A stretch of DNA of 64,000 nucleotides from Coriolopsis trogii (lineage: Eukaryota > Basidiomycota > Agaricomycetes > Polyporales > Polyporaceae). Position 1 is the stretch's first letter. Each line of letters starts with the position of its first letter. The translations under genes were made by a program, and so were the position numbers. Location of the stretch: the NCBI GenBank assembly GCA_020543525.1, contig JAHYIO010000037.1:2315542-2379541 (forward strand). Direction: 5' to 3'. Positions 1-64,000 of the stretch are shown piece after piece. Below the pieces are notes generated by a model. It worked only from the letters and a program-made list of their open reading frames with translations, did not search any database and was not told where the DNA came from.

Positions 1-658
1 TCCTCCAGGCTGTCGTCTCAGACAATAGGCACTGCCTTGTCCAGGGATAGTCTGCGTTCTATGCAGCCTACACCCTCTTCAGTGTATTCGTATTCGATTT
101 CAACGGCCACGGCGGGACTCGCCGACTCGAATGCTGGCGGTGCCATGCACAAACAGCACAATGCCATCATCATCGCTTGCACAGTCGGAGGTTCCCTCCT
201 CGTCTCCCTGACCATCGCCTTCCTCTTCTTGAGACGGTACCGAAAACGTCGCACAACCACACAAGGTAAGCTCGCCCCTACCCTCGTCCTCCCCCCTCAC
301 TGACCAAGTCTCTTCGCACCCTCGCACGCAAACAGCACGCGTCCCGCCGTCGCAGCTCGCAGGGACGTACTCCTACTCGGACTCGGACCGGAGCACAGAC
401 TCGATAGGCTCGCTCGACGACCCAGGCGCGCTCGAAGGCCTCAAGACGTGGTCCCCGGAGATGTTCACCGCCGACCGGTCGCAGTCGCGGTCGCGCACGG
501 ACAGGCTCCTCCGCGCGCTCTCCGACTCGGAGCTGAGCGGGACGGTCGGGACCGTCGAGAGCGAGGACGCCTCGGCCTCGGACGGACATGGACACGGACA
601 CGGACATGGCGCTGGCGCTGGCGCGGGGGTGGAGGGCAAGCCTGGCCGCGCGTTGTGA
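1..658 (+). CDS. 3' part of a single-pass membrane protein (partial at left edge)
   Basis: The reading frame is open from base 1, so the 5' end lies outside the window. It encodes a Ser/Thr-rich stalk, one transmembrane segment (about bases 160-235, core IIIACTVGGSLLVSLTIAFLF) followed by a basic RRYRKRR stop-transfer patch, then a cytoplasmic tail. An intron at 266-335 (GTAAG...CAG) keeps the frame. The tail is rich in Ser and Asp and ends with a short Gly-His/Gly-Ala repeat just before the stop at 656-658. The layout (outside domain, stalk, one TM, disordered tail) matches the membrane proteins at 6797 and 8577, so it may be a fourth family member, but the diagnostic N-terminal domain is not visible. 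Function unknown. Confidence 0.7.
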
Positions 659-832
659 GAGTAGGCGGCTAGAGGCGGGCACGGACCGCGGTGATCGTTG
701 AGAGTGGGCGCGCGTGCGCGAGCTGGTCTTGCGCGAGAGATCCGAGGCGGGAGACAGGGACGTTTGCGGCGAGTCGTGACGGAGGCGGAGGGTACTGTAC
801 AGCAATCTCGGGTCTATGGGCGACTTCTCTCG

Positions 833-2234
833 TCAATCCTTCTCGCCGGTGTCTCCCCAGCGGAGATGGTCGACCTCCCAATACGACCTTCGAACGGATT
901 AACGTCAGGGACGTCCATACCGAGGATGAAGACGAGCACGCTACTCACGGCGGAAGGTCTAGGACGGGGACGGCACTGGCCTTGCTCCCCGCGTCGCTCG
1001 CTCGCGCGCCAGACTTGGAAGCAGCCGGTATAGGTCTATCGATGCTCGACACAAGCGTTACGGGACAGTGGACGGCGAGGTTGTTGCCTATACCTGGGAA
1101 GGGGATTCGAACGTACAAGAAGTACTACGGAACACGCTTCACCATCAGCGCTCGTCCCGCACGCACGCACACAGAGACTAAGATACGCACCTCGATCCCG
1201 AGTGGTCCGCACCTGAACGTCGGCGGGACGGAGCAGGCGAGCGTCGACTGGAACCGCGCGCGCTGGACCCACACTCCCTTCCCTCGCTTCTCGTCCTCCC
1301 CTGGAACAGGCACCCACTGCTTCTCGGGAAAGTCAGCGTCGACGCGGAGCCACGGCTCGGAGGCCATGTCTTCGCCGAGGAAATGCGCCTCGTCTGTCTC
1401 TGCGACCGCCGTGCGGCTGCGCGCGGTGAAGACCGCCCTGCGCATGAGCCGGAACGTGAGCGCAGAGTGGTGCGCGGGCGGGGCAGGGAAGATGGGCTTG
1501 TCTGATGGGTGGGCGTCGGCTTTGGAGCGGGCGAGGGGGGCGGTGGTCGTCGTGACCTCGATGGTGTAGGGGATCTTTGTGAAGAGCGGGAGGACGAAGG
1601 AGGGCATGGACAGCTGTGCGCGGGACATGGGTACAGGAACTTTGGACGAAGCTGCCTGGACAGGGAATTTGCGTACCTTGACATGGACAGTCGAATACTC
1701 TCCCCAGAGTCGCTTTCTGATCTGCCTCGTGTGTTCCTGATGCGTCCACTGGCTCAAGCCGGTGGTCGTGAAGCGAGTGTCGACTGTACCTCGGGGGATG
1801 ACGATCAGGGCTCGAGAGACTCTACGGTTTGCGTGGAACGTGCCCGGGCGGACGCCAACAGCGGTGACAGCGTAGAGGACAGAAGCAGAGCGGTGCAAGC
1901 CAGCAAAGTAAAAAGACGGAGGGAGGTTCTCTGGTAGTTGGAAACGGAAGGGGAAGCGGAGAGAGTCTGAGCCAGGGGATGGATATGCTTCGCCGCGTTT
2001 CCAGAGGGGGACGTTGATGTGTATGAGAGGAATATTCTCGTGATAGTGACTGTCGTCTCTCTCGATGTGGGTCTTGATGAGTCCGCGGAACTTGATGTAT
2101 ACTTCCTCTATGTTTTCTTCATGGAGAAGTCGAATGTTGAGCGAGACATGACCGTCTATAGTGCTTCCTGGGACATGGATTAGGAGTGGGAGAGAGACGT
2201 CGATTGCTGGTGATGAAAGGGGCACGAAAGACAT
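833..2234 (-). CDS. alpha-arrestin-like protein, subfamily A, intact
   Basis: Spliced from four exons (2234-1677, 1613-1191, 1124-949, 887-833) this gives 403 residues without a break. The N-terminal half has the arrestin-N pattern (PGSTIDGHVSLNI, then a YIKFRG strand), followed by the family core PLWKRGEAYP, an LPENLPPSF segment and VTAVGVRPG. The arrestin-C half begins at the second exon with LPLFTKIPYTIEV and continues with PDKPIFPAPP and VWVQRARF. The last intron lies inside the codons for LPPSYWE, so splicing creates a PPSY motif of the PPxY type that binds WW domains of Rsp5/NEDD4 ubiquitin ligases. Known role of the family: adaptors that direct membrane transporters to ubiquitination and endocytosis. 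The start was chosen to match the paralogues; an in-frame ATG lies 18 bp upstream. Divergent from the gene at 2896. Confidence 0.82.
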
Positions 2235-2895
2235 GTTGAAAGGTGGATGCATACCATTCGCGGCTCATGTTGTTTCTATAGTCTGGCGCAAGCAGTACAG
2301 AGGGCTATTCGGAGTGACCGCAATCTGAGACAAGACGAGATATCATGCGTTGCAAATGGCGGGTTGACGTGAATCTGCTAAGCGAAAGACGAGGCACCAA
2401 TGCATCAAATTCCATAGCATAGCAAGCAGGAGCTGTGTTTGTTTGAGGTACAGTCGCGATGCGTCAAGGTTTCTGTTCAGAGCGAGAGTCATCGCGTAGC
2501 TACACATACATAGGCTGAGCTGGACTCCAGCACAAGCGCCCCCGGCACGTCCCGGGCCATTGCCGGTCCGGTCCGACCGGTACTGTTTCTTCTCGTTCTC
2601 CCCCGCCGTTGCGAACCTCCTCCTTGTTCTGCTTGTATGATGACCTCTTAATGATCTTTAAATGGCCGTGTTCCAATCTGTAACTTTCAACGGTACGCCT
2701 ACTCTCTTTGCTCGTAACTGGCAGCGCAGCGCTCGGCAGGTGGAGTCGTGGATCAGGCCATCGCGACCGACATGTGTAAGTACCCGTGATCTCAGACTTG
2801 TCTTGCATTTGCTCTGTCGGACGACACCACGTATCGCAACGGTCATTCACAGTGAGCCTGCGCTGTGTCAGTGTGAGTGACATTCTTCCCATTCT
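2235..2895. promoter_or_regulatory. divergent intergenic region of two arrestin genes
   Basis: No gene is visible. The stretch from about 2320 to 2895 is clearly similar to 11430-11929, in front of the broken arrestin at 11930, so promoter and gene were duplicated together. Shared blocks include GGGTTGACGT, CATAGCAAGC, GCTGTGTTTGT and AGAGCGAGAGTCATCG. Confidence 0.5.
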
Positions 2896-4316
2896 ATGGC
2901 TCTCTCTCCGCTCCCCATCAAACTCTCCCTCCCGCCTGTCATCTACGTGTCGGGCAGTGTTGTGGACGGTCATGTTCTCCTCGATTTCCGCCAACTCCAA
3001 GCGGAGAACATTCAGGAAATCTACATCAAGTTCCGAGGCTTCCTCAAGACGACGGTCAAGCGCAACAAGCGGACACACCGTGAAAACATACCGCTCATAT
3101 ACACCAACCTGCCCCTCTGGAAACATGGTGACGCATACCCGCCGCCAGGATCCGACGTCCTCACACTTCCTTTCCGCTTCCAGCTGCCCGAGGCTCTCCC
3201 GCCTTCGTTCTTCTATGACGGCTGGCAAAACTCTGCATCTGTTGCCTACAGCGTCACTGCTGTCGGCGTCCGGCCAGGCATGTTCCACTCCAATCGCAGG
3301 ATACCGAGACCAATAGTTGTCGTCCCCAGGGATGATGCACCTCCGCCGCTGCAGGGCCCTCAGGGGATGTGGGAATATCGTGAGCAGACGTCGAGTATCA
3401 GGAAGGGGATTTGGGGTGCCTATTCCACCGTTCACGTACGGGTACGTCTTTACTCCCTCTGTATCGGACACGGGACGAAGAGTCCTCACGAATGGAGCTA
3501 CATTCCGTTGACATGGCCCCCAGCTGAGCATGCCAAACACTACCATCCTCCCGTTGTTCGTCGACATCCCGTACATGATCCAAATCACGACGACCACCGC
3601 CCCGCTCTTGCGAACAAAGGCCGACGAGCACCCCGCAGACAAGCCCATCTTCCCCGCTCCTCCGGTCCACCACTCCGCCGTTAGCTTCCGCCTCCTCCGC
3701 GTCGCCGAGTTCATGGCCGAATTGCATTCTGCCAGCGCCGAGAACGACGCGGCGCTGTTCTTGGGCGAAGGCACGAACGCGAACTCGCTCGCTGTCGACA
3801 CGGAGCTCCCGGAAAAAGAGTGGGTGCCCGTCTCCGATGGACAAACGGAGGGCGAAGAGGGAACGTGGGTGCAGCGAGCGACGTTCCGGTCGCACATGCG
3901 GCTCGCGGTTCCGCCCACGTTCAGGAATGAGCTCCTCCAAGTCGGGGTGCGTAGCATATACTGCTTCTCAACTCTGTGCGAGATCGTGGCTGAATTGATC
4001 ACACAGTATGCGCTACGGCTGAAAGTGCCCTTTCCGGGCATCGGCAACGATGTCGTGCTCGAGTGGCCTGTCCGAGTCGTTTCGGGAGTTACTACGCCCG
4101 TACCTTTGGGTCAGCCTCCGGCGGGCGACGCGCTGTCTGTGCCGAGCACCAGTGACAGCTCGCAAGTGCAAGGCGGGGGAATGTACACCCTGGATTTACC
4201 ACCGTGAGTCGTTCGGCAGGCATGCGTTGACACTGACTGTCTGTGCTCATCTTTCTCTCAGATCGTATTGGGACGCGAGCGGTGGTCACTGGGGTGACCA
4301 CGATGAGAAAGACTGA
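2896..4316 (+). CDS. alpha-arrestin-like protein, subfamily A, intact
   Basis: Four exons (2896-3441, 3524-3946, 4007-4203, 4262-4316) join in frame to 406 residues. Landmarks: LSLPPVIYVSGSVVDGHVLL at the N terminus (arrestin-N first strands), a YIKFRG strand, PLWKHGDAYPPPGSD, TAVGVRPG, then LPLFVDIPYMIQITTTTAPL, ADKPIFPAPP, TWVQRATF and LKVPFPGIGND in the arrestin-C half. Exon 3 ends in LPP and exon 4 begins within Ser, so the spliced protein reads PPSYWD: a PPxY motif near the C terminus, followed by an acidic DEKD end. It is the closest intact relative of the broken copy at 11930, which even shares its promoter. Role inferred from the family: ubiquitin-ligase adaptor for membrane proteins. 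There is no sign of a transmembrane segment or signal peptide. Confidence 0.85.
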
Positions 4317-4773
4317 GGTGCCTATCAGAATGTATGACTATTACCCGGTATGTGTGGACTCATACTCTCAAATACTCACGACACCATTCCATCGCTCCGC
4401 TCCTCCCTTGATATGCTCTGTTGCGTCCGGCCCATGCTCGTACCATCGTACACAACACGGCATTCCTCCCGTCGGCTGGGTTCGGCAGGTGGAGAATCAA
4501 GCGCTGCTCTACATACTTTCGCGTGTCGTCACCGACACTAGGGATCCGGTGTTCAATATTGTCTCCGAACTCCGCATGTAGGGATGGACTCCGTGTCCCC
4601 GTTCCCACCAGACTACGCAATGCCAGACGTGGACACTTGAACTCTTGAGTGGCGACATGATTGAGTCATCGCATCAATTGGCTAATTTGCGCTTCACTTA
4701 CAATCTCAACAGGCTGTCCACTGATATAAGCCCACCTTCTGTGTGAGATTGTCCCGTACGCTCTTCATCTGTC
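4317..4773. other. intergenic, contains arrestin promoter
   Basis: No gene is seen. The only recognisable element is the TATA-type block at 4723-4736, listed separately. Confidence 0.4.
4723..4736 (+). promoter_or_regulatory. TATA-type element GATATAAGCCCACC
   Basis: The 14-mer ends 37 bp before the ATG at 4774. The identical 14-mer occurs at 21880-21893, 24 bp before the ATG of the arrestin at 21918. The surrounding sequences are otherwise different, so this is probably a retained core promoter of the family. Confidence 0.55.
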
Positions 4774-6061
4774 ATGGCTCTATCCCCGCCACTACCGTCG
4801 CTGCCGCCCTCAGGCCCAATACGCCTCTCTATGCCGCCTGTGATCTATGTCTCCGGCGATGCCGTAGATGATGTGTGTCTGCTACACTTCCACCAGTTAT
4901 GGACGGAATATATTCGAGAGGTACATATCAGCCTGCGAGGCTCTCTCAAGACGCGGATCGGGAGCGGCACTGCACGCTATCGTAAAAACGTTCCCCTGAT
5001 TCAAAAGACGGTCACCGTCTGGAAACGCGGCGATGCGTATCCAGTACCGGACTCGGATCTCCTGCACTTGCCGTTCCACCTACCACTTCCAGAAAGCCTT
5101 CCACCATCGGTCACCTATCAGGGCTTCAGCGACTCTGCGTCCGTCAAGTATTCTATAGTGGCCGTCGGCATTTGGCAAGGCGTGTTGGAAGTGAATCACA
5201 ATTATACACGACAGATTCACGTCGTTCGAAGGCTGCTTTGCCAGCGCAGATGCAGGCTTCGCAGGGCGGATGGGAGTATCGTGAGTACATGCGACGGATT
5301 AGCAAGAGACTGTGGGGTGCATGTTCCACAGTCCACATACAGGTTCGATATCTCTTCCGTCCTGATCATGTCGATGATATACTGATAGGTCGGTTCTGGG
5401 TGTCCCACAGTTCGGTATGCCTTACACCACTGTGCATCCGCTCTTCGTGTCTATACCGTACGTCATCAAGATCACTACGACCACCGCTCCGCTGCCTCGT
5501 CGAAAAGCAGACGCGCATCCCGCAGACAAGCCCATTTTCCCGTCCCCGCCTGCTCACCACTCCCAGTTGTCACTAGGCCTAGTACGCGACTTGGAATTGA
5601 GGGCCGGGTGTCATTCCACCCATGGCAACATGGTTGCTTAACAGTTCCTGGGACCTGGCACAAACGAGAGGACGATCGCCGTCGATACCGACTTGTCGGA
5701 GAAGGAATGGGTCCCCGTCTCGAGCGGAGGTGAGGAGGGGGCGTGCGTGCGTGCAGCGTGCCGTTTTCGAATCCAGGATGCGAATGAAGGTGGCGCCGAC
5801 ATTCGAGACGAGAGAGGTCAAGGTCAAGGTACGTATTGGCCGTCCTTGCTTTGCGGGTATGGTCCCGCTCCTCTGAGTCACCGAGAGTCTCGACTGATGG
5901 TCCTTGCAGTACTTTTTACGGCTCAAGGTGCACTTCCCGGGTATCGGCAACGACGTCACATTGCAGTGGCCTACCAAAGTCGTCTCCGGGGTTTCTGCCT
6001 CAATACCTGTTAAAGCCCGGGGATCGTTGGGCGTGGACTGGGGGTGGGTCTCCTATGTGTA
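4774..6061 (+). pseudogene. alpha-arrestin-like pseudogene, subfamily A
   Basis: Starts like its intact neighbours (LSMPPVIYVSGDAVDD, VTVWKRGDAYPVPDSD) but carries at least three lesions. Near 5222 a base is missing in the conserved VVVPRD region, shifting the frame before GGWEYREYMRRISKRLWG. An in-frame TAA stands at 5639-5641, just before QFLGPGTNER. Around 5745 a GTGC microsatellite has gained one unit and shifts the frame before VQRAVFESRMRMKVAPTF. A last exon beginning near 5909 still encodes FLRLKVHFPGIGNDV, but the reading then runs to a stop at 6059-6061 without the PPxY tail found in intact copies. The order of homologous segments is complete, so this is a decayed gene rather than a different family. 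Confidence 0.8.
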
Positions 6062-6796
6062 GGCATGGATGGTCCTGTGGACGCCAGAACAACTCTGCTC
6101 TATCGTGTTTTCTCGTATCAGAGTTGTGTCCGAAGTGTGCCTACCTTCACACAGCTCCGAGTCGTCTTCAGAGAACCCTAACCACCCAATTCGCAGGTCG
6201 CATTGGGGCCTGGTAGGCCTAAGCATGGGTGCTATTGTCGACATCAGACGAACGCATACTCTGCTCGGTCTATCAGTGTGGGTTTCCGCATCACATTTCT
6301 GGCTGATGCATGCTTTTCGGGTATAGCATCAGCCATCGAGGCGACCTCGAAGCACACTCAACTGCAGTACGTATGAGCTATCCCTCTTATGCTGTACGCA
6401 ATGTTGATCCGGTCGAATCACAGCATCGGGAACAGCATGCCATCGTACCCTGGCGGCGGTGTATGTTTGACAACGTGGCTGTGTTAAGATGCCAGCGCAC
6501 GTCCCTCTGTTGGGGTCAAGTTGTCTCCCGAGGCCGCCTACAGAAGATACAAGACCATCCAGCTCGTGGGTTCATCATGTTCTTGAGACGTGCATCATCA
6601 CAACGTGCCCTCTCGTCTCACTCCGCTTGTTCCAAATACAGTTTGACAGCTCTAGGACGCTCTGTCGAGTCATACGAGTTGCTCAATCGTTCTCACTGCG
6701 GCGCCCTCAAGTACATGTGGAATCCCCCCATGTCATGGAGACGTTGGTCCCCTCTCATACCTCATTGCAGGCTGGAAGCACAACGTGTAGGACGTC
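6062..6796. other. intergenic stretch, nothing recognised
   Basis: Only short overlapping open frames without domain character. It follows the truncated arrestin tail and precedes the membrane protein gene. Confidence 0.4.
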
Positions 6797-8387
6797 ATGA
6801 CCGCACCCTTCAGACTCGACGACGCAAATCCCTCGATTGCGTATACGCCAGGATGGAAGTTCGACCACAACGTTGACAAGACAATGAACGGCACGCGCCA
6901 CGGAGCTGCAGGAGACAACAATCTCAGTGCACGGTTACGGTTTCGTGGTATGCAAGCCCCCTCTCGACTCGCGGTTCTGCGCGCAGACTGATTGCTTGCC
7001 GCGTATCACCCAGGTACGGGGATAGAAGTATACGGCACGCTGGGTCCAGAAGACGGACAGCCCTCGGCGACGCTGTATATCAACGGCCAGTTCGACTCGG
7101 CAGTGCAGCTTCCAGAGGTGAAGGAGGTTCAGTTTGACGTGCTATGGCTGAGCACTGTCGCGATGCCGCTCGGGGAGTATGAAATTATTATCAAGAACGA
7201 GAACGCGAGCCTCAGCTCCATGCTCTGGATCGATTACATCCTTCTTTACGACTACGAAGGTGCTCCGACAGGAAGCAGCCTATCTTTCAGCGCACCCACG
7301 AAAGCCTCTGTTGTCGACTCAGGTACGACCTTTTACAGTCGTTGTACCATTTCAGACGATCCGAGAACAGGCTGACACCTCATACTTGATTGATACAGTC
7401 ACCGGTTCACACTCCCTAACGAAATCTCCTGACCGCCCTATGACGGATGGTGCCTTGACGAGAGGATCTGCGCCGCAGAGCACAGGCAACAACACTATGG
7501 TGACTAGCGAGCAAACATCCCTCTTGCCGTCTTCGTCAATGCACGCGGGACCTACCGCGAAGCTGACGGCAGACACCCCAGACGGGACAGGAACGCTTAT
7601 TGGAGAGATTCTAGGCGGTGTAATCGGCGGTATAGTCATCATAATACTACTCCTTGGTCTCTGTACTTGCGGGAGGAACCTGTCGCGAGGACCCCGCCGG
7701 ACAGGTGATGATAGCCCACTTCGCGCCATTGCCGCTCCGACTAACATCCTTTACTAATACATAGGTACTGTCGAGCCGTTCTTTGCACACGCAAATCCGC
7801 GCAGCGTGGCGGTTACAGGCTCCGACTTGCGCCATAGAGAAGCAGCAGGACGCCTGTCCGACGAGATGATCGCTTCATCCCCTCCACTATCTGATACTCC
7901 TGGCTCGTTGCTTCACACGTCGAACATGTCCGAGCGTGCTTCATCGCATCTTAACGCGGCACCGCTGCTAGTGGTCAACTCGTATGGCCGTCCCCCCGAT
8001 GAACCGCGTTCCCCCAAACACCTTCCACGTATTTCGGCGGTGCGCAGAGACGTCTCGGACAAAGCATTCGGTCCACGACAGCAGACCGAATCTCATCCCC
8101 CGCAAGAGCTGGAAAACCGCCGCTTTGAAGGCCACTTGGCCAGGGGCGATTCGTCCGACCCTCCGCCAACTCAGATGACGGACGACCTCGTGCTACCGAC
8201 AGACGTTGGACAAGCACTATCATATGCGCCACCCGAGCTCCGGTCTAGGGTCGCGACGCTCTTCCGTGCGTTGTTCGCCCGAGGTGTTGATGTGCAGCCC
8301 GGAATGGTACCAGAGGAAGTGGACTCGGGTTTGCGCTTATTTGATACTGCGGATGCCGCACCTCCCCCTCGATATACCGAAGTATAG
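6797..8387 (+). CDS. single-pass membrane protein with jelly-roll-like ectodomain
   Basis: Four exons; introns 6947-7013, 7323-7398 and 7705-7764 all keep the frame. The N-terminal domain (about residues 1-150) has a pattern common in Agaricomycete surface proteins: LDDANPSIAYTPGW, NGTRHGAAGDNN, RFRGTGIEVYG, ATLYINGQFDS, LGEYEIIIKNENA and LWIDYILLYDYE, all typical of a galactose-binding-like beta sandwich. A Ser/Thr-rich stalk follows, then one transmembrane segment (IGEILGGVIGGIVIIILLLG) and a long disordered cytoplasmic tail rich in Pro, Ser and Arg. No classical signal peptide precedes the domain, as in the two relatives at 8577 and 28050. The ligand is unknown; cell-surface sensing or adhesion is only a guess. 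The third intron ends with TACTAATACATAG, a good branch point and acceptor. Confidence 0.75.
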
Positions 8388-8576
8388 CCCGGTGCATCAT
8401 TACTCGAACATGTATCATCCTCTATTTCGTGGTTACAAGTTCTTTGGACATCTCCCACATCATGACGACCATTCACCCATTTACATCTGAAACCCACCCC
8501 GCGCTCAGAACACTCGTACATACATCCCAGAGCATTGGTACTATTCTGCCAGTGACAGGCTAGTGCAAGGGCACGT

Positions 8577-9344
8577 TCAGAACGTGTCTGATAAATCGTC
8601 AGCCCCTGGAGCAACTTGGATCGAGCGACCACTCACCCGCGGGGCCTCGTGATTTAAGCTGCTGTCTCCGATAGAGCAGCACAACGAGTCGGAGTAAGAC
8701 CATAGCGATGACGGCGACGAGCCCCCAAGTGAATGCAACGACGTTCGTGGCCGAAAAGACAGGCCCTGCGAGCGCGTCCGAGCGAGAGGCGTCAAAGGGT
8801 GCATATGTGGCGCTCCTCTTGCCCAACGTGGCGGACGAATGGTTGGCGGTGGCGAGCTCTAGAGCCGTCAGGGCTTTACCTCCGTACGGCTCGTAGTCGC
8901 GGATGAGGAAGAAGTCAATCCAGAGAAGTGAGTTTGCCGTGGCGTTCTCGTTCTTGATGACCGCCTCGTAGTCTCCAAAGGGGAGGCGCGAGACGCCGAG
9001 GTACAAGAGGTTGGTCTCGAGGCTTTTAGCGGGCGCGAACTGGACGGCCTCGTCGAACTGTCCGTTGAGGTATAGCGTCGCCCAGGGTTGTCCGTCCTGT
9101 GGTTCTAAGATGCCGTACATCTCGATGCCCGTGCCTCAAGTGGTAATGTGAGCACAGAGGTGTGTACCCTGAACGGTAAAGGCTCACCACGGAAACGAAG
9201 AGTGGCCGAAAGACTGTTGTCTCCGAGAGCGCCATGCCGCGTGCCTGGACCTACTGCTCCCAGGAAGTTGTTCTCGACTTGCCATCCTGGAGTATACACT
9301 ACAAGAGGGTCTGCATCGTCGATGAAGAATTGAGGTGATGACAT
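8577..9344 (-). CDS. single-pass membrane protein with jelly-roll-like ectodomain, short tail
   Basis: A paralogue of the gene at 6797, convergent with it. It starts with FFIDDADPLVVYTPGW, followed by GTRHGALGDNS and RFRG, an intron at about 9123-9186, then MYGILEPQDGQPWATLYLNG, FGDYEAVIKNENA and LWIDFFLIRDYEP. One transmembrane segment follows (AFTWGLVAVIAMVLLRLVVL), then a basic YRRQQLKSR patch. An intron at 8606-8636 (GTGAGT...CAG) would join a last short exon encoding ADDLSDTF and a stop at 8577; if unspliced the frame instead stops at 8599. Compared with 6797 the cytoplasmic tail is nearly absent. Function unknown. Confidence 0.72.
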
Positions 9345-9414
9345 TGAAGCGGCAATTTAGGTCAGTGAGGAAGGGGCGGAGGATGTTTGGTCCATGGTTG
9401 CCCTACATCCAGGC

Positions 9415-9422
9415 TTATAAGG
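9415..9422 (-). promoter_or_regulatory. TATA-like element
   Basis: On the minus strand the sequence reads CCTTATAA, about 70 bp upstream of the ATG at 9344, a plausible core promoter for that gene. Confidence 0.4.
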
Positions 9423-11258
9423 AGGTCGAACTCGGACCTTGACTGTATAGGAGGCTCGAGTCATACCTGTAGAAGCCGTAAGGCCCGAGCGAAGGAAGCT
9501 CAGGTGTGTCTGATGTATGCCCACCGTGTAGGTGTGCCTGCCATGCGCACGGCGCTCCTGGCTCACCTGCTCCTATGCGCCTATGGGTATCAACTTCGAC
9601 AACGGCATCCTCGCTGCGCTTCGGGACCAGCAAAGGAGAGGGGGAATGAAGCGAAACCCTTGCGCTGAGGTCATGAGATTAGCAATGAGCAAGAGCGTGA
9701 AGGTATACATACTCTACTAGAGACAAGGCTACTGCTTAGGGGAATATACGCAGAAACCTACTCGAGGATCATTCGTGATTTACTAGACAAGTACTGAGGT
9801 ACTCACTGCATCGATGCTATCGCATTCTTGCAATCCAAAAGCTGTCAGGTTCAACTTGATGGCGATCACGAGAACCCAAGGAAAAGAGCGGTCCGCGCGT
9901 ATATATACCCAGTGCAAGGTTTCTTGACTTACACGAAGCTCACCGATAGTGACAAAAGTGGTCGCACATGCCGGAGTGATGCCGTGAAGCCGTAAGTTCT
10001 TCAGTCCGTTGTGTGACCGGTGAGCAAGACGGAGCCCAATAGAGCTGTCGGGCTTGTCACCGTTGTGAGAGCTCGTGGCAGACGCGGGTATAGAGCACCG
10101 TACGTTCTGAAGGGTGAGATTGTGTTTGTCTGATCACTCACCCTTCAGAGCCTTTCCTGCATGGTACACCGGATTTTTTGGGGTATGCTCTTTCATCCGG
10201 CTAGAAGAGACTGACGCATGAGGCTGCGTGAGTTTCATCGAGACATCCAACATGCGCCCGCGTCAATACAAGAGTCATGAATGATAGAAGGGACGCGTTA
10301 GAGAGCGAGGATGGCCGCGTTCCTACATACATAAGCTCGTCAGCACGGCAGTGATTTGAATCAAGTGTAACAGCCAACTGACCAATTCCCGTCCTTCATT
10401 CGATCCTACGATGACGGACTACAACAGCGTCGCTCGGTAAACCAGATACAACGGCCATTTCCACCGATCGTCCCTACCAATAACGTTGAAGGCGAGGTGA
10501 GTTGTGAGGTCCGTGAGAGCACCCTCGAGAGAACCCAAGCGACGCAGAATCATGCGAATACCCTCCGAGTCGGTGCATGCCTCGTCGCCCCATCAATATA
10601 TAGCGCCACTCGCAATGGGTGCACCTGCTCAAAGTCAAACGATTCCTTGTCACTGCCCCTCGATTCCGTTCACATTCGGACGACGGGTGGTATCCTGCTC
10701 GACTTTAGGATCTCCGAGTCAGCAGTTCAAACCCAATGACTTCACTTGACCCTCCGTCGGCGCGGACGAGTGTGCGTGCGTGAATCCTTGCGACATTGAG
10801 TCATCCGTCCAGAGAGGCAAAGCACTCGTTGACGCGAGTGTATCTGAACTTACTTGGGTGCGCAGTCTTTGGGTTCGAAGTAGTGATGGAGCGACCTATC
10901 GAAATCACCTCCAGCGCTTACCAGCCAGGGACAGTTTCGACCCCCTTGAACTGTCCTGAGAGACTGTGACATGAATGACGAAATTGGAAGGCAGAAGGAC
11001 GGACAATCGACCTGGACTGATGGACCTCTGCGAGGGTGAGCGCAACCAACCACTTGCTTTCCCCGCCAACGGCGGGCATCAGCAATCGTCTCGCCGCGAT
11101 GACAATATGGCCGTGCTCACCCGACGTCTCTCTAGACTCGCCTCAGGCTCGAGCCGCGCTGCCCTCGAGCTGCATGCGACCGTCAAAGGTGATGATGTGA
11201 TCTTGTAGGGCAATGGCGGTACCAGGGCTCCATCAGTAGCGAGATGCGGCGGTCAAAA
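9423..11258. other. long intergenic region without a supported gene
   Basis: About 1.8 kb. Open frames are short and show no domain character. TATA-like strings occur at about 9900-9907 and 10597-10603, but no coding sequence follows them. It may be decayed sequence between the membrane-protein and arrestin duplications. Confidence 0.4.
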
Positions 11259-11429
11259 AGCGAGAGGAAGGAGAGTACAGAAGGGTCTCGGCGTTCGCGG
11301 AGTGCACGTACCGACTCGTTCTGAACTACGTGAGTGACGAACGCCAATGTTCTGAACCATGAACAACCGGTTCTCAGGGTTCCTGCCAGAGACACTCTCG
11401 CTGAAACATCCCGACTCGTCAAATTCACT
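11259..11429 (-). repeat. relic of the 3' flank of an arrestin locus
   Basis: Read on the minus strand, this stretch is about three-quarters identical to 34655-34770, the sequence just downstream of the broken arrestin at 33599, and its start (CGGGATGTTTCA) also matches the flank of the arrestin at 17215. No arrestin coding sequence is left upstream of it. This suggests an eighth arrestin locus that has been lost or overwritten. Confidence 0.5.
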
Positions 11430-11929
11430 CCTTGACCAGTCGAGATATCGGCCTATGCGCCGTCGCGAGATGCGGGTTGACGTTAGTCTGCGTAGCCGGA
11501 GACGAGGATCGATATTCCAGAGCATAGCAAGCCGGGGCTGTGTTTGTAGTGGCGATGAGTCAAGTCTACTGCTTAGAGCGAGAGTCATCGTACGGCTGAG
11601 GACAACGGCGAGGCTGCAAGCGCGGACTGTTTCTTCTCGTTCTCCTCCTGCTCCCTTGCCAACCTCCTCATTGCTCTGGGTGTATGACGACCTTGACAGA
11701 GCGTTTTCCGATGTCTGTACCTTACAACGGTACGCCCGGAAGACCTACTACCTTCTTTGCTCGTAACGCGGCAAGTGGAGTCGTGTATGTTCATCATCTC
11801 GGCCGACATGCACATCCTTACCCGTGATCTCAGACTTTGACTCGTCTTGCTTTCGCTCTGTCGGCAGATACCACCTATCGCAAGGGTACTCAACAGCTAG
11901 CTTGCTCTGTAGTCTGCGCGACATATTCT
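11430..11929 (+). repeat. duplicated arrestin promoter region
   Basis: Similar to 2320-2895 in order and orientation relative to the gene that follows, with many substitutions and small gaps. It shows that the pseudogene at 11930 came from a direct duplication of the locus at 2896. Confidence 0.55.
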
Positions 11930-13187
11930 ATGGCTCTCCCTCCGTCCTCAATTCCGCTCCCAATCACACTCTCCCTGTCACCTGTCATCTATGTCTCTCG
12001 CAGTACCCTGGACGGCCAAGTCCTTCTTGACTTCCGTCACCTACAAGCGGAGAACATCCAAGAAAATACCTCAAGTTCCGCGGCGTGCTCAAGACCAAGA
12101 CCGACGTCAACAAAGGCCACTATCGTGAAAACGTTCCGCTCATATACACCAACATGCCGCTCTGGAAACATGGCGACGCATACCCTCCTCCAGGGTCGGA
12201 CGTTCTCACTCTTCCCTTCCGCTTCCAGCTGCCAGATGGCCTTCCCCCTTCATTCTTCTACGACGTCCGCGTCAGTCGCGTATGCTCCACTCCAATCGCA
12301 GGATCCCGAGGCCGATCGTCGTCGTTCCAAGGGACCACACACCGCCTCCGTCGCAAGGACCCCAGGGTATGTGGGAGTACCGTGAGCAGACGTCGAACAT
12401 CAGGAAGGGGTTATGGGGAGCGTACTCCACGGTACACGTACGGGTACGTCCTTCCTCATCCTTGACGGAGCCTCAAGTCGGGAAGTGCAGCGGAAGAGGT
12501 ACACAATGGAGGCACAGTCGTTGACATGACTCGCAGCTCAGCATGCCTAGCCCAACCATCCTCCCGCTCTTCGTCGACATTCCGTACATGCTCCAGATAA
12601 CGACTACCACCGCTCCACTCTCGCGCGCAAAGGCAGACGAGCATCCTGCAGACAAGCTCATCTTCCCCGCCCCTCCAGTACATCACTCCGCCCTCACATT
12701 CCGCCTCCTGCGCTTCACCAGATTGGTCGCTGGCCTGCGCTCCGCTGACGGTGAGAATGATGCGGCGCTGTTACTGGGCGACGGGACTAGAGCGTATCTG
12801 CTTGCCGTGGACACGGGAGCTTCCCGAGAAGGAGTGGATGTCTGAGGGTGACGAGGGAACGTGGGTGCAGCGAGCGACGTTCCGGTCGCACATGCGGCTC
12901 ACGGTCCCGCCGACGTTCAAGACTGAATTCATCAAAGTCGATGTGCGTAGCATGCTCTCGATGCTTTGTTCCTTTGTGCGAGGTTGTGGCTGAATCGATC
13001 ACAGTATGTGCTACGGCTGAAAGTGCCGTTCCCGGGCATTGGTAACGACGTCGCGCTCGAGTGGCCTGTCCGAGTCGTTTTGGGAGTCACGACGCCCGTG
13101 CCTTTGGGGTAGCCTCCGGCGGGTGACGCGCCATCTGCCCCGAGCACCAGTGACAACTCGCACGTGCAAGGCGGAGGAATGTACACG
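11930..13187 (+). pseudogene. alpha-arrestin-like pseudogene, subfamily A
   Basis: A copy of the gene at 2896. It starts in the same way (LSLSPVIYVSRSTLDGQVLL) but is broken many times: a frameshift at about 12064 after QAENIQE; two deletions near 12265-12285 that remove the segment between FFYD and the SNRRIPRPIVVV block; an extra G near 12812 just before the conserved PEKEW; and a TAG at 13110-13112 where the intact gene has Gln. Long segments between the lesions are still well kept (PLWKHGDAYPPPGSD, LPLFVDIPYM, TWVQRATF, LKVPFPGIGND), so inactivation looks fairly recent. The 3' end stops at about 13187 within the codons for MYT; the PPxY exon is missing and unrelated sequence begins (see 13188). 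Confidence 0.85.
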
Positions 13188-13345
13188 CCATTGGGGCTCG
13201 GTTTTCAGGGGCTGACGTTCCGGAGGCTTCAACTGCAACGGTGTTCGAAGCGTCAGTGGCGGATTGGTTAGAGCCTCCATCTGCGCAGGCAGAAATCGTC
13301 AACGTAGTGGATGTCATCGTTGGGAGGGGACTATCCATGATCACC
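13188..13345 (-). pseudogene. relic of the gene at 13825-14513
   Basis: On the minus strand from 13338 this encodes MDSPLPT...GGSNQSATDASN...ASGTSAPENR, which lines up with the N-terminal part of the protein encoded at 14513 (GSNQRATDDSN, ETSGTSAPAKR). The similarity ends abruptly at the junction with the broken arrestin at 13187. It marks a recombination breakpoint. Confidence 0.6.
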
Positions 13346-13824
13346 GCAGAGAAACTCTGAGTCTCAAGCAAGTCTAGCAGCCCACCGTTACGGTCCAAAC
13401 CTGCGTAACGTATACGTATTCGAAACATGTTCGTACACATATCTAATCTCATCGACGTGCATGGGCGCGAGGCGAGGTGTTCTCCGGCGCACCTTCCGTC
13501 TACCCTCGGGCAGGGCATGGTGGGTCCGGGAAAGTCCAACTCATACAATCACACAGGCAGTGTTCTGCTTTTTCTTTCAGGCGGAACCGATGTTCCCCGC
13601 AAGTGATCGGCGCTCGACATCTGCCTTCGTGTGCTCCCAGAAGACCTCTCGTTCCTCTTCGGTGCCATACCACTTCGTCTGACTGATGTCATCGGCCAAC
13701 CTGTTGCGCCGACAGACACCTTGCCGCTCTGGAAGAGGAGCACCATAATGGACGAAACGGGCAAACAGTGGACATGCATTGGTTTCATTATGTATACAGA
13801 GATAGGTAGATCAGAAAAACAACA
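13346..13824. other. intergenic, nothing recognised
   Basis: No supported gene, RNA or repeat was found here. Confidence 0.4.
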
Positions 13825-14513
13825 TCACTCGCTGTAGAAATGTGTGAGCAACGAAATGACAACAGGGATATTGAGCTCCGAACGTACCGATACATCTCAT
13901 ACCACTTTGGCATCTGGTCCCCACTGAGACCGAGCATGCGCCTCACACCCAAGACGTCCGATTTCAGCAGTCGCACTGTTTGGGACCACGTGCAACTGTT
14001 GTCCCTGAGGGCGAACACGTACTGCATCTTGGATTTGCCAGGCTCCGGGTCGATCGGAAGGAGAGAATCCTGGACGCGGGGGAGAGTAGGGAACGCGTGG
14101 TAGACCATGCGGGGGATAATGCAACGGCTGAGTCTCTCCATGATCCTGAGCTCCTTGGCAGCGTCTTCCAGGGGCGAAGACGACAAATCGTCTTCGTACA
14201 GCTCCTTGTAGTAGTACCGTGCCCAGCGAATGCGGCAGGGGAGATCAACGATGAATCCGTACACAGCGGTAGGATCCCTTCCTGGTGATATGCGCATGAA
14301 GTAGTAGTCGTCGATCGGTGCTGGTGTGGGAGACGGACGCCTTGCGGTGCGCTTCGCAGGAGCTGACGTTCCAGAGGTCTCGTCGGGGGGTATGTTCGAA
14401 TCATCAGTGGCGCGTTGGTTAGAGCCTTCTGCAACAGAACTCCCGTCGGTGCTCGTCGCGGGGAGGGGTCTGTGCATGACTTTCGAAGGTGAGGTCGTGG
14501 AGGAGTCTGCCAT
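13825..14513 (-). CDS. hypothetical protein, unknown family
   Basis: Starts at MADSSTTSPSK. The first 65 residues are Ser/Thr/Pro-rich and probably disordered. A folded part follows, from DDYYFMRISPGRDPTAVYGF through LPCRIRWARYYYKELYEDD to LLGLSGDQ-like text near the C terminus. An intron with donor GTACGTTCGG and acceptor TTCTACAG (about 13832-13900) gives a stop at 13825-13827; without splicing the frame runs on to 13788. No domain is recognised, and there is no signal peptide or membrane segment. It is divergent from the nuclease-like gene, with only about 75 bp between them. A partial relic of its 5' part lies at 13188-13345. Confidence 0.55.
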
Positions 14514-14587
14514 GATTGAGATCTGAGTACAAGTAGGTTGCAAGATGGGTGGATGGAGACGAGAAAGAGGTTGGACGCGTTCAAATG

Positions 14588-16335
14588 AACCGGAGCGCCT
14601 GGAATCACGTACACCTCCGAGTCCCAGTCTTCCAATTCCTCCAAACCCCCGCCGCATCCCATCACTCGTCCTACTGAGCCGTATCGCACAAAAGAGCGCA
14701 TCCATGACGCCATCAATGCAGCCCAGTCTACCTCGCTCAACTCACGCAATAAGGAGGGCGACTGGTACGCCAGTCATCATGATACACTTTCCGACTTGGT
14801 CGATTTCGCCATCGATGAAGGCTCTTTGTTCGCGCGCCAGCAGTTCGACCTCTGGTTATCAAAAGCCGCCGTCGATTTGAGGAAGCTTTCCGAGACGGCT
14901 CGTCAGCAGGCGATGGAGATGGCTGACTCGGATGACGGCTGGTCGGCCGGCGAGGACAACCTTGAGGACGAACAGGAAGAGATAGAGGTAGACCACTTCC
15001 TCGCCGAGCTCAACCCCGAAGGTTCGGAAGAGGACTCCGAACGTGGCTCTGCAGAGCATCACCATGGTGGCAGCGCTCCGCTAGACGACTTCCAGGAGTT
15101 GGATGACGAAGCCGATCCGGACGAAACCTGGGAAGACCTCCCAGCACCACCAAGGACGGGCGACAAACGTCTACCGCCTTCCCAGGCAGTGGACGTGGAC
15201 GAGGACGACAAGAGCGAAGATAGCAACGTGGTCGTTGACGAAGACGAAGACATCGATGAGAGCGGTCATCAGGCAGATGACGAAGCTATCGACAGTGAGG
15301 GTGACGCAGAGGATGCTTGTGTCGATGATGCTCCTGACAATCACGGACACGAAGGGGGTGACTCCCTGACGAACGTTCAGCATTCCGCGGATCAAATGGG
15401 AGAGGGCGCCGACTACGTCTCTCAACGTTTGCTCATGGACGGTGACGACAATGTCACTGAGGATGATGCTCGGGTTCAAGGAGATCTCAGTCACGATCAT
15501 GACGTTGATCGCGACGTTGGTGGTGAGTCTTGGTTCGTTCTCCACGCAGTCGTTGGGTACTCACATTATCATATTTGTAGCAGCACCACCGCTCAAGTCT
15601 AAGAGAGGCCGGACCTTGAAACCTAGAAATCCAGCTGACAGGCTCCCTTCAGCCTTCCTTTCTGATGCAACCCGTACTGCGCTTGCGAGCAAAGTGAAGT
15701 TCACTCAGAGGGACGAGGAGCAAGCTATGGAGAACATGGTCCAGCTTGAACGTACGGCCAAGAGACTGACAGGTTCGTGTGTCCTTGTGTCCTCAGATGC
15801 TCACCTGTCTGATCCCAAATACCCGCTAGATGCATGTGAAGCTGACGAGTCGTTCGCGTCCGCTCACACTACCCCCGATGGCAAGGCTACAGCCAATTTT
15901 CCGGACATGATTGTGACCCACATCCACACTGTCACAAAGCCAGAGCCAGCACCCGATGCAGAGAAGCAAGCCTGGCGTCTTCGACAGGGTCGAAAGGCAA
16001 GGCACAACTGCGTGGTCATCATCGAGGAGATCAAGCCACCTCCGAGTCGTAGGGCACGAGGGGATCACTTCGAGACGGTGCTGAAGGATCGCTTGGAGAG
16101 GGCCCAACAACAGGTATTCAACTACGCACGGTCGTATTTCGAGCGCGACAGATTTGCCCAGACCGTCATTACGATGGCAGCCGCAGGCCCCTACTGGCAA
16201 TGGATCAAGACGACCCGCGAAGAATGCTACCATCCACCCCCAAAGGCTGGAAAGAAAGCTCGGACATTCGCGAAACTCACCGCTTCCTTCATCGCCAGGT
16301 TCGCAGCGGCTCCCATCTTCGCCCTCGGTACCTAG
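14588..16335 (+). CDS. putative PD-(D/E)XK-like nuclease protein, 5' end unclear
   Basis: The frame is open from a stop at 14585 but has no ATG before 14914, so the first exon is missing or unrecognised. After a short basic region and a helical segment (DLVDFAIDEGSLFARQQFD) comes a long acidic stretch (about 15000-15520, repeated Asp/Glu). Two introns follow: one at about 15522-15590 and one (GTTCGT...CTAG) at about 15772-15830. The C-terminal domain has FPDM, then about 45 residues later VVIIEEIKPP, which fits the PD-x(n)-(D/E)-x-K core of restriction-like nucleases; QQVFNYARSYFERDRF and ITMAAAGPYWQW follow. Related proteins are common in Agaricomycetes and have no firm function. The frame ends at TAG 16333-16335, yet coding-like sequence continues in the same frame (see 16336). 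Confidence 0.5.
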
Positions 16336-16917
16336 GAGTCCGACGCAGAGCTCACCAATATGCGGGACACCATGCTCATTCCGACTCTGGAGAACCATCT
16401 GTGGTACCGGATCCAGTTGCAACATCGTGAGACGAACGATGGTGAGGTTCAGACGTGACAAATATGTGTTAACGGCTCTCCAGCAGAGCAGTCAGGAATC
16501 CCCGACTCGGACTATGGGCCCGGGGTCATGATCAGCGATGTACCAGTAATTATGGATGTCAATAATCTGTACCAATATACACTTTTGCTCCAAACATCGG
16601 CCTGTAATCTATCCCCACGTCAGGGACTCGGATACATAAGCGTGACTATGCCAATATACTACCGGTCAAGTGTGGACGTCTCGCGCGATCCCATCGGTTT
16701 GCTCTCATTAAAGACGACGCCTGGCCCAGTCATACGAGCTAGGGGAGCAATCAAGTTACTGATTGCAGAAGGAAAGACCTGGTGTTATGTAGATATCCTG
16801 CTGCCGTTACAGAGATGGCTGCAACCTGGCAGGCACTTCATAGTACACTTCCGTGCTCTGTGCCTGGACATATGGCCATATATTGAGAGTAAGTCTCGTC
16901 AGCTGAAACATAGGTAG
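16336..16917 (+). other. in-frame continuation after the stop at 16333
   Basis: Directly after TAG the same frame reads ESDAELTNMRDTMLIPTLEN and on to NDG. A GT-AG intron at 16442-16483 would keep this frame open to 16917. The first part looks coding; the part after about 16530 is richer in A and T and may be untranslated sequence. Either the stop is a recent nonsense mutation or the gene really ends at 16335. Confidence 0.35.
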
Positions 16918-17164
16918 GGACTGGCGCGGGTATACCCGCGGCCCCCCATGCGACGGCTTATGCGCCACTGTCCATGCGCCCAATGGGATCGGGTTCAGAT
17001 CAAATATGCTGGACGACGAGCAGCACATTCGCGCATATCTTCCTCAGAAATCGCTCTCTCGCTGCATAGCGAGGTTCGAGAAGCCCGAGAGCTCCTCGAG
17101 GGGCTCAGGTGCCGGAAATTCCCGCACTTTCAGACGTTCAGATGAAGGGGGAAATACTGATGTT
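16918..17164. other. intergenic with a perfect 16-bp palindrome
   Basis: No gene is seen. CGCGGGTATACCCGCG at 16925-16940 is a perfect palindrome; its meaning is unknown. Confidence 0.4.
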
Positions 17165-17214
17165 GATCTCCAGGGCGGCCCGAAACTCTCTCAGTGAAAC
17201 ATCCCGAGTCAGAT

Positions 17215-18736
17215 TCATGCTTTCTCGTCGTCTCCCCATTCACGCTCGTTGCTGACATCCCAATACGCGCTACGATGGACACGTCAACGAAAGCAGACGC
17301 GTAGAAACAAACCCACGCACGGCGGAAGATCCAAAGTAGGCTGCGAGCCGTCCCCCTCCTGGTCCTCTCCTCTGGGCAGCGGCCGGTCGAGGCCCGAAGT
17401 CACCGTGACGGGCACGTCGAGCCTGAGGTCGTTCCCAATGCCAGGAAACGGGACTTTGACGATGAGCTCGTACTACAAAGACGCCAGTCAACACATCCGT
17501 GCTCGAACGGACGACCGTCGACAGAAAGAAGGAAGGCAGAAACGAAAAGCACACGCACGTCGCACTCGATGTTGTGCACCGCAAACGTCGGCGCACAGTC
17601 GAGCCTGAACGTCGAGCGGAACGTCGCCCGCTGCACCCACGTCCCCATCGCGTCCCGTCCCGCCCCGCCCGCCCCGTCCTCTCCGCCCGCCTGCTCCCCC
17701 TTCTCTCCTCTCTCAGCCCGTGCCGACCCACCCGAGTCGAGCGGGACCCACTCCCTCGCGGGAACATCGCTCTCGACGGGACCCTTGCTCGTGCGCTTCG
17801 TGCCCAGGAACGTCGCGACGTCCCCACTCGCGCCCGCCCGGGCGTACTTCGCGCGGAGCTTCAGCTGGCGGTGGAGCGCGAACTGGACGCCCTCCGGGGT
17901 GGCGGGCGCCGGAGGAAACACGGGTTTGTCCGCAGGTTGCGCGTCCGCTTTGGCGCGCGAGAGGGGCGCGGAGGTCGTCCGGACGGTGATCGTGTACGGG
18001 ATGTCCGAGAAGAGGGGGAGGACGGGGATGTCCGGGAGCGCGAGCTGTGAACGCAGAAATCGCGCAAGTTCGGATGCAAGAGGACAGACACAGGGGAGGA
18101 GGCGCACCTCGACGCGGACGGTAGCGTACTCGCCCCAGAACCCCTTCCTGACCCGGTCCTCCTTCGCCCGCGTCTTCATCGCATGCGTCGCGCCCCCCGC
18201 CGTGAGCGCCGCCCCGGTCTCGTCGCGGGGCACGACCGCGAGCGGCACGCGGTGCTTCTTGTTCACGGTCAGCAGGCCCGGGCGGACGCCGACGGCGGTG
18301 AGCGAGTACCGCACGTCCGCGGTCCTGTCCCGCCCGAACGAGTGGAAGTGGAACGAGGACGGGAGCTGCGGGGGGAGCGCGAACGCGAACGGGAGGCGGA
18401 GGGTGTGTGTGTCGGGTGGGGGGTATGGGCACGAGGGTTGGGCGCGCGACCAGAGCGTGGTGTCGTTGCGCACGAGCGGGATCGTCTCGATGAACGTGCT
18501 CTTGTCGCGGTGGATGACCCTGTGGGGGTGCGTTAGCGCATGCGAGGGGGTGAAGGTGGGATCAAGACGGACGTCTTGGACGAGCCGCGGAGACGGAGGT
18601 GGACCTCTTGGATGTTCTCCTCTTGGAGCTTTGGAAAATCTATCTCGACTTCGCCGGCGATGGTGCTGCCCGCGGGGTATATCGCAGGCGGCGCGGAGAT
18701 GGTCAGAGCAGAGGAGGAAGTGAAGCGGGAGAACAT
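17215..18736 (-). CDS. alpha-arrestin-like protein, subfamily B, intact
   Basis: Five exons. The first encodes MFSRFTSSSALTISAPPAIY and PAGSTIAGEVEIDFPKLQEE up to RLRGSSKT. The second runs from about 18525 and holds IPLVRNDTTLWSRAQP, a YSLTAVGVRPG block and VRKGFWGEYATV. The third starts with LALPDIPVLPLFSDIPYTI, contains ADKPVFPPAP and an extended Gly/Glu-rich insert before MGTWVQRATFRS. The fourth encodes LIVKVPFPGIGNDLRLDVPV and DLPP; the last, joined across the codon after PP, encodes AYWDVSNEREWGDDEKA and the stop at 17215-17217. The spliced protein therefore carries PPAY, a PPxY motif. No lesion is seen. Its duplicate at 33599 is broken, so this copy probably keeps the function (ubiquitin-ligase adaptor, by family). 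Confidence 0.82.
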
Positions 18737-19135
18737 GACGACGATTCAGGGACTCAAGGACGTCTGGTGCTCGCGGGTGTATGTATGCATGCTTATGTAT
18801 ACCCTGCAGGTGCGTCTGCGTCCGAGATCGATCGTGGAAACAAGGAGCAATCGAGTGTCGATCGAGTCATTCAGAGGCCAAGCGGTGCGAGAATGAAAGA
18901 GACCGTCGATGCTCGTGTACCAGTGAGCGCACGCTTGGCACGTCTAACCCCATACTGCGCAGCCATGATACTGACAGCGGCTGCGGGATGGCATGACATG
19001 GCACTCACCGTACGGATAGCGTGCCCGCCGAGTCCGGACTGCGCGTTCGAAACACTTGATAGTATGTCGCACCAGCACGAGCGCGCGGCCATAAGAGTAC
19101 AAACACACAACAGACCCAAGACAGCGACCTCACAC
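18737..19135. other. spacer between arrestin and D-lactate dehydrogenase genes
   Basis: About 400 bp, the counterpart of 33205-33598 in the other arm. No gene is seen; it must hold the arrestin promoter and the dehydrogenase 3' end. Confidence 0.45.
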
Positions 19136-21473
19136 TCAGTGCTTCTCTCCCTCCTGCTTCGCAGCAGACGGCTCCGGATACAGCTGCCCCATACGCATTC
19201 ATCAGCACGCTCTCACCGCCCGAGACGAGCGCACGACGCACCTTGCCAGGGTTGAACAGGTTGTACGGATCGACCGTCTTCTTGATCCGCCGCATGAGCT
19301 CGACCGTGCCCTCCCCGAGCTCCTCGACCAAGTACTCGCGCTTGCCCATCCCGACGCCGTGCTCGCCCGTGCACGTCCCGTCAAGCGCGATCGCGCGGTG
19401 CACCATCCGCGCCACCGCCGCGCGCGCCTTCTCGAGCTCCTCCTCGTTCCGGAACAGCAGGAGCGCGTGAAAGTTGCCTGGCGCTCGAGGTGAGGGTGCG
19501 GCAACAGAGAGGGAGGCAAAAGACGTACCGTCGCCGACGTGCCCGACGATGGTGTTCACGATCCCGTGCTGCTCCAGGTCCTCCTTCGTCGCGTACACGA
19601 GCTCAGGCAGCCTGGAGGGCGGGACGCTAAGAACCGAACGTCAATGCCGTCAACCGGGCTACAGGGAAGAGGAGACGTACCAGACGTCCGTGCTCCAACC
19701 GCGCGCCCCCGGCAAGATCGCCAAGCTCGAGTACAGCGCGTTCTTCCTGTCCATCCACAGATCCGCCGCCTCCTTCTCGCTCCGCGCAAGCGCGAACCCC
19801 GTCCCGCCGTACTTTTGGCTGATCTTCTGCACCACGTCCGCCGTCTCCTGGAGCGCGCGCGGCGTCGGCCCCTGGAACTTGAAGAACAGGCTATCCTTCT
19901 CGGGCCACTTGCGCGCCGACTGGCCGTACACGTTCGTCGCGCGCATGAACTGGTCGTCGCACAGCTCGACGCACTCTGGGTGTGATTCAGATCCTGTGCG
20001 GGAGAAAGGAGACGAGAACGAAGTTCAGGGGACTTACGGATGCCGACGCCCGAGTTGACGATCTCGATCACGGCCTCGGTCGCCTTGCGGACGTCCGGGA
20101 ACTGCACAACGGCGACGTTCGTCGGGAGGACCGGCGCGAGGCGGACGGTGACTGCAATATGAAGTCAGTGTGCGCCTCCGTTGAGACGAATGAAGAAAGG
20201 AGGCCAACCTTCGGTGACGATCCCAAGCGTGCCCTCGGCGCCGATGAAGAGCTTGGTGGTATCGAAGCCGGCAGACGATTTGCGCGCTCGCCTGCGAGTC
20301 TTGATGACCTCTCCCGTTGGCAACACCACCGTCTGTGAGACCGTCAGCGAAAGTCGCGCGGAAAGAGCAGAGGAGACTGACGGCGTTGAGGAACCACTCG
20401 GCCTTTGCAGTCCCGTACCGGACGGCATTGGCTGCGTTGGATCAGTACGCGGGGCGGATACGCACAATCGTGAAGTACGTACTGCCGGAGCAGCCTGTGC
20501 TGAGCATGCCGCCTAGCGTCGCTCCAGGCCCAGGATCAAGCTGGGTGGGAAAGAAGAATGAGAGGTGCGCATGGTCTCAGTACTGCGGGCACAGTAAACG
20601 TACAGGGAAGAAGAGTGGGATGCCTGGGATTGATTGTGAGCATGAACAGATGCACCGAGCTCGGTGGGACGGTACCTTTTTTCTTGAGTGTTTCGTTGAG
20701 GTCCATCCAGCGCAGTCCAGGCTGACAGACGACGTCCGAGTCGGATTCTGTGGGCATGGTTGGGTGATGAGTCTATCGCGAGACGGGCAGACTGACCGTG
20801 TATTTCGATGATTCTGTCCATCTTGGACATGTCGACGCATATACCACCGACAGACGGCTGATTGGCGAGTGAGCAAAGGTGTCTGGGATGGAGGAATACA
20901 AGACGTACGGCACGGAAGTGACCCTCAAGACTGGTAGCACCCGAGTAAGGAATGACGGGCATCTTGTACTTGATGGCCGTCTTGACGATCCTGACGACAT
21001 CCTCGGTCGATTGGGGGTAGACGACGACAGAGGGAAAGGAGCCTGCGGACGTTGGGCATGGGATGGATGCTACAGTGACATAAGGACTGACTGGGATGAT
21101 AGTCGTTCTCTGAGAAGCCGTGCTCTTCGAGATGCTCTGCGTCTGTCGTGACCGCGTCCTCGCCCGGGAAGAGCTTCCTCAGGTCCTCGATGGCGTTCCT
21201 GAAGTCCTGCGGGGAGCCGTACTGGTTGTTGAATTGTGTGGTGGACGCGGCAGGAGCGGAAGGGGAGGAGAGGGCGTAGTAGGTGGCGGCCCCGGTGAGA
21301 GCAGAGCCTAGAACGAAAGCCAGGGGAGCATTGGAGTGGGTGCGAGGAGGGTCTGTGCGTGTGCTGTTATGGCGCGTGCCAAAAGTCCTGCTGAGCACAG
21401 GGGCGGACGAGCGCGATAGGGAACGCCTGGAGGAGGCGAGGAGGGCAGCGCGGCAGGAGGCGGGGACGGACAT
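19136..21473 (-). CDS. DLD1: D-lactate dehydrogenase (cytochrome), mitochondrial
   Basis: About a dozen exons with short introns encode a protein of roughly 560 residues. The N terminus ([11 protein letters not shown], Ser/Arg-rich) looks like a mitochondrial presequence and is followed by a hydrophobic segment ([18 protein letters not shown]) that probably anchors it in the inner membrane. The FAD-binding-4 domain is clear: [47 protein letters not shown] and [13 protein letters not shown]. The C-terminal FAD-oxidase domain has [25 protein letters not shown] and [10 protein letters not shown]. The enzyme oxidises D-lactate to pyruvate and passes electrons to cytochrome c. The last exon encodes LYPEPS and ends in GEKH. 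No lesion is seen. A second intact copy lies at 30859. Confidence 0.88.
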
Positions 21474-21917
21474 GGGGGCGAGAGGGGGAGGCCATGGCCG
21501 CTGCTATAAACGATGGCGAGAGAGGGGAAGAAGGTGAGGACATCGGCCAACAGCGCGCACGTCACGAGCACGCCTCTCTCCCTCCTGACTCGCTGCTCAA
21601 CAGTACTTACTACACGCGTGCCGCGCCTGCTCTTCCCAAACGACGATGTGCATATCCTAGGCCTCCAGGCTCGCTCGACCCAACGATGTTCTCGCAGCTG
21701 CTCGCGTCATCAACACAGTGCATGCTACGACTCGTCTCACTAGTCACACCTCATAGTCGATCACCGCGCAGCACCATCGATGGTCAAGTATTAGCACCGC
21801 TCTGGAAGCCCATCTGCCTGCTCTATGCACTGCATGTCAGCCCATAGTACTACTACTCTCTCCCCCTGCGCAGCCGTTTGATATAAGCCCACCACTGGTC
21901 AGTCGTCCCAAACCATC
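21474..21917. promoter_or_regulatory. divergent promoter region of DLD1 copy and arrestin
   Basis: Holds a TATA-like string (CGTTTATAG on the minus strand, about 21505-21513) about 35 bp before the dehydrogenase ATG, shared with the other arm at about 30813-30821. GATATAAGCCCACC at 21880-21893 serves the arrestin at 21918. Confidence 0.5.
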
Positions 21918-23353
21918 ATGTTCTCCCGCTTCACCTCCACCTCGGCTCTCACCATCTATGTCCCCCCTACCATCTACACCGACGCCAGCACCGTCACCGG
22001 AGAGCTCTCCATTGACTTTCGCCAGCTGACAGAGGAGAACGTCGAAGACATCCAGCTCCGCCTCAGGGGCTCTTCCAAGACGTGCCTGCCCTCTTTTTGC
22101 CTCTGCGATTGTCTCTACTGATCGTTCTCTAGCCAGATAAACCTCCCCCAGTACACTCTCACGGAAATGGTCCGTCTCGTACGCGACGACCGCACCCTCT
22201 GGTCGCGCGGGAAAGCCTATCCCGACCCCGACTCGCACACCCTCCGCATCCCGTTCGAGTTCACGCTGCCCGACCAGCTCCCGCCGTCCTTCTCGCACCG
22301 CACCCGCGCCTTGGACAAGGTCGCCGAAGTCCGCTACTCCCTCACCGCCGTCGGCGTTCGCTCCGGTCTGCTCAACTTGAACAAGAAGCACCGCGTCCCG
22401 CTCGCTATCCTCCCCCGCGACGAGCTCGGTATGCGGCTCAAGTCTGAGCTCGCTCTCCGCCCCCTCAAGACCGCCTCCGTCGAGGATCGGGTCCGCAAGG
22501 GCTTCTGGGGCGACCACTCCAAGGTCCAAGTCGACGTTCGTCCATCTCCCTGTCGCGCTCTACCCAGACTGAGCATATTCCCCTACAGCTCACCCTCCCT
22601 GACATCCCCGTCCTCCCGCTCTTCACAGACATTCCCTACACGATCGCCGTCACGACGACCTCCCCGCCCCTCACGCGCGCCAAAGCCGACGCCCATCCCC
22701 CCGACAAGCCCGTCTTCCCGCCCGCCCCCGCGTCCCCCGCCGACGTCCGCTTCGCGCTCCACCGGAAGCTGAAGCTGAGCGCGCAGGGGCACACCGAGAA
22801 GGCGGGCACGGACGTCGCCGTCTTCTTGGGCTCGGGCGAGAAGGGCGCGAGAGAGGCGCAAGCGGTGGAGAGCGAGGTGCGTCCGAGGGAGTGGGTCCCG
22901 CTCGAGGAGCGCGATGAGAAGGACGTGCGGAAGGACGCGATGGGGACGTGGGTCCAGCGCGCGACCTTTTGCTCCACGCTCCGGCTCGACTGCGCGCCGA
23001 CGTTCGCGCTGTCGAACGTCCGCTGCGAGGTGCGCTTCTTGTGCGTTGCGAGCGCGCGTGTGTTGACGCGTCTTTTGGGCGTGGCAGTATCTGCTCGTCG
23101 TCAAAGTGCCGTTCTCGGGCGTGGGGAACGACGTGAAGCTCGAGGTGCCCGTCACGGTCGCGTCGGGCATCGTCGAGCCGCTCGCCAAAGTGGAGGGCGG
23201 GCCCCGGGACGTGGAGGCAGATGCTATGCCTACGTTGGACCTCCCGCCGTCAGTATGCGTGTCTTGTTCGCGACCGTTCTTTGCTGATGTCATGTTAGTG
23301 CCTACTGGGACGCCAACGACGACGGAGGATGGGCGGACCATGAGAAAGACTAG
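21918..23353 (+). CDS. alpha-arrestin-like protein, subfamily B, intact
   Basis: Five exons. Exon 1 encodes MFSRFTSTSALTIYVPPTIY to LRLRGSSKT. After an intron of about 55 bp the second exon gives RLVRDDRTLWSRGKAYPDPD, VRYSLTAVGVRSG and RVRKGFWGDHSKVQVD. Exon 3 starts LTLPDIPVLPLFTDIPYTI and includes PPDKPVFPPAPASP and MGTWVQRATFCS. Exon 4 has LLVVKVPFSGVGNDVKLEV and ends DLPP; exon 5 (from about 23298) adds AYWDANDDGGWADHEKD and the stop at 23351-23353. Splicing creates PPAY, a PPxY motif. It sits between the two arms of the inverted duplication and differs from the arm copies throughout, so it is an older paralogue. Role by family: adaptor for ubiquitination of membrane proteins. Confidence 0.85.
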
Positions 23354-23474
23354 GCAAGTTTCCACTGTATGTACACTACGCACGCCCCAAGTCGGGTGTT
23401 ATAAATCCAGGCAAGTCCGTGCTCCCAGCGAAATCCTCGCCACTACGAGTGCATCGCCCATTGCCACTGCCCGC

Positions 23475-24581
23475 CTAGTGGAGCACCGTCCCCTTCAGCT
23501 TGTCAAAGAAGTGCGGGTCGGCGTCGTCGGCGACGGTGGACAGCTCGAGGTCCTTCCACTCGTCGAGCTCCTTCTGGACGGCGTCGATCTTGCTCTGGAT
23601 GACGAACCGCGCGTCCGCCCCGAGCGGGAGGCGCAACGGCGGGTTCGGCTCCTTCGAGATCGTCATCAACGCGCGGGCCACTGCCCAATCCCCACTCGTC
23701 AGCAAGCGCGCTCGGTATGTCCGCGCGCGCGAGTGCGTGCGACGCACCTTTGGCGGGGTCGCCCATGGGGACGTGCTCCTTGTTCAGGTTCCGGAACTGG
23801 GTCGGGATCGCGTCGGGGGAGGCGTACGCGGGCGGGAAGGGGACGTCGTGCATGTTCCCGTGCGCCCATTTGGTGCGGACCCCGCCCGGCTGGATGGAGA
23901 TCACCTTGATGTTCCACGCCGGGTCCAGCTCCTTCTGGAGGCCCTCCGAGAAGCCTTCGAGGGCTAGCAGCACGACGGTGAGCGTGCGTGTTCCTTGCAT
24001 GCCGTACGCGTGGTCACGGGACGTACCGAACTTGCTCGCAGAGTAGAACGCGAGCGTCGGGTTCGAGATGAACCCGCCCACGGACGAGACGTTCAGCACC
24101 CTCCCGCCGCGCGCTGGAGGGTTGCTTTCCCGGAAGTACCGGACAGCCTCCCGGCTGATCTTCACGGGGGCCCAGAAGTTGACCTCGAGCTGCTCGCGGG
24201 CGGCCTCGTCGCTGATGCTCTCCACGACGCCGCTCACCGCGTACCCGGCGTTGTTCACGACGACGTCGAGCCGGCCGAACCGGGCCGTGACTTGGGCGAG
24301 GAGCGCGGAGGCGGGGTAGGAGGCGGAGGCGGGGGAGTAGGCGAGGATGAGGAGAGAGGTGGGGTAGGTCGGGAGGAGGGCGGTCAGGGCGGATGCGGAT
24401 GGGCTGGAGGGGTCGCGGGTCGTTGCGGCGACGCGTTCGCCGGCGGCGAGGACCTCTTGGACGGTCGAGAGGCCGATCCCGGAGGATGCGCCAGTCACTG
24501 TGGGCGGCGCTGTGAGCAGAACTTGCTGAGAGCGCAGGTAGAGAGGTGCGTACCGAGCCAGACGCGCGAATCAGAAGACAT
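23475..24581 (-). CDS. short-chain dehydrogenase/reductase
   Basis: Four exons; the first encodes only MSSDSRVWL and joins VTGASSGIG across a phase-1 intron. All classical SDR landmarks are present: TGASSGIG (NAD(P)-binding glycine motif), NNAGYA, NVSSVGG with the catalytic Ser, and YSASKF with the catalytic Tyr and Lys. After an intron the substrate-binding part follows (LEGFSEGLQKEL, ISIQPGGVRTKWA), then a C-terminal exon ending in HFFDKLKGTVLH. The length of about 300 residues fits the classical family. PGGVRT after the active site is usual in fungal NADPH-dependent members that reduce ketones or aldehydes. The substrate is unknown, and there are no pathway neighbours to suggest one. Convergent with the arrestin at 21918, about 120 bp apart. 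Confidence 0.85.
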
Positions 24582-25770
24582 GCTGATACTGGAAAACCAC
24601 CATCGGTGAGTGCAGATTCGCTTTGGTACTTGTAGAGGTGCAGCAATCGCCGGTCGGGGATCGTCAAAATCAACGAGGCGCTCTGCGGGAGATTAGGTTG
24701 TTGTACAAATGGGGGCGGCGGGGGCGATCCTGACTACTCAAGCCGATGAGACGCGTGTCGGACGGCGAGCCTTGGAGAGAGCACGCTTGTGTCGGACTAT
24801 CGTAAATTGGGTGAGTTACTGCTTCCGGTCATTAGGTTCTTGAATGACCGCGTCTACGGCAGATCTATCCTGGATCGCGACTTGGATGGGGCGTCGAGGC
24901 CGAATCGCAGTCACCAAGGTGCTTCTAAATTGAAGAACACGTGGCGGAGTCAACGAGCCGACTCGAACTCAGGTCAGTATCGTGCACTTCGCTAGTGCTA
25001 CCACCAAGAGTTCTGCCCTGTACGACTTCGGCCTCTCAAGCTTCCGCTGCAGTATCCTCCGAAGGTGTGATTGGCGGGCGGAGCTGTGGCGTTCCAGTGC
25101 AGCCTGTACGTTCGACACGAGCAGAGCTCGTCGGGCTACGCGTCCAACCTTGCGTGCGCAGGCGACCCATCTGGTATGCATGCTTCTTGGACATCCGCGG
25201 CACGCGCTGACGCGCGACGTAGAGTTCTGCGGGGCGACCAACCGTCTCGCGGTTTACAAAGGTGATGCGCCCGTGTCGGTGCCCGCCCCTGGTCCGACGA
25301 CAACTGCAGTGGACCGGGCTCACCACTTGCGAAGCGGGCTCTACCTGCAAGGCTCAGAACCAAGAGTACCCTCCCGCGATGGTGAAAGAGCACCGCTGAC
25401 ATGTTCTGGATAGCTACTCTCAGTGCCTGTGAATGTCAAGCGAGCACCGGCGAGGATGATCGTGGCACACACACCTTGTCCTTACCCGATCCTGATGTGT
25501 CTTGATGTATCCAGTATGCCAATGTATCCGTGCTCGCGGTGAACTATGTGAGAGTGAGTGGGAGGTGGACGTTGAAGGTTTGAAGCAAGTGAGTAGCAAA
25601 GCAAGGACTATGTAGTCCCGGCGGCCCGCCCATCGCGAAAGCGGGATAGGCGGGCGTCTATATGAGAGGCGTGCTTGTTCGCGTACTCTCATCTCGCCGC
25701 TGCGGCTACTCTTCCTGTCCTCAATACACCGCGTCTGCCCTGCATTTGTCTCGAGACACTGTACTACAAC
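24582..25770. other. intergenic, nothing recognised
   Basis: 1.2 kb between the SDR and the phosphatase gene, transcribed away from each other. No supported gene or repeat. The last 150 bp presumably hold the phosphatase promoter. Confidence 0.4.
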
Positions 25771-27137
25771 ATGCCGAGTGACTTAGACAAGTTCGTCGTC
25801 GTGTCCTTCGCGGTCTCGCGCTCGCCATTCAGCCCACATCCGCGGCAGACAGATCGAGCAACTCCTCCGGTGTGAACCCATCTCAGAAGAACAAGTCAAG
25901 CGACTATGCATCAAGGCTCGCGAGATCCTGATAGAGGAGGCTAACGTGCAAGTCGTGGACTCACCAGTAACAGTAAGTCACCCCTTATATCGGACGGCGA
26001 CGGGGAGTAAATAAGGGGGGAAGATATGCGGAGACATCCACGGTCAATTCTGGGACATGATGGAGCTCTTCAAGGTCGGCGGACCCTGTCCAGAGACAAA
26101 CTACCTCTTCATGGGTGCGTCTCCATTCTCCTTAATTCCTACCGCGTCGCGCTCATGATCTAAACAGGTGACTTCGTCGACCGTGGCTTCTACAGCGTCG
26201 AGACCTTCCTCCTCCTCCTCGCCCTCAAAGTTCGCTATCCTGAGCGCATGACCCTCATCCGCGGCAACCACGAGTCCCGGCAGATCACCCAGGTATACGG
26301 CTTCTACGATGAATGTCAACGGAAATACGGGACAAGCAACGTTTGGCGGTGGTGCTGCGAAGTCTTCGACTACCTAGCTCTTGGTGCCATCGTCGATGGT
26401 CGCGTTTTCTGTGTTCATGGAGGTCTCAGTCCCAGCCTGCAAGCTATCGATCAGGTGCGCAGCACCGTCTCAGTCATTTCTCTACAGTGTATGAACCCCG
26501 GTCGCCCAGATTCGCACCATCGACCGAAAGCAAGAAGTTCCCCATGACGGCGCAATGTGCGACCTACTGTGGTCAGATCCGGATGGTTCGTCTCCTTTCC
26601 CTTGCTCTTTCCCTCGGCTTCTGTCCCCCATCCCTGACCCCGCAGTCAGACATTACCGGTTGGGGTCTCTCCCCCCGCGGCGCTGGTTACCTCTTCGGGG
26701 CGGATATTACGAAGTTCTTCGCACACCGAAATGGGATCGACCTCATAGCGCGCGCACATCAACTCGCCATGGAGGGCTACAAACTCATGTTCGACAAGAC
26801 CATCGTTACCGTATGGAGTGCACCCAACTACTGTTATAGGTCCGTGATTATCTTTCTCCTACACCTGCCGCTTGTATATAGTAGGAACTTCTGATGTTTG
26901 ATCGATGCACACCTTCCACACGCGATGCAGGTGTGGCAATGTCGCGTCCATACTTGAGCTCGACGAGCACCTGGGACAGGAATACAAGGTCTTCAACCAC
27001 GCCCCATCGGTACGTCTTTTCTTTTCTCTCAGGCTCTGAGCGGCACGCAATGTACCTGGTGATTGACTGATCGCATCTCTTCGCAGGATGTACGTTCGAT
27101 ACCCGCAAAACGGCCTCCTGCGGACTACTTCCTATAG
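25771..27137 (+). CDS. PPH3: serine/threonine protein phosphatase PP4 catalytic subunit
   Basis: Seven or more short exons. The start MPSDLDK joins [20 protein letters not shown] across a first intron with donor GTTCGT, matching the N terminus of animal PP4c. All catalytic motifs of PPP phosphatases are intact: GDIHGQF, GDFVDRG, RGNHESR and HGGLSP, plus [30 protein letters not shown] and [10 protein letters not shown]. The last exon (from about 27088) encodes [16 protein letters not shown] and stops at 27135-27137, so the protein ends in the conserved DYFL that is carboxymethylated in this group. PP4 (yeast Pph3) dephosphorylates checkpoint and repair proteins such as phosphorylated H2A. PP2A and PP6 are alternatives, but the N- and C-terminal text fits PP4 best. 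Single-copy core gene, within the spacer of the inverted duplication. Confidence 0.88.
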
Positions 27138-28049
27138 GATTGAGTATTGCGCGCTCGCCGGACCATCCATTGTACTTAGTGATTCTCGCTCGTTAGCGTT
27201 TCACATCATGTTCTCGTCTTACGGTCCGCCACAGGTACAAGTCCAATGTGACGATGTGGAAGAAGGGTTCCGGGAGCATCCTCGCTCACATAAAACGGCC
27301 TTCTCGAGCAATAGTGACTTGTGACATAGCCAGCTCAAAGTTCAGACTGATACTCGCCATCGCCGTGGCCCCTTGAGAAGTTCCCCCAGGTACGCATGCA
27401 GTCTGCCATGAAGGGACGAGTTGCGTTCATCAGAAGAAAACACACTCAGGAAGTCAGGCGTCTCGTGTCAACAACACGGCCGAGTGCCGGGGCCTTATAT
27501 CTCGAAGCGGTCTCATGACGAATTGTCCAGGATGTCCGACACGAGCCCGGTAAGGTACGGCTCGTAGGGACCCTTCAGTTTAAGATATCGTTCCTTTCGT
27601 GCGGCGCTAGTGGTAGATTCCGCCTGGAGCGGCAAACAATCAGTTGAGTTCCTCGCTCCTAGCCTCGGTGACGCAAATTCTTGCTTGTACCTTGGCAAGT
27701 TGTCATGTCCAATCAGTTTCCTAGGCCTTGCCCTTCGCTCACGAAGCCCAAAGGATACAGATAGTCGCTCCGCTCACACGCACCACGAGGCTGTGCGTAG
27801 TACCATACCGAGTATCGAATCTTTCAAGGGTCAGCATCAGGCACACCTGCTGTTACATCTCGAATGGACATGGTCGCTCGTCAGGTGCATACACAGTGTG
27901 TGGATGGCCCCTGCCGCTATGACGTCGGACCGAGCTATCGGCATTGGCGTCAAGTCTTGACGTCTATAAGAACCCCAGGTTGTTCACGTATGGGATACCC
28001 TCTGTTTCTTGTCTCCTCCAGCGACCTCGAAGGTTTCGCGCACAGCCGT
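27138..28049. other. intergenic, nothing recognised
   Basis: About 0.9 kb downstream of the phosphatase. No gene or repeat is supported. Confidence 0.4.
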
Positions 28050-28613
28050 ATGTCTTCGACTCACGTTTTCGTCGACGACGCGGACGCCGCTGTTGCATAC
28101 TCCCCAGGGTGGACAGTCGACCGGGCCTTCCACTAGGGGAATACGAGGTTGTGATCAAGAACGAGGACGCTGCACCGAACTCGATTCTGTGGATCGACTT
28201 CTTCCTCATCCGCGACTACGAACCGCTCTCCGGTGTCACCGCTTGTGGAGAGTCCGCGAGCAAAGTGCCTCCCATCGCGCATGGCAAGAGAGACAGGATC
28301 AGTGTGAGCTCTCCTCCGAGCACACCGTCGGAGGTGCAGCACCGGAAAGTAGAAATAGTCTCGCTTACCTGTGGTGCCATCATCGGTGCTCTCTGCGGTC
28401 TCGTTCTCGCCCTGCTTGTGTTGCGCATCCCATTCTTCCGGAACTTGGCGATACTAGCGAAATCGCGTCGTCGAGCCGGTGAGTGATTTGAAGTCATTGG
28501 GTGCGCCCCACGTCCAACTCGTGTCTTATACAGCTTCAGATTCTGTTCAATCAGACAATGACCCCGACGCACTCGTAGCTTCCGAAGAGGAGCTTCCGAA
28601 GATGGGAAGATAG
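28050..28613 (+). pseudogene. gutted copy of the jelly-roll membrane protein
   Basis: Starts like its relatives (MSSTHVFVDDADAAVAYSPG) but right after TVDRAF the sequence jumps, out of frame, to LGEYEVVIKNEDAAPNSI and LWIDFFLIRDYEP. The missing part corresponds to the middle of the ectodomain and the first intron in the genes at 6797 and 8577. The remainder is preserved: a Ser-rich stalk, a transmembrane segment (LTCGAIIGALCGLVLALLVL), a basic patch, an intron (GTGAGT...ATACAG, about 28482-28533) and a last exon ending EEELPKMGR at 28613. One large deletion with a frameshift explains the loss. Confidence 0.75.
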
Positions 28614-29173
28614 TAACGAGGCACCGCGGTCCGCCGCCACAGCATGATGTCTCATAGCGTCGTGCTATCTCAATGTGAACATGAGCTGTAGGAACGTGTA
28701 TCAGCACGCGAGCCCTGGTTGTTTTCTCCATGATGACAGGTAAGGTCACCTATGATAGAATATCGGATGCGTTTGTAGCGGAATCTCGGCTTGGGACCAT
28801 CAGGGGTCGGAGTGGTGGGCGCGCGCGCAATTCACGCCATTGAAGTGAAAGGAGAGAGTTGGGTCGGTCAGAGATTCGAGTCGCTCGGAAAGACTGGCCC
28901 AACCGAGTCCTTGAAGTGCTTAGATAGGCGCTTGATAGGTGGAAACAAGCACAAACAGCGCTCGCCTCTGCATCTATGATTATCAGAGTCTCATGTCGCA
29001 ACTTGAACTGGCGCGATTTGGCAACAGCTACGTATGTGCAGCCTACTCTGCTCGTTTAACCCTGTCTCAAACCAGTTCTCGTAGACCACTCAAACACTGA
29101 ATTGTTGCAGGTGCGACTAAGCTTTGCCACAGACCTTGTCTTGTGTATCGATTTCAAGCCTGAGTGCAGTGCT
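28614..29173. other. intergenic, nothing recognised
   Basis: About 560 bp without a supported feature. Confidence 0.4.
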
Positions 29174-30583
29174 ATGGCGTCCCTCCCCGTTGATGTACAT
29201 CTGCTCATCATGGAGGCGCTCGAGGACGACAAGCAGTCACTCAGCTTCTGTGCCCTCGTCTCTCGCGCCTGGCTTCATGTTAGCCGCTTCTGCCTCTTCA
29301 AGTCCCATCTGGAAAGAGAGCAGCCAGAGCGGTTCAGGATATTCCTCCAGGCCCTCACCACCGATGCTCTCAATGGATGTACCTCCGTTCCGAACATCGG
29401 ACCGTATATCCAGAAGCTGACACTCGAAGGGTACGATCCGCACATACCCGACGACGAAGATGAGACAGTGTATCTCTACTACGCCGTGCTTTCGGTTGAC
29501 ATGCTACGTTCTTCGTTGTCGTCGCTTCCGAACCTCCTCGAGTTGAAGTTAGCGCTTGCTCTCCACTCGTCCAGGCGAAGCGGCCATATCTAACGATGCA
29601 CGGCAACCGATCCTTCACCTTCTTTGCGTTGACGATTGCTCTGCTACTTCAAGAGATGCTTCCCTTCTGCTTGAAGGCATCTGCATGTTCTCCGACATCC
29701 GCAAACTGAGCTGCGTCTTGGGATGTTGGCATAATCTTCCAGCATCATCCGTCTTGACCAATCCCACTCCGTTGCCTATCGTACACGCTCTTGACCTGGG
29801 TGGAGGTCACCACGCATGTACCGAGGCTGTCTACGCACTCCTGCGTCAGTCAGGATCACTCGAGGGTGCCCTCACATCTCTCACTTATACCGGTTTCGAT
29901 ATGCACAAGGACGCCATGTCCTTCTTCCGGTTTCTCCCAGAGGCAGCGGCTCATCTGGTCACTCTTTACTTGCATCTGTGGTCTACAGCTGAAGATTATC
30001 CTGGTGAGGGATCTCCTCTATGCACAACATTCTACGTGTCCTCTGCCACGATTTGTGATGACTTGATGGAGATGCTAATAACGCTCCGGTAGAGGCCGAG
30101 AATATCCATTTCCACATGACTGTCCTTCCCGCCCTTTGTAGCCTCTCGTTCGACATCTGTTGCGACGAAGAATGGTTTACCAGGATACAGACCAGAGCGC
30201 GGCGCGTACGCAACGCGATCTCAGTCTACACCAAACTGATCTCGAATCCAACTGCACTGCCCTCCCTGCAATAGCTCCGTGTCGACATCCTGGGTGGACC
30301 TGACATCCCCTACACGTTCGGCTGGCGCGTATTTGAAGAGCAGGAGACGCAGCAACCACTGTGGCGCAGCTTTGGGCGGGCGCTGGAAGCGCTGGCTACT
30401 ATCGAGCAGATCAGATTCGTACTCTATCAGGGCGACGATTGTGCGGATCTGGACGAGGAGATTGAAAGTGGCGTGAAGGCGACGCAGGGTCTCTTCAACT
30501 TCCTTGCGTTCAACGTGATCGACAGGAGCGACCGGCGGAAATGGCCGTTGTTGTATCAGGTTATCCCGACTAGGTCATTGTGA
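29174..30583 (+). pseudogene. F-box/leucine-rich-like gene, broken
   Basis: The N terminus (LPVDVHLLIMEALEDDKQSL, SFCALVSRAWLHVSRFCLFK) is a clear F-box-like pattern of the Agaricomycete type, which links substrates to SCF ubiquitin ligases. The rest resembles irregular leucine-rich repeats (LPNLLELKLAL, LEGALTSLTYTGFDMHKDAM, LVTLYLHLWST). Two lesions are visible. Around 29550-29580 the frame changes without a plausible intron; the second frame runs to about 30000. A TAG at 30272-30274 interrupts LPSLQ-stop-LRVDILGGPDIPY, most simply CAG to TAG. A genuine-looking intron lies near 30005-30090. The original end is the TGA at 30581-30583. Sequencing error could explain one lesion but hardly both. 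Confidence 0.65.
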
Positions 30584-30858
30584 GACGGTCGACCGTCGTG
30601 GTAGCATGAAGACCAAGGATGGCGGCCAGGCATAGGGTGGGTAGCGTGAGGGTGCCTAAGCCGTAAACTGGGGAGATTGACGTACATGACTGATCAAGAA
30701 GCATGCCGTCCTCGCTCGTATGTTTGTACAGAGAAGCGTTGGACCAGGATTGATGCGAGTGAGCGTGCTCGTGACATGCACGCTTGTGGGCTTCCTTCTC
30801 CCCTCTCGCCGTCGTTTATAGCAGCGACCATGGCCTCCCACACGTCCCTCTCGCCCCC

Positions 30859-33204
30859 ATGTCCGTCCCCGCCTCCTGCCGCGCTGCCCTCGCCGCCTCT
30901 TCCCGGCGGTCTTTATCGCGCTCGTCCGCCCCCGTGCTCAGCAGGACTCTTGGCACGCGCCATAACAGCACACGCACAGACCCTCCTCGCCCTCAGTCCA
31001 ATGCTCCCCTGGCTTTCGTTCTAGGCTCTGCTCTCACCGGGGCCGCCACCTACTACGCCCTCTCCTCCCCTTCCGATGTCGCTCCTGCCGCGTCCACCAC
31101 ACAATTCAACAACCAGTACGGCTCCCCACAGGACTTCAGGAACGCCATCGAGGACCTGAGGAAGCTCTTCCCGGGCGAGGACGCGGTCACGACAGACGCA
31201 GAGCATCTCGAAGAGCACGGCTTCTCAGAGAACGACTATCATCCCAGTCAGTCCCTATTTCACTGTAGCATCCATCCCATGCCCAACGTCCGCAGGCTCC
31301 TTTCCCTCTGTCGTCGTCTACCCCCAATCGACCGAGGATGTCGTCAAGATCGTCAAGACCGCAATCAAGTACAAGATGCCCGTCATTCCTTACTCGGGTG
31401 CTACCAGTCTTGAGGGTCACTTCCGCGCCGTACGTCTCGTATTCCTCCATCCCAGACACCTTTGCTCACTCGCCAATCAGCCGTCTGTCGGTGGTATCTG
31501 CGTCGACATGTCCAAGATGGACAGAATCATCGAGATACACGGTCAGTCTGCCCGTCTCGCGATAGACTCATCACCCAACCATGCCCACAGAATCCGACTC
31601 GGACGTCGTCTGTCAGCCTGGACTGCGCTGGATGGACCTCAACGAAACACTCAAGAAAAAAGGTACCGTCCCACCGAGCTCGGTGCATCTGTTCATGCTC
31701 ACAATCAATCCCAGGCATCCCACTCTTCTTCCCTGTACGTTGATTGTGCCCGCAGTACTGAGACCATGCGCACCTCTCATACTTCCTTTCCCACCCAGCT
31801 TGATCCTGGCCCTGGAGCGACGCTAGGCGGCATGCTCAGCACAGGCTGCTCCGGCAGTACGTACTTTACGATTCTGCGTATCCGCCCCGCGTACTGATCC
31901 AACGCAGCCAATGCCGTCCGGTACGGGACTGCAAAGGCCGAGTGGTTCCTCAACGCCGTCAGTCTCCTCTGCTCTTTCCGCGCGACTTTCGCTGACGGTC
32001 TCACAGACGGTGGTGTTGCCAACGGGAGAGGTCATCAAGACTCGCAGGCGGGCGCGCAAATCGTCTGCCGGCTTCGATACCACCAAGCTCTTCATCGGCG
32101 CCGAGGGCACGCTTGGGATCGTCACCGAAGGTTGGCCTCCTGTCTTCATTCGTCTCAACGGAGGCGCACACTGACTTCATATTGCAGTCACCGTCCGCCT
32201 CGCGCCGGTCCTCCCGACGAACGTCGCCGTCGTGCAGTTCCCGGACGTCCGCAAGGCGACCGAGGCCGTGATCGAGATCGTCAACTCGGGCGTCGGCATC
32301 CGTAAGTGCCCTGAACTTCGTTCTCGTCTCCTTTCTCCCGCACAGGATCTGAATCACGCGCGCAGAGTGCGTGGAGCTGTGCGACGACCAGTTCATGCGC
32401 GCGACGAACGTGTACGGCCAGTCGGCGCGCAAGTGGCCCGAGAAGGATAGCCTGTTCTTCAAGTTCCAGGGGCCGACGCCGCGCGCGCTGCAGGAGACGG
32501 CGGACGTTGTCCAGAAGATCAGCAAGAAGTACGGCGGGACGGGGTTCGCGCTCGCGCGGAACGAGAAGGAGGCGGCGGATCTGTGGACGGACAGGAAGAA
32601 CGCGTTCTACTCGAGCTTGGCGATCTTGCCGGGCGCGCGTGGATGGAGCACGGATGTCTGGTGCGTGGCGTTGCAGGCGGTCGTGAGAGTCGAGGGAGTG
32701 ACGGATGGTGATTAGCGTTCCGCCCTCGAGGCTGCCTGATCTTGTGTACGCGACGAAGGAGGACCTCGAGAAGCATGGGATCGTGAACACCATCGTCGGG
32801 CATGTCGGTGATGGTACGTTTCTTCCCTTCTGTCTGCTGACGCACCCTCACCTCGCGCACCAGGCAACTTCCACGCGCTCCTGCTGTTCCGGAACGAGGA
32901 GGAGCTCGAGAAGGCGCGCGCGGCGGTGGGGCGCATGATCCACCGCGCAATCGCGCTCGACGGGACGTGCACGGGCGAGCACGGTGTCGGGATAGGCAAG
33001 CGCGATTATATGGTCGAGGAGCTAGGGGAGGGCACCGTCGAGCTCATGCGGCGGATCAAGAAGACCGTCGATCCGTACAACTTGTTCAATCCTGGCAAGG
33101 TGCGTCGTGTGTCTGACTGGGGAGTTTGGACTTATGGGTGTGTTGGGCAGCTGTACCCGGAGCCGTCTGTGGCGGCGACGAAGACGGAGGGAGAGAACCA
33201 CTGA
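30859..33204 (+). CDS. DLD1: D-lactate dehydrogenase (cytochrome), second copy
   Basis: Same exon structure as the gene at 19136 and no visible lesion. The presequence-like N terminus, hydrophobic segment, [41 protein letters not shown] and [10 protein letters not shown] are all present. Differences include a two-residue insertion ([10 protein letters not shown] here, SSPSAPAA there), substitutions such as [11 protein letters not shown] for [11 protein letters not shown], and a different last exon (ending in TEGENH, stop 33202-33204). From the start to about 32200 introns are almost identical to the other copy, while the later introns differ in length and sequence. The start is the ATG in the same context as in the other arm, about 40 bp after a TTTATAG string. 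Both copies could be active; divergence in expression or targeting cannot be judged here. Confidence 0.85.
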
Positions 33205-33598
33205 GCGGGAGATCTATCCTTGAGTTTGTTGTGTGTTTGTATTGTTTTCGTGCTGTGACATTGCTGGACATGCTATCACGTTTTCCCAACACACAGTCCG
33301 AGCCTTTTGTGGTCGCCCCGGCATGCGATTGCTACGGTGAGTGCCATGTCACGCGATCCCGCAGCTGCTGTCAGTTCATGGACGATCGATGATTGCGCAG
33401 TATGGTGTAGACGTGCGCAACGTGTGCTCACGTACGCTATAGCATCGACGGTCTCTCTCATCCGTACACTATATGACTCGGTCGACACTTGACTGTTCCT
33501 CGTTTACACGCTCGATCTCGGACGCAGAGGAAGGTACCTCATTCATACACCCGCGAGCGGCGGCAGCAGCAGACTCCTTGTGTACCTGAATCATCGTC
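33205..33598. other. spacer between D-lactate dehydrogenase and arrestin pseudogene
   Basis: Counterpart of 18737-19135 with little remaining similarity by eye. No gene is seen. Confidence 0.4.
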
Positions 33599-34656
33599 AT
33601 GTTCTCCCGCTTCACTTCCTCGTCTGCTCTGACCATCTACGGGCCGCTTGCGATATACCCCGCGGGCAGCACCATCGCCGGCGAAGTCGAGATAGATTTT
33701 CCAAAGCTCCAAGAGGAGAACATCCAAGAGGTCCAACTGCGCCTCCGCGGCTCGTCCAAGACGTTTGTCCTATCTCGTCACTAGCCCGGGAGTCGACTCG
33801 TTCGCTAACTCGGACCCAGGGTCATCCACCGCGACAAGAACACTCGTAGAAACGATCCCGCTCGTGCGCAACGACACCACACTCTGGTCGCGTGCCCAAC
33901 CCGAGTGCCCGAACCCCCAACCGGACTCGCATGTCCTCCGCCTCCCGTTCAAGTCCGCGCTCCCCCCACAGCTCCCGTCCTCATTCCACTTCCGTGCGTT
34001 TGGGCCGTCCGCGAACGTGCGGTAGTCGCTCACGGTCGTGGGCGTCCGCCCGGGCCTGCTGAACGTGAACCAGAAGCACCGCGTGCCGCTCGCGGTCGTG
34101 CCCCGCGACGAGACCGGGGCGGCGCTGATCAAGGCGGTGGGCGCGACGCATGCGATAAAGACGAGCGCTCGAATCGGGTCGGTCGGGGCAAGACGCAGGT
34201 GGAAAGAAGGGGCAGCAGTCGGGGCCGGACGCAATGGGGACTTGGGTGCAGCGGGCGACGTTCCGCTCGGCGTTCAGGCTCGACTGTGCGCCGACGGTTG
34301 CGGTGCACCACATGGAGTGCGACGTGCGTGTTCTTGTCTTTCCTCTTCTCTACGTCTCTCAGGTCTGTGTGTTGATTGACTGTCTTATAGTACCAGCTCG
34401 TCGTCAAAGTGCCGTTCCCCGGATGGGCAACGACCTCAGGCTCGACATGCCTGTCACTGTAACATCGGGCTTCCTCCAGCCGCTGCCCAGAAGAGAGAAT
34501 CAGGATAGGGACGACTCGCAGCCTACTTTGGATCTTCCGCCGTGCATGTTTTCGTTTCTGTACGTTTGCGTTGCATTGCGTTGACGTGAGCCTCATCGTA
34601 GAGCGTACTGGGATGTGAGCGACGAGCGTGAATGGGCAGACGACGAGAAGGAATGA
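33599..34656 (+). pseudogene. alpha-arrestin-like pseudogene, subfamily B
   Basis: The duplicate of the gene at 17215. Exon 1 is intact (MFSRFTSSSALTIYGPLAIY, PAGSTIAGEVEIDFPKLQEE). In exon 2 a TAG at 34023-34025 replaces the Tyr codon of the conserved VRYSLTAVGVRPG block. Shortly after THAIKTSAR a deletion removes several hundred bases, from the conserved VRKGFWGEYA region to the end of exon 3, and the frame is lost; the next recognisable text is MGTWVQRATFRSAFRLDCAP at about 34234. The two last exons survive, including DLPP joined to AYWDVSDEREWADDEKE and the stop at 34654-34656. Together with the intact copy in the other arm this shows relaxed constraint after duplication. Confidence 0.85.
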
Positions 34657-34710
34657 AGTTCACTCGGGATGTTTCAGCGAGAGCGTTTCCGGCAGGCTCA
34701 CTGAAGAGCA

Positions 34711-35797
34711 CTTATTTCTGGTGCAGAACTGTGATGTACGTCGCTCACGCAGCTCAGAACGGACGATGGCCTGGTCGGTACGCGCACTCACCGAAGGCCA
34801 AGACCCGTCTGTTCTCCCAGTCTCACCTTCCTCTCGTGCTTTGACGACTGTACCACCGCCCTCAGCTCTCAGCTCTCAGCTCTCAGCTCTCTTGATACCG
34901 TTCGTATCCTTCAACGCCACGAAATCAGGGACGTTGACTCTTGCATGCTGGAGATGACCCTTCGAGAAGCGTGTATGTACTATTTTCAACTTGAAAGGCC
35001 AATCTGCTGGTAAACGCCACCGCGGACTCGACTTGCTCCTCATCTGCAACCAGGATCAGGATTCTGATTGGCCAGGGCTATCTCAATGTCTCGACATAGT
35101 CACTCGCCACCGACAAGTCATATGTTACTAGCTAAGGAGCGGCGCAATGTTCAACACACCACGCCGTCCTGTACACCCTCAACGATTGCTGAAGCCAAAA
35201 GTCCGTACGGACATGTACATATGCAACACCTCGGCGTCCTCGGTCGCCCGAGGTGCCGCTGGCTCGCTCGTGCAAAGCCTTCGCTGATACGATGCTCGTC
35301 CGCGTCGCGGCTCTGGATCGTCTCCGTCTATCAATATTGCGTTCACCAATGATACGACGGCCAAGGGACGATGTGATGGTGGTTCCAGTGCACGATCATA
35401 GGATACGGTCTATATAGATAGAGGGCATTGCTGAGGTCAATGAATACAATCGGTGCGCGCGGGCGGTCGTGGTCGTGATACAACTGCTACTGCTACTGCT
35501 ACTATTGGCGCTCGGGCTAGAGCTCACTCGTCGTTTGAAAGGGTCGCACAGTCGAAGGGGTCAGGGGTCAGGGGTCGTGAGTCGTGAGAGATATCTAAGA
35601 TGGGCTACTTGCTACGGAATACGAAGACGGGGTGCAGATGCAGATGTACGGAGGATGCGGGAATGCGAAAACAGACAGGTGGACTGCTACAGGGTTCATG
35701 CGTGCGTGCGTGTGTGCGTGAGTGTGGGCTTTGTCGTACACGTACAGATACAGACAGCGTTGCGACGGAGACGTGGCGCGTGTATGGTGCGACACGC
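34711..35797. other. intergenic with short tandem repeats
   Basis: No gene is supported. About 34861-34891 is a run of four AGCTCTC units, and about 35482-35505 is a CTACTG run. The 3' part should contain the end of the ABCF transcript. Confidence 0.45.
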
Positions 35798-38400
35798 TCA
35801 AGCCTTTGTCTTGCTCGTCGTCTTGCTGAACAGCTTCGCCTTCTCGAGCGCGGCTTGACCTGGGGCGATACGTCAGCACCGCACAGCGTGGGGATGAAAG
35901 AAGGGTACGCACTGTTCTTGACGAGCATGTTCTTGTAGTCGCGGATCGTGATGTCTTCCCGTGTCAAGTTCTTGATCTTCCGGTCCTTGACTTCCCACAG
36001 CTCCTCGGCCACTTGCGAGATTAGCCCTGCAGAGCGCATGCATGTGAGAACGAGGTCCTAGAACGCAAGAGCGAGCGAGCAAGGACGGGAGCTTACGGAA
36101 GTCGTGCGAGACGATGACGACACCACCCTCGTATTCCTTGATGGCGCGTGCGAGCGCGTCGATCGAGGCCATGTCCAAGTGGTTAGTGGGCTCGTCCAGG
36201 AGGAGGATGTGCGGGTGCTCCATCGCGAGCTGCGCAAACACGACCCTGAGACACGGAACGGGAGCGCGTTAGCCACTGCCAGGTGACCGAGAACAACCTC
36301 GAGCCCACGCGCCGCGCCCACATTCCCGCGACACAACACAAGTTGACAGCTCAGGGCTGAGCCACGCGGGGGGGAGGAGAGGACGCGGGCACCGTGCCCG
36401 AGGCGGAAGCATAACGCTACTCACCGGTTCCGCAAGCCGTCGGACAGCTGCTTGATGGGCGACGTCTGGTGCGCGCCCGAGAGACCGAAGCGGCCGAGCT
36501 GTGCGCGCCATGCCTGGATGTCCTTGTCCGGATACTTTTCGTAGTAGAGCGACTGGAGGTGCTCGATCGGGGACTTCTCGTACGGGAGCTGGTCGGCCGA
36601 GTGCTGCGAGTACTTTGCGAGCTTGAGCCCGACGTGCCGCGAGATCGTGCCCTCGCAGGGCTGGAGCGCGCCCGTGATGAGGTTCAGCAGCGTCGACTTG
36701 CCCGTCCCGTTTTGACCGACGATGGCGATCCGCGAGTCCATGCTGTGCGAGGGGGTGAGCGTGCGAACGACGGAATCTAGGATGTGAATGATAGACACGC
36801 ACTCGATACCGAACGAGAGGCCCTGGTAAAGGTAGTCCTCCTTCTTGCCCGAGTACGAGAACGCGACGTCGTTGAAGGCGAGGATCGGGGGCGGCAGCTT
36901 CGCGACGTCCTCAAAATTGAACCTGAGCGGGCGGGGCTGCTCGATCTTCTCGACGAGGCCTGCGGCCTCCATCTTGTCGATGATCTTCTGCTTCGACTTC
37001 GCTTGCTTAACGAGGTTAGCGTAGGTACCGGCGGACGCGATGAACCTGGGAAAAAGGGGGGAGAAGGAAGAGGTGAGAAGCCGGTCGTTGATTGAAAGAG
37101 TCGAGGGAAAGAACGAAAGGAACAGAGCACGATCAGGAACGCCGCGTACAGCAGCCGACGTCAGGGACCGACAACGGAGTGGTGGTCAGTTGTGGGCACC
37201 GGTGTGTACGTACTTTTTGATGTGCGCGATCTCCTCCTGCTGCTTGTTGTACGCCTTCATCTGGTTGACCTCGTTCTCGGCCTTGGTGCGGACGTAGGTG
37301 GAGTAGTTGCCACCGTAGTAGACGAGCTTCTTCTTCATGGTGAGGTCCATGATGTTCGTGCAGACGGTGTCCATAAAGTCCTGCGAGTGCGAGGTGATGA
37401 CGAGGATGTGGTTGTACATGGAGAGGTACGCCTCGAGCCAGACGACGGCCTCGAGGTCGAGGTGGTTCGTCGGCTCGTCGAGCAGGAGGAGGTGGGGCTT
37501 GACGAAGAGCGCACGGGCGAGGGCGACGCGCATGCGCCAGCCACCGGACATGTCTTTTGTCGGCTTGTGCATCATCTGCTGGCTGAAGCCGAGACCGTGG
37601 AGGATGGAGCCCGCCTTGGCCTCGAACGTCGAGGGGTCCATCTCCTCGAGCTCCTCGTAGAGCTGCTCGAGCAGGACTTCGTCGATGTCGTCCGCGACGG
37701 AGAGGTCCTCGATGCGCTGCTCGAGCTTGGCGACCTTTTCTTTGGCGGAGGCGACGATGAAGTCGATCGCGTTGACGTCCGAGGGCTCGGCTTCGCCGCG
37801 GACGAGGTAGATGTCGATGTGCTCGGGGATGTCGATGTCGCGCTCGGCGATGGACTGGAGGAACGTCGACTGCAGCACGCCAAGTCACGCATGCAGACGT
37901 CAATCGAGGGGGATACGGAACGGAACCGACAGGGCCACGCACCTTTCCCGACCCGTTCTCGCCCAAAAGCCCATACCGCTGCCCGTAGTTGAGGGAGACC
38001 TCGGCGTTCTCGATGAGGAGGCGGCCGTGGAAGGAGAGCGTGTACGAGTCGATCTTGATATCCCGTCCCTTCGGGTCCGAGACGAGCACACCCGCAGCAC
38101 TCCTGCCCGACGACCCGCACGCATCAGCTTCCCGTCCCAGACGCTCCGCCCACTGCCGCACGCGAGACGAGAGACGCACCGATCGGTGGCAAGCTGGAGC
38201 TTTGCCATTGCGCTGAGGTCCTCCTGGCTCGTCGCGGCGGAGGTGTTGGTGAGGGGGGTGTTGACCGAGCTCCCGCCATTGACTGAGCCGGTCGGGGTCG
38301 ACGTCGAGGTGGACGCGTCGGTGCCGCCGTTCTTGTTCTTGACGGACTGCTTCGCCGCCTTCTCAGCGAGCCGCTTTTGCTTGGATGCGGACGGTGCCAT
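35798..38400 (-). CDS. ARB1: ABCF ATPase, ARB1/ABCF2 orthologue
   Basis: Eight exons (38400-38180, 38102-37943, 37869-37214, 37045-36803, 36742-36425, 36245-36097, 36026-35913, 35859-35798) join in frame to 640 residues, close to yeast Arb1 (610) and human ABCF2 (623). A Lys/Ala/Thr-rich N terminus is followed by two ATPase domains. First: [12 protein letters not shown] (Walker A), [18 protein letters not shown] (signature), [15 protein letters not shown] (Walker B). The linker [20 protein letters not shown] is a hallmark of the family. Second: [21 protein letters not shown] (signature, with Leu where Gln is usual), [14 protein letters not shown] and VVIVSHDFR. There are no membrane segments. 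Arb1 is an essential shuttling factor in 40S and 60S ribosome biogenesis. A conserved core gene. Confidence 0.93.
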
Positions 38401-39487
38401 GTCGTCGTGTACGGTGGTCTCAGTGTCGTGGAGGGGAGAGAGAGAGCAGGCGGGGAGGAGGAGGAGGCGATGAGGCAAGAATCGATCTGGTGTGGCGCAT
38501 AATTTTCCGCTTAGACCCCAGTCCATATAAGGCAACTGATTAAGTTCACATCAGTCGCCCAACTCGCGCGTGTGTGCATCGCAAAGTATGCTATATTATC
38601 TCAAGCTCTACGGTGTACGACCGAACCACAACCAAGAAATATTACACGATACACGACGGAGAGATCCAGGGAGTGGAAGCCAAGCGATGGGGGGATATAT
38701 ACAGCGATGGGAGTGCAGGCTAAAATGGTATGTACGTGCGCGATATGCAAAATCGCAGAGCGCGTGGGGGTCGGCGTCGAGCCGTTTCCGAGTCAGGAGA
38801 GAGAGATACAACTAGCGAGGGGACCATAAGCCTGTAATGTAGGGGGTCCGCACGTTAGACGATGCGGAGGAGATGAGAGAGAGAGCCGAGCATGAGACAT
38901 AGGACACAGACGGGTTACTATACGACAGGGCGGTGGTGAGGATTTAGCGAGACAGCGTGTAGCTAGGGGGGCGTAGTAGAGAGAGAATATGGCGGACGAG
39001 CGTAGAGCACGAGAAAGTTGTACAACGAACGGATGTGGAAAGATGGTGGCCATAAATAACCCCGCGGCCGCATCAACGGTCGGCGGGAGTTCGGGTGGTA
39101 ATGTACGTATGCTGACAGCAGATGAGTGGGATGAGACAACGAGATCAGCGCGAAAACAGACGCGAGCTTTAGCGTAGAGGAACTATAATAGATGAGTATA
39201 TGCGATGTGGTACGAGATACGATGACAGCAGGGGGCGAAAGATGAATCCGAGACAGAGAGCGGAAGAGAAGAAAACGGGGAGAGACAGAAGGGGATAGGC
39301 ATACCGTAATCGAACACGCAAGGTGGGAGATTGCTGAGAGCGCACCCACGTCAGCAGCGCGACATACACTCTTTCCGCACCCCGAGCAGCGCTCCCGGTC
39401 CTCGCTCGCGTGAGCGCGGTCGGTATTAGCTCATGCATGTGCGGGGCTCGCCCGAGCGTGATGCAGAGAGCCGCGTCCGCCCGCTGT
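38401..39487. other. intergenic, nothing recognised
   Basis: About 1.1 kb between the start of the ABCF gene and the end of the zinc-finger gene. It must hold the ABCF promoter and the other gene's 3' end; no repeats or RNA genes are seen. Confidence 0.4.
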
Positions 39488-41825
39488 TCACTGCACCAGC
39501 CGACCTCGATAGTCGTCCCTCCAGACCGGGTGCACTAGAGGCTGCCCCTGGCCTTGGCCCCCCGCGAGAACGGCACCGGGGCCGGTCTGCATGTACTGGT
39601 GCTGCCCAACGTGCCCTTGCGCATGCGTCCGCGGCAGCTGCGACTGATGCAGCTCCAGGTAACCCTCCGCCCCCGGCTCCATCTCCACCCCCTCGAGACT
39701 CTCCACCTCGGGCGACATCTCTCGCTGCGGGTGCGAGTGGGAGTGGATGTGAGCATGGTGCTGGGCAGCTTGTCCGTGCCCCTGTCCATGGGAAGGGAGA
39801 GCTTGATAGGAGTAGTAGTCCGCGGCCGCCGACGATCCCGTCGAGTTGGTGGCATTCGTCCCGATAGAAGACGAACTCGCGCTCGGGGCGTGCCCATGCC
39901 CATGGGTGTGTGCATACGCGGCAGGAGCGGGCGGGTGACCGTACGCCGGTGGATGCGTGTACGACGGCTCAGTCGAGGGTTCTTGAGCCTGCGCCTGCAC
40001 GTGCGAATGCGCCGGGTAGGAGAATGCGTGTTGCGAAGTCGCAACGTTGGCTGCACTGCCTCGGCTCACGTTTGCAAGCGAATGCATGCCGTGCGGTGGC
40101 TGGAGCTGCCGTGAGCTATACGGGAGCGTTTGCAGGTGGGCCGTCGGCGTCGGCACGTACGATTGTGGGGATCCTGCGGGAGGAGCGTAGCGAATGCTCG
40201 CGCTTGCATTGGCGGCGCCGCTACTGTCTCGCCCGACACGGGTGTCCTGAATTGGCGCCAGCGTAGGGCGCGAGTCGGCGTACCGGTCAGAGGACGGAGG
40301 GGGGTTGTACGTCGCGGACGAAGCGTAGTCGAAATGGCTGTTCACCGCCGACTGCGGCTCCGGGCGCGCGTTGGACGGGGCAAGGGCGGGTAGGACGCGG
40401 TCGTAGGCCTGCTGCTCCTGGTGCGGGTGCTGTTGCGTATGCGCGGGCGGAGGGTGAGTGTATCCGGCAGAAGCGAGAGAAGACTCGTAGGACCGGTACG
40501 TCGGCATGGGCGGCGGAGCAGGGGTCGCAGGGCTGAGCGACTCGGGTGGAGACTCTGCATAATTGGCCATGCTGTGGGAGTGAGCGTGCACATAACCATA
40601 GCCGGGCGTGGGCGGGGCGCTGACGACGGGCGAGGCGGAGTGGGTGGACGTAGGCGAGTGGTGACGGACGGGATTGGAGATGTGGGCGATGGAGTGCCTG
40701 TGGGACGAAGGCGGAAGGGTGGGATGGGGGAGAGACGTGGGGCTTGCGCTCGGGAGAGTCTGGCGGTGCGAGTACTGATTGTAGTAGGAAGCCGAGTCGT
40801 GCGGAGATAGCTGCTGACCCTGGGACCTGTGCTGGCCGTGGAGGCTGTCGGCGGGAGAGACGGGTTCAGGGTACTGCGGGGGAGGATTCGCGGGAGAGAG
40901 GGGCGAATAGCGGTCAGACTCGGAGGCAGGGTAGGATTGTTCGCCCTGAAGGTGATAGGACCAGCGGGGCTCGTCGGCAGGGCGGCCGAAGGAGGAAGGC
41001 GCGCGGCTAGGCTGGGAGGAGGGGGGGTAGGATACGTCGTCGGACGGGTAGGATGGGTAGGTAGGTGCAGGGGCGAGGGAGGAATGGGAGTAGGAGACGG
41101 GGGAGTGGTAGACTTCGGGCGTGGACCTGGAAGAGCGGCTGGACGGGCGGGCGGAGAGAGGCGGCTGATGGTAGGCGGGCGCTGTGGGGAGGGGGAGGGT
41201 GGGATAGGCGTTTGCGAGGGGCGGGGGCGTGTCTGGGGGTTCTGGGAGGTAGGCCTGGGCAAGCGGCGGGGGCTCGAGGGGAGGAGAGGGAATGGGAGAG
41301 GGGGGAGCAGGGGAGAGACTGTCGTCTGGGACGTTGGAACGCCTGCGGGGGGGACGGGAGCGATCGACGCCGTTTGCGCGATTCATAGCGGCGCGGGTCG
41401 CGGAGCCCGAGTTTCTGCGTGAGCCCGGGGAGAGGTGTATGCGGTAGCTGAGATGGGTGTATGAGTACGAGGACGTGTGCGAGTACGAGGACGTGTGCGA
41501 GTACGGGTACGAGTGGAGACGCAAGTGGACGTGGAGATGATTGACGCGGGACTTACTGTTGCTGCAAATTGTCCTGGCGGGAGCAACGAGTCTCGCAGCC
41601 GGGAAACGGACACTTGTGGTTGCGCTCGCCGGTGTGGATTCTGGTGTGCCTGGCGAGGTGGCCGGAGGTGGTGAAGGCGCGTTGGCATACCTGGCAGACG
41701 TGTTTCTTCTTTGGGAGGGCGGGTGCGGGCTGCTGGTGGGAGGGGAGAGGGTCGTAGTTGTGGAGGGAGGGATGAAGGTTTTGCGGGAGGGGGTTTTCAG
41801 GGTCATTAGAGGGAGGAAGAGGCAT
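39488..41825 (-). CDS. C2H2 zinc-finger transcription factor, Nrg1-like
   Basis: Two exons (41825-41557 and 41447-39488) join in frame to 742 residues. Residues 40-100 hold two C2H2 fingers: [20 protein letters not shown] is the first, then [14 protein letters not shown] and CSRQDNLQQ; the intron lies inside the second finger and splicing restores the last His followed by [19 protein letters not shown] and CSRQDN match the Nrg1/Nrg2 group of fungal repressors, which bind STRE-like CCCCT sites and act in glucose repression, stress and morphogenesis. The remaining 640 residues are low in complexity: Pro-, Ser- and Tyr-rich with a His/Gly-rich block ([21 protein letters not shown]), as expected of a regulatory disordered region. 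This is the last clearly conserved core gene before the subtelomere. Confidence 0.85.
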
Positions 41826-43393
41826 GTCTAGTCGGCTAGGACGTAAAAGCTAGCGTGATCGCGAGGCGAGAGTTAGCGAGCGTGTTGCGGGGCGTGAGTC
41901 GGGCGGGGAGGGTTGTGGGGGGCCTAGGAGAGGAAGGAGGGCATAGTCGAGGACGCGTTCGATGGAGGACGATGGAGGGAGAGAGCGAGAGAGAGCACCA
42001 CCCACCTCGTCCACCGTCGTCCCAGCCAGGCGCGCATAACTTCAGGCGGAGCTTCTGACGGATCTCTGCGCTGCACTCAATCTAGTCCCCCTTGCCGCCG
42101 GCAGCCACTCTTCCTCTTCCGAGCCTCTCGCAATGCCTCCGCCGTTGATCATTCCCGACTCCCTCTTACCCCATCTTTCCCCACACCGCCCCCCGCCTCT
42201 CCCGCCGCGCCCCCAGTGCCGGTCGCCGTCGTCGCCTGGGGTCGCAACGTCGCGCGGTGGGGATAGAAGAAGCCTCGTGTGGGCCCATGTGCCCTCGGCA
42301 CGCACTCCAGCGCAGTCCGTGGCCTCTCCGCGGGCCTCTCCTTGGCCTCGCGCCCAGTCACCTGTCTGCCACCATATCTCGCTAGGACACCTTCCATGAC
42401 GCTCCTCGCACTCACTGATCGACGCAACTCATGTTGATTATCCGTCTGATTGGCTCGTCCCATGCGGCCCTTGCCGTTCCTCTTCCACCTTCCCCCACGA
42501 GTGTGACCACCTCGCTGCGCTCCTGCCCGACATCGCCATCTCCACAACCGCCAGGGACACTCCCCGACTCCCTCCCCGGCGCATGAACTCGGTACGCTTC
42601 ATCTCCGTTGTCCCTTTTCATTCGGCTTTTCATCTCCCCAATTCGTATTTCGCCACCACCCGTCTCTTCTCGCTTCTCCCCCCGCCCTACCCCCTCCACC
42701 CACAACATTGACGACGTTCTTCTCTCGGCTATCCCCCACCTCGTTAATTAACGTCGCCCAGACCCTCCTCCCCCTTGACGCGCCTCCCGCCTTGCCTCCC
42801 TACCTAACCATATCCAGCTCCTCACCGGCGCCGGTTCCAGCGCGCCCACGTCTTCTAGTGTGAGTACGTTTATTTATTCGTCATTCTTCTCCAGCTCACG
42901 CCTTCTTCTCAGCCGCTCCACGCTCAACCTCTCCAGCCTCATGTTCGATACCCTACCAAGTGCTCGCAAGACCCACTTGCCACTGTCGACGCAGCCATTA
43001 CGTAGTTCGCACTCGACGTCTACTCTCTCTCGTTCTCGCGCTGGGCTACCTCCGTCCGTTCAATTCGGATATGCCCTCGACGACTCGATCCCCTCCCGTT
43101 TTTGATGTCTGGTAGGTCAACAATGTCCTCGCGCTCATCCGCAAATCTCCGAAAAGCTCGGCTCCGCTCGTGGGGGAGTGTCAAAAGCGGCGATGAGCAC
43201 ACCGCCAGTCCGGACGCGGCCCGACCACCTTACATTACTGATGAACGGCCCGAGCGCACACTGGTACGCATCCGAGCGTCCGGGAGCAACCTCAGTGCAT
43301 GTGTCGCTCGCTCGAGATTAGCTGGCTTGCACGGGACTTCAAGTGCGTCCTCAGCTTGTCAAAGCAGGGCCTGCTTGAACAGCTCAAGGACAT
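41826..43393. other. long C/T-rich promoter-like region, core-subtelomere border
   Basis: About 1.6 kb with a strong C and T bias on the plus strand (42100-43100). Open frames are short and Ser/Pro-rich, as expected by chance in such sequence. It is probably the long 5' region of the zinc-finger gene. Just after it, at 43394-43411, CAGGGAAATTTCTCCCTG is an imperfect palindrome; the sequence then turns AT-richer. Confidence 0.4.
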
Positions 43394-43593
43394 CAGGGAA
43401 ATTTCTCCCTGCTAATTATTGTTAATGAGCGCTAATAGACCTGTTTGCCCCGTAAACGCTAACGAGCTTACTTACCCCTTTGCTATTTTTCTGTATAAAC
43501 TGTGCATGAGTCAAGTGTTTTCACTGCATAAACCCACGATAGATGTTTGTTTTCACACGCTCGACTGACACCAGGAAGCTCCTTGATATTAAT

Positions 43594-44460
43594 AATAGTG
43601 TTATGCGCCGTGAACTTTGCCCCAAGGTTCAGAGGTGACAAAATAGTTTGGGCCATAGCTGGCCAACCGTTGCTCGGAATCTTGGTGACAAGGGGTCCTT
43701 CCTATAGCCAAGAAGCAGGAGTATCCAACAGTGTTGGTTTTGTGGCTGTGCGCCTAGTCCCCATGGAGATATGGCCTGGTGACAAGGGTCAATGCCTTTT
43801 GGCACCGGGTGACAAGCTCAGTGTGGAGCCCATTGTGACTCAACCCCTGGGCAGAACCCAGGTGACAAGGGGTCATATGAAAGCCAGGATACAAGGCTAC
43901 AAAATGAGGGTAGAATCAGGACAATCCATGCAGTCCCCGTTGAGAAATGGCTTGTCACCTGTTGTCACTGGATTCTAAGGCAGAGTTGGTCCGGGTGGTG
44001 ACAAGCTCATTGTGGCTGCCCCTCTGGTCGGAACCCAGGTGACAAGGGGTCCCCTAGGAGCTATGACACAGGGCTACAAGATGGGGGTACAATCATGGGA
44101 ATCCATGGAGTCTCCATGGAGAAACAGCCAAGTGACAAGCAGAGTTTGCGTTCTGAGACTGTCACCAAGGTCATTGAGAACCTGATTGTGGGCCAGCCGT
44201 TGGTCGGAACCTTGGTGACAAGGGGTCCTTTGTATAGCCAGAAAAGAGACGAATCCAACGGTACCCATTTTGTGTCTGTACGATGTGTCCCCATAAAGAA
44301 ACTGCCTTGTCACCTCCAGAATATCGCATTCTGGCATGCTGGGTCTGGTAGATTGGACCATGTGATCTGACCAGCTATCCAGGTCATGTGACTAAACTTG
44401 CTAGCAGTAAGGGAGTATGGTCACAAGACTGAGTCGCCCACCACGTCATATGACCACTTT
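43594..44460 (+). repeat. subtelomeric ~177-bp-unit block, internal copy
   Basis: The string GGTGACAAGGGGTC occurs at 43684, 43861, 44038 and 44214, spacings of 177, 177 and 176 bp. Units 1 and 4 resemble each other (TATAGCCA, ATCCAAC, TTTTGTG), as do units 2 and 3 (GCTACAA, TGGGAATCCATGGAG-like). The core GTGACAAG and its inverse CTTGTCAC recur at other places inside units. A nearly identical block lies at 62082-62956. No coding function is apparent. Confidence 0.8.
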
Positions 44461-44552
44461 GAAGGTGGTGCTGATGCGTCCGAAGGATCAATGTTGGCAT
44501 AGCCTGTTTATGAAGTTCTTTGATAGGCAAAAGCATGTATACTTGGACAGCG
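44461..44552 (+). repeat. copy of the telomere-adjacent 92-bp sequence
   Basis: Matches 63889-63980, which directly abuts the telomeric repeats, over 92 bp without gaps. Here it continues into other sequence after TTGGACAGCGG; at the chromosome end the telomere starts at that very point. Confidence 0.75.
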
Positions 44553-45933
44553 GGTTTGACTGGTGGTGCCCTGCTTGTGCTAAGTGGTCCAACAGTTCTC
44601 GACTACCTCAATGAACTACGAATGCTGGGAAGGGCAAGGGGACAAGTTGTAAGGTGGCATGGCTGGACATGATGAGGCCAACGGTATATTGGGCATAGTA
44701 CTGCAATGAGTGGTGTAGGTTGGCAAAGAGGGAGTTTGGAATAAGTTGGGCAAATGATACATTATTTGCAGCATGGTTATGAGGCAAAATGAACGACCCT
44801 AGGGGTGGAATCTGACCCTAGGATGGGGTTACAAGGGCTATCACATGACCCTGAATTACCCAATTTGTAAAGAAGTCACACCCGTATGCTTGAACCTGCG
44901 AGACCACTATGTAAATGCAGATCGCAGCTGAGTGAGAGCCAAAAAGTGTCTCACAGTGTCAAACGTTAAGCGCAGCAGCAATCTTGCTCATTGTGGTCAG
45001 GTGCACTATCATCCGACTCTATCAGATATGGAGCTCAGAATAGTTGCGGAGCACGGACAGCTATATGAACACATGTTGGACGAGTAGAGTGTGAGTTGCA
45101 GAGAGGGGCCCTGGCATTAGTGTCTGGCAGTGTCGGATATCAAACACAGACCTGGTTGAGAGATGCTGGGGCTGCCATGCCCCACGTCCGACAGTGTCGG
45201 ACGGCGTGCGAAGCACTCGCAGACAGGCGCTGGACACCCTGTGCTCCACGTCTGACAGTGTCGGACGGCGTGCATCATAGGGGGAATATGTCCCTGATAC
45301 TAACAAGACTTTCAAAGTTTAAAGCTAATATTAAGATGTTAGACCTGTATTTGATATGTTGTACACACAGAGTGCATGATCGAGAATGGTGGACTAGTGT
45401 TGGGCGGCATGTTATAAGTAAGGCTTGAGGACAGCGCAGCTATCTCGCTGTGAGCAAGCTATTGATGCCGGCAACATATGCCTGGGGGCTTCTTGAAAAG
45501 TCTCCGCTGAGTGTACTATTGCGCGACGTACTTGACAAGGGTTTACTATGATGTTGTTCCCACCGCCTGGGATTAGGGTTATGAGAGATTCTGAGGGTCC
45601 CTGGGTTGAGATTAGACCCTAGGGTAGGGTCTTACAACCCTAGTTTAGGGTTTAAATAAGACTTTCCCACCCCCGTCCCACGTATGTCACACAGATACTA
45701 CAGACAGCCATGGGTACCAACTCATGTAGATTTAAATATCTCACGCAGCATCATATCTACACTCTATAGCAAACAGGCATATATTCTCAACTTATACTGA
45801 TTTACTATGTCTATATACTCAAATACACTAGGTTCATCTATATACTGGACTGGGATTTTATTCTGGTTAGTGAATTGAAATAGCAGTTATAGGCAAACAG
45901 CATACGATAAATCCCCCATTGCACTCTGATCGT
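44553..45933. other. AT-richer subtelomeric sequence with small palindromes
   Basis: No gene is seen. Contains three copies of a 17-bp palindrome (listed separately) and degenerate telomere-like words (TTAGGGTT at about 45575, CCCTAGTTTAGGG at about 45639). Confidence 0.45.
45122..45266. repeat. three 17-bp palindromes at 64-bp spacing
   Basis: GTCCGACAGTGTCGGAC is a perfect palindrome with one central base at 45186-45202. Variants are GTCTGGCAGTGTCGGAT at 45122-45138 and GTCTGACAGTGTCGGAC at 45250-45266. Spacing is exactly 64 bp twice; the two last copies are followed by GGCGTGC. Confidence 0.7.
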
Positions 45934-46070
45934 GGCCGCTGCTTAAAAGTCCAAGTTTGGCATTCACAGTGACAGAATATCTATACACCAAAGCATGCAA
46001 CTTGCATGCTTTGGTGTATAGATATTCTGCCATACTGAGAATGCCAAACTTGGACTTTTAAGCAGCGGCC
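45934..46070. mobile_element. 137-bp near-perfect palindrome (foldback element)
   Basis: Arms of about 67 bp start GGCCGCTGCTTAAAAGTCCA and meet at GCATGCAACTTGCATGC around 46001. Only a few mismatches and a small gap near CATTCACAGTGACAG against its partner interrupt pairing. No coding capacity. The flanks show no clear target duplication. Confidence 0.8.
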
Positions 46071-46250
46071 ATATCAAATCACACCATTGAAAGGTAACTC
46101 ATATAGTAATATGGCAGGATTATTGTTTCTTACTTGTATAGAGTGACATTGTAATCAGTGTGTTCTTATGTCTTAATGCAGCGGTTCTAACACTGTAGTT
46201 ATCTTATCTGGGACATGGTCGCGCTTATCTAGTTGCTCAATCTTATCACG
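46071..46250. other. AT-rich spacer
   Basis: No feature recognised. Confidence 0.3.
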
Positions 46251-46680
46251 CAGAGATCCGGGAGTCCGGGACGCCCTGCAGCGCGGGCCGGCACGCGGGG
46301 GTCCGAGAAATGCGGAACACACAGAGATGCGGGAGTCCTGGACGCCCTGCACCGCGGGCCTGCACGCGGGATCCCAGACTGTAGAACTCAGTTGGTCGTA
46401 AGACTCGATCGGGCAGTGTGCTTAGATTGCATGTGTGTGAATCACACCATTTTGAACCGGGCGTCCAAGACGCCCCTCACCGCGCTTCGCTTCTACTCCC
46501 TCGGGCACATCCGCCATGGCTCCCCCACGTCCTCGCTCCATGCGAGGCACGCGGCGTCCTAGACGCACTCTGCGCGTCACCCCTGGGAGTGGTACTTGCA
46601 CCCTTGCATCCAATGTGCACACATGCGGGACCTGCGGCGTCTTGGACGCCGCTGGTGGGTGTTCCGCATTTCAGGTGAGG
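46251..46680. repeat. GC-rich repeat cluster with GGCGTC-N3-GACGCC palindromes
   Basis: A unit starting CAGAGATSCGGGAGTCC and holding GACGCCCTGCA is repeated at 46251 and 46321. Palindromes follow at 46460-46474, 46553-46567 (one mismatch) and 46636-46650. Part of the 46.3 kb unit (AAATGCGGAACAC) recurs inverted at about 46665. No coding function. Confidence 0.65.
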
Positions 46681-47092
46681 CAACCCAGAGCAGCATCGAG
46701 CGTGGTGTGTTGAGGATGCCATTGTCGATATAGCACACAAATTGAATCTGTCGAGAGACATTCTATGATACATTATGTTCGAGAATACATGTCCGAGTGT
46801 ACAATATCACGAGCACGAGATGCAACCTCTGCACGGCGCTTGATGCTTAGCTGAAGATATAATAGAGCAACGAGGAAACAATCATCAGTCTGAATGTATG
46901 GAGAAATGGTAACACATAGGCAAAGCACCTCACCTATTCAACCACAAAGACACGGAGTTGGTCGGTCAGGAACTGCACGCTAGCGTCCTCCACCGCATCC
47001 CGGACCTGACCTGCAATCTTGGCGGACTTGAGGTTTTTTCCCCATAGCTTTGACCCGTACAGTTTGGCCTTGTTGCTGCGAATGGAGCTCAA
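46681..47092. other. spacer downstream of the 910-residue protein gene
   Basis: No feature recognised apart from the likely 3' end of the gene at 47093. Confidence 0.35.
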
Positions 47093-49941
47093 TCACGCGA
47101 GGAACCAGCCTTCGGCCCAGGGACTCCAGAACCTGTTGTTGTATGTGCCGCGGTCCCAATAGTGAGGTTGGGGCCACCACGACATATCCGACGTCTGCGT
47201 GTTGTGGGCATCTACATAAGAGGAGAACATTCGTTTCGTTAGCGATAGTGAATGAATGAAGGAAAGGATACGTACTGGAACAGACTTTGTAGACACCGCA
47301 AATGAGAGAAATCTCGTCTGCGGTGAGCCCATCGTCGTACCAATCGTCGCCTTTGTTTGGGCGGAACGTCTCGCCATACACAAAGACGTCCTGCGAAGGC
47401 CCATCGACCGCTGCGTCAACCAGCCCGCCATGCATGACTTCCATCGCTATCCTCCAGACAATGCCTCCCCGGAGCAAAGCAGCACGTCCTTTCGGACCCG
47501 AAAGGAGGTCGTAAACCCGCCTCTCGTATAACGTGTAGTCGTACGCATTGAGAGACATGCTGTCTGCGCGCCATCCAAGTGTCACTGGGGGGGCGGGCCT
47601 GAGGTTCATCGGTGTCCTGTGATCGGGCTGATAGATTGTTCGGAACGGAATACCTCTGCTGACGAGGTACTCTGCGGCTTCTTGGCGGTTGTCGATGTTA
47701 TGCACACGGAGGAGGGTGACCACGGTGGCCGCATGAGGAACTATGAGCTCCCAGTCCAGTTGCAGGACCTCGTCGTTGGTGTAGCGTAGGAAGTACCACG
47801 AATTCCTCGACAGTTCTCTCCTGGTAACTTGCAGGGAAGGATGTATAAGCCCGGCGCGCAGGATGTTCTGTTCGTTGTCTGGATGGAGGTCCCAGACAGC
47901 AGGGGGGATTGCGGGAGGCTTCTTGAGGAGACCGTCGATGAAGGCTCCAAAGCAGATCATGTACGCCTCATTGACCGCAAAAACACCACCATCTTCTCGG
48001 TCCGAGCAGAGGTACCCAATGGATTTGCGGAGGAGCTCGGTGGTGTAGTCGTTTTCAAACCACTCAGCCGGTGGATTCTCGAGAGGGAGCACTCCATAGC
48101 GCTGACAGAAGAGCTCGGACGCGGAATCGAACTTCGGGAGGAAGTTGACGGTGTCGGCCTGACTGAACTCGCTCAAGTCATAGCCAAATGATGCCATGAG
48201 GAAGGTAGGGATTTCCCCTTCCTCCGTGGCCTCCGCGACAGGTACCGACGAGGGCGCAGACATGTCTCCCGACGACTTCCCCTCAGCTCTCGACTTGGAG
48301 TTGGATGGAAGTGGCTGCTCAGCGTGAGATGACGAAGGCACAGGCGGAGCCGTCGGGTGAACAAAAGAGGTCGCGGTTGGAGGACCATTCATGAGCGGCT
48401 GGGCCAGGGGTGCGAAGGTCAACGGGGCGTAGAACTCGTCGTCGGAGTGGTCGTCGGATAGCTCGTCATCAGGGCACAACTTCGGACAGATATCCCACTC
48501 GTTGTGGAAAGAGTCGTAGCGTTTCTGTTTGACAGTATACTGGTGCCAGATTTCTTCTCGCTTGCGCCTCCCGACAAGTTGGCGATAATCCTTTTCAAGG
48601 AAGTCCGGGTTGACGTTCGGGTCGATCTCGCCGACTTCTACCCAAAGGAAGATGGGAATTTTATGGGGGGGATATTTGAACGCAGCGTTCGCCTGCTCCC
48701 GCTCGAGGCGGGCAGCCCGCGCCGTGTCCGACTCTTGCGCCATGATGTCCTTTGCCCTTTCCTCTCGTCGCTTGAAGAATTCCGCATAGGATTCCCCCGG
48801 CCGTTGTCCTTTGCCGTGCGGGATGTCCGCGACTGCTGGTGCATCTTGAGCGGGTGGAGCGTCGCCTGGGACTGGCAAAGGGCCTTCACTGCTCTGGGGA
48901 ACTGCCAGTTGGAAATCGAACCTGGGTTTTAACCGGTCCCAGCGGAACGTGCGAGCCAAGCCATACACAGAATTGGCAGCGACCTTGGCGGGGTCGACAT
49001 TTGGTAAACGACGAGGAGCAGGTATGTAGTGTTGCTGGCCAGAGCTACAGATACTCTGGAACCAGGGCTGATCCAACAGTGTCTCAAACAATTGCTCGGA
49101 ACGGGGGACCTCGATGTAGATGGGGAGGCCGACAGCAGCCATCACGGGGAGGTGGTCGATCCAGCACAACCGGCGCTCGTCTTTCGTGATGGAGCAATAT
49201 GCACCAACGCGGATGCCGGGAGATAGGTCGGGGATGAAACTGTTCTGGAAAATGGTGAGCCAGTTGCCGGATACCTTGGGCATGATGATTTGTACCCAGG
49301 AGGGAGGATAGTGGGCAGGCGGAGGAGGGAGGAGGGTTTTCGTCAGGGCAATCGCGAGGGTGCACCGAGCTGCAAGCACACCCATGGCGTCTCGCGCGCG
49401 CACAGCTGCAATGCGCGCGGCCGTTTCGTGAGGATGGATCCATTGATACTTGTACTCTCTGGGGAGGGGCCAGAAAGGATCGAGAGGGAATTTCGAGGCA
49501 GGGGACGGCGGGAGGGCTGCGAAAAGAGTCTCGCTGAGCCAAAGGAGAGCCTTCTCGACGCGGTCCCAGTTGTCGAGCATGTCTTTCTTCATGCGCACGC
49601 CATTCCCATACCGCTCAAACTCAAGCTTCTTGACATTGACGCCAACCTGAGCCATCCATTGATTCTCGATGTCAAACGATCGGAGCATGTATGCGAGCTC
49701 CGGGCACTTCTTGTTGACCCACAGGGCCTTGCGCAGGTCTCGACCTGATGCGCCACCATCGTACGGGCACTCGAGAATCATTCCGGGGTAGGACTCAATC
49801 TCGGATGGGTTGATGAGGACGAACATAGAGTTGTCCTCTTGGAAGAAGAGGCGCTTGAGCGGGTAGTTTTGCCTGTGGACAGTTTAGCATGCGGATATAT
49901 ATTCTCACAAGTGTCGCAACTTACAGAGTAGACAGCTCCAT
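47093..49941 (-). CDS. large hypothetical protein (910 residues), Agaricomycete-specific family
   Basis: Three exons (49941-49925, 49872-47276, 47211-47093) join in frame. The tiny first exon gives MELSTL, joined to QNYPLKRLFFQEDNSMFVLI. The body contains ALLWLSETLFAALPPSP, FWPLPREYKYQWIHPHE, ARIAAVRARDAMGVL, a Pro/Ser-rich linker with acidic DDELSDDHSDDEF, then DLHPDNEQNILRAGLIHP and LLRVHNIDNRQEAAEYL. The last exon supplies MSWWPQPHYWDRGTYNNRFW and WAEGWFLA. This SWWPxP ending and the overall layout recall a large, expanded family of unknown function that I know from mushroom genomes. No catalytic motif, signal peptide or membrane segment is seen. It is divergent from the helicase gene, and its upstream region carries three copies of the 18-bp dyad in its own sense orientation. 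Confidence 0.75.
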
Positions 49942-50106
49942 ATTTTCAATGGTCGGATGAGCAAGCGAGGGAAATGGACAGTCGGACGAGGACACAAGCA
50001 GAATATCCTGTGCGCAAGCAAGGTGAGCTATGTGACATATGGGCAATGGAATCGCGAGATAAGCACGTACGAACAGCGAAAATCGGCAGAGGGCGAGACG
50101 GGAGGT

Positions 50107-50294
50107 GTGAAGAACAATCCACACAGAACCCAGAGGTTCGAGATACGCGAGATATGCGAGAGAGGGAGAGAGGTAGGTGCCAACGGGAGGTGTGAAGAAC
50201 AATCCTCACAGAACCCGGAATGACAACACACAGTGGGTGGGAGAGAGAGAGGGAGATGTATGAGTCGACGGGAGGTGTGAAGAACAATCCTCAC
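50107..50294 (-). promoter_or_regulatory. three 18-bp dyads in front of the 910-residue protein gene
   Basis: Copies at 50107-50124, 50192-50209 and 50277-50294, each 85 bp apart, all reading GTGAGGATTGTTCTTCAC (first one GTGTGG...) on the minus strand, i.e. in the sense of the gene starting at 49941. Each is flanked by GGTTCT upstream and CCTCCCGT downstream on that strand. Confidence 0.75.
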
Positions 50295-50905
50295 AGAACC
50301 CGGAAGCAAGGGGAAGGAGAGGGGAGACGGGGATCTTGTTGGACAAAGATCGCAGAAGTTCCGGACTGGATACTTGATAGATGGTGGTCGGAGCCGTATC
50401 GACTGGGCGAGTTGGTGGGTGAAACGTCGGTTGTCGCGTGAGGGTGACTACGTGGCGAACCGTCGGAGATGGTGGGATGATGATCAGAGCCAAAGAGCAA
50501 GGGGGGGCGCCAGAAGTGAGTAGAGAAGTGGGAAAGGAGATGGAAGGATTTACCCTCCAAAACCTAGGGATGAGGGATGCGGAACAGATGTCGGGTACGT
50601 GGAAGCGACGATGTTGGACTTAGCGATTTTCGAGCTTGTGTTTGGCGCTGTTTGGTGGGGGTGGCTGTGCCGGGAAGTCGGCCTTTTGGCTTTTGCCATG
50701 CCGGTGGCTGTGCGAAGAAGATAATGAAGATCTCCATGTGGAGATGGCGATTAGACTTCTATGAGATAAGATTAGTCCGCAGCACGTGAGGAAGATGGCA
50801 TCTCAGATCGCCACGTGGACCGAAGCGACTTCGATTGAACATACTCATACTCAACGCCTACTCCTGACATCTCGCGGCTCGGCTCGTCTCCCCTCCTGCA
50901 GCCTC

Positions 50906-51347
50906 GTGAGGATCGTTCTTCACGTTCCTGCGTCTCGGGTACCTCCTGGCGACTCTCTTGCAGCCTCGTGAGGATTGTTCTTCACGTTCCTGCGTCTCGG
51001 GCTAATCTGGCGACCTCTGACGACACGTCAACCGTCTCGGCAAGACACGGGACAATAGTCCTGCGGCACCCTTTCTCTTCTGGTGTATCCATGTTTTCTC
51101 GGTGTCTGGTTATCTCGGCCCCTATCCGTGTACACGTGCTCTCCTCCCTCCTCCTCCTCCTCCTCCTCCCTCTTCCTCCTCCTCCCTCCCCGTCCGGTGG
51201 ATCTGAAGACGAGCGCGGCGCCGGCTTCGTTTCGAAGTGTTTGGGAGGTCAAACCCTGCTGCCGTCCCGCACACTCTCCGCCGGACCATGCGCAAAACTG
51301 GCACCTCCTGGCGACTCTCTTGCAGCCTCGTGAGGATTGTTCTTCAC
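50906..51347 (+). promoter_or_regulatory. three 18-bp dyads upstream of the helicase locus
   Basis: Copies at 50906-50923 (central base changed, GATCGTTC), 50968-50985 and 51330-51347, followed by GTTCCTGCGTCTCGG. They are 1.4-1.9 kb from the helicase start, so they may belong to a lost gene or a distal promoter. Confidence 0.65.
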
Positions 51348-51409
51348 GTTCCTGCGTCTCGGCCAATCTGGCGACCTCTGCTGACACGTCAGCCATCTCG
51401 GCAAGACAC
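50944..51409. repeat. 105-bp direct repeat, 361 bp apart
   Basis: 50944-51048 and 51305-51409 start with CTCCTGGCGACTCTCTTGCA, contain one 18-bp dyad each and end with CTCGGCAAGACAC, with only a few differences. Confidence 0.75.
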
Positions 51410-51416
51410 TCAAGTA

Positions 51417-51746
51417 GGGCTGCTCAATTCTTGTGGACGCTGGACGTTGGACGCGTTCAGAGCATTTTGATGGACGCAATGGTGTAAGCGAGAACAGCTG
51501 ACATCCTCCGCGCGCTTTTGCCCTTTCGGTGGCGTCAACGCTGTCCCACCAGCTCCCGCAAGATGCATATCCCTGAAACACATGCATCGGCTAGGGTGCC
51601 GTATTTCACGAACACAGAAGAATTCCGACGTCATCCCAAGGCTAGTTTAGCTCGCTGCGAGAGCTTTGAGGAGGAGAGGGAGGAGCAAGACGTCAAAGTG
51701 CTCTGAACGCGTCCAACGTCCAGCGTCCACAAGAATTGAGCAGCCC
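51417..51746. mobile_element. 330-bp MITE with 54-bp terminal inverted repeats
   Basis: The left end starts GGGCTGCTCAATTCTTGTGG and the right end is its exact inverse; 48 bp pair perfectly, then one mismatch, then five more bases. The dinucleotide TA flanks both ends (51415-51416 and 51747-51748), the usual target duplication of Tc1/mariner-type elements. There is no coding capacity, so it depends on a transposase elsewhere. It sits immediately after the second copy of the 105-bp repeat. Confidence 0.88.
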
Positions 51747-52594
51747 TAGTACCCACTTACCACACCACTATGTAAGCGACTCCCGCCAAACGATTCCGTA
51801 AACTCTGAGCCGATGCTTGTCCGACTCTTGAGCACCGCGGCTGAATACTGGCCCACGGACGAAGCTGACGGCGTCCAAGACGCCTCGCAACACGCACGGC
51901 TGTGGCGCTGCGTACAGATTTGACACACCATCTCGCCGTCCTGGACGGCCCACGCGCGGCGACCATTCCCCTCGGCAACTGGCGCAAACATGCCAAGCCT
52001 ATGCTCGGCCGGCTTGCCCCCGATTGACGACATTGTCACGGCGCCATTCCCTGCCATACATACACACACAACGTCTCTGATGCGAGATTACGATCCTCTC
52101 ACTAGGTAAGTTCTCACGTTTCGCACACGCACACAGGAGTGAGGCGTCCTCGACGCCGCGCGCCGCTTCCCGACGCCATGGCTGCTCGCCCGAGGGCTTC
52201 AGTGCGCAGAAGTAGTCCCCCGCGACAGGCGGCGTCACAGACGCCTCCGTGCGCAACGTTTATGGCCACAGTGCCTCTTTGACCCGCGGCGCGCGGCGTC
52301 TGAGCCGCCGCCTTTCTAACGAGGAACCGCCCGCATCAATCTACGCGTCGCTACCCAAGACCACCCGCTGCTTAAACATACTGGACAACGCCACCGATCA
52401 TACACTAACCGATTTTCCTTTCCATCAGAGGATTCTAGGGCCGCAAATCGTATGGTCCGAGTCGCGTAGTCTCGATGGAGCCACAACCGAGTGGGTATGA
52501 TATCTCTGCGATCAGCGATTAGCCCATATCTCACCTCCTATCACCTTGCAGAACAATGTCCCATCTCATGCCGCCAGTACTAACCCGACACACA

Positions 52595-52604
52595 TATATA
52601 TAAG
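52595..52604 (+). promoter_or_regulatory. TATA box of the helicase gene
   Basis: TATATATAAG, 69 bp before the first of two 18-bp dyads and about 180 bp before the ATG. Transcription would start near 52630, placing the dyads in the 5' untranslated region. Confidence 0.6.
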
Positions 52605-52663
52605 GCCACGGGCCAGGCGAGCTCATAGTTTACCTTTCCACCCCTTCCCCCCTCTGCAGTCTC

Positions 52664-52751
52664 GTGAGGATTGTTCTTTACGTTTCTGCGGATCACCGCC
52701 ACCGTCACCGTTACACCGCCCATCGCCAGTCTCGTGAGGATTGTTCTTCAC
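52664..52751 (+). promoter_or_regulatory. two 18-bp dyads in the predicted helicase 5' UTR
   Basis: GTGAGGATTGTTCTTTAC at 52664-52681 and GTGAGGATTGTTCTTCAC at 52734-52751, 70 bp apart, both preceded by AGTCTC and followed by GTTTCTG. The single change in the first copy turns a G-C pair of the possible RNA stem into G-U. Confidence 0.75.
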
Positions 52752-52773
52752 GTTTCTGTGTGCCCGTCCAAAG

Positions 52774-55700
52774 ATGCCCACCCCACCTCCGGCATGTGCG
52801 CTCCTCGAACTCGCGTTGACCATGAGCGTAGGTTCAGATCCCTTTGACCACCCTGCCCCCTGGTATTGGGATCAGTGGCGCAACCTCACCGATGTCCAAC
52901 ACCCCCCATGGGTCCTCGAGGCCGATCCGGAGGACGTGCTCCTGGACGAGGACAAACTCGCCGCCATCCGGGCTTTTGTTCACAAGTACTACGCGCACTC
53001 GAGCGCGGATGCACGTCTCAGGTTCTACAGGAAGTCCGAAGCCAACTTCGAGGGCCGCGACGCGCTCCGTGAATGGGTCGGCGATCGCTGGAAATCCTGG
53101 GGTGTGAACACAATCATTGATGAGGCCATGGCCGCCCATGGGCGCACTATGTACTCGGTCGCTACCCCCGACGGGTCTTCGGTAAGCTGCGTGCGATGGT
53201 TCACAATTGCTCGGGCTTACAAGGCTGTCTTCGCCAGCTTATGACCATGGAGGAGAGTTGGGCTAGCATGGCCTTCAATGACATTGTCACAAGGCTGTTC
53301 GGCGCCGACGGATTCAAGCCCGATGGAATGCCCCACTACCAGGTCTCGCGGTTCGTGACACAACTCTGCGCGCACACGTGGCACAGATGGCGCAAGTCCT
53401 ACAGTACGCGCCGTGGGTATGTCAAGAGGGCTCGGAGCGCTGCAGATCAATTGTATCAGAGTACGCAGGCTCCCGACTACTACCATTATTACGTGTGCTA
53501 ACTGTAGGTCTCTATAGAGATAGTGGGGTCGAAGACGCCGCAAATGGCCGCTGTCCGCAAATACCTGAAACAGGTGTCCACGCTCATTGAGAAGCTCAAG
53601 CTCTTCCACGACGCGGAGAGTGGTCAACGCGTGAAGCACTACTGCGAACAGGCTGAGGAGATTAAGCTGCTGCTCATCGAGGGTGACAAGGCACCCCCCG
53701 GTCGTGAGTAATCTCTTTCACCTGGGTGACGCGGGCGACTCTTAGACTAACCGTGCGCAGGCCTGCCCCTCTGTCTCAGACGCGCCTTGCTCACCATCCC
53801 GACTGAAGAGGATGTCAGAAGCATCCTAGCTCTCGTGGGCGCGACTCTCAAGGCCGCGGAGGAGGACGCAGACGACACTCCACTCCCGGAGCCCGCCGCA
53901 GGACTTGACCTCAAGAATTGGAAAGAGGGTACCGAGAAATACGCGTCTCTCGACGAAGAGGCTATAGACCAACTTCTTGGCATCGAGGACACGTTCCCTG
54001 ACTTCAACAAGGTCGACGATCCAAACGGCCTCATCGACGGGTGGTCCACAGAGGGACGCGCCATGCAGACTGCTGGGAATGGCGTCCCTCTTCGCCTCCG
54101 TTGGCACCAGAAGGTGGGCGTTCTTGCGCTCCTCGAGAACAAGTTCGCTGGGAGGAACACTGCCCTCGCGGACATGGTCGGCCTTGGAAAGACGGGGCAG
54201 GCATTAGCGTTTATCGCTGCCTCGGTCTACTATCAAGCCTCCTTCGCGACACTAGGGCATTTTCCAGGGACGTTTGGTATGTTTTAGTCCAGGCCCTGCA
54301 GGTGCAGTAATAACTCTTCTCTCACAGCGGAGAAGGACAAGTTCGGGTCTGTGGCCGCGAACGCGGGAAATCTGCCTCAGCTGCTCGTCGTCCCAGGGAA
54401 CCTCCTCGATCAGGTCATTTCCGAGATGCATCGCTTTCTCATGTTCGGAGCCTTCGCTGTCCTCCCGTACACCGCCGCGTGCAGGGAACAGAATCGGGAC
54501 GCGTTCTGGAGAGAGTTCAATCAGCTTCCTGTGCCGATGAACAGGCGCATCATTGTTGCGACGATATCTGTAAGTAGCCGGATTATCACCTCACCGAACA
54601 CGAACTGATATACTTGTAGGCTGTCAAGTCGGATGCCCAGCACTGCTTCTTCGACCAATCTGCTCGTGAGGTACACAACCGGGCGCGTCCTGCGCAGAAT
54701 CTCAGCGGCGGGCTCGCTGCTCAGACTCTATTCGGGGCGGGGCGTCAATACGACAACTTCATCCTTGACGAGGCCCATATGCTCCGCCTGCCGAACAAGT
54801 TCCACATCGGGGCGAAGGAGCTTCGGCATCGCGCACTATTCACGGTCGCTATGTCAGCTACCCCGGTGATGTCAACCCCTCAGGTACGTCCGCCTGCACA
54901 AATTACCCATTATCACACTAACTTCTTACAGGATCTCGTCAATATAGGCAACTTCCTGGGAATCCGTGGATTTGAGGAAGACGCGGACGAGCTCGACGAA
55001 TACCGCCGTATGACGGATAAATTCAAGCGCAAGGATCGTGCCGAGCGCAAAGCGGCGGGTATCAATGAAGCCACGGTCGCTCGGGCGTTCGTAAAAGGCA
55101 AGAAGACCAAGAGGCAGGACTACGAAACGCAGTACGACCGCTCGCTCCAGGAATGGATTGACAAGCTCCGTGAGCTGTTCCAAGAGCACATCATTCGCCA
55201 CACGATCGACTCCCTCGACTGGAAGGGCGAACCAATCTCCGGCCTGCCCCCATATCACGAGCATCCGTTGTTGCTGACACTGACGGAGGAGGAGCGCAGC
55301 GTTCTCGATCAGCTGGCGGAACAAGTGGTGAAGGAAGGCGCAGGGGTGCGACAGCTGCACGTGAGTTCTATTCCATGCTATGACGTCCCTCAGTTGCAGC
55401 CTGGTCCCTTGTACCTCCGAGGAGCAATCACGGGTGGGGGCGTCTTTGACGCCGCCCGCGCGATGCCATCCTGTGCCCTCAATGCGTATCCCTGGACGCA
55501 TCGAGGCCAGGCTGCCGTGAGGCGTCGAAGACGCCAATCTCTTATGAATACTGAACACTGTTGTGACAGGCGTTTTACCTCGGCATTCGGATGTGCTTAA
55601 CGCATCGCGACCTGGCAACGGACAACGTGTGGTCACCCGACGACCTCTACGTTGACAATCCGTCCACAAAGATTGATGCGGCCCTCGCAATCCTCAAGCA

Positions 55701-58071
55701 CCACAAATTGGCACCGGGCCTTCCACCTCTCTGGGTCAAACCGGGGAGCGACAACGTCCTGGAACCCAACCCGAAATATCTCCCTGGGCCCAATGGAGAA
55801 CCTCCCGCGTTGAGCATAATTCCACAGGGACCTGAACTTGGTAGGGACAAGACTGTGATCTTCTCGCAGTTCCCCCACAACAACTATGTGCTCGAGAGGG
55901 TAGGCTCCTTTGCACTTACGGTACGCGCACATCTGAGCTCACTTATACTCGCAGGCATTGACAGAAGCCGGGCTAAGCTGGCTGACCTTGCATGGCATGA
56001 TGCCGTTGCGTCAACGCACCAAGGCTCTGGAGGACTTCAAGAGGGATCCTGACATTGATGTCCTCATCCTATCAGGGGTTGGTATGGTGGGGCTCAATGT
56101 CGCCTTCGCCAATATCTTGATCATCCTGGTCAGTCCTTGTGTGTTGTGTAACTTCAGTGATGGTAAGCTCAGGGTAAATATTGTAACAGGACACGCTGTG
56201 GTCTGCTCAGGATGATTCCCAGCTCATCGGACGTATCTGGAGATATCCGCAGCCCAAGACCGTACACGTCTACCGCCTGATCGGGAGGGACACGCCGGAT
56301 GTTTTCCTGAACTCAATCTCCACAGACAAGGCGCGAATTCATCAAGCCTTCATGAATTGTTCGGTTACCATGCGTAAGTGTGATTGGTTATTTGAATTGA
56401 AGTCACGCTAACGTGTCTCATAGAACGTGCTTTTGATCAGAACAATGCCGATATCGTCGACGACGAGGACATCCTACCGGCTCAGTCCAAGGAAGGCAAG
56501 ACCAGGGCGAGAAAGAAGAAGGTCACGCAGGGAGACGAGGACGAGGGAGCTGTTGAATCGCAGCCAAAAACAGCCACGAAGAAGAGGAAGGCCGCCAAAT
56601 CTACCGAGGACAGCGAGAACACTGGTGAAGGGGCGTCGCAGCAGCCCCCGCCTGCCAAGAAAACGAAGCGCAAGGCCCAACCTAAGCCGAAGAGCCCTGC
56701 TGTCGTTGAATCGGAGCAAGAGAATGAGAGTGAGTAATGATGATTGTGTGCCGACACCTGCTAACTACATGGCTATACGCAGGTGACCCCGAGGCCTCCA
56801 AAGTCGATAATCAGAAGGTCAACGAGACCCCGCAGGGGAGGGCACCATCGGCGACACCTGCCGACGCGGCGTCCAAGACGCCTCCTGGCGCGGGGCTCCG
56901 TGGACCTTCCTCCCAGCTCCTTGCCAACGACGTCGCGGAGGACACCGCGGCGTCCAAGACGCCTTCTGGCGCGGGGCTCCATGGGCCTTCCTCCCAGGTC
57001 CCTGCCAACGACGTCGCGGAGGACACCGCGGCGTCCAAGACGCCTCCTGGCGCGGGGCTCCGTGGGCCTTCGTCCGAGCTCCCTGCCAATGACGTCGCGG
57101 AGGACAGCGGGGCGTCCAAGACGCCTCCGCTTCGTCATAAGCCAGCCCTCAAGGAACGTGTTGACGAGATTCCGCAGGCCAGCGACATGTTGGAACCTCG
57201 CGCGGCCCCTCCCAATGGTCGAGAAGGTACCCCGCGAGTCGCGCCGTCCAAGACGCCGCTGTCCACGGCCGCGCAGTCACCAGCGAATGCACCGCCTGGC
57301 GCAGTCACAGTGCCTCCTCCCATCATTGCGAGTCCCACCACTTTCCCTATCCCCATGACTGGCGACCTGATCTTTGGTCCGGAGCCACCGGAAAATGACC
57401 CGCCATCAACACCTCCTGTGAACTACCAGCAAAATGCTGACTTCGAGCCTACGCCAAGTGACGTTCAGCCTCCGCCTTTTCGCAGTGCCATTTTCGACCC
57501 TATTCCGCCTAAAGGGCGTCGACGGCTTGCGCGGTTGCCGCCTGCGGATGCCCTTGACCTCCAAGGGCAGGCACAAGATTGGGGTGCCAAGATCTTTGAG
57601 AGCGATAGCGATAGCGACGACGACTTCAGCGATTGTGGCAGCGACATCGGAAGCGTCGGCGGCCGCGCTCCTCCCGCGAAGAGAGCAAAGACCATCGCTG
57701 AGGACCGCGAGGCTCCCCAGACAGGCAAACGCAGTGCACTGGACGGCTTGCAGTCAGCAGGCCAACTCCTCCCTGGTGTCATCGAGTTGAAGAAGACCCT
57801 CGCTTCCCAAGCGGGCAGTGCATCTGAGAGTACGAGTATGGTACCAACCTCTGACAACGCTGGTGCTTCTTCCTCGAGACAGTTGATGCCTTCTGTTCCT
57901 GTAGCTGGGCAGACAAGTTCTAAGAAGGGACGTCGGGAGGTGGTCAATCAAGCGGCGCAGATGGGGCTGCAGGTCTCGAGGCGGGCACCTGCTGGTGGTG
58001 TTGACCACTTGCCATCCTCTCTCCGTGGTACGACCTCGCGTCAGACGCGTTCCAAGGCCAAGAAGGATTAG
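52774..58071 (+). CDS. SNF2-type helicase/ATPase, subtelomeric
   Basis: At least twelve exons. The start is the first ATG after the dyads (52774); 52822 in the same frame is possible. The N-terminal 370 residues are of unknown type. The ATPase core is complete: LRLRWHQKVGVLAL, ADMVGLGKTGQALAF (motif I), LLVVPGNLLDQVI, FILDEAHML (DEAH, motif II), AMSATPVMS (motif III), then the second lobe with VIFSQFPHNNYVLE, LILSGVGMVGLNVAFANI and DDSQLIGRIWRYPQPKTVHV (motif VI QxxGRxxR). A basic region (KKRKAAKS, KKTKRKAQPKPK) probably acts in nuclear import. The C-terminal 440 residues are disordered and include three 27-residue repeats. Such ATPases remodel chromatin or act in repair; its exact group is unclear. 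One intron (55361-55569) is unusually long and carries two palindromes. Confidence 0.82.
55361..55569 (+). other. 209-bp intron with a palindrome-bounded insert
   Basis: Donor GTGAGT after QLH and acceptor TGACAG before AFYLGI. Other introns of this gene are about 45-60 bp. Palindromes GGCGTCTTTGACGCC (55439-55453) and GGCGTCGAAGACGCC (55521-55535) enclose 67 bp, as if a small element had been inserted. Confidence 0.65.
56868..57125 (+). repeat. 81-bp coding repeats of the helicase, palindrome-led
   Basis: GGCGTCCAAGACGCC occurs at 56868, 56949, 57030 and 57111, exactly 81 bp apart. Each unit encodes 27 residues of the form ASKTPPGAGLRGPSSQ followed by NDVAEDT. The palindrome itself encodes A-S-K-T-P. 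A near copy lies at 57242-57256. Confidence 0.85.
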
Positions 58072-58327
58072 AGTTATCCGCACAGCATGTATACGCATAG
58101 AACGATAGAATTCCATGGCTCGTCTTAGCATATCTTCACACCCACATTGAAGTGACTCCTTGAACCCTGCGCATTGTGCCCTAAGGACGCCGCACTCCTC
58201 TAACCCATGACGGCCATGCCCTACTGACTTTTGATTAAGCCAACTCCAGGTATGCGGGTTCCGACAATGGTATTCGGATTACCCGTCAACTCTCTGCATA
58301 GTGCACAAGTCATTGACCTCTCCTGTG

Positions 58328-58570
58328 TGCGGCGTCGAGGACGCCCTGCTTGAACATCTTTCATTCTCATTGGCATGGACAACACTCGTGCCTATTAGGC
58401 ACCTCTCACGCCGCGGCGGCCAACACCTCGGACCACGACAACCTCGCGGCGTGCGGCGTCGAGGACGCCCTTCTCGAACATCTTTCATTCTCATTGGCAT
58501 GGACAACACTCGTGCCCATCACGCCCATACGAATAACAAAGGACCCCACCAGTGAGCCAGCGTTTGCCTG
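58328..58570. repeat. tandem repeat array 1, two ~124-bp units
   Basis: Units start with GTGCGGCGTCGAGGACGCCC at 58328 and 58452, followed by CTTTCATTCTCATTGGCATG and ACAACACTCGTGCC. The first unit ends with CACGACAACCTCGCGGC, the second fades out. Confidence 0.8.
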
Positions 58571-59407
58571 ATATGGGGATGTGAGTGATGCGGGCTAAAT
58601 AGCTGTCCTAGGGAGCGTGCACCGCACAAGTATCGCTCTTGCTTGCTCCATGGTTCCTCTCTGAGATTCCACCGCGCCATGCCCCCTCCTTCGTTCACTC
58701 ACATCGTCTTCTAACGAACCCAGGTTCTGTTTGTGTACCATTATTCCCCGCCCAAACATCCTCCGCAGGCCACCCTCAACCGCGTACAATCAGCCATGGT
58801 TGACATCGCAGCTCTGCAGTCCCAAGTCGAGCCCTCATTTCTCGTGAAAAGCGCACCAAGGACGCGTGCCCAAGCCTTCCACCATCGTAGATTACACATT
58901 CTACGTGCGTAAAACCGGCATATACCCTATCTTTTCCGTTTATCCCCTATCCGCGTGTCTGCCGCAACCTCGAGCCATCGCGAGTCCACCTAGGCTCCTA
59001 TCACCCGTCTGTCTACCGGAGGACGCGGGTATCCATATGGTGCGCGGACTATGTGCACTCTGTTCCTCCGAGACTCACTTCCAACAGTTATCTACGCCGG
59101 TATGCTATGTACCCTTAGGAAGAGGCACAGAGGACCCATCCGTAACTAATCATGCTTCACTTGTCCCTCGCCACTGTGCGCGAACCGACTGTTGTATCAA
59201 TCCCATCGGGTACCTCACTTCCCTCGATGACCTGCGCTGGATATCCGCTTTGGCGATCGAGCGCAACAGCACAAACTGTTGGGATCTAGCCGAATTGTCC
59301 CGCCTCAATACAGATAGCAACGTCGAAGACAAGCCTTATGCCTCGACCAATACACCATCCAACAATCGAAATAATCACTTATGTGACATTGACTGGGCCT
59401 TGCAGCG

Positions 59408-59930
59408 TGCGGCGTCGAGGACGCCCTGTTCAAATATCTGCATTGTCATTTGTATACATGACACTCGTGCCTATCACGCTCCTCTCACGCTGCACCGGCA
59501 AGCACCTTGGACCCCGACAAGCGCGGCGTGCGGCGTCGAGGACGCCCTCCTCGAATATCATCTGCATTGTCGTTCATATACACCACACTCCTCACGCCTC
59601 GGCGGCAAACATCTCGGACCACGACAAGCGCGGCGTGTGGCGTCGAGGACGCCCTCCTCGGAAATCTTGCATTGTCATTTGTATACATGACACTCGTGCC
59701 TATCACGCCCCTCTCACGCCGCGGTGTCAAACACCTCGGACCACGACAACCTCGCGGCGAGCGGCGTCGAGGACGCCGTTCTTAAATATCTTTCAATTCC
59801 ATTGGCATGGACAACACTCGTGCCTATTACGCACCTCTCACGCCGCGGCGTCAAACATCTCGGACCACGACAACCTCGCGGCGAGCGGCGTCGAGGATGC
59901 CCTGTTCGAACATCTTGCCTTTTCCTTCCT
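59408..59930. repeat. tandem repeat array 2, five 107-124-bp units
   Basis: Palindromes at 59411, 59532, 59639, 59763 and 59887 (last with one mismatch) head five units related to array 1. Shared parts are GACACTCGTGCCTATCACGC, CTCACGCCGCGG and CACCTCGGACCACGACAA. Units differ by small indels and by CATTTGTATACATGA versus CATTGGCATGGACAA variants. Confidence 0.82.
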
Positions 59931-60208
59931 TATTCCTGTACACCTACTCATCTCCATAGGTTCCACCAATGGCAAACTGCTCTTCTCCCAGTGCTACCCG
60001 TTGCCATCTTCATAGTTAGTGCTGCAAGTCTCCCTGCATTGTTCATACAGCATTGTAACCTGCACTAGTTCTTCACCCATATAGCATGCCAAATCACCTC
60101 CCTGCTTATGTTATTACTGAGATGGCTATATGTGGTTACTATTTGATGACTCAGCTATTTGCCTGTGTTGAACTAATTCTCACAGTCAAATTTTTTGGTG
60201 GAAGCAAG

Positions 60209-60216
60209 TATAAAAG
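60209..60216 (+). promoter_or_regulatory. TATA box of the 521-residue protein gene
   Basis: TATAAAAG, 73 bp before the first 18-bp dyad, almost the same distance as at the helicase gene. Confidence 0.65.
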
Positions 60217-60281
60217 GCACAGGGGTGGAAGTGGAGAGAATTTCACTCTTCTCTCCCAACCCCCACTATCCCCTAGGTTCT

Positions 60282-60374
60282 GTGAGGATTGTTCTTCACA
60301 TCTCCTATTCCACCACACTAGTTGTGCACTCGGTCTTGCTGCATTGTCTAGGTTCTGTGAGGATAGTTCTTCAC
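60282..60374 (+). promoter_or_regulatory. two 18-bp dyads in the predicted 5' UTR
   Basis: GTGAGGATTGTTCTTCAC at 60282-60299 and GTGAGGATAGTTCTTCAC at 60357-60374, 75 bp apart; both preceded by AGGTTCT and followed by ATCTCCTAT. The change in the second copy falls in the possible loop. Confidence 0.75.
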
Positions 60375-60427
60375 ATCTCCTATCACACCACACGCGTTAT
60401 ACACTCTCAGTCCTGCCTGCTCTAGTC

Positions 60428-62093
60428 ATGGAGTATCCTGATGAATTTCGCCGTCCTCTCCAACTCAGTCTTGCTAGTCTCATTGACCATGCCAAAGCAT
60501 ACCTGGATGAAGGAACTCCTGAGGCAGTCGATCATTTCATGCGCCTAATGCTTGCAGGCCGTGCATTGGTCAATGGAGAAACACGTCGTGTATTCGTCAA
60601 TCCACTCCAAGGGGTGTCATATCCAGCTGAGGGAGAGTACCAGATCACAGGGGATTTTGATTCTCTCATTGGCTTTTGCTTCACTCTCCCTCTCAAATGT
60701 GCTATGGCTGTGTATCCTGTGCCCTCCTTCCAGCACACTCTCACCAAAACAATCCACATTAGGCTACAGATCACCATCAACCAGGTATATCTAATACTAT
60801 ACATACAGACTTGAGCTAACATCATCTATAGGTTTTGCACCTTATTCCTGCTCATAAGATTCCCAACATATGCATTGGTCGCTTCGACATGCGTCATCAA
60901 ATTCGTCTCTTCTTTCCAAAACTCTACCGAGAGAATATGCCACCAAAGATTGACCCTGAAGACATTGCTCTCATCTATGACCAGGCGATTCATCCAGCAA
61001 TTAGGAAGCTTATGCCAGAAAGCTTGGCTCGCTGGCCAGCCTCCTATGCTGTTGCCTTTGCAGCTTCTAAGGATTCCCGTGGCCAGATTCACTATCAGTC
61101 TGTTGATGTACCAGAGGCGCTCCTTGGCCGCTTTGCCAGACATGTTCGCGCAGCACTCAATCGTTTCCCTCGTTTTGAAGACTCTGTCTTTCAGATAGAG
61201 ATCCGAGGCACCAAAGGAGCATACAGCTTTCCATTCAATGACGCCGATGCCCGCGAGTATGCCTTCAATCTATTCATTGAAAGGCTAGATAACACTCGTA
61301 TGGGTCCTCATGACAACTACTATGTTGATATCGGTGTTGAGATACATCATGATGGACACTGCGTACAATGGCTAGATGCTGCCCACCAGCGGTTGCTTGC
61401 TCATGCTCTCCCCTCTGCTTCCTCTGCTGCCATCTCTGCCCTTTCCAGATCCTCCAAAATGCACAAGGATATTAGCGGTCATCTTTTCGATCTTTCTGGG
61501 TTCCGTGTCGAGACTGGAACAAAAGGAACAGCCGACAAGGTTGTCTATGTCAATGTCTACACCACAGACAAGGCTGTAACCTATCAACTTCATGATGGAA
61601 TCTTTAGAGAACGCCGCGCCTCAGAACTATTCCCTGGTCCATTTCCCCATCTTATAGACGACATCAATTCCATCTCCCACACCTTTGCAGTCTGTGCTGG
61701 CTCACAAGGGACTACTCAAGATGGCACAGCCAGATATGAACTCCGGGTCAAAATGTCCAATGTGGACACTGCTCTTACCACCTTCCCTCATGAACTGGTG
61801 CAACTTTCGGTAGTGTCAATCCCTAATGATATTTGGTGGTTAGTACAGTTAAATTGTATGCACATTAGTTTGATTGCTAACTTAGCAATAGGACCTTCAA
61901 ATATTATCGAATTGCGGCCATTCACTACATTCTCAACGAGTTCATTACTGATCCTCCGAACTCCCGTGCAACTCTTCCCTCCCTTACTCTGGGTGCAGCA
62001 TGTATCTTCATGCTCAATGCTGTCATGTCCCGTCCTAGTGACTGGCGAGCTGAAACTGCCTTACAAAATACTGTATGCATCCTAGTGTTATGA
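60428..62093 (+). CDS. hypothetical protein (521 residues), Agaricomycete-type, 3' end possibly replaced
   Basis: Three exons (60428-60784, 60832-61838, 61892-62093) join in frame. The protein starts MEYPDEFRRPLQLSLASL and contains FDSLIGFCFTLPLKCAMAVY, HTLTKTIHIRLQI, LIPAHKIPNICIGRFDMRHQ, IRLFFPKLYRENMP, HYQSVDVPEALL, FQIEIRGTKGAYSFPF and YYVDIGVEIHHDGHC. I know this layout from large proteins of unknown function in mushroom genomes, usually much longer. No catalytic motif is recognised. Codon use is clearly AT-richer than in the core genes. The stop at 62091-62093 falls inside the subtelomeric repeat that begins at about 62082, so the original C terminus was probably cut off by that repeat. 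Promoter architecture (TATA, two dyads, ATG) is the same as at the helicase gene. Confidence 0.7.
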
Positions 62094-62956
62094 ACCGTGA
62101 ATTATGTTCCATAATTCAGTTTGGCCCAGGTGACAAGCGCAGTGACAAGCCAATTGCCGGCCAACCGTTGCTCGGATTCTTGGTGACAAGGGGTCCTTTG
62201 TGTAGCCAAGAAGCAGGGCTATCCGCTGGTAGTAATTTTGTGGCTGTGCGCCCAGTCCCCGTGGAGATATAGCCAGGTGACAAGCCTCAATGCCTTTTGG
62301 CACCGGGTGACAAGCTCAGTGTGGAGCCCATTGTGACTCAACCCCTGGGCAGAACCCAGGTGACAAGGGGTCATATGAAAGCCAGGATACAAGGCTACAA
62401 AATGAGGGTAGAACCAGGACGATCCATGGAGTCTCCGTTGAGAAACGGCTTGTCACCTGTTGTCACTGGATTCTGAGGCAGAGTTGGTCTCCGGGTGGTG
62501 ACAAGCTCATTGTGGCTGCCCCTCTGGTCGGAACCCAGGTGACAAGGGGTCCCCTGGGAGCTATAACACAGGGCTACAAGATGGGGGTACAATCATGGGA
62601 ATCTATGGAGTCTCCGTGGAGAAACGGCCAAGTGACAAGCAGAGTTTGCGTTCTGGGACTGTCACCAAGGTCATTGAGAGCCTGATTGTGGGCCAACCGT
62701 TGGTCAGAACCTTGGTGACAAGGGGTCCTTTGTATAGCCAGAAAAGAGACGAATCCAACGGTACCCATTTTGTGTCTGTACGATGTGTCTCCATATAGAA
62801 ACTGCCTTGTCACCTCCGGAATATCGCATTCTGGCATGCTGGGTCTGGTAGATTGGACCATGTGACCTGACCAGCTGTCCAGGTCATGTGACTAAACTTG
62901 CTAGCAGTAAGGAAGTATGGTCACATGACTGGGTCACCCACCATGTCACATGACCT
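62082..62956 (+). repeat. subtelomeric ~177-bp-unit block, terminal copy
   Basis: GGTGACAAGGGGTC occurs at 62182, 62359, 62538 and 62714 (spacings 177, 179, 176). Nearly identical to 43594-44460 apart from a different first 60 bp and scattered changes, in the same orientation. Confidence 0.82.
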
Positions 62957-63888
62957 CAGTTGCTTACTACTGGTAAGTCTGATCATGTGATTTGTCCAAA
63001 CTTGATGAAGTGTTATGTTTGAGTGGCTGGTGTTTGTTTGTATGTTCTTGTAGCCATACACTGTGGCTATCTGATGGTACCAGACTTGTTGCGAATGGAC
63101 CTTTATTGGGGGAGTTATAGGCCATATACACTTGCCCAAATGCGGAAAGTTGGGGGTGTTTATGATCGCTACTTTGGGCGCTTACGTCAGCATGTTGTAG
63201 ACGTGATCAATAGCTCACTAACAGTACCAGTCTTATTAGAAACGGACAAGTATTGACCCCTTTATGACCAATATACATTTGCCCAAATGCGGAAAGCTAG
63301 GGTCTCTTCAACGCTCTTGGGCGCTTGTGAAGAGATCATGTGACAAAGTGACGCAGCGTCAGACTGTCACGTGTACCCGGCGCTTGTGACCTTGTCATGT
63401 GACACACCGACGTCAGACTGTCACGTGGCCACTCCCATAGGCGCCCAATCTCGTTGCCAACTGCTCTGACCTTCCGCATTTGGGCAAGTTTATATTGCCC
63501 TTAGCCCAGTCAATAATGGTCTGTTTACCATGAGACTAGTACCATTAGAAAGCGTGCACCCGCGCCTACAACATGATGATGTAAGCGCCCAAAAGCGTCG
63601 TTTTCCCCACCCCCAACTTTCCGCATTTGGGCAAGTTTGTACTACCCATGGCTACTCCAATAGTGGTCTGTTTGACATGAGACTAGTATCATTGTAAAGC
63701 TCTCATTTATGCCTACATTATGCAAGGTAGCATACGCATGCTAGAGCTAAGCAACCTCCGTTATATCTGGGTATAGTTTCTTTTGATGGATAGGAGAGAA
63801 AGCCATAGTTGAAGTTCCTTTGTTTTAGCATTTCAGGCTTTAGCACCCTTACTGGCCCTATTACAGATCATCTTGGAGTCACTACTCT
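62957..63888. mobile_element. 932-bp insert with a foldback core
   Basis: Interrupts the repeat block relative to the internal copy, which passes directly from 44460 to 44461. Its core is a large inverted repeat (63126-63640). No coding capacity is recognised, so it may be a non-autonomous element; target duplications were not identified. Confidence 0.55.
63126..63640. repeat. inverted repeat with ~215-bp arms
   Basis: TTGCCCAAATGCGGAA occurs directly at 63132 and 63279 and inverted at about 63472 and 63620, 147 bp apart within each arm. The arms also share GGGCGCTTACRTCA, CATGTTGTAG and AGTATTGAC-like words. The centre (about 63330-63430) repeats TCATGTGACA and CAGACTGTCACGTG twice. Confidence 0.78.
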
Positions 63889-63980
63889 GAAGATGGTGCT
63901 GATGTGTCCGGAGGATTGATGTTGGCATAGCCTGTTCACCAAGTTTTTGGATAGGCAGGAGCATGAATATTTGGATAGCG
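63889..63980 (+). repeat. telomere-adjacent 92-bp sequence
   Basis: Same as 44461-44552 apart from about ten substitutions. Ends at GGATAGCG, where telomeric repeats begin. Confidence 0.75.
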
Positions 63981-63981
63981 G

Positions 63982-64000
63982 TTAGGGGTTAGGGTTAGGG
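63982..64000 (+). repeat. telomere repeats
   Basis: TTAGGGG, TTAGGG, TTAGGG up to the last base. The G-rich strand runs 5' to 3' toward the right end, as expected for a right chromosome end. Confidence 0.9.

Follow-up and report, generated by a model that had tools for sequence, protein, structure and literature searches.

Ten short dyads upstream of subtelomeric genes in the basidiomycete Coriolopsis trogii are probably cis-acting hairpins in the leader RNAs of a subtelomeric element, read by a factor specific to that element. The hairpin structure itself is well supported, while we infer the transcription of the leaders, the factor and its effect. At the level of sequence, comparisons within this one genome establish the location, structure, covariation and multiplicity of the hairpins, their restriction to blocks of the element, and the replacement of one hairpin by another as a complete set.

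The window, the whole 64,000-nucleotide stretch of DNA analysed here, reaches the end of contig C34 and finishes there in TTAGGG repeats, so the initial annotation was right to call it subtelomeric. All ten copies of an 18-bp dyad listed there were recovered at the same coordinates and on the same strands, with the variants it described (Table 1). At up to three mismatches the window contains 10 matches, and 100 shuffles gave a mean of 0.06 and a maximum of 1. The dyad is real but its length had been understated, as each copy is a 36-nt structure comprising an 8-bp stem with a UNGU loop, a 3x3 internal loop and a 4-bp lower stem. A hairpin had been foreseen; the longer structure, a compensated pair in a second element and a different hairpin in a third had not. 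The proposed spacing of 70-85 bp holds for groups A (85 and 85 bp), C (70 bp) and D (75 bp) but not for group B (62 and 362 bp), and across elements tandem copies lie mostly 56-94 nt apart, with the B3 copies at 362 and 485. Group B (core starts 50906, 50968 and 51330) has no gene of its own in sight and points in the same direction as gene C.

Table 1. Genes, hairpins and associated features in the window
Feature	Positions	Strand	Remarks
Gene A	46980..49941	-	Uncharacterised; 948-aa ORF 46980-49826, preceded by a short first coding exon
Putative intron in the 5' UTR of gene A	50008..50070	-	GTACGT..CACAG; downstream of the hairpins of gene A
Hairpin A1	50098..50133	-	Leader of gene A; 36 nt; U-U mismatch breaks stem pair 13/24
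Hairpin A2	50183..50218	-	Leader of gene A
Hairpin A3	50268..50303	-	Leader of gene A
Presumed divergent promoter between groups A and B	50310..50890
Weak, possibly degenerate hairpin	50533..50567	-	Upstream of A3; 20.4 bits, E 0.0044
Hairpin B1	50897..50932	+	Loop UCGU
Hairpin B2	50959..50994	+
Hairpin B3	51321..51356	+
Putative intron of a B-initiated transcript toward gene C	52106..52428	+	GTAAGT..ACTAAC..CATCAG
TATA box of gene C	52595..52603	+	TATATATAA
Hairpin C1	52655..52690	+	Leader of gene C; one G-C changed to G-U
Hairpin C2	52725..52760	+	Leader of gene C; 18-nt core ends 22 nt 5' of the ATG
Gene C	52774..58071 (3' end approximate)	+	Intron-containing, SNF2-like helicase gene
TATA box of gene D	60209..60215	+	TATAAAA
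Hairpin D1	60273..60308	+	Leader of gene D
Hairpin D2	60348..60383	+	Leader of gene D; loop UAGU
Gene D	60428..62083	+	Uncharacterised family; named relatives mostly Polyporales

Across the genome, the hairpins are confined almost entirely to a few related blocks. Scanning 38.8 Mb with the 18-mer at up to two mismatches gave 64 matches, of which 55 have no or one mismatch and lie without exception in copies of this block (contigs C2, C5, C27, C28, C32, C33, C34 and C35). Six of the nine two-mismatch matches come from a second element, situated close to contig ends on C4, C27 and C39, and the remaining three are isolated (C20, C28 and C34). The clustering near chromosome ends, whose absence would have refuted the initial reading, was borne out. 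Exact matches to YGTGNGGNTNGTNCTNCACR (71/71) and TGCGGCTATACTGCR (51/51) likewise all fall inside hairpin-bearing blocks near contig ends, and 11 of 15 one-mismatch matches to the hairpin of the third element lie within the loci of that element.

Three elements carry such hairpins. The element of the window (el1) has a paralogue, el2, with groups A, B and C and a gene A protein 61% identical, and a third element, el3, has the same layout of A, B and C, a gene A protein 38% identical and a different hairpin. The el3 hairpin has a CUAUA or CUACA loop, its stems extend to 15 bp, and it occurs in 12 copies (10 distinct) in one locus on C6. Both kinds of loop share a G·U wobble beside a G-C pair. 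Possession of a gene A relative does not suffice: the idea that all gene A paralogues carry hairpins was rejected, as none was found at a distant paralogue (L052), where a search with the hairpin model was included, or at an el3-type copy on C28, which has other DNA upstream. No exact YGTGNGGNTNGTNCTNCACR match accompanies the gene A fragments on C8, and a paralogue of gene D that is 64% identical (L049) shows no such hairpin. On C35, one of the B3 copies is disrupted. The weak hairpin upstream of A3 has an el2 counterpart of only 12.7 bits (E 0.22).

The position of the hairpins relative to the genes is consistent with a place in non-coding leader exons. Gene-sense orientation, as initially described, passed its test too: it is found in 7/7 leader groups (A, C and D of el1; A and C of el2; A and C of el3), although these are not independent. 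The hairpins had also been placed about 70 bp past TATA boxes, and the distance from TATA to first core, start to start, is indeed 69 bp at gene C and 73 bp at gene D. Between the first hairpin and the start codon, the C and D leaders contain no ATG in 4/4 cases (1.1-1.7 expected in each), and the A leaders contain exactly one in 3/3, each within a putative intron; introns like that of gene A can be proposed at the equivalent place in el2 (L010 3886-3945) and el3 (L045 1280-1335). The putative intron toward gene C also has an el2 counterpart, as read from the el1/el2 sequence alignment. Aligned with el2 over 859 columns, which take in the hairpins, the stretch that contains the presumed divergent promoter shows 70% identity.

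Over 15 distinct el1/el2 copies, 97.8% of cells are paired (176/180), whereas shuffles reach 83% and sliding the partners leaves 34-67%, and RNAalifold returned, unprompted, the same 12 pairs that had been proposed beforehand. In el3, 90/90 cells are paired over 10 distinct rows. The covariation check that had been suggested for the copies found two-sided changes in 6 of 12 pairs among distinct el1/el2 copies, although two of five covariation measures failed to stand apart from shuffles. Lower stems vary by group and mostly remain complementary (CGGG/CCCG, GCAG/CUGC and UAGG/CCUA), with 57 of 60 cells of the el1/el2 lower helix paired. The hairpins show the compensatory base changes expected of a structured RNA. 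When the opposite strand is read, pairs are lost: 158/180 remain in el1/el2 and 65/90 in el3, as against 176 and 90.

These observations also bear on the other branch of the initial reading, a dimeric DNA-binding site, considered here as a site for a dimeric transcription factor in the promoters. Symmetry, promoter-proximal position, multiple copies and the constancy of much of the el3 core (13/29 columns invariant) would suit such a site. However, the 8-bp stem holds a wobble that, as DNA, would be a conserved G·T mismatch in 15/15 el1/el2 rows, a further one is conserved in 10/10 distinct el3 rows, and wobble pairs (G·U or U·G) make up 25 of the 90 el3 cells. The outer arms vary among groups while staying complementary, the copies keep the sense orientation and lie downstream of TATA at genes C and D, and symmetric half-sites conserved as DNA were not found. 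The wobble, the complementary lower stems and the strand asymmetry together support the RNA branch, and the DNA site is disfavoured on these sequence grounds; we consider it improbable.

Comparison of el1 with el2 addresses whether the hairpins are functionless remnants of repeats copied along with subtelomeric blocks. Most genome copies are indeed near-identical segmental duplicates. Between el1 and el2, however, identity is 0.83-0.94 in the hairpins and 0.57-0.75 in their flanks, near the 0.60-0.63 of shuffled sequence. In 6/6 comparisons of homologous el1/el2 hairpins, one stem pair is altered on its two sides together: pair 16/21 is A-U in 8/8 distinct el1 rows and G-C in 7/7 el2 rows. Only a few bases off, the internal loops and lower stems typical of each group were retained, which argues against simple copying. 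A compensated pair common to all seven el2 hairpins largely refutes functionless remnants, an explanation we find barely credible.

Folding of whole leaders gave a less uniform picture, with 9 of 24 hairpins predicted at a probability of at least 0.9, 7 at 0.4-0.8 and 8 at 0.05 or below, many being weak largely because tandem copies pair together. The copies might act as a pair, either switching between local hairpin and inter-copy duplex or dimerising messages in trans. They are palindromic, mostly 56-94 nt apart, and the minimum free energy structure is an inter-copy duplex in the leaders el2_C, el1_A and part of el3_B. Such duplexes are nevertheless expected of any tandem palindromes, local hairpins dominate el1_C, el1_D and el3_C (0.99, 6/6), and loops would oppose each other unpaired in the duplex, yet three of the four loop bases are constant (UNGU in 15/15 el1/el2 rows). 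We regard this option as improbable too. Slightly less so, but still unlikely, is that the hairpins are substrates of RNase III or Dicer, whose cutting would either make the messages less stable or give rise to small RNAs that silence subtelomeric regions. Local stems, the 15-bp stems of el3 and the long inter-copy duplexes predicted for some leaders speak for it, but 8 bp, a 3x3 loop and 4 bp in el1/el2 are short for Dicer, and exact conservation of the loop would be unexpected for that enzyme. Substrates of the Rnt1 type carry an AGNN tetraloop on a long stem, and the loops of all three elements differ from that of the yeast enzyme.

The proteins offer few clues to what might read the hairpins. 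For gene A, 12 relatives were found, the three named ones from Trametes and Ganoderma; its AlphaFold model is poor (pLDDT 50.8) and unusable, and matches of its profile in the PDB to seven designed SAKe proteins (about 24 residues, best E 1.6e-05) were dismissed as short chance or repeat matches. Pfam searches with A, four of its relatives, D and pieces of gene C gave matches solely below the curated cut-offs, with no family above cut-off for A and no RNA-binding domain recognised in A or D. Gene C has the motifs DMVGLGKT (P-loop), DEAH and SATP, a match to PF00176 below the Pfam cut-off (E 0.0082) and paralogues in the genome; a protein search with one of its exons returned two matches, a number probably owing to the length rule. 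A 15-bp dyad, GGCGTCNNNGACGCC, was considered as part of the hairpin system, for which there was no support, several copies lying inside gene C. Gene D is truncated at a repeat on the telomere side (compare L049), and the structure examined for its family is a model of a Trametes sanguinea relative (P0018), distinct from the spliced protein of the window. This model is good, but neither the PDB nor viral structures yielded a confident match to it (none in Foldseek at E 0.001), and the D profile had none among PDB sequences. On viral contigs, no A or D relative was confirmed among stretches matching two peptide patterns per search.

Three rolling-circle initiators among the comparisons of the D-family model, with Z below the meaningful level, gave a weak lead to another explanation. 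In REP/RAYT systems, single-stranded DNA hairpins are recognised by an HUH-type enzyme, and the copies here could similarly be target or end sites of a mobile element. Pfam gave D no match of HUH type, and its fold similarity is weak. Against the idea stand the low Z and the empty Foldseek result; moreover, hairpins are present without a D match at el3 loci on C6, C30, C31 and C36, and G·U-rich stems in sense orientation suit RNA better. We judge this very unlikely.

For the preferred reading, leader hairpins recognised by a factor in trans, the element would comprise gene A, gene C, perhaps with two promoters to which groups B and C correspond, and gene D. Each element would have its own trans-acting factor, which would bind the stem-loop, tandem copies providing avidity, and would set the translation or fate of the element's messages jointly, as a feedback loop. 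The best candidates for this reader are the proteins of the A-C pair: of the three genes examined, A and C are the two present in every hairpin-bearing element of the three. More tentatively, and with somewhat less than even confidence, each element may mark all of its messages with several copies of a private hairpin and encode a coevolving reader, so that related elements at different chromosome ends within one nucleus form orthogonal circuits that do not interfere, with D, a neighbouring gene, enlisted by gaining two hairpins.

Several known systems resemble this arrangement in part. The iron-responsive element (IRE), which is read by IRP, combines a CAGUGN loop with a stem in which one C stays unpaired, and typically occurs once per leader. 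As there, one hairpin type precedes several genes and a protein reader would coordinate them post-transcriptionally, but here the el1/el2 stem contains a 3x3 internal loop, groups have two to seven copies and the sequence is element-specific; the CAGUGN loop and C bulge are absent. The constitutive decay element bound by Roquin has a YRN triloop, usually in the 3' UTR, unlike the predicted UNGU tetraloop or CUAUA pentaloop upstream of genes. Rfam 15 at E up to 5 gave 12 weak matches in window positions 44000-64000 and 3 in L045, L053, L010 and L052, none overlapping hairpins. In MS2 (coat protein) and lambda (boxB), a protein of the same element reads a small stem-loop and related elements are orthogonal; the likeness lies in the stem-loop and the candidate reader, the difference in eukaryotic nuclear genes with introns and a reader that is only proposed. 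Among fungi, Gao, Jones and Rivas (2021; PMC8216456) describe covariation-supported autoregulatory mRNA structures located in introns or 5' UTRs; for some of them, binding of the protein encoded by the message itself is proposed. Their query genomes were five ascomycetes, and most of the structures are described as occurring once in a genome, whereas the present hairpins are multi-copy, subtelomeric, basidiomycete and replaced set-wise between paralogous elements. Fungal subtelomeric RecQ helicase genes adjoin telomeres (PMC10817607); gene C differs in being SNF2-like, divergent from gene A and hairpin-tagged, and the passages of that paper on RecQ genes mention no hairpin. A literature search within a limited collection and set of terms found no report of these hairpins. 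If the proposal is true, they would be a natural example in which orthogonal RNA-protein pairs evolve within one genome and could provide new compact RNA tags, and they may offer a handle on the control of subtelomeric gene families in mushrooms and on the roles of the A and D proteins.

All ten copies of GTGAGGATTGTTCTTCAC listed in the initial annotation were recovered, each at its position and on its strand, where 0.06 would be expected, and their subtelomeric location holds, since the final bases of the window, at the right end of contig C34, are TTAGGG repeats. A scan of the whole assembly (38.8 Mb in 39 contigs) found 71 exact matches to YGTGNGGNTNGTNCTNCACR, every one inside element 1, the type of block formed by genes A, C and D in the window, or its diverged counterpart, element 2; five further element 1 copies are the C1 variant, one mismatch away. 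At up to two mismatches there were 455 matches against 357 for a backward control, so only exact and near-exact matches carry meaning. The 51 exact matches to TGCGGCTATACTGCR all lie within blocks of a more distant element 3, as do 11 of the 15 one-mismatch matches, the other 4 lying elsewhere. The expected clustering by chromosome ends is borne out: no exact match lies more than about 33 kb from a contig end, unless its contig is under 50 kb long.

Among the best-sharing 7992 candidates, 12 relatives of gene A were found, the three named ones being from Trametes pubescens, Ganoderma boninense and G. sinense; the gene has no Pfam family above cut-off and a poor structure model. Motifs, together with a Pfam match below threshold, mark gene C as SNF2-like, and its paralogues are 57-58% identical in element 2, 40% in element 3 and 34% at C28:8010. 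Gene D belongs to an uncharacterised family (a confident model of a relative gave no confident fold match); 44 relatives were found, and the named ones come mostly from polypores (Trametes, Cerioporus, Lenzites, Lentinus and others) and in a few cases from different mushrooms, among them Jaapia and Hypsizygus. Taken together, the relatives of A and D make a polypore the most likely host. Several other features were seen nearby (see table). The 15-bp dyad GGCGTC-NNN-GACGCC, with a free centre, is present too in L010, L016, L024 and L049, with a GGAGTC/GACTCC variant in the last two. Several microRNA families score on both strands of one inverted repeat, below gathering scores, and GC skew in one stretch is well above the remainder of the window.

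Features of the elements and their surroundings (unprefixed positions are those of the window; L-numbers are other loci)
Feature	Place	Position	Copies	Remark
Hairpin group A	element 1		3	upstream of gene A; minus strand
Hairpin group B	element 1		3	pointing away from A, towards gene C; no own gene seen
Hairpin group C	element 1		2	immediately before gene C
Hairpin group D	element 1		2	before gene D
Hairpin picked out by eye	element 2, L010	5265-5300		
Weak further hairpin	window	50533-50567		
Element 3 hairpin	C6		4	before gene A paralogue
Element 3 hairpin	C6		6	facing away from gene A paralogue
Element 3 hairpin	C6		2	ahead of ATG of SNF2-like paralogue
Putative A-leader intron	element 1	50008-50070		
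Putative A-leader intron	element 2, L010	3886-3945		
Putative A-leader intron	element 3, L045	1280-1335		
Splice-site pair	window	52106-52428		putative B-initiated transcript
Disrupted B3 hairpin	C35, L020	about 3500-3530		5' arm and loop altered
Telomere-side repeat junction	window	about 62083-64000		stretch of the repeat; junction inside gene D
Telomere-side repeat junction	C32 and C33, L018 and L019	about 1375-1380		flank of hairpin B1
Nested inverted repeat	C28, L027	5256-5394		upstream of rearranged element 3-type gene A copy
Palindrome GTCYGACAGTGTCGGAC	C28, L024	about 300-1330	many	upstream of the 34% identical SNF2-like gene
15-bp dyad	window	46460 to 59763	18	intergenic and inside gene C
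Inverted repeat	window	45948-46056		
GC skew 0.43	window	40001-42000		
Exact YGTGNGGNTNGTNCTNCACR matches	C2, C4, C5, C27, C28, C32, C33, C34, C35, C39			
Exact TGCGGCTATACTGCR matches	C4, C6, C30 (both ends), C31, C36			

The claim that two or three copies stand before each gene holds for A, C and D; for group B no gene of its own was seen. The putative B-initiated transcript, whose splice sites are readable in element 2 too, may supply gene C with an alternative long leader. TATA boxes, placed about 70 bp before the copies at two genes, lie 69 bp (C) and 73 bp (D) from the first hairpin core. From first hairpin to start codon, no ATG occurs in the gene C leaders (putative 5' untranslated stretches) of elements 1, 2 and 3 or the element 1 gene D leader, where base shuffling predicts 1.15, 1.13, 1.29 and 1.66, respectively. 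The element 1 gene A leader has one ATG (2.94 expected), those of elements 2 and 3 have one each ahead of the presumed start codon, and in all three this lone ATG falls within the putative intron.

As for the proposed RNA hairpin, the pairing stood, but the 18-bp extent was too short, the flanks continuing the dyad to 36 nt. The ten element 1 copies and seven from element 2 align without gaps as 15 distinct rows, near-identical copies from other contig ends being excluded, and RNAalifold, unaided, returned the structure already proposed by hand,.((((...((((((((....))))))))...))))., in which 176 of 180 cells (97.8%) hold standard pairs, against 83.0% in shuffles and 34-67% with slid partners. 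Covariation analysis of these rows revealed two-sided changes at 6 of 12 pairs. The eighth pair alternates between C-G and U-A, the loop-closing pair is A-U in element 1 and G-C in element 2, pair 13/24 (alignment positions) is A-U but C-G in one element 2 copy, and lower stems read GCAG/CUGC, CGGG/CCCG or UAGG/CCUA; G·U at pair 14/23 and a UNGU loop occur in all 15 rows. Hairpin A1 has one broken stem pair, and the weak further hairpin scores 20.4 bits, its element 2 counterpart just 12.7. None of 500 shuffles attained the observed percentage paired, two-sided cells or covariation score, a control that yields no probability because the aligned rows share descent; the count of two-sided pairs was attained in 30 and further pair types in 374, so these two measures are unremarkable. 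That the hairpin acts as RNA is, on balance, highly probable.

The six homologous element 1-element 2 hairpin pairs compared are 83-94% identical, against 57-75% in their 51-nt flanks (60-63% when shuffled); pair 16/21 is altered on both sides in all six, and the internal loop and lower stem are group-specific and retained by each group. From this pattern we infer selection through one common reader rather than short-tract copying.

Gene A protein has paralogues by other contig ends, among them one 38% identical at the element 3 loci of C6 (L045 and L053). The element 1/2 hairpin was not found there (top model score 10.2 bits), and C6 carries 12 copies of a different one, with loop CUAUA in 11 and CUACA in one. 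Its ten distinct rows are paired in 90 of 90 cells, with two-sided changes at three pairs and a covariation score of 0.467 (0.275 in shuffles; none of 500 as high); two-sided pairs were attained in 27 shuffles and further pair types in 14. With the rows restricted to groups A and B (eight distinct), 7 of 500 shuffles attained the score. All three elements share a G·U wobble beside a G-C pair near the loop.

Several results count against leader hairpins. In whole-leader folds, 9 of 24 hairpins form at a probability of at least 0.9, 7 at 0.4-0.8 and 8 at 0.05 or below, the low values arising largely because adjacent palindromic copies pair together. No such hairpin was found at the gene D paralogue at the C4 end (L049, 64% identical), upstream of the distant gene A paralogue L052, or in the different upstream DNA of the element 3-type gene A copy on C28, and the gene A fragments on C8 have no exact YGTGNGGNTNGTNCTNCACR match. 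A disrupted B3 copy occurs on C35, and the B1 copies of C32 and C33 have lost their lower stem at a telomere-side junction. The repeat at that junction, which starts TAGTGTTATG..CCGTGAA and is joined at varying break points, is possibly a healing element or a terminal one. The nested inverted repeat on C28 has arms of 38 and 31 nt, 95-97% complementary.

The hairpins are most likely leader RNA elements. Iron-responsive-type IRE/IRP pairs and phage operator hairpins resemble them in function, although the IRE loop is not matched here. Rfam had no match at the hairpins of the three elements' loci, and the fungal RNA structures of PMC8216456 are predominantly single-copy and derive from ascomycete queries. 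Gene D appears to belong to the hairpin regulon only in element 1. The leader elements would be bound by a factor differing between elements, and the odds that the reader is element-specific are about even. Of the three genes examined, A and C are the two found with all three hairpin types, and this pair probably encodes the reader, whose effect would most likely be on translation or message fate.
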